Source of the DNA: Desulfobulbaceae bacterium
Lineage (GTDB): Bacteria; Desulfobacterota; Desulfobulbia; Desulfobulbales; Desulfobulbaceae
Length of the DNA: 40,917 bases
Assembly (NCBI GenBank): GCA_023544645.1
Contig: JAMJFO010000027.1
Location: 1-40,917, forward strand
Reading direction: 5' to 3'
The notes under the pieces are model-generated. The model made no database searches and was not told the origin of the DNA. It saw only the letters and a program-made list of their open reading frames with translations. Made by a program: the position numbers and the translations under genes. Of this stretch, positions 1 through 40,917 are shown piece after piece. The stretch's first letter is position 1, and every line of letters starts with the position of its first letter.

Positions 1-34
1 TATCGAAATTTTTACTTAGCCATCTTTGAGTGTG

Positions 35-58
35 TGATGGACTTTTTACGAGTCCTTC
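35..58. repeat. Small hairpin element
   Basis: An imperfect inverted repeat sits near the left edge: GGACT (39-43) pairs with AGTCC (51-55) around the loop TTTTACG, extended by TGA/TCA beyond one T-T mismatch. I recall short palindromes with a TTTTTACG core recurring between genes in sulfate-reducer-like genomes, but cannot verify that here. It could also be the terminator of a gene left of the window. The rest of 1-271 shows no gene; it is the leader of the next CDS. Confidence 0.35.
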
Positions 59-271
59 AATAGTGGGGCCGGCTCACTTTTCTCTTTTCCATCCTTTTCT
101 TTTTTACATTTTCCTGTAAATATGAAAGTAGATTCGTAGCGTATGCCCAACAGTCCGGGGCTTTGCGGATAAATTTATCATCGCCTGCCAGGATCACCGG
201 AATGATCTGTTTTTGGTTTCCCGGACCTGAAAGGGCGTAATAACGAGAAATTGTTTTTTTTGAGATAATTG

Positions 272-2500
272 ATGAACGACAAGGATGACAAATTCGAGCT
301 GGACCAATCAGCCCATGCCTTATACAACCTGCTTGAAGGTATCGATGATACCCGGCGGGTCGATGAATCCGGAATCTCACAGTCATCGCTTATTGATCTC
401 CTTAACCGGCAGACAAAGGAGCTCGATCATTATCGAATGTTGCTGGCTGATGCTGCATGCCTGTTTGCCGGAATCCTCAAAAGCAGTTTTTCAGCCGCGC
501 CCTCCCGGGAGATTGATCAGAAGATTCAGGCTTTTCTTAACGCTCTGAAAAAGATCGCAAAATTTCCGCAATTCAATCGTCAGATATATTGTCGTCTGCG
601 CGGACAGCAATACACTTCGAATCAGTCCGGCTCCGAAACCTATGACTATGAGTTGTCGTTCAACAATATTTTTCTCGATTCTCAGATGGCCCAGATCATT
701 GAAGAGAGAGAAAAAATACAAGGAAAAGGATTGTATCTAAAGCTGATGGATGCTTTCCAGTCCTTGAGCGAGATGAATGTTTTCAATTTCTCCATCGATA
801 CGGGCGCCGGTGGAGCAGAGGATTACCGTAAACTGGAGACCACCCTCCGGCTCCTGATCAAGTTTTACAAGAACCCTGCCCGGGAAGGATTTGTTGTTTT
901 GGATGAGTATGGTCAGTCCAACATTAATCTGACTTTACTGGCGGCAATGAACAAGGTAAAACCCGCCGCCCTCCAGAAGCTGGTTGACAAAATCAAACCC
1001 TTGATCCTTGGCCCGACCCCGGATAAGGGGCTTGCGCTTTTCACCACGGTGTATGATGCGATATCCCTGTCCCTGGACCGGCGCGAGGATCTCAAGAAAA
1101 TTCCTATTGAAGTGAATAAAACGCAACTGCTTATGGATAATCTGCACTCCGACCCCAAGCGCGCGGTCGTTGTCGTCCAGATCTCGAGGCTGGTTCTGGC
1201 TAAATACGGGAGCAGTCCCCGAATGGCATCCGAGGTTATCAACAGTATCAATAGCGCCGGTTATATTAATATTCGCCCGGAAGTGATGGGCACTCGCTTG
1301 ACCAGAGCATCGGATTTTCTTGAGCTTGCCGAGAAGAATGATAATGGCGAAGATTTGCAGAGCGAGGCCCTGCGCAACATAGAAGAAGGGTTGGATCATC
1401 TGCCCGATGAAATGTACCATCATATATCCGTCAATGGTTCAGCGGCAAGCACTTTCAACATCGAGGGTCAGGAAACAACGTTTCTTCTCCATGAGAAGAT
1501 CCTGGATTTTCTCAGTTTTTTTATCCGCAGGTCTTCGATCAAAAAAAAGGTCCAGGATATTGCCAATAAAAATGTTTGGTTTGACGATGATGATTATGCG
1601 GTAATTGCCAAAAATTTCAAGATTTCCAAAGAAGATGCGGTTGATTTGATCAGCCTGCTTCGTGACAGTTTTGATTTTAACGGCAATTTCCGCCGCAGCT
1701 TTTTTGAAAAGAATATCCAGAGTTTTGTCAGGTGCGGCAGCAAGGTTTTCGAATTTCTCTGGCATTACCTTAAAGAGCTTCCCTTGAGAAATGACCGGGT
1801 CGCCTTTCTGAATGCGCTCCAGGCGCTGGTCGCCCAATTTGAGCAGCCGAAGGTAGCGCTCGATATACTTCTTTCCGATATATTTGACCCTCGGTCAACA
1901 AAAGACGTGCAGTTCTCCGACCGCAATGCCTTTATTTTGGCAACAGCTTTGTTGTGCCCCGGTAAACCTCTTGGAAGAAGTCATATCGAGCTTACCCCTG
2001 AAGATGTTCTGCAGGTCAAGGACGATCTTAACCTGGACACGATTTCCATTGTGCCGGAGTTTTTTGAACAAAACCATGAAAAAATCATCCAGAAATTCAG
2101 GTTGATTACCGAACTTCTGCTGAAATCATCGGCCAGGGAGAATTTTACGGAAAATGAAATGCAACCTCGTTTTCTCCTCTACCTGATCCGGGAGATGGTG
2201 ATCTTTTTTTCCCTGACCGGCGGCAAATCAGCCCACGCCATCATCCGCGGTGTTGTTCTGGAGTTCGGTGATCCCTTTTCGGCCTATTATAGAGAAATGA
2301 AAAACAAGGAGAACCTGCGCCATTCACTGCAGCTTCTGCAGATTGCCGCCCGCAGTTTACGGAGGTTTGCGGATCCTCAGGACATGAACCTTCTGGCGGA
2401 AATCATCGGCAACGAAGAAGCTTTTGTTGCGCTCTATGACGAACCGGATCCGCTTAATCATGTCCAGCGGGTGATGGAGAAGATCAGAAAAGGCGATTGA
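272..2500 (+). CDS. Large helical protein of unknown function
   Basis: A 742-residue soluble protein that I do not recognise. It has no signal peptide or membrane segment and no Walker, zinc or catalytic motif visible. The composition suggests a mostly alpha-helical protein with many amphipathic stretches, for example the region ending KKKVQDIANKNVWFDDDDY near the middle, and a charged, acidic N-terminus. A TTG lies one codon upstream, but ATG 272 is preferred, with a weak GAG-type ribosome site just before it. The gene stands alone and converges on the GAF-cyclase gene 62 bp away. The length and helical pattern would suit a scaffold or repeat protein, but that is a guess. The open frame is long and uninterrupted, so the gene itself is secure. 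Confidence 0.8.
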   Translation: MNDKDDKFELDQSAHALYNLLEGIDDTRRVDESGISQSSLIDLLNRQTKELDHYRMLLADAACLFAGILKSSFSAAPSREIDQKIQAFLNALKKIAKFPQFNRQIYCRLRGQQYTSNQSGSETYDYELSFNNIFLDSQMAQIIEEREKIQGKGLYLKLMDAFQSLSEMNVFNFSIDTGAGGAEDYRKLETTLRLLIKFYKNPAREGFVVLDEYGQSNINLTLLAAMNKVKPAALQKLVDKIKPLILGPTPDKGLALFTTVYDAISLSLDRREDLKKIPIEVNKTQLLMDNLHSDPKRAVVVVQISRLVLAKYGSSPRMASEVINSINSAGYINIRPEVMGTRLTRASDFLELAEKNDNGEDLQSEALRNIEEGLDHLPDEMYHHISVNGSAASTFNIEGQETTFLLHEKILDFLSFFIRRSSIKKKVQDIANKNVWFDDDDYAVIAKNFKISKEDAVDLISLLRDSFDFNGNFRRSFFEKNIQSFVRCGSKVFEFLWHYLKELPLRNDRVAFLNALQALVAQFEQPKVALDILLSDIFDPRSTKDVQFSDRNAFILATALLCPGKPLGRSHIELTPEDVLQVKDDLNLDTISIVPEFFEQNHEKIIQKFRLITELLLKSSARENFTENEMQPRFLLYLIREMVIFFSLTGGKSAHAIIRGVVLEFGDPFSAYYREMKNKENLRHSLQLLQIAARSLRRFADPQDMNLLAEIIGNEEAFVALYDEPDPLNHVQRVMEKIRKGD

Positions 2501-2561
2501 TTGTCTGGCGGTCGGAAAAACGGCGCCGGTGTAGAGCAGGTTTATGGATGTACTCTTTCCT

Positions 2562-5087
2562 TTATCTTCCCAGCAGTTCGTATACCTTCATATCAGCTAT
2601 CGTCTTATCAATTTCCCTGACTTCCAGAGGGCTCTGTACGGCGCGAACGGTGCTTTCGGACACGAGAACCACGTTGGGCATGGTCTTGGTCATATCCTGC
2701 AGCCGGAAGACATTGTTGACTGAATCTCCGATAACCGTATAGTCCATTTTCATGTCAAAACCGATATTTCCGACTACCACCTCGCCGGTAAAGATACTGA
2801 CCCCGATATTGACCGGTTCGTCGAGGATCGCTTTCAGGTAATCTTCGTTTAATGACTCGATGGCGTACTGCATTTCAAGGGCCGCTGAGACGGCGTTCTC
2901 CGCGTCCATTGCCGTGGAGACCGGGGCGCCGAACAAAGCCAGAAAACCGTCGCCGAGATATTTGTCGACAATGCCGTGATGTTTAAAAACGATGCCGCCC
3001 ATTATTGAGAAAAACTGGTTCAGCAGGGCGACGCTTTTTATCGGGCCGATTTTCCTGGTGAGCTTCGAAAAATTGCGGATATCCAGATTGAGCAGGGTGA
3101 TGGTCTTGAATTCGTCAACAATTTTCCGGTTGATCGTGGCGCCGTGGATAATCTTATCGATCACCTCTTTGGGAACGAATTTCTGGAACACGCCTCTGAT
3201 GCTCCTTTCCTGTTCGGCCATTAAAACGGTCTCTTTGTAAAGACGGGCATTTTCCATGGCAATGCTTACCGAGGTCGCGATGGATTGGAGAAGATCCTTG
3301 TCTCCATCGGTAAAATCGCCGTCCAGCTTATTGAGGACCTCGATTGCCCCGATTACCTTTCCTTGCGAGATCATCGGCACACAGAGGACGGAACGGGTTT
3401 TGAACCCGGTTGCAGTGTCTATTTCCGGGTGAAAATAGTTTGAGTTCTGGGCATCATTTTCAATGATAGGCTTGCCGAGGGATGCAGCCGCTCCTGAAAT
3501 ACCCTGACCCATCTGCAGGCGGAATTTTTTCAGCTGATCAACATCAATTTCAAAGGCAACGGCAAATTCAAGGCGGTTGCCTTTGACAAGAGACAGGGAT
3601 CCCGCCTCAACATTCATCAGGGTCCGGATCATGTCCATGGTGTATTTGAGAACCTTGTTTATGTCAAAGGTTGAGCTGGCAAGGGCGCTGCCGATCTGTT
3701 TGATTGCTTCCAGCTCCTGGTTTCTCTTGATGACCGAGGATGCCAGTCGACCTTTATCAATAGTAAAGGAAACAATGTTGGCAATGGAGTCATTAAGTTC
3801 ATGGCAGTCATGGAATGGTTTGCTGTCTTTGGCATAGAAAATTACGATGCCGTTGACATCGCCGCGCATGGTTAAGGGGACGATAAGGCACGATTTCAGG
3901 CCGTGATTGACAAACAGCTTTTTGTTGTCCATGCCGATGGCCTCCGGATCAATTACATCGATTATCCGGCAGGACCCCTGGTTAATGGATTTTTCAATCA
4001 TCCCCCCTTTGATGGTGAACCTTTCACCGATGGATATGTCGGAAATTTTGGTGGAGATCAAGTCGGTTACGGAAAGGTAGTTGTCTTTTGCATTTTCCCG
4101 GATCATGACCAGGGCGGACTCAAAGGGGAGGATATTCTGGACCTCGTTAAGGACGGTGTGTAACAATTCGCTGCCCTCAAGACTGGAGTTCACAACCTTG
4201 AATATTTTTTTGAAGGTCCCCATGTGCCGTCTTTCCAACTCTGTTTCACGCATGAGGCGAATATTTTCAAAAGTGAAGGCAGCATTGCTTAAAAGCGGCG
4301 CCAGGGCTTCGACATCCATTTCGGAAAAAATCTTTTTGTCGTCTTTACAGGAAATCGTCAGCACTCCGATAACTTCCTTGATGGTTTTGATCGGCATGAC
4401 GACAAAAGATTTTGTTCCGTAATGAACTCGGTTGGTCCGCCCGAAACGTCTTTCCTTCTCGATGTCCTTGATAACCAGGGGGGCTTTGTTAATGACTGCG
4501 TATTTGGCGATTGACGTTTCAAAATTAATCTTGTCATCTATCCGGATACGGTCACTGAGACCGATGCTGGCTTTGACCGTAAAACTCTTGGGCGCCGAAT
4601 TATCGAGGATCATGATTGAGCCGATATCGGCGTCTGTCAGGAGCAGGGCACGCTCAAGGGTGACATGAAGTATTTCCCAGGGATCCTGGGAGCCATAGCA
4701 TAGATCGGATAACTCTTTGAGGATCGATATCTCCGAGGATTTTTTGGCAAGTTGCGCGGAATGGAGAAGAAATTTTCCTTCAATGGCGTTGAATGACTGG
4801 ATGATCTGTTGTAATTCATTCTGGTTTTCGTCCACCAGCCCGGGAGACAAGTCTTGTGCTATTTTGTTCCTGATGTTTTGCGATATGTTGACAATATGAT
4901 CAAACGATTTTCGCAGCATGGTGAAGCCGACAAAAATATAAACAAGCCCGATGAGGATAAAAAACTTGATATAATTGTCGTTGAGCAGATTGTATTTGTA
5001 CACCAGGTACATAAAGCCCGAACAGGGAAAAAGAAGGAGAAAAAGGAAAATTATATTGAGTCTGTAGTAAAGGCCTGTGTTATTCAT
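2562..5087 (-). CDS. Membrane-anchored GAF-domain adenylate/guanylate cyclase
   Basis: Probable class III cyclase making cAMP (or cGMP) from ATP (GTP) at the inner membrane. Two closely spaced hydrophobic helices lie within the first 60 residues (around IIFLFLLLFPCSGFMYLVY and FILIGLVYIFVGFTML). About three GAF sensor domains follow, the third containing VLCVPMISQGKVIGAIEVLN. The cyclase domain fills the last 180 residues. Catalytic signatures are present: the metal-binding Asp in LNLDIRNFS, the Lys and second Asp in DKYLGDGFLALFG, and the transition-state Asn/Arg pair in YTVIGDSVNNVFRLQ, so it should be active. ATG 5087 is chosen because the helix begins soon after; an in-frame GTG at 5144 would add 19 residues, and neither has a clear ribosome site. 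The GAF ligand is unknown. The gene is monocistronic and divergent from yjbQ. Confidence 0.92.
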   Translation of the reverse strand: MNNTGLYYRLNIIFLFLLLFPCSGFMYLVYKYNLLNDNYIKFFILIGLVYIFVGFTMLRKSFDHIVNISQNIRNKIAQDLSPGLVDENQNELQQIIQSFNAIEGKFLLHSAQLAKKSSEISILKELSDLCYGSQDPWEILHVTLERALLLTDADIGSIMILDNSAPKSFTVKASIGLSDRIRIDDKINFETSIAKYAVINKAPLVIKDIEKERRFGRTNRVHYGTKSFVVMPIKTIKEVIGVLTISCKDDKKIFSEMDVEALAPLLSNAAFTFENIRLMRETELERRHMGTFKKIFKVVNSSLEGSELLHTVLNEVQNILPFESALVMIRENAKDNYLSVTDLISTKISDISIGERFTIKGGMIEKSINQGSCRIIDVIDPEAIGMDNKKLFVNHGLKSCLIVPLTMRGDVNGIVIFYAKDSKPFHDCHELNDSIANIVSFTIDKGRLASSVIKRNQELEAIKQIGSALASSTFDINKVLKYTMDMIRTLMNVEAGSLSLVKGNRLEFAVAFEIDVDQLKKFRLQMGQGISGAAASLGKPIIENDAQNSNYFHPEIDTATGFKTRSVLCVPMISQGKVIGAIEVLNKLDGDFTDGDKDLLQSIATSVSIAMENARLYKETVLMAEQERSIRGVFQKFVPKEVIDKIIHGATINRKIVDEFKTITLLNLDIRNFSKLTRKIGPIKSVALLNQFFSIMGGIVFKHHGIVDKYLGDGFLALFGAPVSTAMDAENAVSAALEMQYAIESLNEDYLKAILDEPVNIGVSIFTGEVVVGNIGFDMKMDYTVIGDSVNNVFRLQDMTKTMPNVVLVSESTVRAVQSPLEVREIDKTIADMKVYELLGR

Positions 5088-5350
5088 AATTGTTATATTT
5101 ACCCAAAAAAAATGAGATGATATGCATTTACCTGCTTGCGACACGATACAAAATCAGGTCGCGCCCTCAAGGTTGCCAACTCCTTTACTCCATATACCTC
5201 CTTTTCTGCGAAAATCCAAAATCATTTCGGATTAAACAGGACCCGAATCAGGGTGATTGAAGCTGAAAAGGGTAACGTGGTTCAGGGAAAATTATTGTAT
5301 GGGCGGTGAAATTCTTCTGAAAATGAAAAATATAAAAAGGAGGAAAAACC

Positions 5351-5767
5351 ATGAAAAGCTACCACAAAGAGCTCTGGTTCGAAGTGCCCACGAGAAGGGC
5401 GTTTATCAACATTACCCCCCAGGTGGAGGAGTGTTTGCGCGCGAGCGGCATTAAAGAGGGGTTGCTGCTCTGCAACGCCATGCACATCACTGCATCGGTG
5501 TTCATCAACGACGATGAGTCCGGCCTGCACCATGACTACGAAGTGTGGCTGGAAAAGCTAGCCCCGCATGAACCTGTTTCCCAGTATCGCCATAACGGCT
5601 ACGAGGACAATGGTGATGCCCATCTCAAACGGCAGGTGATGGGGCGGGAAGTCGTGGTGGCGGTTACAGAGGGAAGGCTGCATTTCGGCACCTGGGAACG
5701 CATTTTCTACGGTGAGTTTGACGGCAGGCGCAGGAAGCGGGTCCTGGTCAAGATAATCGGCGAATAA
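5351..5767 (+). CDS. yjbQ: YjbQ/UPF0047 family protein
   Basis: A 138-residue protein of the YjbQ (UPF0047) family, small trimeric beta-rich cytoplasmic proteins; members show thiamine-phosphate synthase side activity, but their true role is unsettled. The family signature is clear throughout: [10 protein letters not shown] near residue 22, [18 protein letters not shown], the histidine-rich [17 protein letters not shown], and the C-terminal [20 protein letters not shown]. The length is typical. A strong AGGAGG ribosome site lies just upstream. The DUF255 gene begins about 10 bp downstream, suggesting cotranscription, although no functional link is obvious. Confidence 0.95.
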
Positions 5768-5777
5768 CTTCCCTGTG

Positions 5778-8009
5778 ATGTTCATGAAACAGATTGCCTC
5801 ATTGGCGCTGGTGTTTATTGTAAGTACATGGGGTTACGCTGAACCAATCGATGAACTGGTCAACAGGAGGCTTGCCATGGGAGAAAAACCGAACCGGCTG
5901 GTCAAGGAGAAAAGTCCGTATCTCCTGCAGCATGCCTTTAATCCGGTGGACTGGTATCCCTGGGGCGATGAAGCTTTTGCCAAAGCAAAAGCCGAGAACA
6001 AACCGATATTCCTCTCTGTAGGGTATTCCACCTGTCACTGGTGTCATGTGATGGAGGAGGAATCATTTGAAAGTGCTCGGATATCCGCAATTTTAAACCG
6101 CTGGTTCGTCAGCATCAAGGTGGACCGGGAAGAGCGTCCGGATGTCGACCAGGTGTACATGTCCGCGACCCAGGCTATGACCGGCAGCGGCGGCTGGCCC
6201 ATGTCCGTATTTCTATTTCCCGACGGCAAGCCCTTTTATGCCGGATCCTATTTCCCGCCGCAGGCCATGTATGGCCGCCCCGGTTTCGCTGACCTGCTCA
6301 TGGGAATTCAGGAGGCATGGGAAAACAAGCGCGGGGACCTGCATGACGTTGCCGCCCGGCTGGCTGGAGAGCTTGAGAAAAGGTCGAAGAGTACGGGGGA
6401 CGGCAAATTCGAAAAGGATATCATGGACCGGGCCTACAGGGAATTTGCGAAAAATTATGATTCCACCTACGGCGGATTCAGCCAGGCCCCTAAATTTCCC
6501 CGACCGGTCCAGTTCAACTTTCTCCTGCAATATTGGCATCGTACCGGCAATGAACAGGCAAGGGACATGACGCTGCAGACCCTGCAATTCATGGCAAAAG
6601 GAGGGATCCGGGATCATCTTGGCGGAGGTTTTCACCGTTATGCCACCGATACCCGGTGGCAGGTACCGCATTTTGAGAAAATGCTCTACGATCAGGCCCA
6701 GCTGGCAAATACCTACCTTGATGCCTATATAATCACCGGAGAAGAAAAGTACTCGAGCGTGGCCGAACAGATATTTAACTATGTACTTCGAGACATGACT
6801 TCTCCCCAAGGCGCTTTTTACTCTGCCGAGGATGCGGACAGCGAAGATCCTTACAATCCCGGAAAAAGGAGCGAGGGCGCTTTTTTCCTGTGGACCGGCA
6901 AAGAGATTGAGAGACTCCTGCCCCAAGAGGATGCCGCCATATTCCATTTTCGGTTCGGCATCCAAGAAAACGGCAATGTTCCCGAGGATCCCCATGGTGA
7001 ATTTAAGGGAAGGAATATTCTCTCAATTGCTCATTCCATTGCCGATACGGCAAAGAAATTCAATAAAAACGAAGAGCTCATTGCTGCAAGCCTGGAAAAG
7101 TCCATGGCGCTGCTGCTGTCAGTACGATCAGCAAGGAAGCGGCCGCACCTTGATGACAAGGTGCTTGTAGCCTGGAACGGCATAATGATCGGGGCCCTGG
7201 CTCGAGGCGCGGTCATATTGAAGGACCATCGATTACTTGAGGCAGCGGAAAAAGCAGCATTGTTCATCCAAAATCAATTATATGACGTCCACGAAAAACA
7301 CCTGTGGAGACGTTACCGCGATGGCGAGAGCGCCATCGCCGGGCAGCTTGATGATTATGCCTTCCTGGTGGGCGGTCTAATCGAGCTGTACCAGGCCAGC
7401 CAGCAATCCCGGTGGCTGGAATGGGCCGTGGCTCTTACTGATAAACAGATAGAGTTGTTCTGGGACAAGGAGCAGGGCGGCTTTTTTGACAGTATTGGCG
7501 ATTCACTCCTCCCTTTCAGGATGAAAGCAGATTATGACGGGGCGGAACCTGCCGGCAATTCCGTTGCCGCCCAAAACCTGTTGCAGCTGGGGGCAATCAC
7601 CTTGAATGATGACTACACGGCAAAAGGAAAAATCACCACCACGCTCTTCAGTTCTGTTGTCCAGACGCACCCCATGATCATGCCCCGGATGTTGTGTTCG
7701 TTGGACCAGGCGCAATCAAAGCCGCAGCAGGTTATTATTGCTGGAAAGCCTGAGCGCCATGATACGCGGGAATTGCTTACAACGGTATTCGCATCATACG
7801 AGCCGGGAAGGGTGGTGCTGCTGGCAGATGATGGTCCAAACGAAGACTATCTGGCAAAACATCTCCCTTTCATTGAAGACATGGGAATGATTGACGACAG
7901 GTCTACAGCGTATGTTTGCAAGGATTTCACCTGTCAGATGCCGGTAAATGATGTTGAAGAGCTAAAATTACAGCTCCAGGGAAGCATGCCTGAAACTCCC
8001 CTCGAATAA
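5778..8009 (+). CDS. Exported thioredoxin-fold DUF255 (YyaL/SPATA20-like) protein
   Basis: A 743-residue member of the YyaL/SPATA20 family: an N-terminal thioredoxin-like DsbH/DUF255 domain joined to an (alpha/alpha)6 barrel of the N-acylglucosamine epimerase type. The family entry motif [18 protein letters not shown] is intact, and the CxxC sits in [14 protein letters not shown] (near residues 86-89). The barrel carries [22 protein letters not shown] and [11 protein letters not shown] hydrophobic leader ending around WGYA-EP looks like a signal peptide, so this copy is probably periplasmic, whereas many family members are cytoplasmic. An upstream GTG (5775) and a downstream ATG (5784) are alternative starts. 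The substrate is unknown; export plus CxxC suggests a redox or disulfide role. Confidence 0.93.
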
Positions 8010-8118
8010 ATTATTTTAATATTTATTACAAGGAATGCATTCTGAGCAGGGCACACTATTCTTTTCCTGAATAGGGAAAACAGGTTATTTGTGCTTCCAC
8101 CTGTTGATCGGCATTTTT

Positions 8119-8304
8119 TTATTCCAGCAAAAAAAAATCTCTCCACATGCCGGTGTCATCTGATTCCTTCTTTGGATCATGATCCGGTCCGGCCAATAAA
8201 TTCATTCTCCCCGGCATCATATCAAAAAAAGGCATGAGTTTGTTCTTGTCTCCGCACGTATCAGCAGCACACACCATTGCGGAATCGGGCAGGCAACACA
8301 CCAT
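8119..8304 (-). CDS. Doubtful small ORF
   Basis: A 61-codon minus-strand frame with ATG start, four cysteines in the first 17 residues and an acidic, aromatic C-terminus ending WRDFFLLE. Codon use is not obviously non-coding, but there is no convincing ribosome site and I recognise no family. It lies alone in the spacer upstream of the MerR-cyclase. It is kept as a low-confidence candidate because it is the only plausible reading of this stretch. Confidence 0.2.
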   Translation of the reverse strand: MVCCLPDSAMVCAADTCGDKNKLMPFFDMMPGRMNLLAGPDHDPKKESDDTGMWRDFFLLE

Positions 8305-8514
8305 GTCCGCATTCTTGGAAATGTCTATCCGAAGACAAAAACTGTTAAGCAGTATAAAATAAAAACAGAGTAGTTAGTTATACAGTACAGCTGAAAGAAG
8401 CTCAAATTCTATCTTGCTGAAAATACAATAACAACTTGGTATGAGGAAGCAAACAGCAACGGGTGCTTTAGACTGTATAAATGCACATGTTTTTTTGAAC
8501 AGTATAATTATTTC

Positions 8515-8546
8515 TTGACAAGTGTCTTTTTTTAATGTGTTATAAA
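8515..8546 (+). promoter_or_regulatory. Candidate long-spacer promoter of the MerR-cyclase operon
   Basis: TTGACA (8515-8520) and TATAAA (8541-8546) are separated by 20 bp. Known MerR regulators activate promoters with 19-20 bp spacers by untwisting DNA, so autoregulation by the downstream MerR-type protein is an attractive inference. The CAGTATAA box at 8500-8507 lies just upstream. Confidence 0.4.
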
Positions 8547-8659
8547 TTTGAGTGTAAAGGTTGAGTCGTCGAGAGGGTTGTTTTTCTTTTGCTGCCGGCT
8601 GGACAGTTCGCATGATTTCGGGCCGCATGGCCTGGTACATAGGGATGGCTGCAAGTTTC

Positions 8660-10195
8660 ATGATTACAAGCAAAGACATTATCCGCAGAACAGGAATTTC
8701 AAGGGCAACCTTGAACAACTACATTAAGCTCGGGATCCTTCCCAGGCCCATTGTCGGTCCTCCTCGTCCCGGTGATCATGGAGTGAAGCAGATAGGGTAT
8801 TTTCCCGAAGATGTCATTGTTCGTCTGGACAGAGTCAGGCTCATGAAGGAGCAAGGCAGGTCCATGGACGAGATTTCGCGCCACTTTCAGTCCGTCCCGG
8901 AGTTCGATGGTTTTGCGACCGGTTCCGGCACCATTGAAAAAAATGAAGGGGAAGGGGACAGGCGCCGGGTTCGCCCGTATACACGCTCGACCGACCATGA
9001 GCTCAAGGTGACCATCTGTGATATCGAATCACCGGCATATCTTGTCGGACCTGATTTTGAGATTGAATGGATCAACAAGCAGGCCGAGGATATTGTGTTC
9101 AATAAAAAGGTACGCAGCCTTGTGGACAGTGAATCCAGGAATATTTTCCGCCTGTTTCTCGAGCAGCGCCACTCTGTCGGGACCGATGACTGGGTAAATC
9201 TTGCTTCTCTGCACCTGACCGTGCTGCAGAGAAAAATCAATGAAACGAATCTGGCCCGGTTGTTCAGTGATATTTCGGTCCGGGATTCCGCTGTCTTCAG
9301 TGACATTTTCAAATCAGGGCTCATGTCATCTCCCCAGCAGGCTTATCATCTGCCGGTGACCATGTCCCTGCCCGGAAATGTCCGCAAAAATTACCAGGTC
9401 CATACCATGGCCTTCCGGGAAGGCACTTTTTTTGTGTATCTGCCGGATGAAGGTATCAGCGGCAATGTGATGGCAATGCTCGGACAGCGTGAACGGGTGA
9501 TAAGTGAACTGCTCAGGCACAAAATGCCCTCGCTGGTGTCTCTCTGCGTGCTGTTCGCCGACCTGCAGGATTCGATGCGAATATGCGCTGAACTGCTTCC
9601 CGGGCAGTATTTTGAGCTGATTAATGACCTGTGGGAAGTGTCCGGTCCAGTGTTTGACAGGTACAGGGGAGTGTACGGCAAGCATGTCGGCGACGGCGTC
9701 CTTTATTATTTTCTCGACAGGGCCGGTGACGATTATCTGAAAAATTGCATTAATTGTTCGCTTGATCTTCGTGAAATCATGTTTGAATTCAGTGAGAAGT
9801 GGAAAGAGGCTAAAGGGTGGGACAATGACCTTTTCCTTAACACCGGCATAAATGAAGGGCAGGAGTTCTTCGGGACCATTCGTTCCGCAAATAATATAGA
9901 GTTTACAGCCCTTGGCGATACCATTAATACCGCAGCGAGATTATCGGAATTTGCCAGGAACGGTCAGATATGGACAACGAAAAATCTGGTCAGCAAGCTC
10001 AGTCAGGAAGACAGAAATATGCTGCGTTTCGGCGTCCATCGCAAAAACAATCCTGCAAATCGGTTTGTGCGCGATTCGTTTGCCCGGGTAGCTGACCTGA
10101 TTCCCGAAGACAGCCTTCATTACCGCGATTATTGCGCAATCGCAGGTTTACCGATCACCGAAGTCAAGGAAAGGGTCAGACCTGTACTTGAATAA
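8660..10195 (+). CDS. MerR-type DNA-binding domain fused to class III adenylate cyclase
   Basis: About 511 residues. Residues 1-75 form a MerR-like winged helix-turn-helix (SKDIIRRTGISRATLNNYIK, then GYFPEDVIVRLDRVRLMKEQGRSMDEI). A PAS-like segment follows from about residue 115 (CDIESPAYLVGPDFEIEWIN). The C-terminal cyclase domain keeps its catalytic residues: metal Asp 301 in LFADLQDS, Lys 341 and Asp 345 in GKHVGDGVL, and the Asn/Arg pair in ALGDTINTAARL. It therefore looks like an active, soluble cyclase that can also bind DNA. The start is uncertain: ATG 8660 lies directly before the helix-turn-helix, further ATGs lie at 8612, 8627 and 8645, and a TTG at 8561. The HD-GYP gene begins about 23 bp downstream, so the pair is probably an operon. 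No membrane segment is seen. Confidence 0.88.
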   Translation: MITSKDIIRRTGISRATLNNYIKLGILPRPIVGPPRPGDHGVKQIGYFPEDVIVRLDRVRLMKEQGRSMDEISRHFQSVPEFDGFATGSGTIEKNEGEGDRRRVRPYTRSTDHELKVTICDIESPAYLVGPDFEIEWINKQAEDIVFNKKVRSLVDSESRNIFRLFLEQRHSVGTDDWVNLASLHLTVLQRKINETNLARLFSDISVRDSAVFSDIFKSGLMSSPQQAYHLPVTMSLPGNVRKNYQVHTMAFREGTFFVYLPDEGISGNVMAMLGQRERVISELLRHKMPSLVSLCVLFADLQDSMRICAELLPGQYFELINDLWEVSGPVFDRYRGVYGKHVGDGVLYYFLDRAGDDYLKNCINCSLDLREIMFEFSEKWKEAKGWDNDLFLNTGINEGQEFFGTIRSANNIEFTALGDTINTAARLSEFARNGQIWTTKNLVSKLSQEDRNMLRFGVHRKNNPANRFVRDSFARVADLIPEDSLHYRDYCAIAGLPITEVKERVRPVLE

Positions 10196-10218
10196 TTATT
10201 ATACTGTACAAAAGGCAA

Positions 10219-11322
10219 TTGTTATCAACCGCAGTTATGGAGACGCTTCAGGTGAATACTGAACCAAGTTATGCAGAACTTTATCACAAGGTAAAGGATC
10301 TCGAGAACCAGACTACTCGCATTGCAGGTGATGCTGTTGAAAAGGTCAACAAGTGCGAGGCCAAATATCAGGCCATTCTCGATACGGTTGATGCTCATCT
10401 GACTCTTATTGACCGTAATTTTACGGTGATCTGGGCAAACCGCAACGCGAGGAAGCTGTTCGGGGAAAATATAGTCGGCAAAAACTGCCATGAGGCTTGT
10501 CAGGGCAGCAATAATCCCTGCGGGGTGACAAAGTGTATAGTCCGCGATGCCTTCCGATCCGGAATTGTCCAGAGGCATGAGGCTGAAATGACTGATCAGC
10601 AGGGGCGCCGCCGTTTCTTCAGCGGCGCTGCCCATGTTGTCCGCAGGGGCAGTAATGGCGAGGCGACCGCCGTCGTTAAGGTGTACAACGATATAACTGA
10701 ACAGAAAAAAACTGAATACGAACTGAAGCAGAGTATGCTGCAGCTGCGGAAAAATCTGGCCGGGACAATTCAGGCCATGGCCATGACCGTGGAAACCAGG
10801 GATCCCTATACGGCCGGTCATCAACGGCGTACATCGGATATTGCCAGGAACATAGCCCGGCAGATGAAACTGTCCAGGCAGGAAGTGGACGGCATCCGGA
10901 TGGCCGGGGTAATTCATGATCTGGGAAAGATCTGTGTTCCTGCGGAAATTTTAAGCAAACCCGGCAAGATAGGCGCAACCGAGTTTTCACTTATCCAGAA
11001 TCATCCGCAGACCGGCTATGATATCCTGAAGGGGATAGAATTCAACTGGCCGGTGGCCGAGATAGTCCGGCAGCATCATGAGCGGATTGACGGATCCGGG
11101 TATCCCTTTGGTCTGAAAGGTGAGCAGATCCGCATAGAGGCGAAGATTATCGGCGTGGCCGATGTTATTGAAGCAATGTCGTCACATCGGCCGTACAGGC
11201 CATCGCTGGGAATCAACAAGGCCTTCAGTGAAATAATGACGAACAGCGGCACCCTTTATGACGCGGATGTGGTTAATGCCACGGTGGACCTGTTCAGCCG
11301 GCGCAAGTTCGATTTTCACTGA
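10219..11322 (+). CDS. PAS / HD-GYP cyclic-di-GMP phosphodiesterase
   Basis: A 367-residue cytoplasmic protein: a short coiled start, a PAS domain (about residues 48-165) with a cysteine cluster (CHEACQGSNNPCGVTKC) that could hold metal or sense redox, and a C-terminal HD-GYP domain. The HD-GYP signature is complete: HDLGK with His 233/Asp 234, HHER with His 286/287, then GSGYPFGLKGEQI. It should hydrolyse cyclic-di-GMP. Start choice is weak: TTG 10219 has AAAGG just upstream at short spacing, while ATG 10237 is in frame without a ribosome site. It follows the MerR-cyclase closely, so cAMP synthesis and c-di-GMP breakdown are probably coexpressed. A TTATACTGTACA box at 10199-10210 lies between them. 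Confidence 0.93.
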   Translation: MLSTAVMETLQVNTEPSYAELYHKVKDLENQTTRIAGDAVEKVNKCEAKYQAILDTVDAHLTLIDRNFTVIWANRNARKLFGENIVGKNCHEACQGSNNPCGVTKCIVRDAFRSGIVQRHEAEMTDQQGRRRFFSGAAHVVRRGSNGEATAVVKVYNDITEQKKTEYELKQSMLQLRKNLAGTIQAMAMTVETRDPYTAGHQRRTSDIARNIARQMKLSRQEVDGIRMAGVIHDLGKICVPAEILSKPGKIGATEFSLIQNHPQTGYDILKGIEFNWPVAEIVRQHHERIDGSGYPFGLKGEQIRIEAKIIGVADVIEAMSSHRPYRPSLGINKAFSEIMTNSGTLYDADVVNATVDLFSRRKFDFH

Positions 11323-11339
11323 TTTCCCGGCGCTGACCA

Positions 11340-12617
11340 TCAGAGACTGGCATTGGCTATACCATCCTTCAGCATGTGTTTGACATCGTAGATAACGGCA
11401 TTTTCCTTGCAGAACGAGCGGAGATCAGCCGGATCCATGCTGGTGAATTGATGATGGGCAACGGCCGCAATAACCGCGTCATATCGCCGGGTCGGCGGCT
11501 GGTCAACCATTTTCACCTCATAGGCTGACTGCGCTTCCTCCCTGTCCACCCACGGATCATGCACTTCAACCACGGCCCCGTATGATTCCAGCTCCCTGAT
11601 TATCTGTACAACACCTGTATTGCGCAGGTCCGGACAATTTTCCTTAAAGGTCAGGCCCATTACCAGGATAATAGAACCTGCCACGTGAATGCGGTTTTTC
11701 AGCATCAGTTTAACCACCTGTGACGCGATATATCGTCCCATGTCATCATTGAGGCGGCGGCCTGCCAGGATCATTTCCGGGTGATAACCTGCCTGCTGCG
11801 CCTTGTGCGTGAGATAGTAGGGGTCAACCCCGATGCAATGCCCGCCGACTAGGCCGGGCTGAAACGGCAGGAAGTTCCACTTGGTTCCGGCGGCCTCCAG
11901 GACCTCCATGGTGTCAATTCCCAGCAGGTTGAAGATAAGGGCAAGTTCGTTGATCAGGGCAATGTTGACGTCCCGCTGGGTATTCTCGATGACCTTGGCG
12001 GCTTCGGCAACCCGGATTGAACTTGCCCTGAAGGTGCCGGCAGTGATGATCAATTTGTACAGATTGTCGACAAAGTCCGCTGTTTCCGGAGTTGACCCGG
12101 AGGTGATTTTGACAATATCGGGCAGCCGATGCTTGGCGTCACCCGGATTTATCCGTTCCGGACTGTATCCGCAGAAAAAATCCCTGTTATAGGTCAGGCC
12201 CGAGTTTTTTTCCAGCACCGGAACACAGACTTCCTCTGTAGCGCCTGGAAAGACGGTGGATTCGTAAATGACCACATCGCCTTTCTTGAGCGCCGAACCA
12301 ACGATTTCGGATGCGCCGATAAGGGGATGGAAATCCGGTCTTTTGAATTCGTCTATGGGGGTGGGAACGGCAACGATCATGACGTTGCAGTCACGGAGCA
12401 TTTCACGGCTGCTGGTAAACTGCAGATCGGTAGCCTGCCGGAGTTCCTCGCTGCCGACTTCGCGGGTAGTGTCCACGCCCAGGCTCAGTTCGGCAATCCG
12501 GTTGGTCTTGATGTCAAAGCCGACGGTAGGGAGCTTTTTGCTGAATTCGACAGCAAGGGGCAGGCCGACGTATCCCAGGCCGATCACCGCAATTTTTGTT
12601 GTTTCCAGGTTTGGCAT
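11340..12617 (-). CDS. tviB: UDP-sugar C6 dehydrogenase, TviB/WbpO type
   Basis: A 425-residue NAD-dependent nucleotide-sugar 6-dehydrogenase that oxidises a UDP-HexNAc (UDP-GlcNAc or UDP-GalNAc) to the uronate for capsule or O-antigen synthesis. The Rossmann entry is [14 protein letters not shown] (residues 9-22); [14 protein letters not shown] and the catalytic Cys 261 in [18 protein letters not shown] are intact. The central [19 protein letters not shown] and the whole-protein pattern resemble TviB of Vi capsule more than Ugd. An AAAGGAG ribosome site precedes the ATG. It lies 20 bp downstream of queE on the same strand, with no other polysaccharide gene nearby, which is unusual. The exact sugar substrate cannot be told by eye. 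Confidence 0.93.
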
Positions 12618-12637
12618 GATGCTCCTTTTATCGTTGA

Positions 12638-13309
12638 TCAGACGCCTCGGTCCAATTCGGGCCAGAGTATTTTATGCAGTTGCAGCTGCAGGCGAACGGG
12701 CAGATGGTGAGTGAGGATCAGTGTTGCCAGTTCCTGTGGGGCCAGGGAGGCTGCGACAGGGGAGAACAGCACCGGGACCGTTGTGTGCAGCCCGTATTGC
12801 TCCACGATGCCCCTGGCCCAATGAAAATCCTTCTCCGAAGAAAGGACGAATTTGACTTCGTCACGGCTGCCGCTTGCGGCCCGCGCCGATAAAGTGTCCA
12901 TGTTGGTCCAGTCGTTTTTACTGTCCATGCCGCTGCCTGGACACTTGATGTCCAGGATAACAGCCGCCGCTTTCGGCACCCGGTGGATGGGAAGACTGCC
13001 GTTGGTCTCCACCAGGACTGTCCGGCCCCGCTGCAGCAGCGTTTCCAACAGGGGGTAGATTTCCTCCTGGAGCAATGGTTCGCCGCCGGTAAGTTCGATC
13101 ATGACCCCGGGAAAACCGTCCGACCACGCAACAATCTCCCGGACAGGTTTTTTTTTGCCCGGCTCATCCCAGGTGTAGCTGGAATCGCAAAAACTGCACC
13201 GCAGGTTGCATCCGGCCAACCGGATAAACAGGCAGGGAAGCCCGGCCCGGGTCGATTCCCCCTGGATCGAGTAGAATCGCTCAACAACGTTCAGCAATGG
13301 TTCAGCCAC
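12638..13309 (-). CDS. queE: 7-carboxy-7-deazaguanine synthase QueE
   Basis: Radical SAM enzyme that converts 6-carboxy-tetrahydropterin to 7-carboxy-7-deazaguanine in queuosine/preQ0 synthesis. The short QueE fold is evident: [20 protein letters not shown], then the cluster motif CNLRCSFC (Cys 34, 38, 41), the SAM-binding LTGGEPLLQ, and [13 protein letters not shown] 13309 is chosen because it begins the conserved region and gives 223 residues, a usual length; the frame stays open further upstream inside queD. This start overlaps the end of queD by 8 bp, indicating translational coupling and a shared pathway. Confidence 0.94.
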
Positions 13310-13673
13310 CGTAATAGGTAACCCCGCTGGAGTCGGTTTCCCGCACCGTGACCGAGTAAAGGCTGTACCTGTCGGTCTGCAGGTCATCTTTCAGTTCGGT
13401 GAAGATGTGCATGGCGATATGTTCCGACGAAGGGTTTCGTTCCCTGAACGAGGGGTGTTCGTTCAGGTCGCGATGATCAAGATCGTCGACAACCCTGTTG
13501 ACGACCTGTTTCAGGGATCTGAAATCGATGCCCATGCCCAGATGATCAAGTTCCGTCGCCCTGACCGTCACCTTCACCTTCCAGTTGTGGCCGTGCGGTT
13601 TTTCACAGTTGCCCGGGTATTCGCGGAGATGATGCCCTCCGGAAAAATGAGTTTTTATGAAAATATCAAGCAT
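13302..13673 (-). CDS. queD: 6-carboxy-tetrahydropterin synthase QueD
   Basis: A 123-residue PTPS-family enzyme of queuosine synthesis, making 6-carboxy-5,6,7,8-tetrahydropterin from dihydroneopterin triphosphate. Zinc ligands are visible as His 14/15 in SGGHHLREYP and the HGH (27-29) in CEKPHGHNWKVKV, with the catalytic Cys 23 between them; the distal DHRDLNEH is also present. A GGAG ribosome site lies upstream. First gene of a queD-queE-tviB unit, divergent from the DUF1015 gene. A short dyad, CCGGGA-ATG-TCCCGG, lies at 13711-13725 in the divergent region and could be an operator. I see no preQ1 riboswitch. Confidence 0.95.
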   Translation of the reverse strand: MLDIFIKTHFSGGHHLREYPGNCEKPHGHNWKVKVTVRATELDHLGMGIDFRSLKQVVNRVVDDLDHRDLNEHPSFRERNPSSEHIAMHIFTELKDDLQTDRYSLYSVTVRETDSSGVTYYGG

Positions 13674-13858
13674 CTTCTGCTCCAGAGGTTATTTTGATTA
13701 TCTGATATGCCCGGGAATGTCCCGGTCAGGAAAAGCACCTTGCATATCCACTTCATTCAATGGTAAAGAATGACTGATTTTTTGATACCAGTTTATTACC
13801 TGAAATCTGATAATATAGCAGGAATATTTGATTTTGACCAGCAAGAGGAGATATTTTC

Positions 13859-15247
13859 ATGGCACTTATCGCCCCGTTCAGGGGGTTGCGTTTTAATCCT
13901 GATAAAATAACCCGTCTCGAAGAAGTCGTTACGCCGCCATATGATGTCATCAGCGAAAAAGACGGCGCCAAGTTTCTTGAGAAAAATGCGCATAACATGA
14001 TCCAGCTGGACCTGAGAACCAATTCTCATGGCGCGGAAGAAGAGGGTGATGACCGCTACCGGAAGGCAAAGAGTTTGTTCGATGCCTGGCAGGAGCAGGA
14101 GATCCTTGTCCGGGACGAGGAGCCCTGCATTTACCTCTATTATATCGATTATACCCATCCCTCGGGCCGCAGGATGACCAGGAAAGGGTTGATTTCCCTG
14201 GTGGGCCTGGCCGAGTTCTCCGAAGGCATTGTTCGGCCCCATGAAAAAACCTTTGATGCGGTTATTGTCGACCGCATGCGCCTCACCGATGAATGCCGGG
14301 CCCAGTTCAGCCAGGTTTTCTCCATTTATAACGACAGCGGCAATACGGTCATCAGCACCCTGGAAAAATCAAGGGAGCCCCGCCCCGTCTCCTCGGTGCG
14401 CGATCACCTGGGCAATACACATACCCTGTGGCGGGTCACCGACCGGCAGGCGCTGGATGCGGTTATCAGCTATTTTGCCGATCAGCCGGTCTACATCGCC
14501 GACGGCCATCATCGTTATACAACAGCGCTCGGCTGCCGCAAAAACGCGCTGCGCAGGAACCCGGACCTGCCGCCGGACAGTCCCTTTAATTTCATCATGA
14601 TGTATCTCTGCGCCACCGAAGACGAGGGCCTGTCGGTTCTGCCGACGCACCGCCTGCTCGAATACCCCGAGGCGCTATCTGCCGACCGGATTGTCGACAG
14701 GCTGAAGCAGGGGCTTGAGGTGGAGGAGATTAACGGCGGCAGCAGGGAAGTCCTCATGGCCGAGATCCTGGCCATGATGAATGAATCCTCCATGACCTCG
14801 ACTGCTCCGGTGTTCGGTCTGTACCACGCCGGCGAAGACCGTTCCTTCTTCCTGAAGCTGAAAGACAGTGTGGATAGTTATCCATCCCTGGCCGGCAAAC
14901 CGGAGGTCCTCCGCGAACTTGATGTGGTTGTCCTGTCCGACCTGCTGTTTCATGAGCTCCTCGGCCTTGAGCACATGCGGATCGTCAGGGAAAAACTGGT
15001 CAGCTATTACAGCGATCCGGATGAGGCCATGGATGTGGCGGTGAAAAAGAGCGTTGGCGATAACCAGCGGACACCGCTGCTTTTCCTGCTCAACCCCACA
15101 CGGGTCAGCCAGGTGACGGATGTGGCGGACAGCGGCGAGATCATGCCGCACAAATCCACCTATTTCTATCCGAAAATAGTGACCGGGCTCCTGATCAACA
15201 AGCTGGTCGACGGAGAAAAAATTTACATGCCGGAACAGGGAAGGTGA
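13859..15247 (+). CDS. DUF1015 family protein
   Basis: A 462-residue cytoplasmic DUF1015 protein. The family start is exact (APFRGLRFNPDKI, EEVVTPPYDVIS), followed by the hallmark histidine-rich VYIADGHHRYTTAL near residue 220 and LPTHRLLEYPEAL. DUF1015 proteins are often found beside serine/glycine metabolism genes, and a related archaeal fold has serine kinase activity; a kinase-like role here is inference. AGGAG precedes the ATG. Its last codons overlap the GTG of the methyltransferase gene, so it leads a likely three-gene unit with trmN6-like and yifB. Confidence 0.93.
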   Translation: MALIAPFRGLRFNPDKITRLEEVVTPPYDVISEKDGAKFLEKNAHNMIQLDLRTNSHGAEEEGDDRYRKAKSLFDAWQEQEILVRDEEPCIYLYYIDYTHPSGRRMTRKGLISLVGLAEFSEGIVRPHEKTFDAVIVDRMRLTDECRAQFSQVFSIYNDSGNTVISTLEKSREPRPVSSVRDHLGNTHTLWRVTDRQALDAVISYFADQPVYIADGHHRYTTALGCRKNALRRNPDLPPDSPFNFIMMYLCATEDEGLSVLPTHRLLEYPEALSADRIVDRLKQGLEVEEINGGSREVLMAEILAMMNESSMTSTAPVFGLYHAGEDRSFFLKLKDSVDSYPSLAGKPEVLRELDVVVLSDLLFHELLGLEHMRIVREKLVSYYSDPDEAMDVAVKKSVGDNQRTPLLFLLNPTRVSQVTDVADSGEIMPHKSTYFYPKIVTGLLINKLVDGEKIYMPEQGR

Positions 15248-15987
15248 CTGTTTACTGTTCTCCATTAACCAACGACACCCTGTTTGACGGGCGGCTTGTT
15301 TGTCGGCAGTACCGGCTTGGATACCGTTTTTCCGTTGATGCTGTTCTGGCCGCGCATTTTTGCCGCGTACAGGACGGCGATCACATCCTGGATCTTGGCT
15401 GCGGCTGCGGGGTGATAGGCCTTATTCTCGCCTACCGTCATCAGGGCAGGGGAGTGCAGGTTGCTGGCCTGGAGTTCCAGCCGGATCTGGCCATGCTTTC
15501 CCACGACAATGTCCTGGCCAATAATATGGAATCCTCGGTATCGATCATTGAGGGAGATCTGCGGCGTATCGAGCAGTTCGTTGCTCCCGAATCCATGGAT
15601 ATGGTGGTGTGCAACCCCCCCTACCGAAAACCGGGCGCCGGGCGGTTAAGTCCCGGGAACCAGCGTGCCAGGGCGCGCCACGAGGTTGATTCCTGCCTGG
15701 AGGAAGTTGTCGACGCCGCAGCCTTTGCCGTGAGAAACCGGGGGCGCGTTGTCTTTGTCTACCCTGCCGACCGCAGTGTTTTCCTGCTTCATTGCCTGAA
15801 ACTCAGGAACCTTGAACCAAAACGGATCCAGCCTGTATACAGCTACCCCGGCATTGACGAGGCATGTCTTGTGCTGGTCGAGGCGGTGAAGAACGGCGGC
15901 GAGGAAGCGCGGATAACTGCTCCGTTCTATATTTACACCGAAAAGAACGGTCCCTATACCGATCAAATGAAAGAATTGTACACCTGA
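15244..15987 (+). CDS. trmN6: tRNA1(Val) adenine-37-N6-methyltransferase-like (TrmN6/YfiC)
   Basis: A 247-residue SAM-dependent methyltransferase of the TrmN6/YfiC group, which methylates N6 of A37 in tRNA1(Val) in E. coli. The opening FRQ-type strand is VCRQYRLGYRFSVDAVLAAHF; motif I is DLGCGCGVIGLIL near residues 51-63; the N6-adenine motif is VVCNPPYRK near residue 120, followed by the arginine-rich loop and ARHEVD typical of the group. The GTG start lies four bases inside the preceding gene (GTGA overlap), with AGGGAAG upstream, so it is translationally coupled to the DUF1015 gene. The tRNA target is inferred from family membership only. Confidence 0.88.
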   Translation: MTVYCSPLTNDTLFDGRLVCRQYRLGYRFSVDAVLAAHFCRVQDGDHILDLGCGCGVIGLILAYRHQGRGVQVAGLEFQPDLAMLSHDNVLANNMESSVSIIEGDLRRIEQFVAPESMDMVVCNPPYRKPGAGRLSPGNQRARARHEVDSCLEEVVDAAAFAVRNRGRVVFVYPADRSVFLLHCLKLRNLEPKRIQPVYSYPGIDEACLVLVEAVKNGGEEARITAPFYIYTEKNGPYTDQMKELYT

Positions 15988-15990
15988 ACC

Positions 15991-17523
15991 ATGCTTGCCA
16001 AGGTACTCAGCGGCGCCGTACAGGGCGTTGACGGTTTTATCGTCCAGGTGGAAGTCGATCTGGCCCAGGGGCTTCCTGCTTTTTCCACGGTGGGCCTGCC
16101 GGAAGGAGCGGTTCGGGAAAGCAAGGACCGGGTGAAGTCTGCAGTTAAAAACAGCGGTTACGAATTTCCTTCCCGGCGGATTACGGTCAACCTTGCCCCG
16201 GCTGCGGTCAAAAAAGAGGGGGCCGGTTACGATCTGCCCATTGCCCTGGGCATCCTTGCCGCCGCCGGTCTTTTTGAAAGCACCTCCCTTGAAAGGACCG
16301 GCATTACCGGCGAACTCTCCCTGGACGGCGAAGTACGTCCGGTCAAAGGCGTCCTGCCCATGGTCCTGGCGGCGAGAAAGCAGGGGGTGGGCCGATTTAT
16401 TGTACCATTGGCCAATGCTTCGGAAGCAGGGGTTGTCGAAGGGATCGAGATTGTCGCTGTCGCCAGTCTTGCGGAAGCTGTGGAAATGATCTGCGGCCAC
16501 CGGGAGATTGTGCCGGTCAAAACCGATGTCGACGCGGTGTTCCGGGCCGACGGCGAATATCATGTCGATTTTGCCGAGGTCCAGGGGCAGGAATACGCCA
16601 AACGGGCGCTGGAGATCGCCGCGGCCGGTGGTCATAACATTCTTTTAAGCGGCGTTCCCGGCACCGGCAAGACCATGATGGCCAGACGGTTGCCGACGAT
16701 CCTGCCCGAACTGACCCTGGAGGAAGCCCTGGAAACAACCAAGGTCTACTCCTGCACCGGCCTGCTGCCCGACAGCCAGCCGCTCATGGTTACCCGTCCT
16801 TTCCGCTCGCCCCATCATACCATTTCCGATGCCGGATTGATCGGAGGGGGGCAGATGCCCAAACCGGGGGAGGTGTCCCTGGCCCATAACGGCGTGCTGT
16901 TCCTCGACGAGCTCCCGGAATTCAGGAAAAATGTCCTGGAGGTGATGCGTCAGCCCATGGAGGACGGCACGGTCATCATCTCCCGGGCCGCGACAAGTCT
17001 TCCTTTTCCGGCCCGCTTCATGCTCGTTGCCGCCATGAACCCCTGTCCCTGCGGCTATCTCGGCGACCGGGCCAGGGAGTGCTCCTGCACCCCGGCCCAG
17101 GTCCAGCGCTACCAGTCCCGCCTTTCCGGCCCGCTTCTTGATCGCATTGACATGCACGTTGAGGTGCCGCCGGTGCAGGTGAAGGAGATCAGCAATGCCC
17201 AACCCGGCAGCTCATCGGCGCAGATGCGCGCCAGGGTGCAGGCAGCGCGCAAGACGCAGTCTCTGCGTTTCAGGGGAGGGCGAGGGGTTTTTGCCAATTC
17301 GCAGATGAACACTTCGCACCTGAAAAAACATTGCCTCCTGGACCGGGAATCGTCCGATATTCTCCATCAGTCAATAGAGCGGTTGGGGCTGTCCGCCAGG
17401 GCATATAACCGCATCCTCAAAATCTCCCGGACCATTGCCGATCTCGACGGGTCAGAGGCAATTTCCACCCCCCATGTGACCGAAGCCATCCAGTACCGGC
17501 GATCCCGGTCGGCCAACCTGTAG
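15991..17523 (+). CDS. yifB: YifB/ComM-family Mg-chelatase-like AAA+ ATPase
   Basis: A 510-residue member of the YifB/ComM family, the usual length. An N-terminal LonC-like domain (PAFSTVGLPEGAVRESKDRV) precedes the AAA+ ChlI-like core with Walker A GVPGTGKTMM (about residue 220) and Walker B LFLDELPEF, then the zinc-type cysteines CPCGYLGDRARECSC and the C-terminal Mg-chelatase helical domain ending near YRRSRSANL. ComM from naturally transformable bacteria is a hexameric helicase that extends heteroduplexes during uptake recombination; whether that applies here is unknown. It begins 3 bp after the methyltransferase stop, so it is in the same operon. Confidence 0.95.
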   Translation: MLAKVLSGAVQGVDGFIVQVEVDLAQGLPAFSTVGLPEGAVRESKDRVKSAVKNSGYEFPSRRITVNLAPAAVKKEGAGYDLPIALGILAAAGLFESTSLERTGITGELSLDGEVRPVKGVLPMVLAARKQGVGRFIVPLANASEAGVVEGIEIVAVASLAEAVEMICGHREIVPVKTDVDAVFRADGEYHVDFAEVQGQEYAKRALEIAAAGGHNILLSGVPGTGKTMMARRLPTILPELTLEEALETTKVYSCTGLLPDSQPLMVTRPFRSPHHTISDAGLIGGGQMPKPGEVSLAHNGVLFLDELPEFRKNVLEVMRQPMEDGTVIISRAATSLPFPARFMLVAAMNPCPCGYLGDRARECSCTPAQVQRYQSRLSGPLLDRIDMHVEVPPVQVKEISNAQPGSSSAQMRARVQAARKTQSLRFRGGRGVFANSQMNTSHLKKHCLLDRESSDILHQSIERLGLSARAYNRILKISRTIADLDGSEAISTPHVTEAIQYRRSRSANL

Positions 17524-17533
17524 AACACCATTT

Positions 17534-17559
17534 CCTTCCGGACCGCGGTGAACGGAAGG
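17534..17559. terminator. Hairpin after yifB
   Basis: CCTTCCG (17534-17540) and CGGAAGG (17553-17559) form a perfect 7-bp stem with a 12-nt loop just after the yifB stop. No T-run follows, so it may be a Rho-assisted or processing hairpin rather than a classical terminator. Confidence 0.35.
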
Positions 17560-17570
17560 GCAGAGATTCC

Positions 17571-17599
17571 TGGAACCGGGAGATCATTTCTGCTATTAT
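17571..17599 (+). promoter_or_regulatory. Candidate extended -10 promoter for the response regulator
   Basis: TGC-TATTAT (-10 hexamer 17594-17599, preceded by the extended TG at 17591-17592) lies about 40 bp before the regulator start, with a poor -35 (TGGAAC, 17571-17576). It would explain separate transcription from yifB. Confidence 0.3.
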
Positions 17600-17638
17600 A
17601 GAAGAAATATACATACTCAGCCAAAGGATTGCTCAGCC

Positions 17639-18265
17639 ATGGAAGCTCCCAAAGTCCTCATTGTCGATGATGAGCCCGCTCTGCAGAAGGCATTGAAAAT
17701 GGCCCTGAAATATGAAGGGTATCAGCTTTATTTTGCCGATAATGGCCAGAGCGGCCTGGAGATGTTTCACCGGGTCAATCCCGACCTTGTTTTCCTGGAC
17801 CTGAAAATGCCGGTGATGGATGGCTACCATTTCCTGGAATCCCTGGAAATCTCGCCCGACGCCCCCTACACCATCATTGTTATCACCGGTCACGGGATCG
17901 ATCAGGAGATCGAAAAATGTTACAGCCTGGGCATCGACTTTTTCCTGAAAAAACCATTGAGCACGGTGGAGGTGTGCTGCATCGCGCGGCGGTGCATTGA
18001 AGTTAAACGGCTGAAGGCGGAGCGGGAAAAGCTGATCGAAAATCTGCAGCAGGCCCAGGAAACCATCAACTATTTAAAAGCCTTTCTGGTTATCTGCTCC
18101 TCCTGCAAACGCGTCCGCGATGAAGATGAGCAATGGATTGACCTGGACACGTATATCCGCAAACATTCCGATACCCAGTTCAGTCACGGTGTCTGCCCGC
18201 AATGCATCGAAATGCTGTATCCGGACATCCTGGAAGTGATACGCAGGAAGGATCCAAAGAAGTAA
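17639..18265 (+). CDS. Response regulator with C-terminal cysteine motif
   Basis: A 208-residue protein: a receiver domain (residues 1-122) with the acidic pair D10/D11 in IVDDEP, phospho-acceptor Asp 54 in FLDLKMP and the Lys in FLKKPLS, then a short coiled coil (about 125-150), then a compact segment ICSSCKRVRDEDEQWIDL...HSDTQFSHGVCPQCIEMLYPD. That CxxC...CxxC block is common at the ends of PAS- and receiver-containing signalling proteins in Desulfobacterota-type genomes and may bind zinc; its partner is not known to me. There is no DNA-binding or enzyme output. An AAAGGA ribosome site lies 10 bases before the ATG. No kinase adjoins it. Confidence 0.92.
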   Translation: MEAPKVLIVDDEPALQKALKMALKYEGYQLYFADNGQSGLEMFHRVNPDLVFLDLKMPVMDGYHFLESLEISPDAPYTIIVITGHGIDQEIEKCYSLGIDFFLKKPLSTVEVCCIARRCIEVKRLKAEREKLIENLQQAQETINYLKAFLVICSSCKRVRDEDEQWIDLDTYIRKHSDTQFSHGVCPQCIEMLYPDILEVIRRKDPKK

Positions 18266-18326
18266 GAAATTTTTTTACCTTGGGATGAAAACCAGTTCTG
18301 AGCGCCGGTTAAAGAGCATACTTGAA

Positions 18327-18343
18327 TCGGCAGAATCTGCCGA
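18327..18343. terminator. Convergent-gene hairpin
   Basis: TCGGCAG-AAT-CTGCCGA is a perfect 7-bp stem with a 3-nt loop midway between the convergent response regulator and radical SAM genes. A second, weaker hairpin (ATCCG/CGGAT, 18347-18363) followed by TTT lies beside it. Together they probably end transcripts from both sides; neither has a full T-tract. Confidence 0.4.
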
Positions 18344-18377
18344 GCCATCCGAACCTTCCGGATTTTCAGACAAAATA

Positions 18378-19682
18378 TTACTCTGATTCAGCCTGAAAGC
18401 AGGCGTCTTGGCGCACCGTTTCCTCCAGCGTCCGGTCAAAATACGTTTTCATGCAGTTTATAGTGTTCATGGTCCCTGTGCGTTGAAAATCCATGTGCCG
18501 GCAGCCGCCGAAGCAGAGCGGCAGGTACGCGCACTCCCGGCATTCCTGGCGTTCCTGCCAGCGGCCGGGATGATAAACCTTGTTAGAAGCGGTAAAACCG
18601 CTCCACACGTTGCCTGCGGCATATGCCCCATGGCCGATCATGGCCACGCATTTGTCCAGGCTGCCGTCATGATTGATGACAAAGGCGTCTTCCATATCAA
18701 CCATGCAGGGGGAAGGGGATATTTTCGGGACCCGGTATCCGCGCTGCAGGACCTCCCTGCGGACCGCGATCGAGGCATCGGCCACCCAGGGCTCGTCCAC
18801 GGATAAACAGCCGCCGGTGAATTCCGGGTTGCTGTATCGGTCGGTGGTCTGCATGACCGGATGGAACTGGACATTGCTGAGGTTGTCCGGCGAGAGACCA
18901 TACCGGCTCAGGCTGTCGAGCAGTTCCGGTATGCGGGGAAAATTTTCCGAGGTGTAGTTGCCGCCGAATCCGATCCTGATCAGGTCGGCGCAGGCTGAAA
19001 TATTGGCGAGGATGGTCGCAAAGCTTGGCTTGCCTGAGGCAAAGGGCCGGAGACGGTTGTGCTCGTCGGCCGGCCCGTCCACGGTGACCTTGGCGGCATA
19101 CAGGCCCGCGGGAAGCAGTTCCGTCACTGCGTCCCGTGTCAGCAGCGAACCGTTGGTTACCAGGGAAAAATGGAAGACGCCGCCGCGCTCCTCGACAAAT
19201 TGTTTGAGCGGTGTGGCAATGTTTTTTATGGTCCCGGTGTAGAGCAGCGGCTCGCCGCCGTAGAAATCGAGGTTAAGCCGGTCCTTGCCCCGGGACGCAT
19301 ATCGCTGCTTCAGGAACGAGACCACCTGGTTGACGGTATCCTGCCCCATGGCCCGGCCGTCCTTCATGGACCCCTCGTAACAGTACCGGCAGGCAAAATT
19401 GCAGGCCAGGCCCGGGATGATCGAGACGTTGAGGCCGGTGTCCACCCGGTTCACCTCGTCCAGCAGGGTAAACACCTCCCGGCGCTCGGTTTCCGGATCA
19501 GCCGTCACCATGCCCAGCTTGGCCAGGGTTTCCGCGTACTCCTCGGGGATCACGCCCGATTGCAGGCGCCGGCAGTCTACCTCGGGCAGCAGGGCCATGG
19601 CGGAATTTTTTGTGCAAAACAGCAGCCGGTATTCAGGATCGGGTGGAAAGGAAAAAAATTTCAGGTAGCGGGACAGGTGCAT
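18378..19682 (-). CDS. Radical SAM/SPASM peptide maturase (geopeptide type)
   Basis: A 434-residue radical SAM enzyme with SPASM extension. The SAM-cluster motif is CNFACRYC (Cys 94, 98, 101) followed by YEGSMKDG; DFYGGEPLLY is the SAM-binding strand. The C-terminal SPASM cysteines appear as SPCMVDMEDAFVINHDGS, DKCVAMIGHG and CRECAYLPLCFGGCRH. The N-terminal 80 residues (SRYLKFFSFPPDPEYRLLFCTKNS) look like a peptide-binding RRE-like region. The pattern fits the family named geopeptide radical SAM maturases in TIGRFAMs, as I recall it. A 38-codon peptide gene lies upstream on the same strand and is the probable substrate. The ribosome site is poor, suggesting low expression relative to the peptide. 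The modification chemistry is unknown. Confidence 0.9.
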   Translation of the reverse strand: MHLSRYLKFFSFPPDPEYRLLFCTKNSAMALLPEVDCRRLQSGVIPEEYAETLAKLGMVTADPETERREVFTLLDEVNRVDTGLNVSIIPGLACNFACRYCYEGSMKDGRAMGQDTVNQVVSFLKQRYASRGKDRLNLDFYGGEPLLYTGTIKNIATPLKQFVEERGGVFHFSLVTNGSLLTRDAVTELLPAGLYAAKVTVDGPADEHNRLRPFASGKPSFATILANISACADLIRIGFGGNYTSENFPRIPELLDSLSRYGLSPDNLSNVQFHPVMQTTDRYSNPEFTGGCLSVDEPWVADASIAVRREVLQRGYRVPKISPSPCMVDMEDAFVINHDGSLDKCVAMIGHGAYAAGNVWSGFTASNKVYHPGRWQERQECRECAYLPLCFGGCRHMDFQRTGTMNTINCMKTYFDRTLEETVRQDACFQAESE

Positions 19683-19691
19683 GGGTTAGTC

Positions 19692-19739
19692 CGGCACGTT
19701 TTTCAGGTTGGTAACGTTCATCAAGTTTGTAACGTCGGT
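19692..19739. repeat. Imperfect 18-bp tandem repeat before the maturase gene
   Basis: On the minus strand, GACGTTACAAACTTGATG is followed by AACGTTACCAACCTGAAA and then AACGTGCC, giving two and a half 18-bp units ending just before the maturase start. If read in the open frame that runs through, the units encode DVTNLM/NVTNLK/NVPD. It is more likely a slippage repeat or RNA leader element than a gene. Confidence 0.5.
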
Positions 19740-19851
19740 AAAGGGTGATGGGGCTTGGTGCGTGCAACTTATTCTGCGATACTTTGGCCGCTCACCCGAA
19801 GTCTCTCTCCGGTGGCAGGCCTTATTTTGCTGGTGGGAGGGAAAGACAATG

Positions 19852-19876
19852 CAACCGGGGAGCGGGCCCCCGGTTG
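19852..19876 (-). terminator. Hairpin between precursor peptide and maturase
   Basis: CAACCGGGG (19852-19860) and CCCCGGTTG (19868-19876) form a perfect 9-bp GC-rich stem with a 7-nt loop, starting about 10 bp after the peptide stop codon. On the minus strand it is not followed by a U-run, so it is probably a leaky terminator or an RNA-stabilising 3' end that keeps precursor mRNA more abundant than maturase mRNA. On the plus strand it is followed by TTTT. Confidence 0.55.
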
Positions 19877-19885
19877 TTTTATGGT

Positions 19886-20002
19886 TCACCCGTCTCCTGT
19901 CTTGTAGCGGGTAGGGCCTGTTACACAGCATGCAGCAGTTGCGGCAATTTTTTTGACCTTGACCGGCTTGGCCAGGACAATGATTTTTTTCCCTTTTTTC
20001 AC
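19886..20002 (-). CDS. RiPP precursor peptide (geopeptide-like), 38 aa
   Basis: A very small gene: GTG start at 20002, 38 residues. A textbook AAGGAGG ribosome site (20009-20015) lies 6 bases upstream of the GTG, which fixes the start. The N-terminal half is a basic leader (MKKGKKIIVLAKPVKVKK); the C-terminal half is the likely core, IAATAACCVTGPTRYKTGDG, with two adjacent cysteines (25, 26), threonines and a tyrosine available for modification. It lies 203 bp upstream of the radical SAM/SPASM maturase on the same strand, with a stable hairpin between, and about 80 bp downstream of the predicted start of a sigma-54 promoter. Size, leader-core split and neighbour all indicate a ribosomally made, post-translationally modified peptide. 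No exporter or protease gene is adjacent. The final product is unknown. Confidence 0.8.
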   Translation of the reverse strand: MKKGKKIIVLAKPVKVKKIAATAACCVTGPTRYKTGDG

Positions 20003-20090
20003 AATGCGCCTCCTTGGTAACTGGTTGCATGCCTCGAAGAACGGACCTTGACGAACCTGCTTCGCAGCATGGTAAAGATAAAGATAGTTC

Positions 20091-20107
20091 TGCAAACAAC
20101 ATGCCAG
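20091..20107 (-). promoter_or_regulatory. Sigma-54 promoter of the precursor peptide gene
   Basis: On the minus strand CTGGCATGTTGTTTGCA matches the sigma-54 (RpoN) consensus YTGGCACGRNNNTTGCW at nearly every position, with GG and GC exactly 12 bp apart. Transcription would begin near 20080, giving a leader of about 78 nt. A palindrome ACAAATTTGT (20197-20206), about 120 bp upstream of that start, is at the right distance for an enhancer-binding activator. Confidence 0.8.
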
Positions 20108-20196
20108 TGACGGCAATACCCTGGATACAGGCCCAGCCGCAGGGCTTCAGGCAAAAAATGAACGAGCACGGGAAGCTGTTTTGCGGCTGGAGAATG

Positions 20197-20206
20197 ACAA
20201 ATTTGT
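20197..20206. promoter_or_regulatory. Candidate enhancer palindrome upstream of the sigma-54 promoter
   Basis: ACAAATTTGT is a perfect 10-bp palindrome; part of it (ATTTGTTC) recurs at 20270-20277, 69 bp away. The position, around -120, suits a bacterial enhancer-binding protein. No protein assignment is possible. Confidence 0.3.
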
Positions 20207-20228
20207 TCTCGGAATGTCAAAACCGTAT

Positions 20229-20255
20229 CCGGACTGACAAAGTGTGTCGGTCCGG
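20229..20255 (-). terminator. Terminator of the TonB receptor gene
   Basis: The arms CCGGACTGACA (20229-20239) and TGTCGGTCCGG (20245-20255) pair over 10 of 11 positions with a 5-nt loop, starting 21 bp after the receptor stop codon. On the minus strand the stem is followed by ATACGGTTTTGAC, a short T-run. This separates the receptor transcript from the peptide operon. Confidence 0.6.
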
Positions 20256-20275
20256 GTACAGGGAAAATGATTTGT

Positions 20276-22177
20276 TCAGAACTTGAAGCGCAGGCCGGCT
20301 TCGAGCCAGCGTGGGGCATTGGGGAAAACGAACTGGATGTACTGATCTTGCGCAAAGATGTTGTGCAGGGCGGCAAAGATCTCGCCCTGCACCCCGGCAG
20401 GAGCCATGAACCGGTAGCCGCCCACTGCGTCCCAGAGAAATGTTCCAACCTCCCCTTCATACATTGTCGCACCTGTTACCCCTTGTTTGGATCCGTCATC
20501 AAGCCAGGCATAATGACCAAAGAGCTGAAACCTCCACCTGGAGTCGTCATACTGGAGGAGCACGTTGGCGGTGTACATGGCCTGGTCCTCCCCGTGCTCC
20601 GGCTTCATCCGCACATACATGCCGCCGGCGCCGGCGGAAAAGTTATGGAAGGTGCCGCTCCGCACTTCCAGTTCCAGGCCCTGGCGCTCAAAGTCCTCGC
20701 CGTTGATGATGGCCCGGGTGTCCGGGTCGTGGGTCCAGACATCGGTGGTCCGATGGTCGAAGAGGCTTGCCTTGAGCCGGGCAAAGGGTAGAGCAGCGGT
20801 CTCGATCCCTGCCTGGTAGGACCAGATGGTTTCCGATTCCAGGTTGGGGTTGATGATATCAAAATAGGGGTCTCCCTGCTTTAGGGTTGGATAGGGTCTG
20901 CGGAAGCCGCGGCCGACGCTGCCCCGCAGCAGGGTGTCGTCGCTGATCTGATAGGTCAGGCCCAGGCTCGGGCTGAGGATGTCATCATCGATGGACAGAT
21001 GATCATACCGCAGGCCCGGGGTGATGGTCAGCCGGTCCAGGCGGATGGTGTCGTTGACATAGAAGGCCCAGACCTCCTCAGAGAGGGTGGGGGCGGTATA
21101 CGGGGCCAGCAGGTCAAAAGTGGTGTTTTCCCTGCGCTCAATCTCCGCGCCCAGGACCATGGTCTGCCAGTCTCCGTTCCAGACCAGGCGGCCGCTGGCG
21201 CTGGTGGATTTGCCCTCGTATTCCAGGATGTTGTACGGTTCGCCGGTGGATATCCACTGCCAGTTGTCGGTTAAGGTGTCTTCCAGCCGTTTCGCGGCCA
21301 GGTTCAGGGTAAGGTTCTCGGCCAGGGGAGCGGTAAAGTCAAGGGTTGCGTAAAAGACCCGGTCATTAAATTCACCCTGATCGTCGTATTCAGACAGATA
21401 CAGATATTTGTAATCCGGCCGGCTGTAACCCATGGTGCCTTGCAGTTCCATGTCTCGCGGCAGGGGCAGGCTGAGCTTGCCGTAGAAACTCTGGTTGTCG
21501 AAAAAGCGGGTGTCCCTGATCCCGTTCGATTCCTGGCGGCCGGCATAGAGGTAGTAGCCCACCGGCCCGGCAAGGCCTGCCGCGTCAACCCGCAGGTCCG
21601 AGGTGGAGTGTTCCCCGTAGGTGCCGGAAAGGGTGCCTACGGGTTTGGCTGTATTGCCGGTCTCCTTGGTGATGATATTCACCACTCCGCCCAGGGATGA
21701 ACCCCAGGTGGAGGAGGCCGGGCCCTTGATCACCTCGATGCGCTTAATGATCTGCACCGGGATGGTATTGGTCTCCGGATAATCGTAACTCACATAGCCC
21801 CAGCGCATCCCGTCCAGGAGCACCAGGACATGGTCGAAGCCGGAGCCCTGGATGTGGATTGACGACCTGTTGCCGAAGTCCATGGTGCTGCCGTCCACAA
21901 AGAGGCCGGTGACCCGGTTGAGCACTTCCGCCACGGTATGGGCGTTCATGGCCTCGATCTCCTCGGCGGTGATGATGGTAACGTTCTCGGCCACCTGATT
22001 GATGGGCTTTGGGTTTCTGGTGGCGCTCTCGACCAGCTGGTCGGCTCCCAGGTACAGGCCGAGTTCGTCCATTTCCGCAAGCAGCGGGTCGGAATCCTCA
22101 TCAGCGGCCGCAACAACCAGGGCCGGAAACAGGGTCAGGCAGCAGGCGGCAAACATAATGCCATTGGTTTTTTTCAT
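20276..22177 (-). CDS. TonB-dependent outer-membrane receptor
   Basis: A 633-residue receptor. A signal peptide (MKKTNGIMFAACCLTLFPALVVAAA) is followed by a TonB-box-like LVESATRNPKPI and a complete plug domain: VAENVTIITAEEIEAMNAHT, VLNRVTGLFVDG, VLVLLDGMRWG, IIKRIEVIKGPASSTWGSSLGGVVNIITK. The rest is a 22-stranded-type barrel ending WLEAGLRFKF with the aromatic C-terminal residue typical of outer-membrane proteins. The size and plug resemble cobalamin/siderophore (BtuB/CirA) receptors; the substrate is unknown. AGGGAA precedes the ATG, and an untranslated-leader hairpin (AATGAGG/CTCATT) lies at about 22198-22217. It is divergent from a periplasmic binding protein and a histidine kinase, which may sense the same ligand. 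Confidence 0.94.
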   Translation of the reverse strand: MKKTNGIMFAACCLTLFPALVVAAADEDSDPLLAEMDELGLYLGADQLVESATRNPKPINQVAENVTIITAEEIEAMNAHTVAEVLNRVTGLFVDGSTMDFGNRSSIHIQGSGFDHVLVLLDGMRWGYVSYDYPETNTIPVQIIKRIEVIKGPASSTWGSSLGGVVNIITKETGNTAKPVGTLSGTYGEHSTSDLRVDAAGLAGPVGYYLYAGRQESNGIRDTRFFDNQSFYGKLSLPLPRDMELQGTMGYSRPDYKYLYLSEYDDQGEFNDRVFYATLDFTAPLAENLTLNLAAKRLEDTLTDNWQWISTGEPYNILEYEGKSTSASGRLVWNGDWQTMVLGAEIERRENTTFDLLAPYTAPTLSEEVWAFYVNDTIRLDRLTITPGLRYDHLSIDDDILSPSLGLTYQISDDTLLRGSVGRGFRRPYPTLKQGDPYFDIINPNLESETIWSYQAGIETAALPFARLKASLFDHRTTDVWTHDPDTRAIINGEDFERQGLELEVRSGTFHNFSAGAGGMYVRMKPEHGEDQAMYTANVLLQYDDSRWRFQLFGHYAWLDDGSKQGVTGATMYEGEVGTFLWDAVGGYRFMAPAGVQGEIFAALHNIFAQDQYIQFVFPNAPRWLEAGLRFKF

Positions 22178-22300
22178 GGTTCCCTAATGTCCTTTCCAAT
22201 GAGGGCGCGGCCTCATTTTTGTCATTGCAACATGGTAATAAAAAAACGAAAGCATCATCGATGAACAACGCACACGGATGACTGAAATCGAATGTTTACA

Positions 22301-22329
22301 TTGAAGTTTGGTATTTGCCAACGTAAAAT
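22301..22329 (+). promoter_or_regulatory. Candidate sigma-70 promoter of the binding protein/kinase operon
   Basis: TTGAAG (22301-22306) and TAAAAT (22324-22329) are separated by exactly 17 bp, about 36 bp before the ATG at 22366. The spacer contains TTGGTATTTGCCAA, an outer TTGG/CCAA dyad that could bind a regulator. Confidence 0.45.
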
Positions 22330-22365
22330 ACAAGTATCTGATAGTGAATTTTTCATAAAATTTCA

Positions 22366-23304
22366 ATGAATAGACCCCTTTTTTTGAGAATAATTCCCTG
22401 GGCGGTGATCATCCTGTTCTGCATGCAGCCGGCGCAGGGCTGGGGGGGTGAGGTGGTGGTTGTCCAGAGCGCTGGGCTGGCGCCCTACAATGAGGCCCTG
22501 CGAGGTTTTGCACACACTTTGACAAAAGACGTGCCAACCAGCGGGCCAAAATCCATCCAGGCCCACACCACAACCTCTTATATCCTTTCCGAAGTTGAAA
22601 GCCCGGTCCAGCTTCGTCAAACCCTGAGCAGGCAGCGTCCCGATCTTCTTCTGGCCATCGGCAGCAGCAGCCTTTCACTGGTCAAGGATCTGGCCGATAT
22701 ACCGATACTCTATCTCATGGTCCCGTACCCTGAATTGGTGATCGAGTCGCAGGACAATATCACCGGAATAAATATGACCATTCCGCCCTCCAGGCAGTTG
22801 GAGGCCCTTGTTCGCGTCATGCCCCAAACAGGTACGGTGGGTCTGCTGTATGATCCGGAGCGGACCGGGGCGCTGGTCCAGGAGGCGCACCAATACGCGG
22901 CGCAGCAAAACATCTCCCTTCTTGCCCTGCCGGTGGAAAACAGCAGTGAAGTTCCCAGCAGGCTTGCCAGGCTGTCAGGCAGGGCCGACTGGTTATGGAT
23001 GCTGCCGGACCGCACGGTGCTTACCCCCCAGACTATTGATCATATTTTTTTGTTCTCCCTTGAAAACAGGATCCCCATTCTCACCTTTTCGGATAAATAT
23101 TTAGACATGGGGGCGGTGCTTTCGGTGTCCCTGGACTTTTTTGACATGGGAAAACAGGCGGGGGAGATGGCGCTGAAGGTCATGGGCAGTTCGGGGATTG
23201 CAGATATCCCTCCGCAACCGGCGCGCAACGTTATTGTAAATACCAATAAAAAGGCGGCACAGATGCTGGGTATTGTTCTTGAGAATCAGGACGGCCCTGA
23301 ATAA
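22366..23304 (+). CDS. Periplasmic ABC-type substrate-binding protein (PF04392-like)
   Basis: A 312-residue exported protein. After a signal peptide ending near PAQG-WGGEV, the two-lobed periplasmic fold is suggested by VVVVQSAGLAPYNEALRGF, RQRPDLLLAIGSSSLSLVKDLADIPILYLMV, TGTVGLLYDPERTGALVQEA and GAVLSVSLDFFDMGKQAGEMA, the pattern of the ABC_sub_bind (PF04392) family. There is no permease or ATPase gene beside it; instead a membrane histidine kinase begins 4 bp after its stop. It is therefore more likely a periplasmic ligand receptor for that kinase than part of a transporter. The TonB receptor is transcribed divergently. No ribosome site stands out. The ligand is unknown. Confidence 0.85.
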   Translation: MNRPLFLRIIPWAVIILFCMQPAQGWGGEVVVVQSAGLAPYNEALRGFAHTLTKDVPTSGPKSIQAHTTTSYILSEVESPVQLRQTLSRQRPDLLLAIGSSSLSLVKDLADIPILYLMVPYPELVIESQDNITGINMTIPPSRQLEALVRVMPQTGTVGLLYDPERTGALVQEAHQYAAQQNISLLALPVENSSEVPSRLARLSGRADWLWMLPDRTVLTPQTIDHIFLFSLENRIPILTFSDKYLDMGAVLSVSLDFFDMGKQAGEMALKVMGSSGIADIPPQPARNVIVNTNKKAAQMLGIVLENQDGPE

Positions 23305-23308
23305 CCGT

Positions 23309-25303
23309 ATGGGAAAGGATGATGCACAAGGTATGAATTTTCGATCAGTTATACGGATAAACAAAAGTTTCAGCGCCAGGGTCTTCATCTATCTGTCCGG
23401 AGCAATGATCATCCTGGTCTCCACCTTTACTTTTTTTTATCTGCATAAGCAGCAGGAGTATCTTGAGTTTGAAATGATCAAGGATGGCCGGATCCTGGCT
23501 GAAATTTCGGCCAACAGCTCCAGGCTGGGAATTTTTGCCCAGGACCGGAAAATCATTTCAAACTCGCTGAAGACCGTCGTCAATGTTGAGGGGGTGGCCG
23601 GCGCCTGCGCCTATGATGTGGAAGGGCGACTCCTGCACTGTGATACCGTGCCCGGATGGCAACCCGAGGATATCTGCTTCAAGGGCAATTCCATACCCGT
23701 GAATTTTTTACCCCGGCTCCAGAATGAATCCGGGGTGATGCATATTGAAAACGAAAAATCATTTGATTTCTGGAGCCCGGTTTTGTCCAGGCCGCCGGCA
23801 TATACGGAGGAGATGCTCTATTATGATATTGAAGATAGTGGTCATCCCGGCAGGATGCACATCATCGGTTTTGTCGGCGTTGTTATGGATAAAGCTCCGC
23901 TCCAGAGGGCTATCCGCGAAATACTGATCAAAAATCTCCTGCTGCTTCTTTTCTTCCTGGCCATGGGCTGTGTGGCAACGTATTACATCGTCCGGGGCGT
24001 TTCCAGGCCCATCGCCGAGCTGGTGGAAGACATCAAGTCCGGACCCCATGCTCATGACCTGCGTCTGGCCGGCAGCAACGATGAGCTGGGGCTGCTGTCC
24101 TCCACCTACAGCGACATGATCGAATCACTGAGCAATTCCTTCCAGACCATAAGTGACCTGAAGGAAGGTCTTGAGGTCAAGGTGCGGGAACTGGAATCGG
24201 AAATAACCAAACGGAAGCGAATCGAAAACGACCTTCGGGAGAGTGAGGAAAAATTCCGCAGTATCTCAGAAGGCATTGCCGATGGCGTGGCCATCATCGT
24301 CAACGGGAAGTTTGCGTGGTATAACAGGGCGTTTTGCGCCATTTTCGGCTTCAGGCACGAAGATCTGCATGATCTTGCTGCTGAAATGTTGCTGCCGCAG
24401 GCAGACCAGATGCAGGCGCACCTGTCGGGCAGGGAAGTCTTTGTACGTTATCTTGTTGAAGCAAAAAAGCAGAATGGTTCCCCGATACTCCTTGAGGTCA
24501 ACGCGCAAAAAATTATCTATGAAGGTCAGGGGGGCATCCAGATTATCCTGCGCGATATCACCGAATCGGCGGCGGCGGAACAGAAGAGGAAGGAGCTGGA
24601 GGTCAAATCGCTTGGCCAGTCAAAGCTGGCCTCGCTGGGCAAGATCGCCACCAGTGTGGCCCATGAAATCAACCAGCCGCTCTCCTATATTAAAATCGCC
24701 AATGAAGCCATATTGCGGGACATTAAAAATCAACGGCTGGACCCGGAGGAAATGAAAGAGTCCTGCCGGGAATCCCTGCGTCAGATTGACAGGATCACCT
24801 TTATCACCAACCATCTCCGCACCTATGGACGGGCAGACACCTCACTGTTCGCCGAGATCCGGCTGCCTGATGTGCTCGCCAACAGCCTGACCCTTATGGG
24901 CGAAAGCCTGCGGCTTGCCGATATAGAGCTGGTGCGGGAGCTTGACGATGATCTGCCGCCGGTGACCGGCAATGGCGTCAAGCTTGAACAGGTGCTGATC
25001 AACCTGTTTCAGAACAGCATGGACGCATTGACCGGCTGCCCGGAGAAAAAAATCAAGATAACCATGCGGCCGGCCGGCGATATGGCGGAAATAGTGTTCG
25101 CCGACACCGGGCCCGGCATTCCGCCCGATGTGATTGAACACATATTTGAACCCTTCTTTACGACAAAAATCCTGGAAGAACGGAGCGGACTGGGGCTGGG
25201 GATCATCAACAGTATTGTCAGGGAGCACCACGGCACGATCCGGTACAGTCCGGAGGAGGGATGGGGCGCGCGCTTTCTGATCTCCCTGCCCATCCGGGCA
25301 TGA
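23309..25303 (+). CDS. Membrane sensor histidine kinase with HAMP and PAS
   Basis: About 664 residues: one membrane helix (FIYLSGAMIILVSTFTFFYL, about residues 26-46), a periplasmic domain of about 160 residues with a cysteine pair, a second helix (LLLLLFFLAMGCVATYYIV), HAMP (SRPIAELVEDI), a coiled coil, PAS, then HisKA with phospho-acceptor His 452 in SVAHEINQPLSYIK and a HATPase_c domain (N-box LINLFQNSMDAL, G-boxes ADTGPGIP and GLGLGI). ATG 23309 is chosen over a further upstream frame that lies inside the binding-protein gene; ATG 23333 is a second option. It is immediately downstream of the periplasmic binding protein, its likely input. No response regulator adjoins it, so the output partner is unknown. 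Confidence 0.92.
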   Translation: MGKDDAQGMNFRSVIRINKSFSARVFIYLSGAMIILVSTFTFFYLHKQQEYLEFEMIKDGRILAEISANSSRLGIFAQDRKIISNSLKTVVNVEGVAGACAYDVEGRLLHCDTVPGWQPEDICFKGNSIPVNFLPRLQNESGVMHIENEKSFDFWSPVLSRPPAYTEEMLYYDIEDSGHPGRMHIIGFVGVVMDKAPLQRAIREILIKNLLLLLFFLAMGCVATYYIVRGVSRPIAELVEDIKSGPHAHDLRLAGSNDELGLLSSTYSDMIESLSNSFQTISDLKEGLEVKVRELESEITKRKRIENDLRESEEKFRSISEGIADGVAIIVNGKFAWYNRAFCAIFGFRHEDLHDLAAEMLLPQADQMQAHLSGREVFVRYLVEAKKQNGSPILLEVNAQKIIYEGQGGIQIILRDITESAAAEQKRKELEVKSLGQSKLASLGKIATSVAHEINQPLSYIKIANEAILRDIKNQRLDPEEMKESCRESLRQIDRITFITNHLRTYGRADTSLFAEIRLPDVLANSLTLMGESLRLADIELVRELDDDLPPVTGNGVKLEQVLINLFQNSMDALTGCPEKKIKITMRPAGDMAEIVFADTGPGIPPDVIEHIFEPFFTTKILEERSGLGLGIINSIVREHHGTIRYSPEEGWGARFLISLPIRA

Positions 25304-25383
25304 ACGGTTCATAGTGTTTACCTGCCTGCGATTTTCCCGCGGAGTTGAGGAGATTTATTTCCATCTGAGAAGCGGTGACTGGT

Positions 25384-25836
25384 TCAAACCTCATGCATGG
25401 AAACAAACTTCAACGCATGGGTTGTGCATTTGGTCACGCAGGCCGGCTTGAGTCCGGAATCAACGCGGTCCTTGCAATAGTCACATTTCACCGCCTTGTT
25501 CGCCTGGTGATCGTATTGAGGTATTCCCCAGGGACAGGCGCCGGCGCAGGCCATGCAGCCGATACAGGTCTCCATGTCCACAAAAACGATGCCGTCCTCT
25601 CTTTTCTGCATCGCGCCGGTCGGGCAGACCGGCACACAGAACGGATCTTCGCAATGGTAGCAGGACCGGAACTTGAATTCCGTCTTGGGGACGCCCCGGA
25701 CGGATTTCAGCGTCTCGTGGCTGATTTCGCAGAGAATCGGCCCCACCGGCAGTTCCTTGTTCACTTTGCAGTGTATCTCGCACCCGTGGCATCCAATGCA
25801 GCGTTTGCTGTTCAAATATAAGGTGTATTTGTTCAT
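25384..25836 (-). CDS. Four-cluster ferredoxin subunit (DmsB/HycB-like)
   Basis: A 150-residue iron-sulfur protein with sixteen cysteines in the classical order for four [4Fe-4S] clusters: CIGCHGCEIHC (13-23), CYHCEDPFCVPVC (59-71), CIGCMACAGAC (90-100) and CDYCKDR plus CVTKC at the end. It is the electron-transfer partner of the molybdopterin enzyme just upstream; the genes overlap by four bases (ATGA), so expression is coupled. It has no signal peptide and no membrane anchor, so the complex should be cytoplasmic or attach to an unlinked partner. Confidence 0.94.
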   Translation of the reverse strand: MNKYTLYLNSKRCIGCHGCEIHCKVNKELPVGPILCEISHETLKSVRGVPKTEFKFRSCYHCEDPFCVPVCPTGAMQKREDGIVFVDMETCIGCMACAGACPWGIPQYDHQANKAVKCDYCKDRVDSGLKPACVTKCTTHALKFVSMHEV

Positions 25837-27947
25837 AATTCGACTTTCCTCTGAGGGTTTTTGGAGCTTCGGCGAACGGTGACAAAGGTCTCGCAGAGGC
25901 AGAGGCCGCCTCCGGCGGTATCCATGTTCTGCAGTTGTCCCTTCATGAGTTTCTGGTCACTCATGCCGGCATGGTACGCCCTGGTCTGCAGAGGTATCTG
26001 GCGGCCGAAGCCATGCACAGTATATACCGCCTCGGGATGAATGAAATCCGTCACCCTGGCTTTCACCACACTTGTTGCCCCGTCCGAGGAAACATCGACC
26101 ATGTCCCCGTCGGAAACCCCCATCTTGCCGGCTGCTCTGCTGTTGATCCACAACGTGTTTTCCGGCATCATCTCATTGAGCAGCGGGTTGTTCACCGTAT
26201 GGCTGTGCGCATGGATGGGGGAGCGGCCGAAGACCAGACGGAACTGCCCCTTGGGCGGTTTTGCCGGGCTTTCGTATGGTTTCCATGACGGCAGCCCCCA
26301 TTCCGTCAGATTCTGGCTGATGAATTCAATCTTTCCGGAAGGAGTCTTGAATTTCCCATCCAGGTTGTCCCGGTCATACATGATCGGGGTGCCGGTCAGC
26401 TCGACAAAACCTTTTTCATCGAAGTCCTCCAGGGTGCGGCCGGTCGGCTCGAGCTGCCATTTCCAGAGTTCCTGCATGGTGCTGAAAGGAAAATATTCAT
26501 CCAGGCCGAGCCTGGTTGCAAGGCCGTGCAGTATGGAATAGAGGTCGATGGTATCGCTTTCCGGCTCCACGGCCTTATTGCGCTTGATCAGTCTCGGTTT
26601 CAATCCCTTCTGTATGGCGATCATGCTTTCGCGTTCAAGATAAGTGGCCTCAGGCAGGATGACATCGCTGTACCAGCCGAATTCACTGTAATGGGTGTCC
26701 ACGGAAACGATCAGCTCGCAGTTGTCCAGCGCTTCTTTTTGGGCGGCCGGATCGGGAAAACAGGAAAAAGGATCATGACGGACGCAGATGATCCCTTTGA
26801 CCGGGTAGGGCTGCTCGGTGGCCATTGCCTTGTAGAACAGGTGGAAGAGGCCGGGGCCCTTGTCAAACTGCTTGTATACCTCGCCAACGCCGTCAGCTCT
26901 CGGGGTTGTAATTTTGGGGGACAGATCGGCGATGCTTCGCGGTCCCTTGACCCCGCAGTCTCCCGGCCCCTTGGGAAAGAGAAGGCCTCCTTCCACTTCA
27001 ATGCTTCCCATGAGCGCGTTGAGCGCGTTTAACGCCCGGCTCGCATAGAACGAATCACTGTAGCGGGAAAGCATCCACCCGGGATGAAAGACCACCCTGG
27101 GCCGGTCCTCGATGAGCTGCTCCACCAGTTGATGAATTTTCTGGACCTTGATGCCGCATTCCCTGGCAGCCCAGTCCGCCGTATACTCCTTGACAAACTC
27201 GGCCATTTCGTCGAGGCCGGTGGTGTACCGCTCTACAAACTCCCGGTCATAGCCTCCGGCTTGTATTATCTCGTGGATGAGCGCCAGGGCCAGCGCATAA
27301 TCCGTTCCGGGCCTGACCTGGAAAAAATTGGTGGCCTTGATGCCCGTCAGGGTCTGGCGCACGTCAACATAGGTGAGTTTGCCTCCCTTGTCGATCATAT
27401 CCAGCACCTGGTTCACTTCGGCCGGACGGAGGGATGCCAGAATATTGCGTCCGAAGAGAACCAGGTGGTTGGCATTTTTGATGTCGTAAATAAAACCCTT
27501 GCGGCCCAGGCCGAACAGCGACTTGCTGGCGTGATGGACGTTCCTGCCGCAGGCGCTGTCATGGTTGGTGTAATTGGGAGAGCCCAGAGCATGGGTGAAC
27601 GCCTTGACAAGGTCCTGGAAAGGTCCTCCCCGGGAGGAGGCCATTACGGCTTCCGGACCGTATTTATCAATGATTGTTTTGAGTTTATCCGCCACATAGT
27701 CCAGGGCAAATTCCCAGCTCACTTTCTCCCATCGGCCGGCGCCGCGTCCGCCGCGGCGGATCATGGGCTGCAGGGGGCGCTCGCTGTCGGCGATCAGCGC
27801 CGGGCCTGCCGAGCCTTTGGCGCATAATGCGCCGTTGAGCAGGTGAGGATTGCCCTCTATCCATTTAACCCTGTTATCTTCAACCTCAATCCTGATGGGA
27901 CAGCGGACAGTGCACATGCCGCACATGCTCCAGACCGTTTTTCTCAT
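25833..27947 (-). CDS. Molybdopterin oxidoreductase, DMSO-reductase superfamily, no Tat signal
   Basis: A 704-residue catalytic subunit. The N-terminal 4Fe-4S motif is CGMCTVRC (Cys 9, 12, 16) with a distal Cys in GALCAKGSAGP; ASSRGGPF and the Mo-ligand region NHDSACGRNVHHAS point to cysteine ligation, as in thiosulfate/polysulfide reductases and formate dehydrogenases. The C-terminal molydop-binding domain has FGRSPIHAHSHTVNNPLL. There is no twin-arginine leader, so it is predicted cytoplasmic. ATG 27947 is preferred because AAGGAG lies 9 bases upstream; a longer frame reaches 27983. It forms an operon with the ferredoxin gene. No NrfD/PsrC-type membrane subunit is present. The substrate is undetermined; a sulfur-compound or aldehyde oxidoreductase is possible. 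Confidence 0.88.
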   Translation of the reverse strand: MRKTVWSMCGMCTVRCPIRIEVEDNRVKWIEGNPHLLNGALCAKGSAGPALIADSERPLQPMIRRGGRGAGRWEKVSWEFALDYVADKLKTIIDKYGPEAVMASSRGGPFQDLVKAFTHALGSPNYTNHDSACGRNVHHASKSLFGLGRKGFIYDIKNANHLVLFGRNILASLRPAEVNQVLDMIDKGGKLTYVDVRQTLTGIKATNFFQVRPGTDYALALALIHEIIQAGGYDREFVERYTTGLDEMAEFVKEYTADWAARECGIKVQKIHQLVEQLIEDRPRVVFHPGWMLSRYSDSFYASRALNALNALMGSIEVEGGLLFPKGPGDCGVKGPRSIADLSPKITTPRADGVGEVYKQFDKGPGLFHLFYKAMATEQPYPVKGIICVRHDPFSCFPDPAAQKEALDNCELIVSVDTHYSEFGWYSDVILPEATYLERESMIAIQKGLKPRLIKRNKAVEPESDTIDLYSILHGLATRLGLDEYFPFSTMQELWKWQLEPTGRTLEDFDEKGFVELTGTPIMYDRDNLDGKFKTPSGKIEFISQNLTEWGLPSWKPYESPAKPPKGQFRLVFGRSPIHAHSHTVNNPLLNEMMPENTLWINSRAAGKMGVSDGDMVDVSSDGATSVVKARVTDFIHPEAVYTVHGFGRQIPLQTRAYHAGMSDQKLMKGQLQNMDTAGGGLCLCETFVTVRRSSKNPQRKVEL

Positions 27948-28095
27948 TGTCGTTATCTCCTTGCAGGTCAGTGTGTCAGGCACCTGAATCCGTGACGGCT
28001 TCTAGGGCTTTGCATGTATACCTGGTTGTTTTGGCTTTTTATTGACATTTATAATTTATTTGTTGATTCACCCCGCCGCCCTTCGGGGGGGGAGA

Positions 28096-28189
28096 GACGA
28101 GAACGGACCATCTTCTGTGTTGGCAACGTGTTGATATCGCACCAGGATAATCAACATCGTTGCCGCCTTGCATCTGGACCGTTCTCGTC
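28096..28189. repeat. Long imperfect palindrome
   Basis: Outer arms GACGAGAACGGACCA (28096-28110) and TGGACCGTTCTCGTC (28175-28189) match at 14 of 15 positions. Nested inside, GGCAACGTGTTGAT and ATCAACATCGTTGCC pair with one bulge. The whole 94-bp element can fold into one long, interrupted stem. It lies 12 bp after the stop of the response regulator gene and about 150 bp before the oxidoreductase start. It may end the upstream operon, but no T-run follows; alternatively it is a dispersed palindromic repeat. It does not carry integron attC core sites. Confidence 0.6.
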
Positions 28190-28201
28190 CGCTCATCGGA
28201 T

Positions 28202-28564
28202 TCAGGAGGAAGCTAATACCTTCGAGACCTTCTCTTTTAATTCATCTTTATCTATGGGTTTGACGCAATATTCCTCCGCACCCAGTTCAAGACTCTGCCG
28301 GGCGGTCTCAATTGTCGGATATCCGGTCAACATCATGACCCGGATGTCGGCGTTAATTTTTTTCAATTCCTCCAGCACCTCAATGCCGCTCATTTTTTTC
28401 AGCTTGATGTCGAGGATAGCCAGATCTATCCTGTTGTCCCCGGCATAGCGCAGCGCATCTTCCTCTTCGGTGAAAGGTTTAACTTCGTGCCCTTCTTTCT
28501 GGAGGATTTTTTGTATCAGGATACCTGCATCAAATACATCGTCCAGGACCAGGATCCTCGCCAT
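28202..28564 (-). CDS. Receiver-only response regulator (RR2)
   Basis: A 120-residue single-domain receiver. The acidic pair is in VLDDVFDAG, the phospho-acceptor Asp 52 in LAILDIKLKKMSG, the switch Thr in MMLTGYPT and the Lys in CVKPIDKDEL. The ATG at 28564 has a GGAGG site 5-6 bases upstream and follows the preceding stop by one base, so it is translationally coupled. It is clearly paralogous to RR1 (35039-35404), sharing ILVLDDVxDAxILxQxIL at the start. Third gene of the sigma-54-driven TSUP operon. With no output domain, it probably acts by protein contact or as a phosphorelay node. Confidence 0.93.
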   Translation of the reverse strand: MARILVLDDVFDAGILIQKILQKEGHEVKPFTEEEDALRYAGDNRIDLAILDIKLKKMSGIEVLEELKKINADIRVMMLTGYPTIETARQSLELGAEEYCVKPIDKDELKEKVSKVLASS

Positions 28565-28565
28565 T

Positions 28566-29210
28566 TCAAACCTCCAGTTCACAGGATTTTGCGGGATGGA
28601 TTTTTTCAGCAGTATTGCGCGAGATGAATCGACGCGCCCGGAATAAAACAATCAGCGACAGGATATATCCGGCCAGGAAGATAAAAGTGACCGAAAGTCC
28701 CTCAACGCCGTAACCATTTGCAGGCAGCGGTATTGGGTATAAACTGCCAATCCGGGCTGCCGGTTCCTCACTGGTGAAAACGGTTTCAAGCCAGAAAAGG
28801 CTCAGAAATATCGGCAGCAGGTAGATGGCGCTGTGTCGGGCAAATCGCTGGGCCAGATAGGTGTTGAAATCTTCATCAATATCGTTGTCCGTGGTACGGT
28901 AGAACATATCCCGCGTCTTCCAGTCCGCAATGGCAGCAATATCCTTTTGCTTCTCTTTCTTTGCTGAAAAAATCTTTTTGAATTCTTTTTCTTTTTCATC
29001 GACCCGGGCAACCCGCCGCAGCAGCATTGAGACCATTGCCGTGAACATGGCGGCCACCAGGATCTGCCAGGGAACAGGGATACCGAGAAGGTCCAGGGGC
29101 TTGAGCAGAAACCATTCAAGCCCCCTGCCTGCCGCGGCAAAGAGGGGGGAGACAACGGCGAAAAACAGCCAGTCGAGCCCCCCTCCAAGATAGTCCAGCA
29201 TCTGTAACAT
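28566..29210 (-). CDS. Coiled-coil membrane protein, possibly Oxa1/EMC3-like
   Basis: A 214-residue membrane protein without an obvious family. Hydrophobic stretches lie at about residues 12-30 (DWLFFAVVSPLFAAAG), 47-64 (WQILVAAMFTAMVSMLL), 126-146 (AIYLLPIFLSLFWLETVF) and 170-192 (SVTFIFLAGYILSLIVLF). A charged helical hairpin (RRVARVDEKEKEFKKIFSAK and following, about 65-120) separates the second and third. The order of helix, cytosolic coiled coil and two further helices recalls the DUF106/EMC3 branch of the Oxa1 superfamily; this is an inference from topology. It lies 13 bp after the TSUP exporter and directly before RR2 in one operon, suggesting an accessory or signalling partner of the exporter. 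Confidence 0.7.
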   Translation of the reverse strand: MLQMLDYLGGGLDWLFFAVVSPLFAAAGRGLEWFLLKPLDLLGIPVPWQILVAAMFTAMVSMLLRRVARVDEKEKEFKKIFSAKKEKQKDIAAIADWKTRDMFYRTTDNDIDEDFNTYLAQRFARHSAIYLLPIFLSLFWLETVFTSEEPAARIGSLYPIPLPANGYGVEGLSVTFIFLAGYILSLIVLFRARRFISRNTAEKIHPAKSCELEV

Positions 29211-29223
29211 GATTGTTGCTCTT

Positions 29224-30897
29224 TTACCTCATGAACCACAGCAGCTGCGTGTAATTCATGAACACGATGATCAGAGCGCCGGCCAGCAGTCTTTTGAGAA
29301 AGATTTCCGGCAGATGTTTCTGGATCTTGGGGCCGACCATGCCACCCAGCATGGCTCCGGCTGCAATACAGACGGCCATGATCCAGTCAGGCTGGTACCC
29401 CATGAGGATGTACTTGGCAATACCTCCGGTGGATGTGGCAAATGTGCCGGCCAGGGCAATGGGTACGGCAAGGTACATGGGATAGCCCATGACGGTGGTC
29501 ATGAACGGCATGAACATGAAGCCGCCGCCCACCCCGAAAGATGCCGCTATCATCCCCATGAGAACACCGCTGAACAGCATGATCAGGGGTCTGGCCACAA
29601 AGGTCTCTCCCCAGAACCGCATGTCGAATTTGTTCAGGTTGAATTTGTCAAACTCCACTTTGCCCAGTTCGAGGGCCTTGCCGGATTCCTTGGCCTCTTT
29701 GACCGCGGCGTTGAATTTCTGGACGATGGCCTTCATTGCCTTTTTCTTTTCAATGGAAGAGGGCAGGCTTTCTATAAAGAGCTTAATGCCGATGACCAGA
29801 CAGATAATTCCAAGGTAGAATTTGTATGCTTTCAAGGGCAGATATTTTGCCGAAAAGGTCGGTCCAAGAAAAAAAGCGCCTATAACGATGCCTATGGCAA
29901 AGAAGATAGCCACGGGCCAGGCAAACCGTTTCTCCTTGAAGTAGTTCAACAGCCCGGTAATCGGGGAGCAGAGGGTGAGGAACAGGTTGGTCGGTTTGAT
30001 GGTATTGGCCGCGTTAACACCGATGGGACCCTTGGTGCCGAGGATGGTGACCTGGAAGGCTGCTGTAAACAGTCCTCCCGCGGCGCCCATGATGACAAAA
30101 AGCACGCCGATGAGAAAGGCGCCGACAAGAACAACCAGCGGATTCATGTAGATGCCGCCGGTCTTGAAGAAGAATCCGGATTTTTGAATAGTCGTGGTTC
30201 CCGCTTTCTCGCCATTGACATATACCGCCAGCGGGGTGTCCGGAGCAATGTGCTTGTAGGGGGTTATGGACACGGAGAATTTTCCCGTTGCCTTGTCGAG
30301 CTTGACGCTAACGTCCTTGTTCCAGCCCTCCTTGTTCGTATCAAAGTCTGAAACAATCATCCGGGTATTGCCGCCGCCGATGGGCGGTTCCTTGGCAATC
30401 GTGTTGATGCCGAATTTATCTTCATGGGTGAAGATAAGGAAGTTCCACTGCTCCTCGGAGGAAATCATACCGAGCATGGGCTTGACTGCATCCGGGATGT
30501 CGGCCCATCCCAGAATTTTGTTTACCCGCACGTCGTATTTAAATGGTGGAAAAGCAAAAATGCCCGAGGTTTGGCCCTTGGCCGAGACTTTCGGTTTTGC
30601 CAGGGTGTCCGGCGCGCTGGTGACGACATAGTAGGTCTGGGGAACACCGGTATCACCGAATTTTTTCTCCAGTTTCTCCCGCTCCTGTTCGCCAATGGCA
30701 TCCTCGGATTTGAACATGATTTCCGAACCGACCACCACATAGAGTTCCCGGCCCGGATCAATGCTTCCTTCAATGTTCAATGGGGTGCCCGCGGTAATGG
30801 AAGCAGGGATGTTGGCCTCCATGGCCCGGGCAGCGCCTGCTCCTGTCAGAACCAGGAAAAACAAGGCCAGAAACCATACCGTTTTTTTTCGTCTCAT
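29224..30897 (-). CDS. TauE/SafE (TSUP) family exporter with large N-terminal domain
   Basis: A 557-residue protein: signal peptide (VWFLALFFLVLTGAGAARA), about 205 residues of soluble, probably periplasmic, beta-rich domain (IPASITAGTPLNIEGSIDPG onward), then an eight-helix TSUP bundle. Both TSUP repeats are visible: GAAGGLFTAAFQVTILGTKGP with NAANTIKPTN, and ASFGVGGGFMFMPFMTTVMG with ALAGTFATSTGGIAKY. TSUP members export sulfite, sulfolactate and other sulfur or organic anions; the substrate here is unknown. A cytosolic coiled loop (KKKAMKAIVQKFNAAVKEAKE) lies between the repeats. ATG 30897 has AGGAGG seven bases upstream; a longer frame reaches 30930. First gene of an operon with the coiled-coil membrane protein and RR2, behind a sigma-54 promoter. 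Confidence 0.9.
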   Translation of the reverse strand: MRRKKTVWFLALFFLVLTGAGAARAMEANIPASITAGTPLNIEGSIDPGRELYVVVGSEIMFKSEDAIGEQEREKLEKKFGDTGVPQTYYVVTSAPDTLAKPKVSAKGQTSGIFAFPPFKYDVRVNKILGWADIPDAVKPMLGMISSEEQWNFLIFTHEDKFGINTIAKEPPIGGGNTRMIVSDFDTNKEGWNKDVSVKLDKATGKFSVSITPYKHIAPDTPLAVYVNGEKAGTTTIQKSGFFFKTGGIYMNPLVVLVGAFLIGVLFVIMGAAGGLFTAAFQVTILGTKGPIGVNAANTIKPTNLFLTLCSPITGLLNYFKEKRFAWPVAIFFAIGIVIGAFFLGPTFSAKYLPLKAYKFYLGIICLVIGIKLFIESLPSSIEKKKAMKAIVQKFNAAVKEAKESGKALELGKVEFDKFNLNKFDMRFWGETFVARPLIMLFSGVLMGMIAASFGVGGGFMFMPFMTTVMGYPMYLAVPIALAGTFATSTGGIAKYILMGYQPDWIMAVCIAAGAMLGGMVGPKIQKHLPEIFLKRLLAGALIIVFMNYTQLLWFMR

Positions 30898-31040
30898 ACT
30901 CTTCCTCCTCAGTGTAATTGAGAAAATCAAAATGATCTATTCCCCGGTCAGCGGTGATCTTTGGATCCACCACCATGTTGCAATGCCGCTTCATTTTAAG
31001 AGACAGACTGTCGGGCATATCTCCTGTCGTTTTCATATTA

Positions 31041-31057
31041 AGCAAGTTTAATGCCAG
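31041..31057 (-). promoter_or_regulatory. Sigma-54 promoter of the TSUP operon
   Basis: Minus-strand CTGGCATTAAACTTGCT carries GG and GC exactly 12 bp apart, with the TGGCA and TTGC cores of the RpoN consensus. Predicted transcript start is near 31030, 133 nt before the TSUP ATG. Its -24 element CTGGCAT is the same as in the peptide promoter at 20091-20107. Confidence 0.8.
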
Positions 31058-31186
31058 CCCATGTTTTTTCTCCGCCGCAGAGTATAATAGACTGAAAATA
31101 ACGTATTAATGGAGAGTTGTATTATTTACAGCGGAAGCATGGGGGGGAATTATTCCCAGGTGGACAGGCAAAAGTGCACCAATCAG

Positions 31187-31213
31187 GATGCCCTGCATCA
31201 AAAATGATGCATC
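31187..31213. promoter_or_regulatory. Candidate activator binding dyads
   Basis: Two adjacent dyads share the half-site GATGC: GATGC-CCT-GCATC and the palindrome GATGCATC, with centres about 16 bp apart and roughly 165-180 bp upstream of the predicted sigma-54 start. This is a usual arrangement for an NtrC-type activator. Confidence 0.4.
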
Positions 31214-31319
31214 TTTGCCGGGCTGGATCAATGACGCGGCTTCCGCCGTGCATCGTTATCGAGATGAAAAAGATTGGTGTTGTAAACAGGGAGGTGGAAA
31301 AAGGACAGCAGAAGGTGAA

Positions 31320-32786
31320 TTAAGTGGATGTTGTCCTGTAGTCGGCTGCTTCAAGGCCGTAACGCCTGAGCAGCCGTTGGAAGGACTGCCGACCGAGTCT
31401 GCTGGAGCGGGCGGCGGCGCTGACATTGCCTCCACTTTGCTGCAGGGCGTTGGTCAGATATTTCCGGGAGAAAATGTTCACCACTTCCTCTTTGGCGTTA
31501 TTATAGGAAAGGCTGTTGACCTCTGAAAGTATATCTTCACAGGGTGTTTCGGGCTGAAAAGTGTCTTTTAAATCAGCGATGGAGATGTTTTTGTCCGCGG
31601 CAAGGAGAACAGCGCGTTTGACAACGTTCTGCAGTTCCCGGACATTGCCTTTCCACCGGCGTCGTTCCAGGTGCTGCATGGCCGCCGGGGTAATCTTCAG
31701 GCCCGGTTTTCCGTATTCTTCTCCATACAACTGGAGAAAATGCCGGGCAAGAAGGGGAATATCCTCGGTCATATCGTTCAGGGAAGGCATGGTTACGGAA
31801 ACCACATTGAGCCGGTAGTAGAGGTCTTCGCGAAACAGGCCCCGGCGAATTTTTTCTTCCAGATCCTGATTGGTGGATGCCAGCACCCTGACATCCACTT
31901 TGATCGGCCTGGTATGGCCAAGCGGCATTATTTCCTTTTCCTGCAGGACCCGGAGGAGCTTGGTCTGCAGTTCGATGGGCAGGTCGCCGATTTCATCCAG
32001 TAGAATTGTTGAACCGTGGGCTTCAAGAAAGAGTCCTTTTTTCTTGCTGGTTGCCCCGGTAAAGGCTCCTTTGGCATAGCCGAACAGTTCGCTTTCCAGG
32101 ATATGCTCAGGCAGGGCCGGACAGTTGACCGCCACCATGGACTTGTCTGACCTGCCGCTCATCTGATGCAGTACCCTGGCGGCGAGTTCCTTGCCTGTTC
32201 CCGACTCGCCCCGGATGAGCACGGTGACGTCGGTATCAGCGATTTTGTCCATCAGTTCCAATGCCTGTCTCAGCTTGGGCGACTGCCCGATAAATTTCCG
32301 GGATGCGGACCGGGAATCAATTTTCTGCTGAAGGGTTTGGTTTTCATGAAGCAGTTTGATGCGCTCCAGGCAGCGCTGGAGGGTTAACACGAGGTGGTCG
32401 TTGTCAAAGGGCTTCTCGATAAAATCGTACGCCCCCTGTTTAAGCGCCTCAACTGCCATTTCAACCGTGCCGTAGCCGGTCATCATAATGACCGAGATTG
32501 ACGGATCCAGTTCTTTTACCTTGTTCAACAGGTCCAGCCCGCTCAGGCCCGGCATTTTTATATCCGTCACGATAATATCAGGGCGCCAGGTCTTAAACAG
32601 TTCCCAGGCAATTGCCCCTGATTCAGCCACCCTGATTTCACAATCACATTTGCGGCCGACCACAACGCGAAGCATGGCCAGCATATCCGTATCGTCGTCA
32701 ATAAGAATTACCCGGGGGAGCTCCTCCGGTCCGGCCAAAGGGGATGCCGGTCGGGATGCATCCATCGGCACATCTTGTATTGTCAT
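31320..32786 (-). CDS. Sigma-54-dependent response regulator (NtrC family)
   Basis: About 488 residues: receiver domain with phospho-acceptor Asp 75 (IIVTDIKMPGLSG) and Lys in FIEKPFDND; AAA+ sigma-54 interaction domain with Walker A GESGTGKE (193-200), the GAFTGA loop (240-245) that contacts sigma-54, and Walker B LLDEIGD (262-268); C-terminal Fis-type helix-turn-helix (GGNVSAAARSSRLGRQSFQRLLRRYG). All activation motifs are intact. ATG 32786 is preferred, although a GTG at 32837 is in frame. It is divergent from the SMP1-HK1-RR1 genes and directly upstream of the sigma-54 promoter of the TSUP operon, so HK1 is the likely kinase and that operon a likely target. Both links are inferred from position. 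Confidence 0.95.
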   Translation of the reverse strand: MTIQDVPMDASRPASPLAGPEELPRVILIDDDTDMLAMLRVVVGRKCDCEIRVAESGAIAWELFKTWRPDIIVTDIKMPGLSGLDLLNKVKELDPSISVIMMTGYGTVEMAVEALKQGAYDFIEKPFDNDHLVLTLQRCLERIKLLHENQTLQQKIDSRSASRKFIGQSPKLRQALELMDKIADTDVTVLIRGESGTGKELAARVLHQMSGRSDKSMVAVNCPALPEHILESELFGYAKGAFTGATSKKKGLFLEAHGSTILLDEIGDLPIELQTKLLRVLQEKEIMPLGHTRPIKVDVRVLASTNQDLEEKIRRGLFREDLYYRLNVVSVTMPSLNDMTEDIPLLARHFLQLYGEEYGKPGLKITPAAMQHLERRRWKGNVRELQNVVKRAVLLAADKNISIADLKDTFQPETPCEDILSEVNSLSYNNAKEEVVNIFSRKYLTNALQQSGGNVSAAARSSRLGRQSFQRLLRRYGLEAADYRTTST

Positions 32787-32913
32787 ATTTTTCCGGATAT
32801 TTTTTGATTGGGGGTGATTGATCCGAATTCTGGTCACCGTAATTATCGGTTGCCGGAAGTTCTCATATTGTATTGTTGTTGAATTTCAAACAAACAAATT
32901 GTAGCATAATATC

Positions 32914-33474
32914 ATGCTTACATGCAAGGCGGCTCCACAGTTGAGCAATATCAGCACCGTACAACATAATTCTCATTCTGGAATCTTCCTGTCCCGCGTC
33001 TTTTGTCTGCGTTCTTTTTTTCTGCTTTTGTGCTGGTTGACTGTTTTTCCCCAGGATGCCCGCGCCGTTCAGGTTCATGGATCTCCCGAGGGGCTGTATG
33101 TTCACCAGATGGCCCACCTGTTTTTTGCCGCTGCTCTTGTTTTTCTGCTTTTACTGATCCATTACCGCCCCATCGGCAAGGGAAAGGCATGGGGGTATTT
33201 CAAGCTGTCGCTTTTCTTTTTTCTTCTGTGGAACATTGACACCTTTGGTGTGCACTGGTTGACCCTTCGTCTGCCGGAAGGAGCGATCATCAGCCGGGGA
33301 TCACTGATGGAGCATCAACTCGCCGGTCCCTTGACTCTTGAACGACTTGCTTATTATTTCGGCAGGCTGGATCATCTTTTTTGTGTGCCGGGGATGTGGT
33401 TTCTTGTATTAAGCCTGCGTCACTTCTCGGTACAATCGGAAAAGCAGGAAAATTCCGCAGAAAATGCATCATGA
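32914..33474 (+). CDS. Small histidine-rich membrane protein SMP1
   Basis: A 186-residue membrane protein of no family I recognise. After a hydrophobic leader (FFLLLCWLTVFPQDARA) comes VQVHGSPEGLYVHQMAHLFF, then three further hydrophobic segments and, near the end, YYFGRLDHLFCVPGMWFLVL. The paralogue SMP2 (36609-37088) shares the spaced residues HGxPEGLYxHQxAHLF, KAWxxF and DHLxCxP. Conserved histidines at the membrane edge could bind metal, heme or quinone; this is speculation. The stop overlaps the HK1 start by four bases (ATGA), so it is coupled to the kinase. The start is uncertain: ATG 32914 lacks a ribosome site and a TTG at 32940 would also retain the leader. Confidence 0.85.
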   Translation: MLTCKAAPQLSNISTVQHNSHSGIFLSRVFCLRSFFLLLCWLTVFPQDARAVQVHGSPEGLYVHQMAHLFFAAALVFLLLLIHYRPIGKGKAWGYFKLSLFFFLLWNIDTFGVHWLTLRLPEGAIISRGSLMEHQLAGPLTLERLAYYFGRLDHLFCVPGMWFLVLSLRHFSVQSEKQENSAENAS

Positions 33475-35039
33475 TGGGCCTGCCTCTGTTTCCGGTATTT
33501 ATTGTTGATTTCTTCGGGTCGGCCCTGATGATCATTCTGTCGGTAACCGCATCTTTTCACGCCCGCCGCCTGGTCCGCCTCAATCCGAAAAATGTTCTCT
33601 GGACCTACCTTTTCTGGCTGTGCATGGCCCTGGTGGCGTTTGCCCTGTCCAGAAGCATCGGCCACATGCTCCGCTTTATTTTTATCCTGCTCGATTTTCC
33701 CCATGTATGGGAGACCCTTTCCCCGTACAGCGGGGGACTGAATACACTTGTATTCAGCAGTGTGGCCGTGCTGACGTTCTATTACTACAATGTCCAGGGG
33801 GTGATCCAACGGGTCCGGGATGATGCGAATTCGCTGGCCCGGGCCAACCGGCAGCTGGAAAAAGTCCATGCCGAGTTGCGCAACCTGAACACCACCCTTG
33901 AACAGAGGGTTGAAAACCGGACCCGGGAACTCAAGGTATCGGAACAGAAATTCCGCCACCTGTACGAAGGATCAAAGGATATGATCTTCTTTTGCGATGC
34001 CGGTGGACGGATCAACGGTATCAACAGCAGCGGCATTGAGATGCTGGGGTATGACAGGGAAGAAGAACTCATCGGCTGCCCCCTGCCGTCATTATTTGTT
34101 GATGAGGAAAAATGGGCAAAATATTACTGCAGGCTGGGCTCCCAGGGGCATGTCAGGGATTTTGAGGTTGAACTGCTGCGCCGGGACGGTTCTCATCTCT
34201 ATATGATGATCACCGCGACCGCCATTGTTGACGAAGCAAATAACATGCAGGGAAGCGAAGGTATTGCCAAAGACCTGACCCATTTTAAAATGATGACCGA
34301 TCAGCTTATCCAGTCGGAGAACCTGGCTTCGGTGGGGCAGCTGGCCGCGGGTGTCGCCCATGAAATAAACACTCCCCTGGGTATTATCCTCGGATATACC
34401 CAGCTTCTTGAGGAGGATTTCACCGACAGGCCGGAAGTTCTGGAAACGCTGCGGATCGTTGAAAAACAGACCAGGATCTGCAAGCGCATTGTGGCCGATC
34501 TCTTGAAATTTTCCCGGCATTCCCTGGAAGGGGACAAAAAATCCGTGGATATCAATCAATGCATTGAAGAGGTCCTGGCCATTGTTGAACATTCCCTGAA
34601 TATGGATTTTATTTATGTTCAGCGCTCCCTGGAAGAAGGGCTGCCGGATATTTATGCAGATCCGGAACGATTGAAGCAGGTCATGGTCAATTTTATCAAC
34701 AATGCCCATCATGCCATCGACAAGGAGGGAATCATCGGCATCTGGACACACTTTGATGCCCATTGCCGGGAATTGGAGATCATCATTGGTGATACCGGGC
34801 CCGGAATTCCCCCTGAAGTCATCAGCCGTATTTTTGACCCGTTTTTTACCACCAAGGGGGTCGGCAAGGGGACGGGACTCGGTTTGTCTGTTTCCTTTGG
34901 CATTATCAAGGACCATGGAGGGCATGTTGAAGTTTTTTCTCCGCCCCGTGACCCGGATATTGTTGCTGCCGGAATGCGCACGGCCTTTCATATCACCCTG
35001 CCGCTGCAACCTGAAATGTCCACGCCCAAGGATCAGTGA
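33471..35039 (+). CDS. Histidine kinase HK1 with four-helix membrane sensor and PAS
   Basis: A 522-residue sensor kinase. The first 125 residues hold about four membrane helices containing PVFIVDFFGSALMIILS, LVAFALSRSIGHMLRFIFIL and LSPYSGGLNTLVFSSVAVLT. A coiled coil (about 125-160), a PAS domain (QKFRHLYEGSKDMIFFCDAG onward), HisKA with His 297 in GVAHEINTPLGIILGYTQ and HATPase_c (IGDTGPGIP, GTGLGLSVSFGI) follow. The membrane part is shared with HK2 (35499-36596), including SRSxGH and LSPxSGxxNTL, and seems a distinct sensor type. It begins inside the SMP1 stop and ends inside the RR1 start, so the three form one coupled operon. Confidence 0.93.
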   Translation: MMGLPLFPVFIVDFFGSALMIILSVTASFHARRLVRLNPKNVLWTYLFWLCMALVAFALSRSIGHMLRFIFILLDFPHVWETLSPYSGGLNTLVFSSVAVLTFYYYNVQGVIQRVRDDANSLARANRQLEKVHAELRNLNTTLEQRVENRTRELKVSEQKFRHLYEGSKDMIFFCDAGGRINGINSSGIEMLGYDREEELIGCPLPSLFVDEEKWAKYYCRLGSQGHVRDFEVELLRRDGSHLYMMITATAIVDEANNMQGSEGIAKDLTHFKMMTDQLIQSENLASVGQLAAGVAHEINTPLGIILGYTQLLEEDFTDRPEVLETLRIVEKQTRICKRIVADLLKFSRHSLEGDKKSVDINQCIEEVLAIVEHSLNMDFIYVQRSLEEGLPDIYADPERLKQVMVNFINNAHHAIDKEGIIGIWTHFDAHCRELEIIIGDTGPGIPPEVISRIFDPFFTTKGVGKGTGLGLSVSFGIIKDHGGHVEVFSPPRDPDIVAAGMRTAFHITLPLQPEMSTPKDQ

Positions 35040-35404
35040 TGGCATCTATACTAGTCCTGGATGATGTCATAGACGCGGCTATTTTGGTCCAGCGGATACT
35101 TGAAAAAAAAGGCCATGCGGTCCATGTGTTTTCCGATGAAGACCTGGCCCTTTTTTTTGTAAGGGAAAACAGGGTTGACCTTGCCATTATCGACATGAAA
35201 CTTCGCAAGATGGAGGGGATTGAGGTTATGAGCGAAATGAAAAAACTGCGTCCTGAAATCCTGGTAATCCTGATGACCGGGTTCCCCACCAGGGAATCAG
35301 CCGCGAAGGCGATTAAGCTTGGCGCTTTTGCCTACAGTATTAAACCCCTTGACAAAGAGGAGCTGGAGAAAACGGTTGCCCGGGCTTTGGCTGACAACCT
35401 CTAA
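35039..35404 (+). CDS. Receiver-only response regulator (RR1)
   Basis: A 121-residue single receiver domain: ILVLDDVIDAAILVQRIL at the start, phospho-acceptor Asp 52 in AIIDMKLRKMEG, Thr in LMTGFPT and Lys in SIKPLDKEEL. The ATG overlaps the HK1 stop (TGATG), so it is coupled to that kinase and is its probable partner. It is paralogous to RR2 in the TSUP operon. There is no output domain; it may pass phosphate on or act by binding. Confidence 0.94.
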   Translation: MASILVLDDVIDAAILVQRILEKKGHAVHVFSDEDLALFFVRENRVDLAIIDMKLRKMEGIEVMSEMKKLRPEILVILMTGFPTRESAAKAIKLGAFAYSIKPLDKEELEKTVARALADNL

Positions 35405-35498
35405 CCGCTGTAAATGCCGGCAAAAGCGCGATGCGTGGCTGCTCTCCTCCGGGAGTATTTACCTGGTGATGGATTGTTCATGCCAAACCAGGGAGGTT

Positions 35499-36596
35499 TT
35501 ATTCCTGTCGCGAAAGTTCGCCTAGAAGAGGCGGTAGACGGATCAATATCAAGGTTCCTGTATTTTTGCTGCTGGAAAGGACAATGCTGCCGTTGTGCTC
35601 TTCAATGATCTGCTTGACATAGGGCAGGCCTATCCCTGTTGATCCCTCCCTGGTGGTGAAAAAAGGGTCAAAGATATGGTCCGCGATCTCCTGGGGGATG
35701 CCGGGCCCGTTGTCTTCAAATTTTGCAATGACTGTTCTTTCCCCGGCCTCGGTGACAACCTGTATGGTATCGCCGCTTGCGCATGATTCCAACCCATTGC
35801 GCAGAATATGCATGAACGCGATCTTGATGAGATGCCGGTTGCCCTGAAAGGTGAGGGGGGAGGGCGCCCGGTCCAGGATGATGATTATGCCTTTCCGGTC
35901 GGCCTCGTCCTGGACAATGGTGATAACATCCTCAACCAGAGCGCTCAGTTCCAGCGCCTCGAATTTGCCGGAGCTTTTCTTTTCCGGCTGATCAAGCATA
36001 TTGACCAGTGTTTCCAGTTTTTCCGATTGATCCACGATCTGTTTCAGCCGTTCTCTGTCAGGCGATTCTTCCGGCATATTTTTATCCATGCGCCGGGCAA
36101 GGCCGCCGATGATCATGGCCGGGTTTCTTATCTCATGGGCGAAGCGCAGCCCCATCTCCACCCGGGTCCTCTCAGAGACGATGGACTCGATATCCCTGTT
36201 CAATTCAAGCAGTTCCCGGCTGAACACGGTTATTTTATCCCTGTCCCTGGACATGCGGTTCATGATGGTCTCTATCTGGCGGAAATAAAGAGTGACAGCG
36301 CCGATCACCACAAATGTCAACGTGTTGATGGAGCCACTGACCGGTGACAGATGCCTCCAGGTGTCACTGTAACCTGAAAAATATAAACCATGTTTGATGA
36401 TATGACCCAGCGACCGGGAGATAGAGAAAGCGAAAATGGCAGCGCTGAGCCAGAGGAGATAGCTTGCCAGGGCATGCTCCGGCGCTTTACGGTTAATCCG
36501 CCTGGCTGTGCCGAGACACAGGCAGGATACAACGATCATGCCGAGGGAGCCGGAGAAATCAATGAACCATACCGGGGAGAGGGACCAGAGCGTCAT
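35499..36596 (-). CDS. Histidine kinase HK2 with four-helix membrane sensor, no PAS
   Basis: A 365-residue kinase paralogous to HK1 in its membrane part (PVWFIDFSGSLGMIVVS, FSISRSLGHIIKHGLYF, LSPVSGSINTLTF). Here the four helices pass straight into a coiled coil and HisKA with His 154 in LRFAHEIRNPAMIIGGLA, then HATPase_c (FEDNGPGIPQEI, GSTGIGLPYVKQII); no PAS is present. It follows SMP2 by 12 bp on the minus strand and has no response regulator of its own, converging instead on the RR1 gene. It may share RR1, RR2 or the sigma-54 regulator with HK1. Confidence 0.92.
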   Translation of the reverse strand: MTLWSLSPVWFIDFSGSLGMIVVSCLCLGTARRINRKAPEHALASYLLWLSAAIFAFSISRSLGHIIKHGLYFSGYSDTWRHLSPVSGSINTLTFVVIGAVTLYFRQIETIMNRMSRDRDKITVFSRELLELNRDIESIVSERTRVEMGLRFAHEIRNPAMIIGGLARRMDKNMPEESPDRERLKQIVDQSEKLETLVNMLDQPEKKSSGKFEALELSALVEDVITIVQDEADRKGIIIILDRAPSPLTFQGNRHLIKIAFMHILRNGLESCASGDTIQVVTEAGERTVIAKFEDNGPGIPQEIADHIFDPFFTTREGSTGIGLPYVKQIIEEHNGSIVLSSSKNTGTLILIRLPPLLGELSRQE

Positions 36597-36608
36597 GTCA
36601 GCCGTCCT

Positions 36609-37088
36609 TTATTGCGTACCGTTTTCGCTGAATTCGGACAGCAGTTTTTTCAGGCCGGCATAAAAAAACAACAGCGCCGGCAGACAGACGAGATGGTCCA
36701 TTTTGACAAAATAGAAGAGCACATCCCGCCACGACCCCACCTGAAGGAACGGCACGCTGTGCCCGGGCAGCGTCACAAATGATGACTCAGGAGTCATGAT
36801 CTCGGCCACATGGCCGATAAATGCCCATATACTCCACATCGCCAGGAGAAAGGCGCCCCCGGAAAATAAGCGCCAGGCCTTATATCTCTTGAGCTGTAAT
36901 CGACGGATATTCAACAGAAAAATGACCAGGGAGATGACCAGGAACAGATGGGCGCCCTGATGGGCATAAAGTCCTTCCGGTCCGCCATGGGTTTGCAGCG
37001 CGGATACGTTTGCGGGATTGCCGGCCTGGATCAGGAGCAGCACAAGAAAAGACACTGCAGCGGCGCCCGGTTTCACATTTTTTTTCAT
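36609..37088 (-). CDS. Small histidine-rich membrane protein SMP2
   Basis: A 159-residue paralogue of SMP1 with the same order: hydrophobic leader (AVSFLVLLLIQAG), LQTHGGPEGLYAHQGAHLFL, a basic loop with YKAWRLF, a tryptophan-rich helix (LLAMWSIWAFIGH), and DVLFYFVKMDHLVCLPALLFF. It precedes HK2 just as SMP1 precedes HK1, which indicates a conserved two-gene sensory unit. It lies 47 bp after the phosphatase-YkgJ gene in the same operon. A GGAGGG sequence lies 12 bases before the ATG. Confidence 0.87.
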   Translation of the reverse strand: MKKNVKPGAAAVSFLVLLLIQAGNPANVSALQTHGGPEGLYAHQGAHLFLVISLVIFLLNIRRLQLKRYKAWRLFSGGAFLLAMWSIWAFIGHVAEIMTPESSFVTLPGHSVPFLQVGSWRDVLFYFVKMDHLVCLPALLFFYAGLKKLLSEFSENGTQ

Positions 37089-37135
37089 ATGACGTATTCC
37101 CTCCGTGTCGCAGCGGCCCCCTGAGTCGAGCCCGT

Positions 37136-38191
37136 TTACAGCGAAGCCAGATAGTAAAAATAGACCTGGACAAACCTGCCGGAAATTGTATCCGGACAGC
37201 TGAAATGCAGTTCCTCTTTTCCGGGGAATATCCCGGAGAGGGCAAAAAAGACGTTGCGGGAGATATTGGACAGGATATCCTCGACCAGGGAGGAATCAAC
37301 AACATCCTCGGGCAGGCCATCCAAGCGGCACCTGATGGGACGGTAATCATACAGGACACATTTGCCGTCCACATTCAACGGGCAGATGAGATCGCCGAGC
37401 ACATACAGGTCATCCATCTCGTTCTCCCGGCCCGCGGAGGCATTGTCGCGCACCAGCGCCCTGAACCGTTGGAAAACATGCGCAGCCCTGCTGATGGCTT
37501 CACGGCGTTCCGCGCTTTTCATGGTCGTGTTCATTTTGTTGGAAAGATACAGGGCTTCAATCAATTTGATACTGAAATGTCTTTTGCAGCAGGCGTCATC
37601 TTCCCCTCCGCACCGACCGGGACCGCTTTCGCTCCGGGCACCGCCGGCTATTTTTTCGTCGATATCCTGAACCAGGGCCTCATACTCGGCAAAAAAATCG
37701 GCCAGGTCAACGGTATTGCCGCTCTCCAGGGAAGGTTCTCGGATGGTTAACATGCCTGATTTTTTGCCGTATTTTTTCAACAGGCGCCACTGGGCATAGT
37801 TTGTCGGATTGGCACGGGTGTGCTTCAGTTTTTTGCCGGCAACCTTGAGTCCGAGACCCCGCCGGACCAGGTAGGCAGAGACAAAGGTCCCGGTCCGACC
37901 AACACCGTGCCGGCAGTGGACAAGCACCTTCTTTCCCAGGTATAAAGCCTCATCCAGCCATTCCAGGGCCTGTTCCATTTCTTCCATGTCAGGAGCGTTT
38001 TCATCCGGGATAGGCAGGAAATAGACTTCAAATCCTGTCTTCTCTTCAATTTCATGCAGATCGCAGAATTCGCCGCACAGATTAACAATGGCAGTGACGC
38101 CCTGCTCACGGATGGAATCGAGTTCAGCATAGGACATGGGAGCGTAGCCGACGGCAAGTGAGGAGGTGATCCAGGTGAGTTGATATGACAT
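37136..38191 (-). CDS. Dual-specificity phosphatase fused to YkgJ-type cysteine cluster domain
   Basis: A 351-residue fusion. Residues 1-150 form a dual-specificity/tyrosine phosphatase: SSLAVGYAPMSYAELDSIREQG, general-acid candidate Asp 63 in PIPDENAP and the P-loop VHCRHGVGRTG with nucleophile Cys 93 and Arg 99. Residues about 195-351 match the YkgJ (Fe-S/zinc-chelating) pattern: GRCGGEDDACCKRH, then ICPLNVDGKCVLYDYRPIRCRLDG. Both halves keep their key residues. The gene lies 21 bp after the PEP-synthase-like gene and before SMP2-HK2. The phosphatase substrate is unknown; the neighbouring PEP-synthase-like protein or HK2 pathway are candidates. Confidence 0.9.
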   Translation of the reverse strand: MSYQLTWITSSLAVGYAPMSYAELDSIREQGVTAIVNLCGEFCDLHEIEEKTGFEVYFLPIPDENAPDMEEMEQALEWLDEALYLGKKVLVHCRHGVGRTGTFVSAYLVRRGLGLKVAGKKLKHTRANPTNYAQWRLLKKYGKKSGMLTIREPSLESGNTVDLADFFAEYEALVQDIDEKIAGGARSESGPGRCGGEDDACCKRHFSIKLIEALYLSNKMNTTMKSAERREAISRAAHVFQRFRALVRDNASAGRENEMDDLYVLGDLICPLNVDGKCVLYDYRPIRCRLDGLPEDVVDSSLVEDILSNISRNVFFALSGIFPGKEELHFSCPDTISGRFVQVYFYYLASL

Positions 38192-38212
38192 CGGGTGAAC
38201 CTCTTTATCAGC

Positions 38213-40768
38213 TTAACTGCCTGCCGCGGAAAACATATATCTTCCCTGAAAAAAATCATCCACATACCGGTCAACCATTTCCCTGTCCCTGAGCACCATG
38301 TCCATGAGGCGGGTTGCCCCGAGCAGACGGCCGACCATGTCCAGCTTTTCCATTATACTTGTTTGATCGCGCCGCAGAAATTGCGCATCCAGAAGGTCGC
38401 CTCTGGTTTTCACTGAAAAACCAAGGCGCTTGAGGATGGCTGCCAGGAAAAGAAGCCGCAGCTCCTTTCCCCGGTAATCACCCCCGCCACCGGCAAAACG
38501 TACTAAAATATAATTGTCTTCGTCCCTTGGCCCGCACATGGAATCGAGCATGGTAAAATGATAGCCGAACCGCATGTTCAGATTGAGATATTCATCTGAA
38601 ATAACAGCGTAGCTGGCAAGAGCATCGGAACTGCTGCTTGCCACGCCTCCGGCCAGAGCTACGTTATCGTACGATTGCCAGTCAAAATGGGTATGTTGGG
38701 ACCAGTCAATGCCCGGATTGCTCATTCCCCGCCATAGTGCCTGAAAGGGAATAGAACGGATTTCATCCAGGGATACTTCTCTCCTGCCGCGCGCCGTGTC
38801 GGCCAGTCCTCTGCCGACGTCAAGGGCATAGACGGTCATGGTCACGGACGAGACTATTTTTCGGCTCCCCTCTATTCTTGACCCCCACTTGTCGCCGGTG
38901 GCAAACATTGCATGCATGGATTTTTCGTGGACAAAACGGATAATATCATGCAGCGAACGGCAGCCCTCCGGGGTGAAGTCCGGCGTCGCGGGGTCGACAA
39001 GATTGAGTGTGGCGATAAAGTCGAGCATGTATTTAAGTTTGCGAAAAAAAGGAGTTGCCGGCTCCTTCCGGTCTCCTGTTTTCTTCCGCAGGATTTCGGC
39101 TACCATTCCCTGATAAACGGTCCTGTCGGACGCGCTTATTGTGACCTCCTGGCCGGTTTTGAATCTTTCGGTGGCCGTGCCGGCATTGACAATGACCGGA
39201 AGTCCGTATTCCCGGGCCACCGAGGAAAAATGGCCGGCAATGCTCCCTCGGTCGGCAATAACCGCATGCAGGCGGTCAATCATTTTGGCATAACCAGGCA
39301 GGGTGTTGCGGGCAACGAGAATGGCGCCCGGAGGAACCGGGTCCAGCTGGTTCTCATTTTCCACAACAAAAACCCTGCCGGCAGCCGCGCCTGAAGATGC
39401 GCAATCTCCGCCCCGGAAAAGAACAGGGGCAACGATGTCGCTGCCGGGGGCAGGGGGCGCATGTTTTCCAGGCAGCTCTATTTTCAACGGCCTGGTCTGC
39501 AGGATGAAAAATCGTCCGTCACTGTCCATGCACCACTCAATATCCTGCGGTTCTCCGAAAAATGATTCCATCTCCATGGCAATGGTGGCAAGTTCCCGGG
39601 CTCCATCATCGTCAAGAGAAAGGACGTGGCGCCGTTCTTCCGGTACCGTTCGCTGCAGACCTTTGCCGCGGCCGTCACGAACCATTTCAGTGAATTTGTC
39701 GCCATACTGTCGATGGATGATGTCGTGCAGACCATTTTTGGCAACAGTCAGGATATCAGGGCTTATTTCGCCGCTGACCAAAGGCTCGCCCAACCCCCAG
39801 AGGGAATGTATTGTCAGTGTTCCTGCTGATACCCCTGCCGGGTCAGCCGTGTAGATGACCCCGCTGACCGCGGCATCCAGCATCTCGACAACCAGAACGG
39901 CCATCGGGGTCTCCGCATCGGAAAGACCGTTATGTATTCGATAATAAAGCGCTTTGGGCGAATATTTGCTCGCATACACTTTTTTAACGGCTTCAAGGAG
40001 ATGTTTTTTGCCGATATTCAATTCCGTTGCATATTGCCCGGCAAAAGACGTCTCCGAGTCTTCATGCGCTGCGCTGCTTCTCACGGCAACCCGCGCTGTT
40101 GTTCCTGATTCTTCCTCCAGGGAGGTGAATGATCCCATGATTGCTTTTTCGATGTGCGGGGGGATCTCGGCTGTGTTAACCAGCGAGACCATTTCGTCGG
40201 CAAGCTGGTGGAGTGATGCTGCCGAGGAAATATCAAGAAGGGCAAGGCAACGGTCAATTTCGGGCTGCAGATTGTTATGTTCAAGAAAAGAGGTAAATGC
40301 ATTGGTTGTTATGACAAATCCCCGGGGTACGGAAAGGCCGAGATGGTTGTGCATCAGGGCCAGATTAAAGGCCTTGTTGCCTGCCAGCGTTCTTTTTTCG
40401 ATCTGGAGGGAGGAAAGAGTAATTGTATAGGGCGGGGGAGGATTTTTTACCGGCGCATCAAAAATAAACCTGATATAGGCGTCTATCCTGGTAAAATAAT
40501 CACGCAGGCTGGTGTAGGCGCCCGGAGTCATTTTGAGGAGGCTGTCGATCATGGCGGAAACCGAATCGGACAGCTCCGCGTACCTGCTTTCAACTGCCTT
40601 TATATCTACTTTTTTGCGGCTGTAGTAAATTTCCTCAAGTTCGGCTAACAGTTCGTGGGATCGTTTGTCCTCCTCAAGGAGCTGCCGGAAGGAGGCATAG
40701 TTTTCCCGCAGAAACGTTCCCGGAGAAAAGAGTCTTTTTGACCAGTGCTTGAACAATTCGAGGGCCAA
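38213..40768 (-). CDS. PEP-synthase-like protein lacking the PEP-binding barrel
   Basis: An 851-residue protein. After a helical N-terminus of about 110 residues comes an ATP-grasp PEP/pyruvate-binding domain (LAGNKAFNLALMHNHLGLSVPRGFVITT; VAVRSSAAHEDSETSFAGQY; SGVIYTADPAG; DIEWCMDSDGRFFILQTRPL), then the swivelling phosphohistidine domain with His 513 in RGSIAGHFSSVAREYGLPVIV. The C-terminal TIM barrel of true PEP synthase/PPDK is missing; instead about 270 unrecognised residues contain YHFTMLDSMCG and GGGGDYRGKELRLLFLAAIL. It should form phosphohistidine from ATP but transfer it to something other than pyruvate, or use a new acceptor. The start is TTG with GGAG six bases upstream. It heads the operon ending in HK2. 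Confidence 0.88.
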   Translation of the reverse strand: MALELFKHWSKRLFSPGTFLRENYASFRQLLEEDKRSHELLAELEEIYYSRKKVDIKAVESRYAELSDSVSAMIDSLLKMTPGAYTSLRDYFTRIDAYIRFIFDAPVKNPPPPYTITLSSLQIEKRTLAGNKAFNLALMHNHLGLSVPRGFVITTNAFTSFLEHNNLQPEIDRCLALLDISSAASLHQLADEMVSLVNTAEIPPHIEKAIMGSFTSLEEESGTTARVAVRSSAAHEDSETSFAGQYATELNIGKKHLLEAVKKVYASKYSPKALYYRIHNGLSDAETPMAVLVVEMLDAAVSGVIYTADPAGVSAGTLTIHSLWGLGEPLVSGEISPDILTVAKNGLHDIIHRQYGDKFTEMVRDGRGKGLQRTVPEERRHVLSLDDDGARELATIAMEMESFFGEPQDIEWCMDSDGRFFILQTRPLKIELPGKHAPPAPGSDIVAPVLFRGGDCASSGAAAGRVFVVENENQLDPVPPGAILVARNTLPGYAKMIDRLHAVIADRGSIAGHFSSVAREYGLPVIVNAGTATERFKTGQEVTISASDRTVYQGMVAEILRKKTGDRKEPATPFFRKLKYMLDFIATLNLVDPATPDFTPEGCRSLHDIIRFVHEKSMHAMFATGDKWGSRIEGSRKIVSSVTMTVYALDVGRGLADTARGRREVSLDEIRSIPFQALWRGMSNPGIDWSQHTHFDWQSYDNVALAGGVASSSSDALASYAVISDEYLNLNMRFGYHFTMLDSMCGPRDEDNYILVRFAGGGGDYRGKELRLLFLAAILKRLGFSVKTRGDLLDAQFLRRDQTSIMEKLDMVGRLLGATRLMDMVLRDREMVDRYVDDFFQGRYMFSAAGS

Positions 40769-40809
40769 GCCTTTCTCCCGGACATTAGTAAAATGTTGTC
40801 TGCATGATC

Positions 40810-40815
40810 ATTATA
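40810..40815 (-). promoter_or_regulatory. Candidate -10 of the PEP-synthase-like operon
   Basis: A perfect minus-strand TATAAT lies about 42 bp before the TTG start. No good -35 lies 16-18 bp upstream, so an activator or another sigma factor may be needed. The remaining bases to the right edge hold no gene that I can support. Confidence 0.35.
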
Positions 40816-40917
40816 TGTTGAAATCAGGCTGTTAGCTGTTAAGGCTATAGGGTTTTAGGGGCGGTTTTCACAAGTAGCCTAATAGTCTTCAGCATACAGC
40901 CTGATCAATAAGCGAGT

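Follow-up and report, generated by a model that had tools for sequence, protein, structure and literature searches.

A geopeptide-like precursor peptide, its adjoining radical SAM/SPASM maturase and a linked TonB-dependent receptor in a Desulfobulbaceae bacterium

The window analyzed here, a 40,917-nucleotide stretch of DNA from a Desulfobulbaceae bacterium, contains a small gene for a geopeptide-like RiPP precursor, and this gene is confirmed to be real. Near-perfect one-to-one adjacent co-occurrence across the order, together with a conserved ACCxxGP-type tail, strongly supports the peptide as the substrate of the adjoining radical SAM/SPASM maturase. An outer-membrane import receptor belonging to the pair lies beside it throughout the order, and this points to a peptide that is released and then taken back rather than kept inside the cell. 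The overall reading, to which we assign a probability a little under 60%, is that the CC tail would be crosslinked through thioethers and that the receptor would recover the secreted product, perhaps carrying a metal. Searches of the open literature, 5.39 million papers (geopeptide, TIGR04280, GeoRSP, and receptor with radical SAM), found nothing on the geopeptide family. The family is recorded only through two NCBIfam models, and in the literature searched the receptor-coupled system seems to be undescribed.

The precursor gene and its relatives

The precursor gene lies on the minus strand at positions 19886–20002. It has a GTG start, 38 codons and a stop, and its product is VKKGKKIIVLAKPVKVKKIAATAACCVTGPTRYKTGDG. 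A Shine-Dalgarno sequence, AAGGAGG (20009–20015, minus strand), is recognizable from the DNA and is separated from the GTG by a 6-base spacer. A sequence-only reading of the window had described this gene and its ribosome site and had placed them upstream of a geopeptide-type maturase. The coordinates bear this out, as does the score of the maturase against the TIGR04280 model (488.8 bits, curated cut-off 400). The peptide may be divided into a leader-like segment, VKKGKKIIVLAKPVKVKKIAAT, and a core-like segment, AACCVTGPTRYKTGDG. Its translation shows no secretion signal, and neither a leader protease nor a double-glycine site is seen for it.

A chance open reading frame is rejected by three lines of evidence: a window-free profile, the substitution pattern and co-occurrence with the maturase. 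The profile is built from 27 related peptides and leaves out the window peptide and that of a genus mate (L058). It retrieves the window ORF with E=1.9e-12, and the next best of the 1104 window ORFs has E=0.57. The genus mate, whose maturase is 59–60% identical to that of the window, encodes the peptide MKKRKKLIVLARPVTPKKIAATAACCKTGPTSFKTTDDK. Between these two peptide genes, dN is 0.22 and dS is 1.29. The window genome contains exactly one geopeptide copy, and the presence of several is rejected.

Two further signals were considered in the window. A sigma-54-like -24/-12 promoter match, CTGGCATGTTGTTTGCA (20091–20107, minus strand), precedes the start of the precursor gene by about 90 bases. 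It is present in just 2 of 69 loci and is rejected as a conserved promoter or family feature. No riboswitch or other Rfam RNA is detected in the window at gathering thresholds.

The TIGR04280 homologues gathered come from the phylum, where 31 of 395 genomes exceed the cut-off, from the order, where 61 of 243 do (64 including pieces), and from named relatives. By profile search the peptide occurs in 67 of the 243 order genomes, always at a maturase or receptor locus and with one copy per locus. The peptide is encoded in each of the 64 maturase-bearing genomes, and both peptide and maturase are absent from 176. Three genomes contain the peptide without a maturase: G541 has an intact peptide and a maturase remnant, G469 has lost the maturase, and the contig of G475 breaks off inside it. 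Two loci that seemed to have a maturase and no peptide (L045 and L048) are rejected as such, and in both the peptide sits beyond an inserted MFS gene. The sequence-only reading had proposed the peptide as the substrate and had suggested looking for the tail and for co-occurrence. Both searches are positive, close homologues of the maturase do have a conserved small ORF beside them, and the proposal now has strong comparative support.

The family peptides are 27–48 amino acids long and lie just upstream of the maturase in nearly all TIGR04280 homologue loci, with a median gap of 69 bases (85 loci). They share the pattern M..K[IV][IV]VLxxGxxxxx[VI]AxxxxCCxxGPxxx. The ACCxxGP-type tail is conserved among relatives and the CC pair is present in nearly every copy. 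The core following CC varies in sequence between relatives, so the acceptor residues cannot be named.

TIGR04229, the NCBIfam model of the geopeptide precursor (22 positions, cut-off 30 bits), gives no hit to the window peptide at E≤10 and none at its place in the genome. At the same threshold it matches 11 of the 68 gathered peptides, and its best score, 29.6 bits, comes from a Geobacter-type relative. A profile-profile comparison gives a weak link between window-type and Geobacter-type peptides (E=0.0006, probability 28%). The window peptide has the context of a geopeptide, with a TIGR04280 maturase beside it, an IIVL leader and a CC tail. Homology to the Geobacter-type peptides is likely, since both adjoin the same maturase family and share the same pattern. 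The window peptide is called geopeptide-like because TIGR04229 misses it, which puts it beyond that model as it stands. The 68 precursors, mostly invisible to TIGR04229, provide a usable model for finding more.

The maturase and its predicted chemistry

The maturase gene (TIGR04280, geopep_mat_rSAM) is located at 18378–19682 on the minus strand, 203 bases downstream of the precursor gene, and encodes 434 amino acids. Its start has no clear ribosome site. Across 65 aligned maturases, the CxxxCxxC cysteines (C94, C98 and C101) and seven cysteines of the SPASM region (C326, C345, C381, C384, C390, C394 and C410) are invariant. A viral origin is rejected, as IMG/VR yields no related maturase.

The AlphaFold2 model of the maturase has a pLDDT of 95.4 and a pTM of 0.92. 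The nearest solved chain by sequence is 5wgg (E=1.8e-39). The nearest by fold is again CteB, with a Foldseek E of 5e-20 and, for 5why, a VIA-align Z of 27.6 over 386 residues (model residues 4–428). Both entries are CteB, a thioether-forming enzyme, and carry the title 'Structural Insights into Thioether Bond Formation in the Biosynthesis of Sactipeptides'. CteB and TigE are the only two of the matches listed whose alignment also covers the N-terminal domain of the maturase. This domain is predicted to consist of three strands followed by helices, as in leader-binding domains, and the model is that of a SPASM maturase with a CteB-like N-terminal leader-binding domain.

Modification of the CC tail, as the sequence-only reading had supposed, is consistent with a maturase predicted to be CteB-like. 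The leading inference is that the maturase would crosslink this tail through thioethers, because CteB is its nearest solved relative by both sequence and fold and two cysteines are present.

Three other maturases (L028:2785–3663, L030:2785–3579 and L031:2785–3678) have a C-terminal helical extension of about 270 amino acids with invariant RYxDDFID and DTDLNLY motifs. The extension has no Pfam match in any of the three. Its fold is predicted to be like that of class I terpene/isoprenoid synthases, the best Z being 8.9 with no Foldseek hit that reaches significance, and it might add a terpenoid step in these lineages.

The linked receptor and the fate of the product

On the far side of the precursor gene, also on the minus strand, is a gene for a TonB-dependent outer-membrane receptor of the geopeptide-linked clade (20276–22177), with a plug and a barrel and without an N-terminal signalling domain. 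Two genes follow on the plus strand. The first encodes a PF04392 (TrpX-like) periplasmic substrate-binding protein (22366–23304) and has no permease alongside. The second, which overlaps it, encodes a PAS-containing sensor histidine kinase with two transmembrane segments and a periplasmic loop (23273–25303). The sequence-only reading had noted that there is no exporter or protease near the precursor, which is literally true of the window, but it overlooked the receptor, the binding protein and the kinase.

The receptor family occurs in 65 of 69 maturase neighbourhoods. The PF04392 protein is found in 56 of them and a kinase/response-regulator cluster in 57. In the common layout the receptor, peptide and maturase genes share a strand and the binding-protein and kinase genes are divergent. 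Geobacter-type loci have these same genes in a different arrangement, in which the receptor gene lies on the other strand. Content is thus conserved while order has changed, which argues for function rather than for shared descent of the DNA stretch.

A search of the 243 order genomes with the window receptor gives two sharp tiers, full-length clade members and generic receptors (E of about 1e-20 to 1e-27). The clade receptor and the maturase occur together in 60 genomes, and 4 have only the maturase, 9 only the receptor and 170 neither (Fisher p=5e-42, a descriptive value that ignores shared ancestry). The four maturase-only cases are all at contig ends. Of the nine receptor-only genomes, four are contig-edge cases (G475, G464, G514 and G397), two have maturase remnants (G422 and G541) and one has lost the maturase (G469). 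The remaining two are G560, which has a divergent maturase and its own CC peptide, and G543, which has the receptor and binding protein and in which no maturase was found. In a tree of the receptors, the linked ones group together with support 0.87, and the other three receptors of the window genome fall outside their clade; three 'orphan' sequences in this tree (L186, L190 and L191) are wrong ORFs and are disregarded.

The G560 maturase (L187, 5936–7379) is 27% identical and lies near a clade receptor, and the CC peptide of this locus is MVILKKGCYVNKTQLFCCRFGPASAF. The locus is possibly a distant branch of the system. In G422, G541 and G469 (L180, L185 and L182), the receptor, binding protein and kinase are kept while the maturase has decayed or been lost. 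By analogy, these genomes resemble receptor-only users of a shared siderophore. An intact receptor is expected there if the product of others is still worth importing; alternatively, its retention could reflect recent decay of the maturase.

Other features of the window genome bear on the receptor and the binding protein. Another PF04392–receptor pair occurs elsewhere in it without a maturase, so the pairing is older and wider than the geopeptides. At two places in this genome (L174 and L175; C88 and C142), PF04392 proteins are accompanied by another binding protein, of the phosphonate type, and by a gene for an outer-membrane barrel. The barrel is that of a TonB receptor or is MtrB/PioB-like, and there are no permeases among the genes looked at. 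Against an uptake reading, PF04392 proteins are usually amino-acid-type binders, and the receptor and binding protein are a wider module.

An exporter gene is present in some relatives. In the two loci closest by maturase (L153 and L152, 63%), an MFS protein (PF07690/PF05977, MFS_3-type) is encoded between the peptide and the maturase on the opposite strand, and in three more (L134, L125 and L130) an MFS protein adjoins the maturase. Such an exporter is found in about 5 of the 69 loci. The window genome contains no close homologue of it, only distant MFS matches (25% identity).

These genes bear on where the product goes. The modified peptide could remain intracellular and act there like a cofactor or as a regulator, while the receptor imports an unrelated nutrient that peptide synthesis needs or is regulated with. 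This is unlikely. It would fit the absence of an exporter or protease beside the gene in the window and in most loci, the peptide's lack of a secretion signal, and the maturase-free receptor and PF04392 protein of the same genome. However, the receptor clade goes with the maturase almost without exception, genomes with a decayed maturase still keep the receptor, and the closest relatives have an exporter gene within the pair. The fate given in the sequence-only reading, that the product may stay intracellular or use an unlinked exporter, is too narrow, as it passed over the dedicated receptor unit and the MFS exporter of the closest relatives.

It is less probable still that the modified peptide is a pheromone, with the receptor, binding protein and kinase forming a sensing path rather than a route of nutrient uptake. 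The overlap of the binding-protein and kinase genes in the window, the recurrence of both families in 56–57 of 69 loci and the want of an adjoining ABC permease all suit such a path. The kinase could equally sense metallophore loading, however, and a TonB-dependent receptor is unusual for peptide pheromones. A bacteriocin that kills related bacteria, with the receptor as its entry port or unrelated, is very improbable: the peptide is small, cationic and cysteine-containing and its maturase is sactipeptide-like, but there is no conserved immunity gene or dedicated exporter, each locus has one slowly evolving copy under purifying selection, and a producer that keeps the entry port of its own toxin would be odd.

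The preferred reading remains that of a peptide released and recovered, although the scarcity of linked MFS exporters and the absence of a leader protease or double-glycine site count against it. Sequence data support the precursor, the precursor–maturase pairing, the link with the receptor and a hairpin between the precursor and maturase genes. The hairpin has 10 pairs (19852–19876, minus strand). Measured against dinucleotide shuffles, a hairpin at this place has z<-2 in 89% of 82 loci (mean z -4.0), compared with 16% of control stretches (mean -0.5). It is probably an attenuator or an mRNA-stabilising stem that gives precursor excess; the conserved hairpin and the strong ribosome site together fit a precursor made in excess of the enzyme.

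For the division into leader and core, the thioether chemistry, the export, the uptake of the product and its ligand, we infer the following course. The N-terminal leader (K..IIVLxKxxxxxxIAAT) would be bound by the N-terminal domain of the maturase. Radical SAM/SPASM chemistry would then act on the C-terminal ACCVTGPT core, most probably forming Cys-derived thioether crosslinks as in CteB. The ribosome site and the hairpin past the precursor stop would keep the peptide more abundant than the enzyme. The product would be exported by the adjacent MFS pump in the closest relatives and by an unlinked route in the window organism. The dedicated receptor would recover it, alone or with a ligand such as a metal ion, and the binding protein and kinase may sense its arrival in the periplasm and set expression. 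Metal binding is a guess, drawn from the CC pair and a parallel with methanobactin.

A wider proposal can be put forward only tentatively. Geopeptides may serve Desulfobacterota-type anaerobes as metallophore-like peptides or as scavengers of another kind: made on the ribosome and crosslinked by a radical SAM enzyme, they would be secreted and taken up again by way of a dedicated TonB-dependent receptor that has its own binding protein and kinase. The setting is one of sulfate- and metal-reducing relatives, in which metal scavenging matters. The near-obligate link to a single receptor clade yields a testable hypothesis of uptake for a hitherto nameless RiPP.

Comparison with known systems

Three known systems resemble the window locus in part. 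The NCBIfam geopeptide pair (TIGR04229/TIGR04280) shares a maturase above the cut-off, a short CC precursor immediately upstream of it, and a leader with IIVL followed by CC. The window differs from that pair in its leader, which is basic instead of acidic, in having AKP where xxG is usual, and in a precursor that TIGR04229 does not recognize.

The SCIFF/thermocellin maturase CteB, of the ranthipeptide/sactipeptide class, is the closest solved structure to the window maturase, N-terminal domain included, but the two are only 19% identical. The precursors of SCIFF peptides have greater length and many cysteines spaced apart, whereas the window precursor has a single CC pair.

The arrangement of the genes resembles that for methanobactin. 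Methanobactin (mbn) operons contain a short precursor, a modifying enzyme, a TonB-dependent transporter, in many cases an exporter, and regulators beside the receptor (PMC3621798). Geopeptide loci likewise have a very short precursor beside a modifying enzyme, an adjacent TonB-dependent transporter, an exporter in some cases and regulators near the receptor. The window locus has the adjacent transporter and lacks MbnB/MbnC, its modifying enzyme being a radical SAM/SPASM protein instead. Geopeptide loci also have a histidine kinase and a PF04392 protein, in contrast to the ECF sigma/anti-sigma pair of methanobactin operons. The import of a foreign methanobactin by a dedicated receptor has been documented (PMC9601215), which is a precedent for receptors in non-producers such as G422. 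If the proposal is true, the geopeptide system would be a second, chemically unrelated solution to the task of methanobactin.

Follow-up and report, generated by a model that had tools for sequence, protein, structure and literature searches.

A small histidine-rich membrane protein and a three-helix histidine kinase as a candidate two-subunit periplasmic sensor in Desulfobulbaceae

The closest described systems combine a histidine kinase that has little outside the membrane with a small membrane protein encoded in the same operon. Examples are SaePQ-SaeS and LiaF-LiaS, and the pair of small membrane protein (SMP) and histidine kinase (HK) described here resembles both. SaeQ is a protein of 157 aa with four predicted helices that is dispensable for activation, as stated in excerpts of PMC5083920. 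Compared by description with SaeQ and LiaF, SMP has an invariant His/Glu/Asp set, its kinase carries a three-helix module, and the pairing is without exception in our sample. The same excerpts define the intramembrane-sensing histidine kinase by two membrane helices joined by a very short linker; HK likewise has no sizeable periplasmic domain, but differs by its three helices.

A further comparison is offered by RegB/PrrB/ActS, which like HK are membrane sensors that lack a large periplasmic domain and carry Gly-x-x-Asn at the periplasmic face. For RegB, six helices and the motif GGXXNPF are given in excerpts of PMC8191878, whereas HK has three helices, the motif SGGLNTL or SGSINTL, an obligate partner and no profile similarity in the sensor. 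Membership in the RegB family was rejected, since the model aligns only at positions 189-401 (HK1) and 210-415 (HK2) and hhalign gives 0.3%. The NCBIfam models closest to the HK kinase core, below cut-off, are AtoS and ZraS, and the adjoining sigma54 regulator compares with AtoC/ZraR; HK differs from these kinases in its N-terminal membrane domain, which is unrelated to theirs, and in having an additional partner.

A duplicated gene pair and its surroundings

The window, by which we mean the whole analysed stretch of 40,917 nucleotides, contains two such pairs that face each other. The relevant features are as follows.

25833..27983, minus strand: PhsA-like molybdoenzyme (NF012032 503.7 bits, below cut-off 694; PDB 2vpw E 1.7e-105)
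29224..30930, minus strand: TauE/SafE transporter with N-terminal extension (TauE E 2.7e-31)
31041..31056, minus strand: sigma54-type -24/-12 promoter-like site before TauE, 1 mismatch to the consensus
31320..32837, minus strand: sigma54-dependent response regulator (Sigma54_activat E 1.1e-68, Response_reg E 6.4e-29), divergent from SMP1
32914..33474, plus strand: SMP1, ORF for a small histidine-rich membrane protein with signal/anchor helix and three membrane helices (E 2.9e-19 to SMP2)
33471..35039, plus strand: HK1, with three-helix membrane sensor domain, PAS, HisKA and HATPase_c
35036..35404, plus strand: single-domain response regulator receiver (Response_reg E 1.3e-21), start overlapping the HK1 stop
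35499..36596, minus strand: HK2, with three-helix membrane sensor domain joined directly to HisKA and HATPase_c
36609..37088, minus strand: SMP2, upstream of its partner HK2 with a gap of 12 bases
37136..38191, minus strand: dual-specificity-phosphatase-like gene (DSPc E 1.5e-13)
38213..40768, minus strand: PEP-synthase-like gene, PPDK_N and PEP-utilizers (PPDK_N E 1.2e-85)

The start of HK1 overlaps the stop of SMP1 by 4 bases (ATGA). An earlier note, made from the letters of this DNA, had proposed that SMP1-HK1 and SMP2-HK2 are paralogous in both members, and the comparison bears this out, with E 2.9e-19 for SMP2 against SMP1 and E 1.8e-22 for sensor against sensor. As judged from the sequences, the likeness between the two pairs is far above chance level. 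The motifs named in that note are present as well: the small proteins carry HGSPEGLYVHQMAHLF / HGGPEGLYAHQGAHLF as well as DHLFCVP (SMP1) and DHLVCLP (SMP2), and the kinases contain SRSIGH and LSPYSGGLNTL (HK1) or SRSLGH and LSPVSGSINTL (HK2).

SMP1 and SMP2 are 30% identical. A third pair, SMP3-HK3, lies on contig C69 of the same genome. A recent local duplication was rejected because each of the three pairs belongs to a different clade in both the SMP and the kinase tree. In both trees the SMP1 and SMP2 clades each include relatives from other genomes, and by its phylogenetic placement the duplication of the SMP-HK pair is old.

Pairing and domain make-up

In a census of 297 genomes of the source phylum we find 74 sensor domains and 74 SMPs, all in the same 54 genomes. 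Every sensor (74/74) is immediately preceded by an SMP gene on the same strand, there is no orphan of either kind, and a search for an SMP without such a kinase returned none in the 297 genomes. The proposal that SMP and kinase work as a unit is thereby strengthened. The pairing holds in 79 of 80 selected loci (from 108 relatives found by pattern scan), and the single exception is cut by a contig end; in this count the partial sensor of locus L010 was scored as present, and L085 was scored without its second, weak sensor hit (E 9e-3, in another frame). Cultured carriers include Desulfobulbus rhabdoformis DSM 8777 (L055) and Desulfoferrobacter suflitae DRH4 (L025). The kinase start can overlap the SMP stop in 72 of 78 pairs, in 54 of them by 4 bases. 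The two trees mirror each other with a distance correlation of r 0.848. In this sample the pairing of SMP and HK is obligate. No relatives of the pair were found on viral contigs and plasmids.

HK is a two-component sensor histidine kinase, as given by its HisKA and HATPase_c domains and a linked response regulator. In a scan of 50 kinases at E 0.001 (3 of the source genome and 47 of the 71 listed kinases of at least 340 aa), HisKA is present in all 50 and HATPase_c in 49. In HK1 both domains score above the Pfam cut-off; in HK2 (365 aa) HATPase_c does so and HisKA reaches 25.0 bits, slightly below its cut-off of 26.9. Pfam gives one PAS match in HK1 and none in HK2. HK3 is a kinase of 780 aa with a C-terminal receiver-like stretch, judged by eye from the translation.

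The kinase membrane part was earlier described as four-helical; instead, it has three hydrophobic segments and three predicted helices. AlphaFold2 places these at residues 7-37, 42-74 and 77-121 (mean pLDDT 83.5), and in the model the second and third almost touch, with no domain between them. The predicted structure of SMP is a signal/anchor helix followed by three long helices. That both parts should be unrecognised agrees with our searches: neither has an above-cut-off match in Pfam or NCBIfam, nor a match among PDB sequences. For SMP the best Pfam E values are 0.0039 to 0.15, with no NCBIfam match, and profiles of SMP and sensor find no PDB sequence at E 5. The check for a characterised sensor domain matching the kinase membrane part likewise found none. 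Foldseek finds no PDB fold at E 0.001 for either model, and the best VIA-align Z scores, 8.4 and 10.3, are ordinary for helical bundles. One chain of a menaquinol:organohalide oxidoreductase (8q4h_C, Z 8.2) is listed among many equal rows, and no known sensor fold stood out. Literature searches listed no paper on the SMP-HK pair. No catalogued family was matched, and the kinase and partner system may be previously undescribed.

Neighbouring genes and sigma54-type promoters

Linked response regulators are found in 25 and 22 of the 80 relative loci, the first figure being that of the sigma54 response regulator family. The divergent regulator at 31320..32837 is likely the output of HK1. For pair 2, an own sigma54 regulator is not evident. 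The phosphatase-like and PEP-synthase-like genes probably form one operon with SMP2-HK2, and this gene order recurs in the relatives L010 and L011.

TauE-like genes occur in 26 and the PhsA-like molybdoenzyme family in 18 of the 80 loci. The promoter count was confined to genes preceded by 90 or more free bases; in it, sigma54-type sites precede 14 of 33 TauE, PhsA and mp10 genes versus 6 of 125 others, the latter of 150 aa or more. This signal comes mostly from mp10 and PhsA, and 3 of 17 TauE first genes carry the promoter. The count behind the site at 31041..31056 is not above chance in the window alone; the enrichment is one of the class in relatives. On these neighbourhoods, the TauE/SafE gene is a likely target of the system and the PhsA-like molybdoenzyme a possible one. 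Elsewhere, 30 of 50 PhsA-subfamily genes of SMP genomes do not lie within 15 kb of an SMP, and other pairs adjoin unrelated genes such as MoeA and CLC/TrkA-type channels. A term search of PMC4641369, on the D. vulgaris sigma54 regulome, met no TauE, sulfite, thiosulfate or molybdopterin terms.

The molybdoenzyme is nearest to the PhsA/PsrA thiosulfate/polysulfide reductases by its best PDB match and its NCBIfam PhsA score, but stays below the PhsA cut-off, and by eye no signal sequence is seen at its N-terminus. PhsAB without subunit C occurs in disproportionators, according to excerpts of PMC9751629. The TauE/SafE gene probably starts at an ATG further in. A search for inverted repeats as possible regulator sites gave one imperfect 25-nt pair, at 31167-31219.

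Conserved residues and readings of the periplasmic site

Invariant or near-invariant residues are H34, E38, H43, H47, H93, D131 and H132 in SMP and D13, R61, H65, G88 and N91 in the kinase, all on the predicted periplasmic side. H43 and H47 lie in the first membrane helix of SMP, H93 in the second and D131/H132 in the third. The three histidines H43, H47 and H93 are retained in 72 of 74 pairs and lost together in two. H132 is substituted in nine pairs, and a distant group with shortened SMP retains all seven polar residues. H34 or E38 is altered in eight of the 74 pairs (family f9), and these are the only ones in which kinase R61 is replaced by His, D13 is changed and N91 becomes Asp. This co-switch and the loss of the three histidines, with the same substitutions in both pairs, may each have arisen only once. 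Among the heme-, metal- or quinone-linked signals raised in the earlier note, the pattern of conservation and co-loss leans towards a metal site.

Covariation was analysed in 143 of 153 pairs after removal of 10 near-identical ones. A few SMP-kinase position pairs exceed the pairing shuffles in mutual information. In mean-field coupling, same-side pairs are not enriched among the top 10 to 50 and marginally so among the top 100 (49/83, p 0.049). This analysis did not resolve inter-protein contacts, and the covariation results are given no weight in the readings below.

We hold it about evenly balanced that the pair is a periplasm-facing membrane sensor of two subunits, with a likely tri-histidine metal site in SMP, that drives sigma54-dependent sulfur and molybdoenzyme genes. 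The overlapping or adjoining genes would supply the two subunits, which we infer to form a physical complex. The metal ion would most likely be held by H43, H47 and H93, usually helped by D131/H132, and the N-terminal HGxPEG segment of SMP (H34, E38) would lie against a polar kinase pocket of D13, R61, H65, G88 and N91. The trigger could be binding or loss of the metal, a change in its oxidation state, or the addition of a ligand. SMP would then shift relative to the three-helix module; the coiled coil that follows and the HisKA/HATPase core would change in turn, and with them the phosphate flow to the response regulator. This regulator, of the sigma54 type in many relatives and probably for pair 1, would turn on the TauE/SafE and PhsA-like genes.

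It seems rather unlikely that the ligand of the periplasmic-face His/Arg/Asn cluster is instead menaquinone/menaquinol or a b-type heme, with the pair monitoring how oxidised or reduced the respiratory chain is. The sensor motif (S)Gxx(N)(T) does resemble the ubiquinone motif GGXXNPF of RegB (motif as in excerpts of PMC8191878), several invariant histidines lie close to the membrane face, and molybdoenzymes are neighbours. However, hhalign gives no alignment with a RegB-like kinase from this genome that carries GGxxNPF (probability 0.3%), and the RegB model covers only the kinase core of HK1. The loss of a block of three histidines would also exceed what a bis-His heme needs, and family f9 has Asp in place of the Asn with the pair still intact.

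Less probable still is a cofactor-free partner that stabilises or inhibits like SaeQ or LiaF, with polar residues locking the complex while the kinase membrane part senses alone. Retention of seven polar residues in the shortened, distant SMP group suggests more than packing, and the three histidines are nearly universal (72/74), although both pairs that lack them keep both genes and SaePQ provides a precedent, forming complexes with the membrane kinase SaeS and acting on its phosphatase activity (excerpts of PMC5083920). We regard as improbable an anion receptor, in which a sulfur oxyanion in the periplasm (sulfite, thiosulfate) would bind the positive cluster directly, without metal, and the system would adjust its export and turnover. 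The TauE/SafE and PhsA-like neighbours and the basic residues (sensor R61, H65 and K68; SMP K129) would suit it, but other pairs have different neighbours, among them MoeA and CLC/TrkA-type channels, position 68 is Lys/Arg in just 54 of 74, and the invariant acidic E38 and D131 would fit an anion pocket poorly.

Returning to the two-subunit metal sensor, one family, in which an SMP histidine is lost where a kinase histidine appears, may reflect a site shared across the subunit border. Somewhat short of an even chance, in our estimate, is the broader proposal of a previously undescribed split sensor class, in which a separate, inseparable metalloprotein and a kinase share one periplasmic site and tune sigma54-dependent sulfur and molybdoenzyme genes in Desulfobacterota-type bacteria. 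Should the two-protein site prove real, it would be a new two-polypeptide signal-input module for the commonest bacterial signalling family, and the natural variants without the site would serve as ready controls. The sensor is present in about 1 in 5 of the sampled phylum genomes, often beside sulfur-compound or molybdoenzyme genes, and the system opens an experimentally tractable route to environmental sensing in these bacteria.

Pairing of the small membrane protein and the kinase

The earlier note had described a small histidine-rich membrane protein paired with a kinase, and this observation is sound. Open reading frames and gene calls place the four genes as it did:

32914-33474, + strand: SMP1, small histidine-rich membrane protein
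33471-35039, + strand: HK1, partner kinase of SMP1
35499-36596, - strand: HK2, partner kinase of SMP2
36609-37088, - strand: SMP2, small histidine-rich membrane protein

On checking the sequences, the quoted histidine motifs are common to SMP1 and SMP2, and SRSxGH and LSPxSGxxNTL to HK1 and HK2. SMP1 and HK1 have four bases in common at their stop and start (ATGA), and 12 bases separate SMP2 from the HK2 start. Within the same genome, SMP2 and the HK2 sensor (the N-terminal membrane domain) each retrieve three strong matches: both window copies and one in a further pair on contig C69. This pair, SMP3-HK3 (locus L005, 4391-7224), has a kinase of 780 aa with a receiver-like stretch at its end. 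A fourth SMP match (E 0.077, internal stops) is taken as chance.

A pattern scan of genome contigs gave 108 SMP relatives, of which the best 80 by SMP likeness were analysed; their titles are mostly Desulfobulbaceae, Desulfobacterales, Syntrophobacteraceae and other 'Deltaproteobacteria'. The sensor domain lies immediately 3' of SMP on the same strand in 79 of these best 80 of 108, and the sole exception, L020, stops at a contig edge. Because these loci had been picked by SMP likeness, the pairing test was repeated on 297 genomes of the phylum, with SMP and sensor profiles searched separately. Each profile finds 74 places in the same 54 genomes, and SMP is directly upstream of the sensor in 74/74. 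Genomic adjacency, proposed earlier as a check, thus holds for every sensor in this sample, and SMPs apart from such kinases did not appear in it. Counted from the first possible start codon of each kinase, the kinase start overlaps the SMP stop in 72/78 cases, by exactly four bases in 54.

The SMP and kinase distance matrices correlate with r 0.848 over 80 pairs (maximum of 1000 permutations 0.099), a value to which shared species history contributes. The three copies of this genome group with largely the same relatives in the SMP and kinase trees, so the duplication is an ancient one that took both genes together. Pairing in 74/74, co-inheritance and overlapping genes now strongly support the joint function proposed for SMP and HK.

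Predicted structure and relation to known families

AlphaFold2 was run on 83 aligned SMP and 80 aligned sensor sequences. The SMP model is confident (mean pLDDT 89.6, pTM 0.72) and predicts a signal or anchor helix at 9-23 followed by helices at 37-63, 70-98, 120-129 and 132-157. The sensor model is fair (mean pLDDT 83.5, pTM 0.65) and has three helices, in agreement with three hydrophobic segments by hydropathy in each of the three kinases; the earlier 'four-helix' description was wrong. The helix 1-2 loops are Lys/Arg-rich in both proteins. Since such loops mark the inside by the positive-inside rule, they should be cytoplasmic and both N-termini periplasmic. On this predicted topology, the periplasmic half would hold H34, E38, H43, H47, H93, D131 and H132 of SMP, and D13, R61, H65, W80, P85, G88 and N91 of the kinase.

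For SMP and for the sensor part, Pfam and NCBIfam searches gave no match over the cut-off, and no PDB sequence matched either profile at E 5, so the profile check suggested earlier found no characterised sensor domain for the kinase membrane part. For both proteins, no PDB fold reached Foldseek E 0.001 and VIA-align scores are at the level of ordinary helical bundles, which does not show a new fold. The kinase half is that of an ordinary two-component kinase. The SGxxN(T) motif of the sensor recalls GGXXNPF of RegB; identity of the input half with RegB was rejected, as the RegB model and hhalign comparisons gave no match in the membrane part. The genome also encodes a separate RegB/PrrB-like kinase (L119, 1480-2889) with GGPMNPF; its score of 201.7 bits is below the cut-off, which is 350. 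In its working, SMP-HK is closest to systems in which a kinase has an accessory partner in the membrane, SaeS with SaePQ being an example (PMC5083920), from which it differs in helix count and in its conserved polar site. Of the claim of an undescribed system, the new input half stands, with no catalogued family matched; as a histidine kinase system it is not categorically new.

Kinase output and neighbouring genes

Among 50 kinases scanned, HisKA is found in 50, HATPase_c in 49, PAS_8 in 33 and a receiver domain in 8. One input module thus serves several kinase architectures.

Around the best 80 of 108 relatives, the sigma54 response regulator is the commonest neighbour family (25/80 loci), with lone receivers in 22, a PhsA-like molybdoenzyme in 18 and its Fe-S partner in 17; TauE/SafE transporters of several subfamilies occur in 26, by similarity to the TauE of the window. 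Regulator, receiver, molybdoenzyme and TauE are all present in the window. 'PhsA-like' is a description of putative function: the PhsA model gives the window enzyme (25833-27983, - strand) 503.7 bits where the cut-off is 694, and the best match of the enzyme in the PDB is the entry 2vpw (E 1.7e-105), which carries the label thiosulfate reductase. This subfamily is present in 45/54 SMP genomes versus 31/243 others, a comparison confounded by shared ancestry. Of its 50 genes in the 54 SMP genomes, 20 have an SMP no more than 15 kb away, 24 are on SMP-free contigs and 6 are at a greater distance. Published accounts note PhsAB without subunit C in a sulfur disproportionator (PMC9751629) and propose molybdopterin oxidoreductases as sulfur disproportionation markers (PMC12998232).

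Pair 2 (SMP2-HK2) lies downstream of PEP-synthase-like and phosphatase-like genes (37136-40768), a gene order shared with L010 and L011. Pairs in L061 and L070 adjoin CLC-type or TrkA-type channel genes. MoeA-type molybdopterin genes occur near SMP-HK in L018 (2180-4225) and L026 (3538-6098), one fused to a PBP_like domain. At 22366-25303, the window carries overlapping genes for an ABC_sub_bind-type substrate-binding protein and then a PAS histidine kinase, perhaps another two-gene sensor.

Upstream regions were compared with a -24/-12 consensus, for genes with free upstream DNA and with 9 or more of 11 positions counted as a good site. Good sites precede 14/33 TauE, PhsA and mp10 genes (3/17, 5/10 and 6/6, respectively; mp10 is a small membrane gene family opening TauE operons) versus 6/125 other genes (Fisher p 3.7e-7, uncorrected for relatedness). 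SMP genes carry such sites in 4/46 cases. The enrichment supports a signal order that would run from the kinase to the sigma54 regulator and on to TauE/PhsA in many relatives of pair 1 (SMP1-HK1). The window has one such site before TauE:

31041-31056: sigma54-like site, TGGCATTAAACTTGCT, with a ribosome-binding site and ATG downstream

Taken on its own, it does not exceed the chance expectation, judged by how many such sites the window contains. Upstream of it, an imperfect 25-nt inverted repeat (31167-31219) is a possible regulator site. The mp10-type proteins (L057, 3255-3701, with relatives in L035, L040, L048, L064 and L081) have no Pfam match.

Conserved residues and natural variants

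Ten residues are invariant in the alignment of 83 selected SMPs. In the 74 less selected pairs, H43, H47 and H93 are kept in 72 and all absent in two (L136 and L196), one of which also lacks H132; a further 8 pairs have a substitution at H132 only. H34 or E38 is altered in 8/74, every one from genomes of family f9, and only these 8 have kinase R61 changed to His, D13 changed and N91 changed to Asp. Their raw sequences read WFQWGTQGSYVHQ or similar where others have HGxPEGLYxHQ. In L134, a His is displaced one position from the H34 column. In a distant group (G021, G200, G223), SMP is shorter, with the periplasmic loop missing, yet retains H34, E38, H43, H47, H93, D131 and H132.

Because of the tri-His loss, the joint change of H34/E38 and kinase residues and the retention in short SMPs, we infer two linked sites: a putative tri-His centre in SMP whose composition resembles a metal site, and a contact between SMP and kinase. 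The f9 switch and the tri-His loss may each have arisen only once, and no SMP-kinase contacts were resolved by coupling analysis. We regard the metal-site reading as the likeliest, at about even odds. Heme and quinone had also been suggested earlier from the histidines, and a sensor of either kind is a doubtful alternative. That SMP is a cofactor-free partner of the kinase seems improbable, and an anion receptor is more improbable still.

For the putative metal site, nature offers its own comparison. In L136 (SMP 1062-1553) and L196, H43, H47 and H93 are replaced by Arg, Tyr and Gln and the kinase is still present; these SMPs are natural site-less controls.
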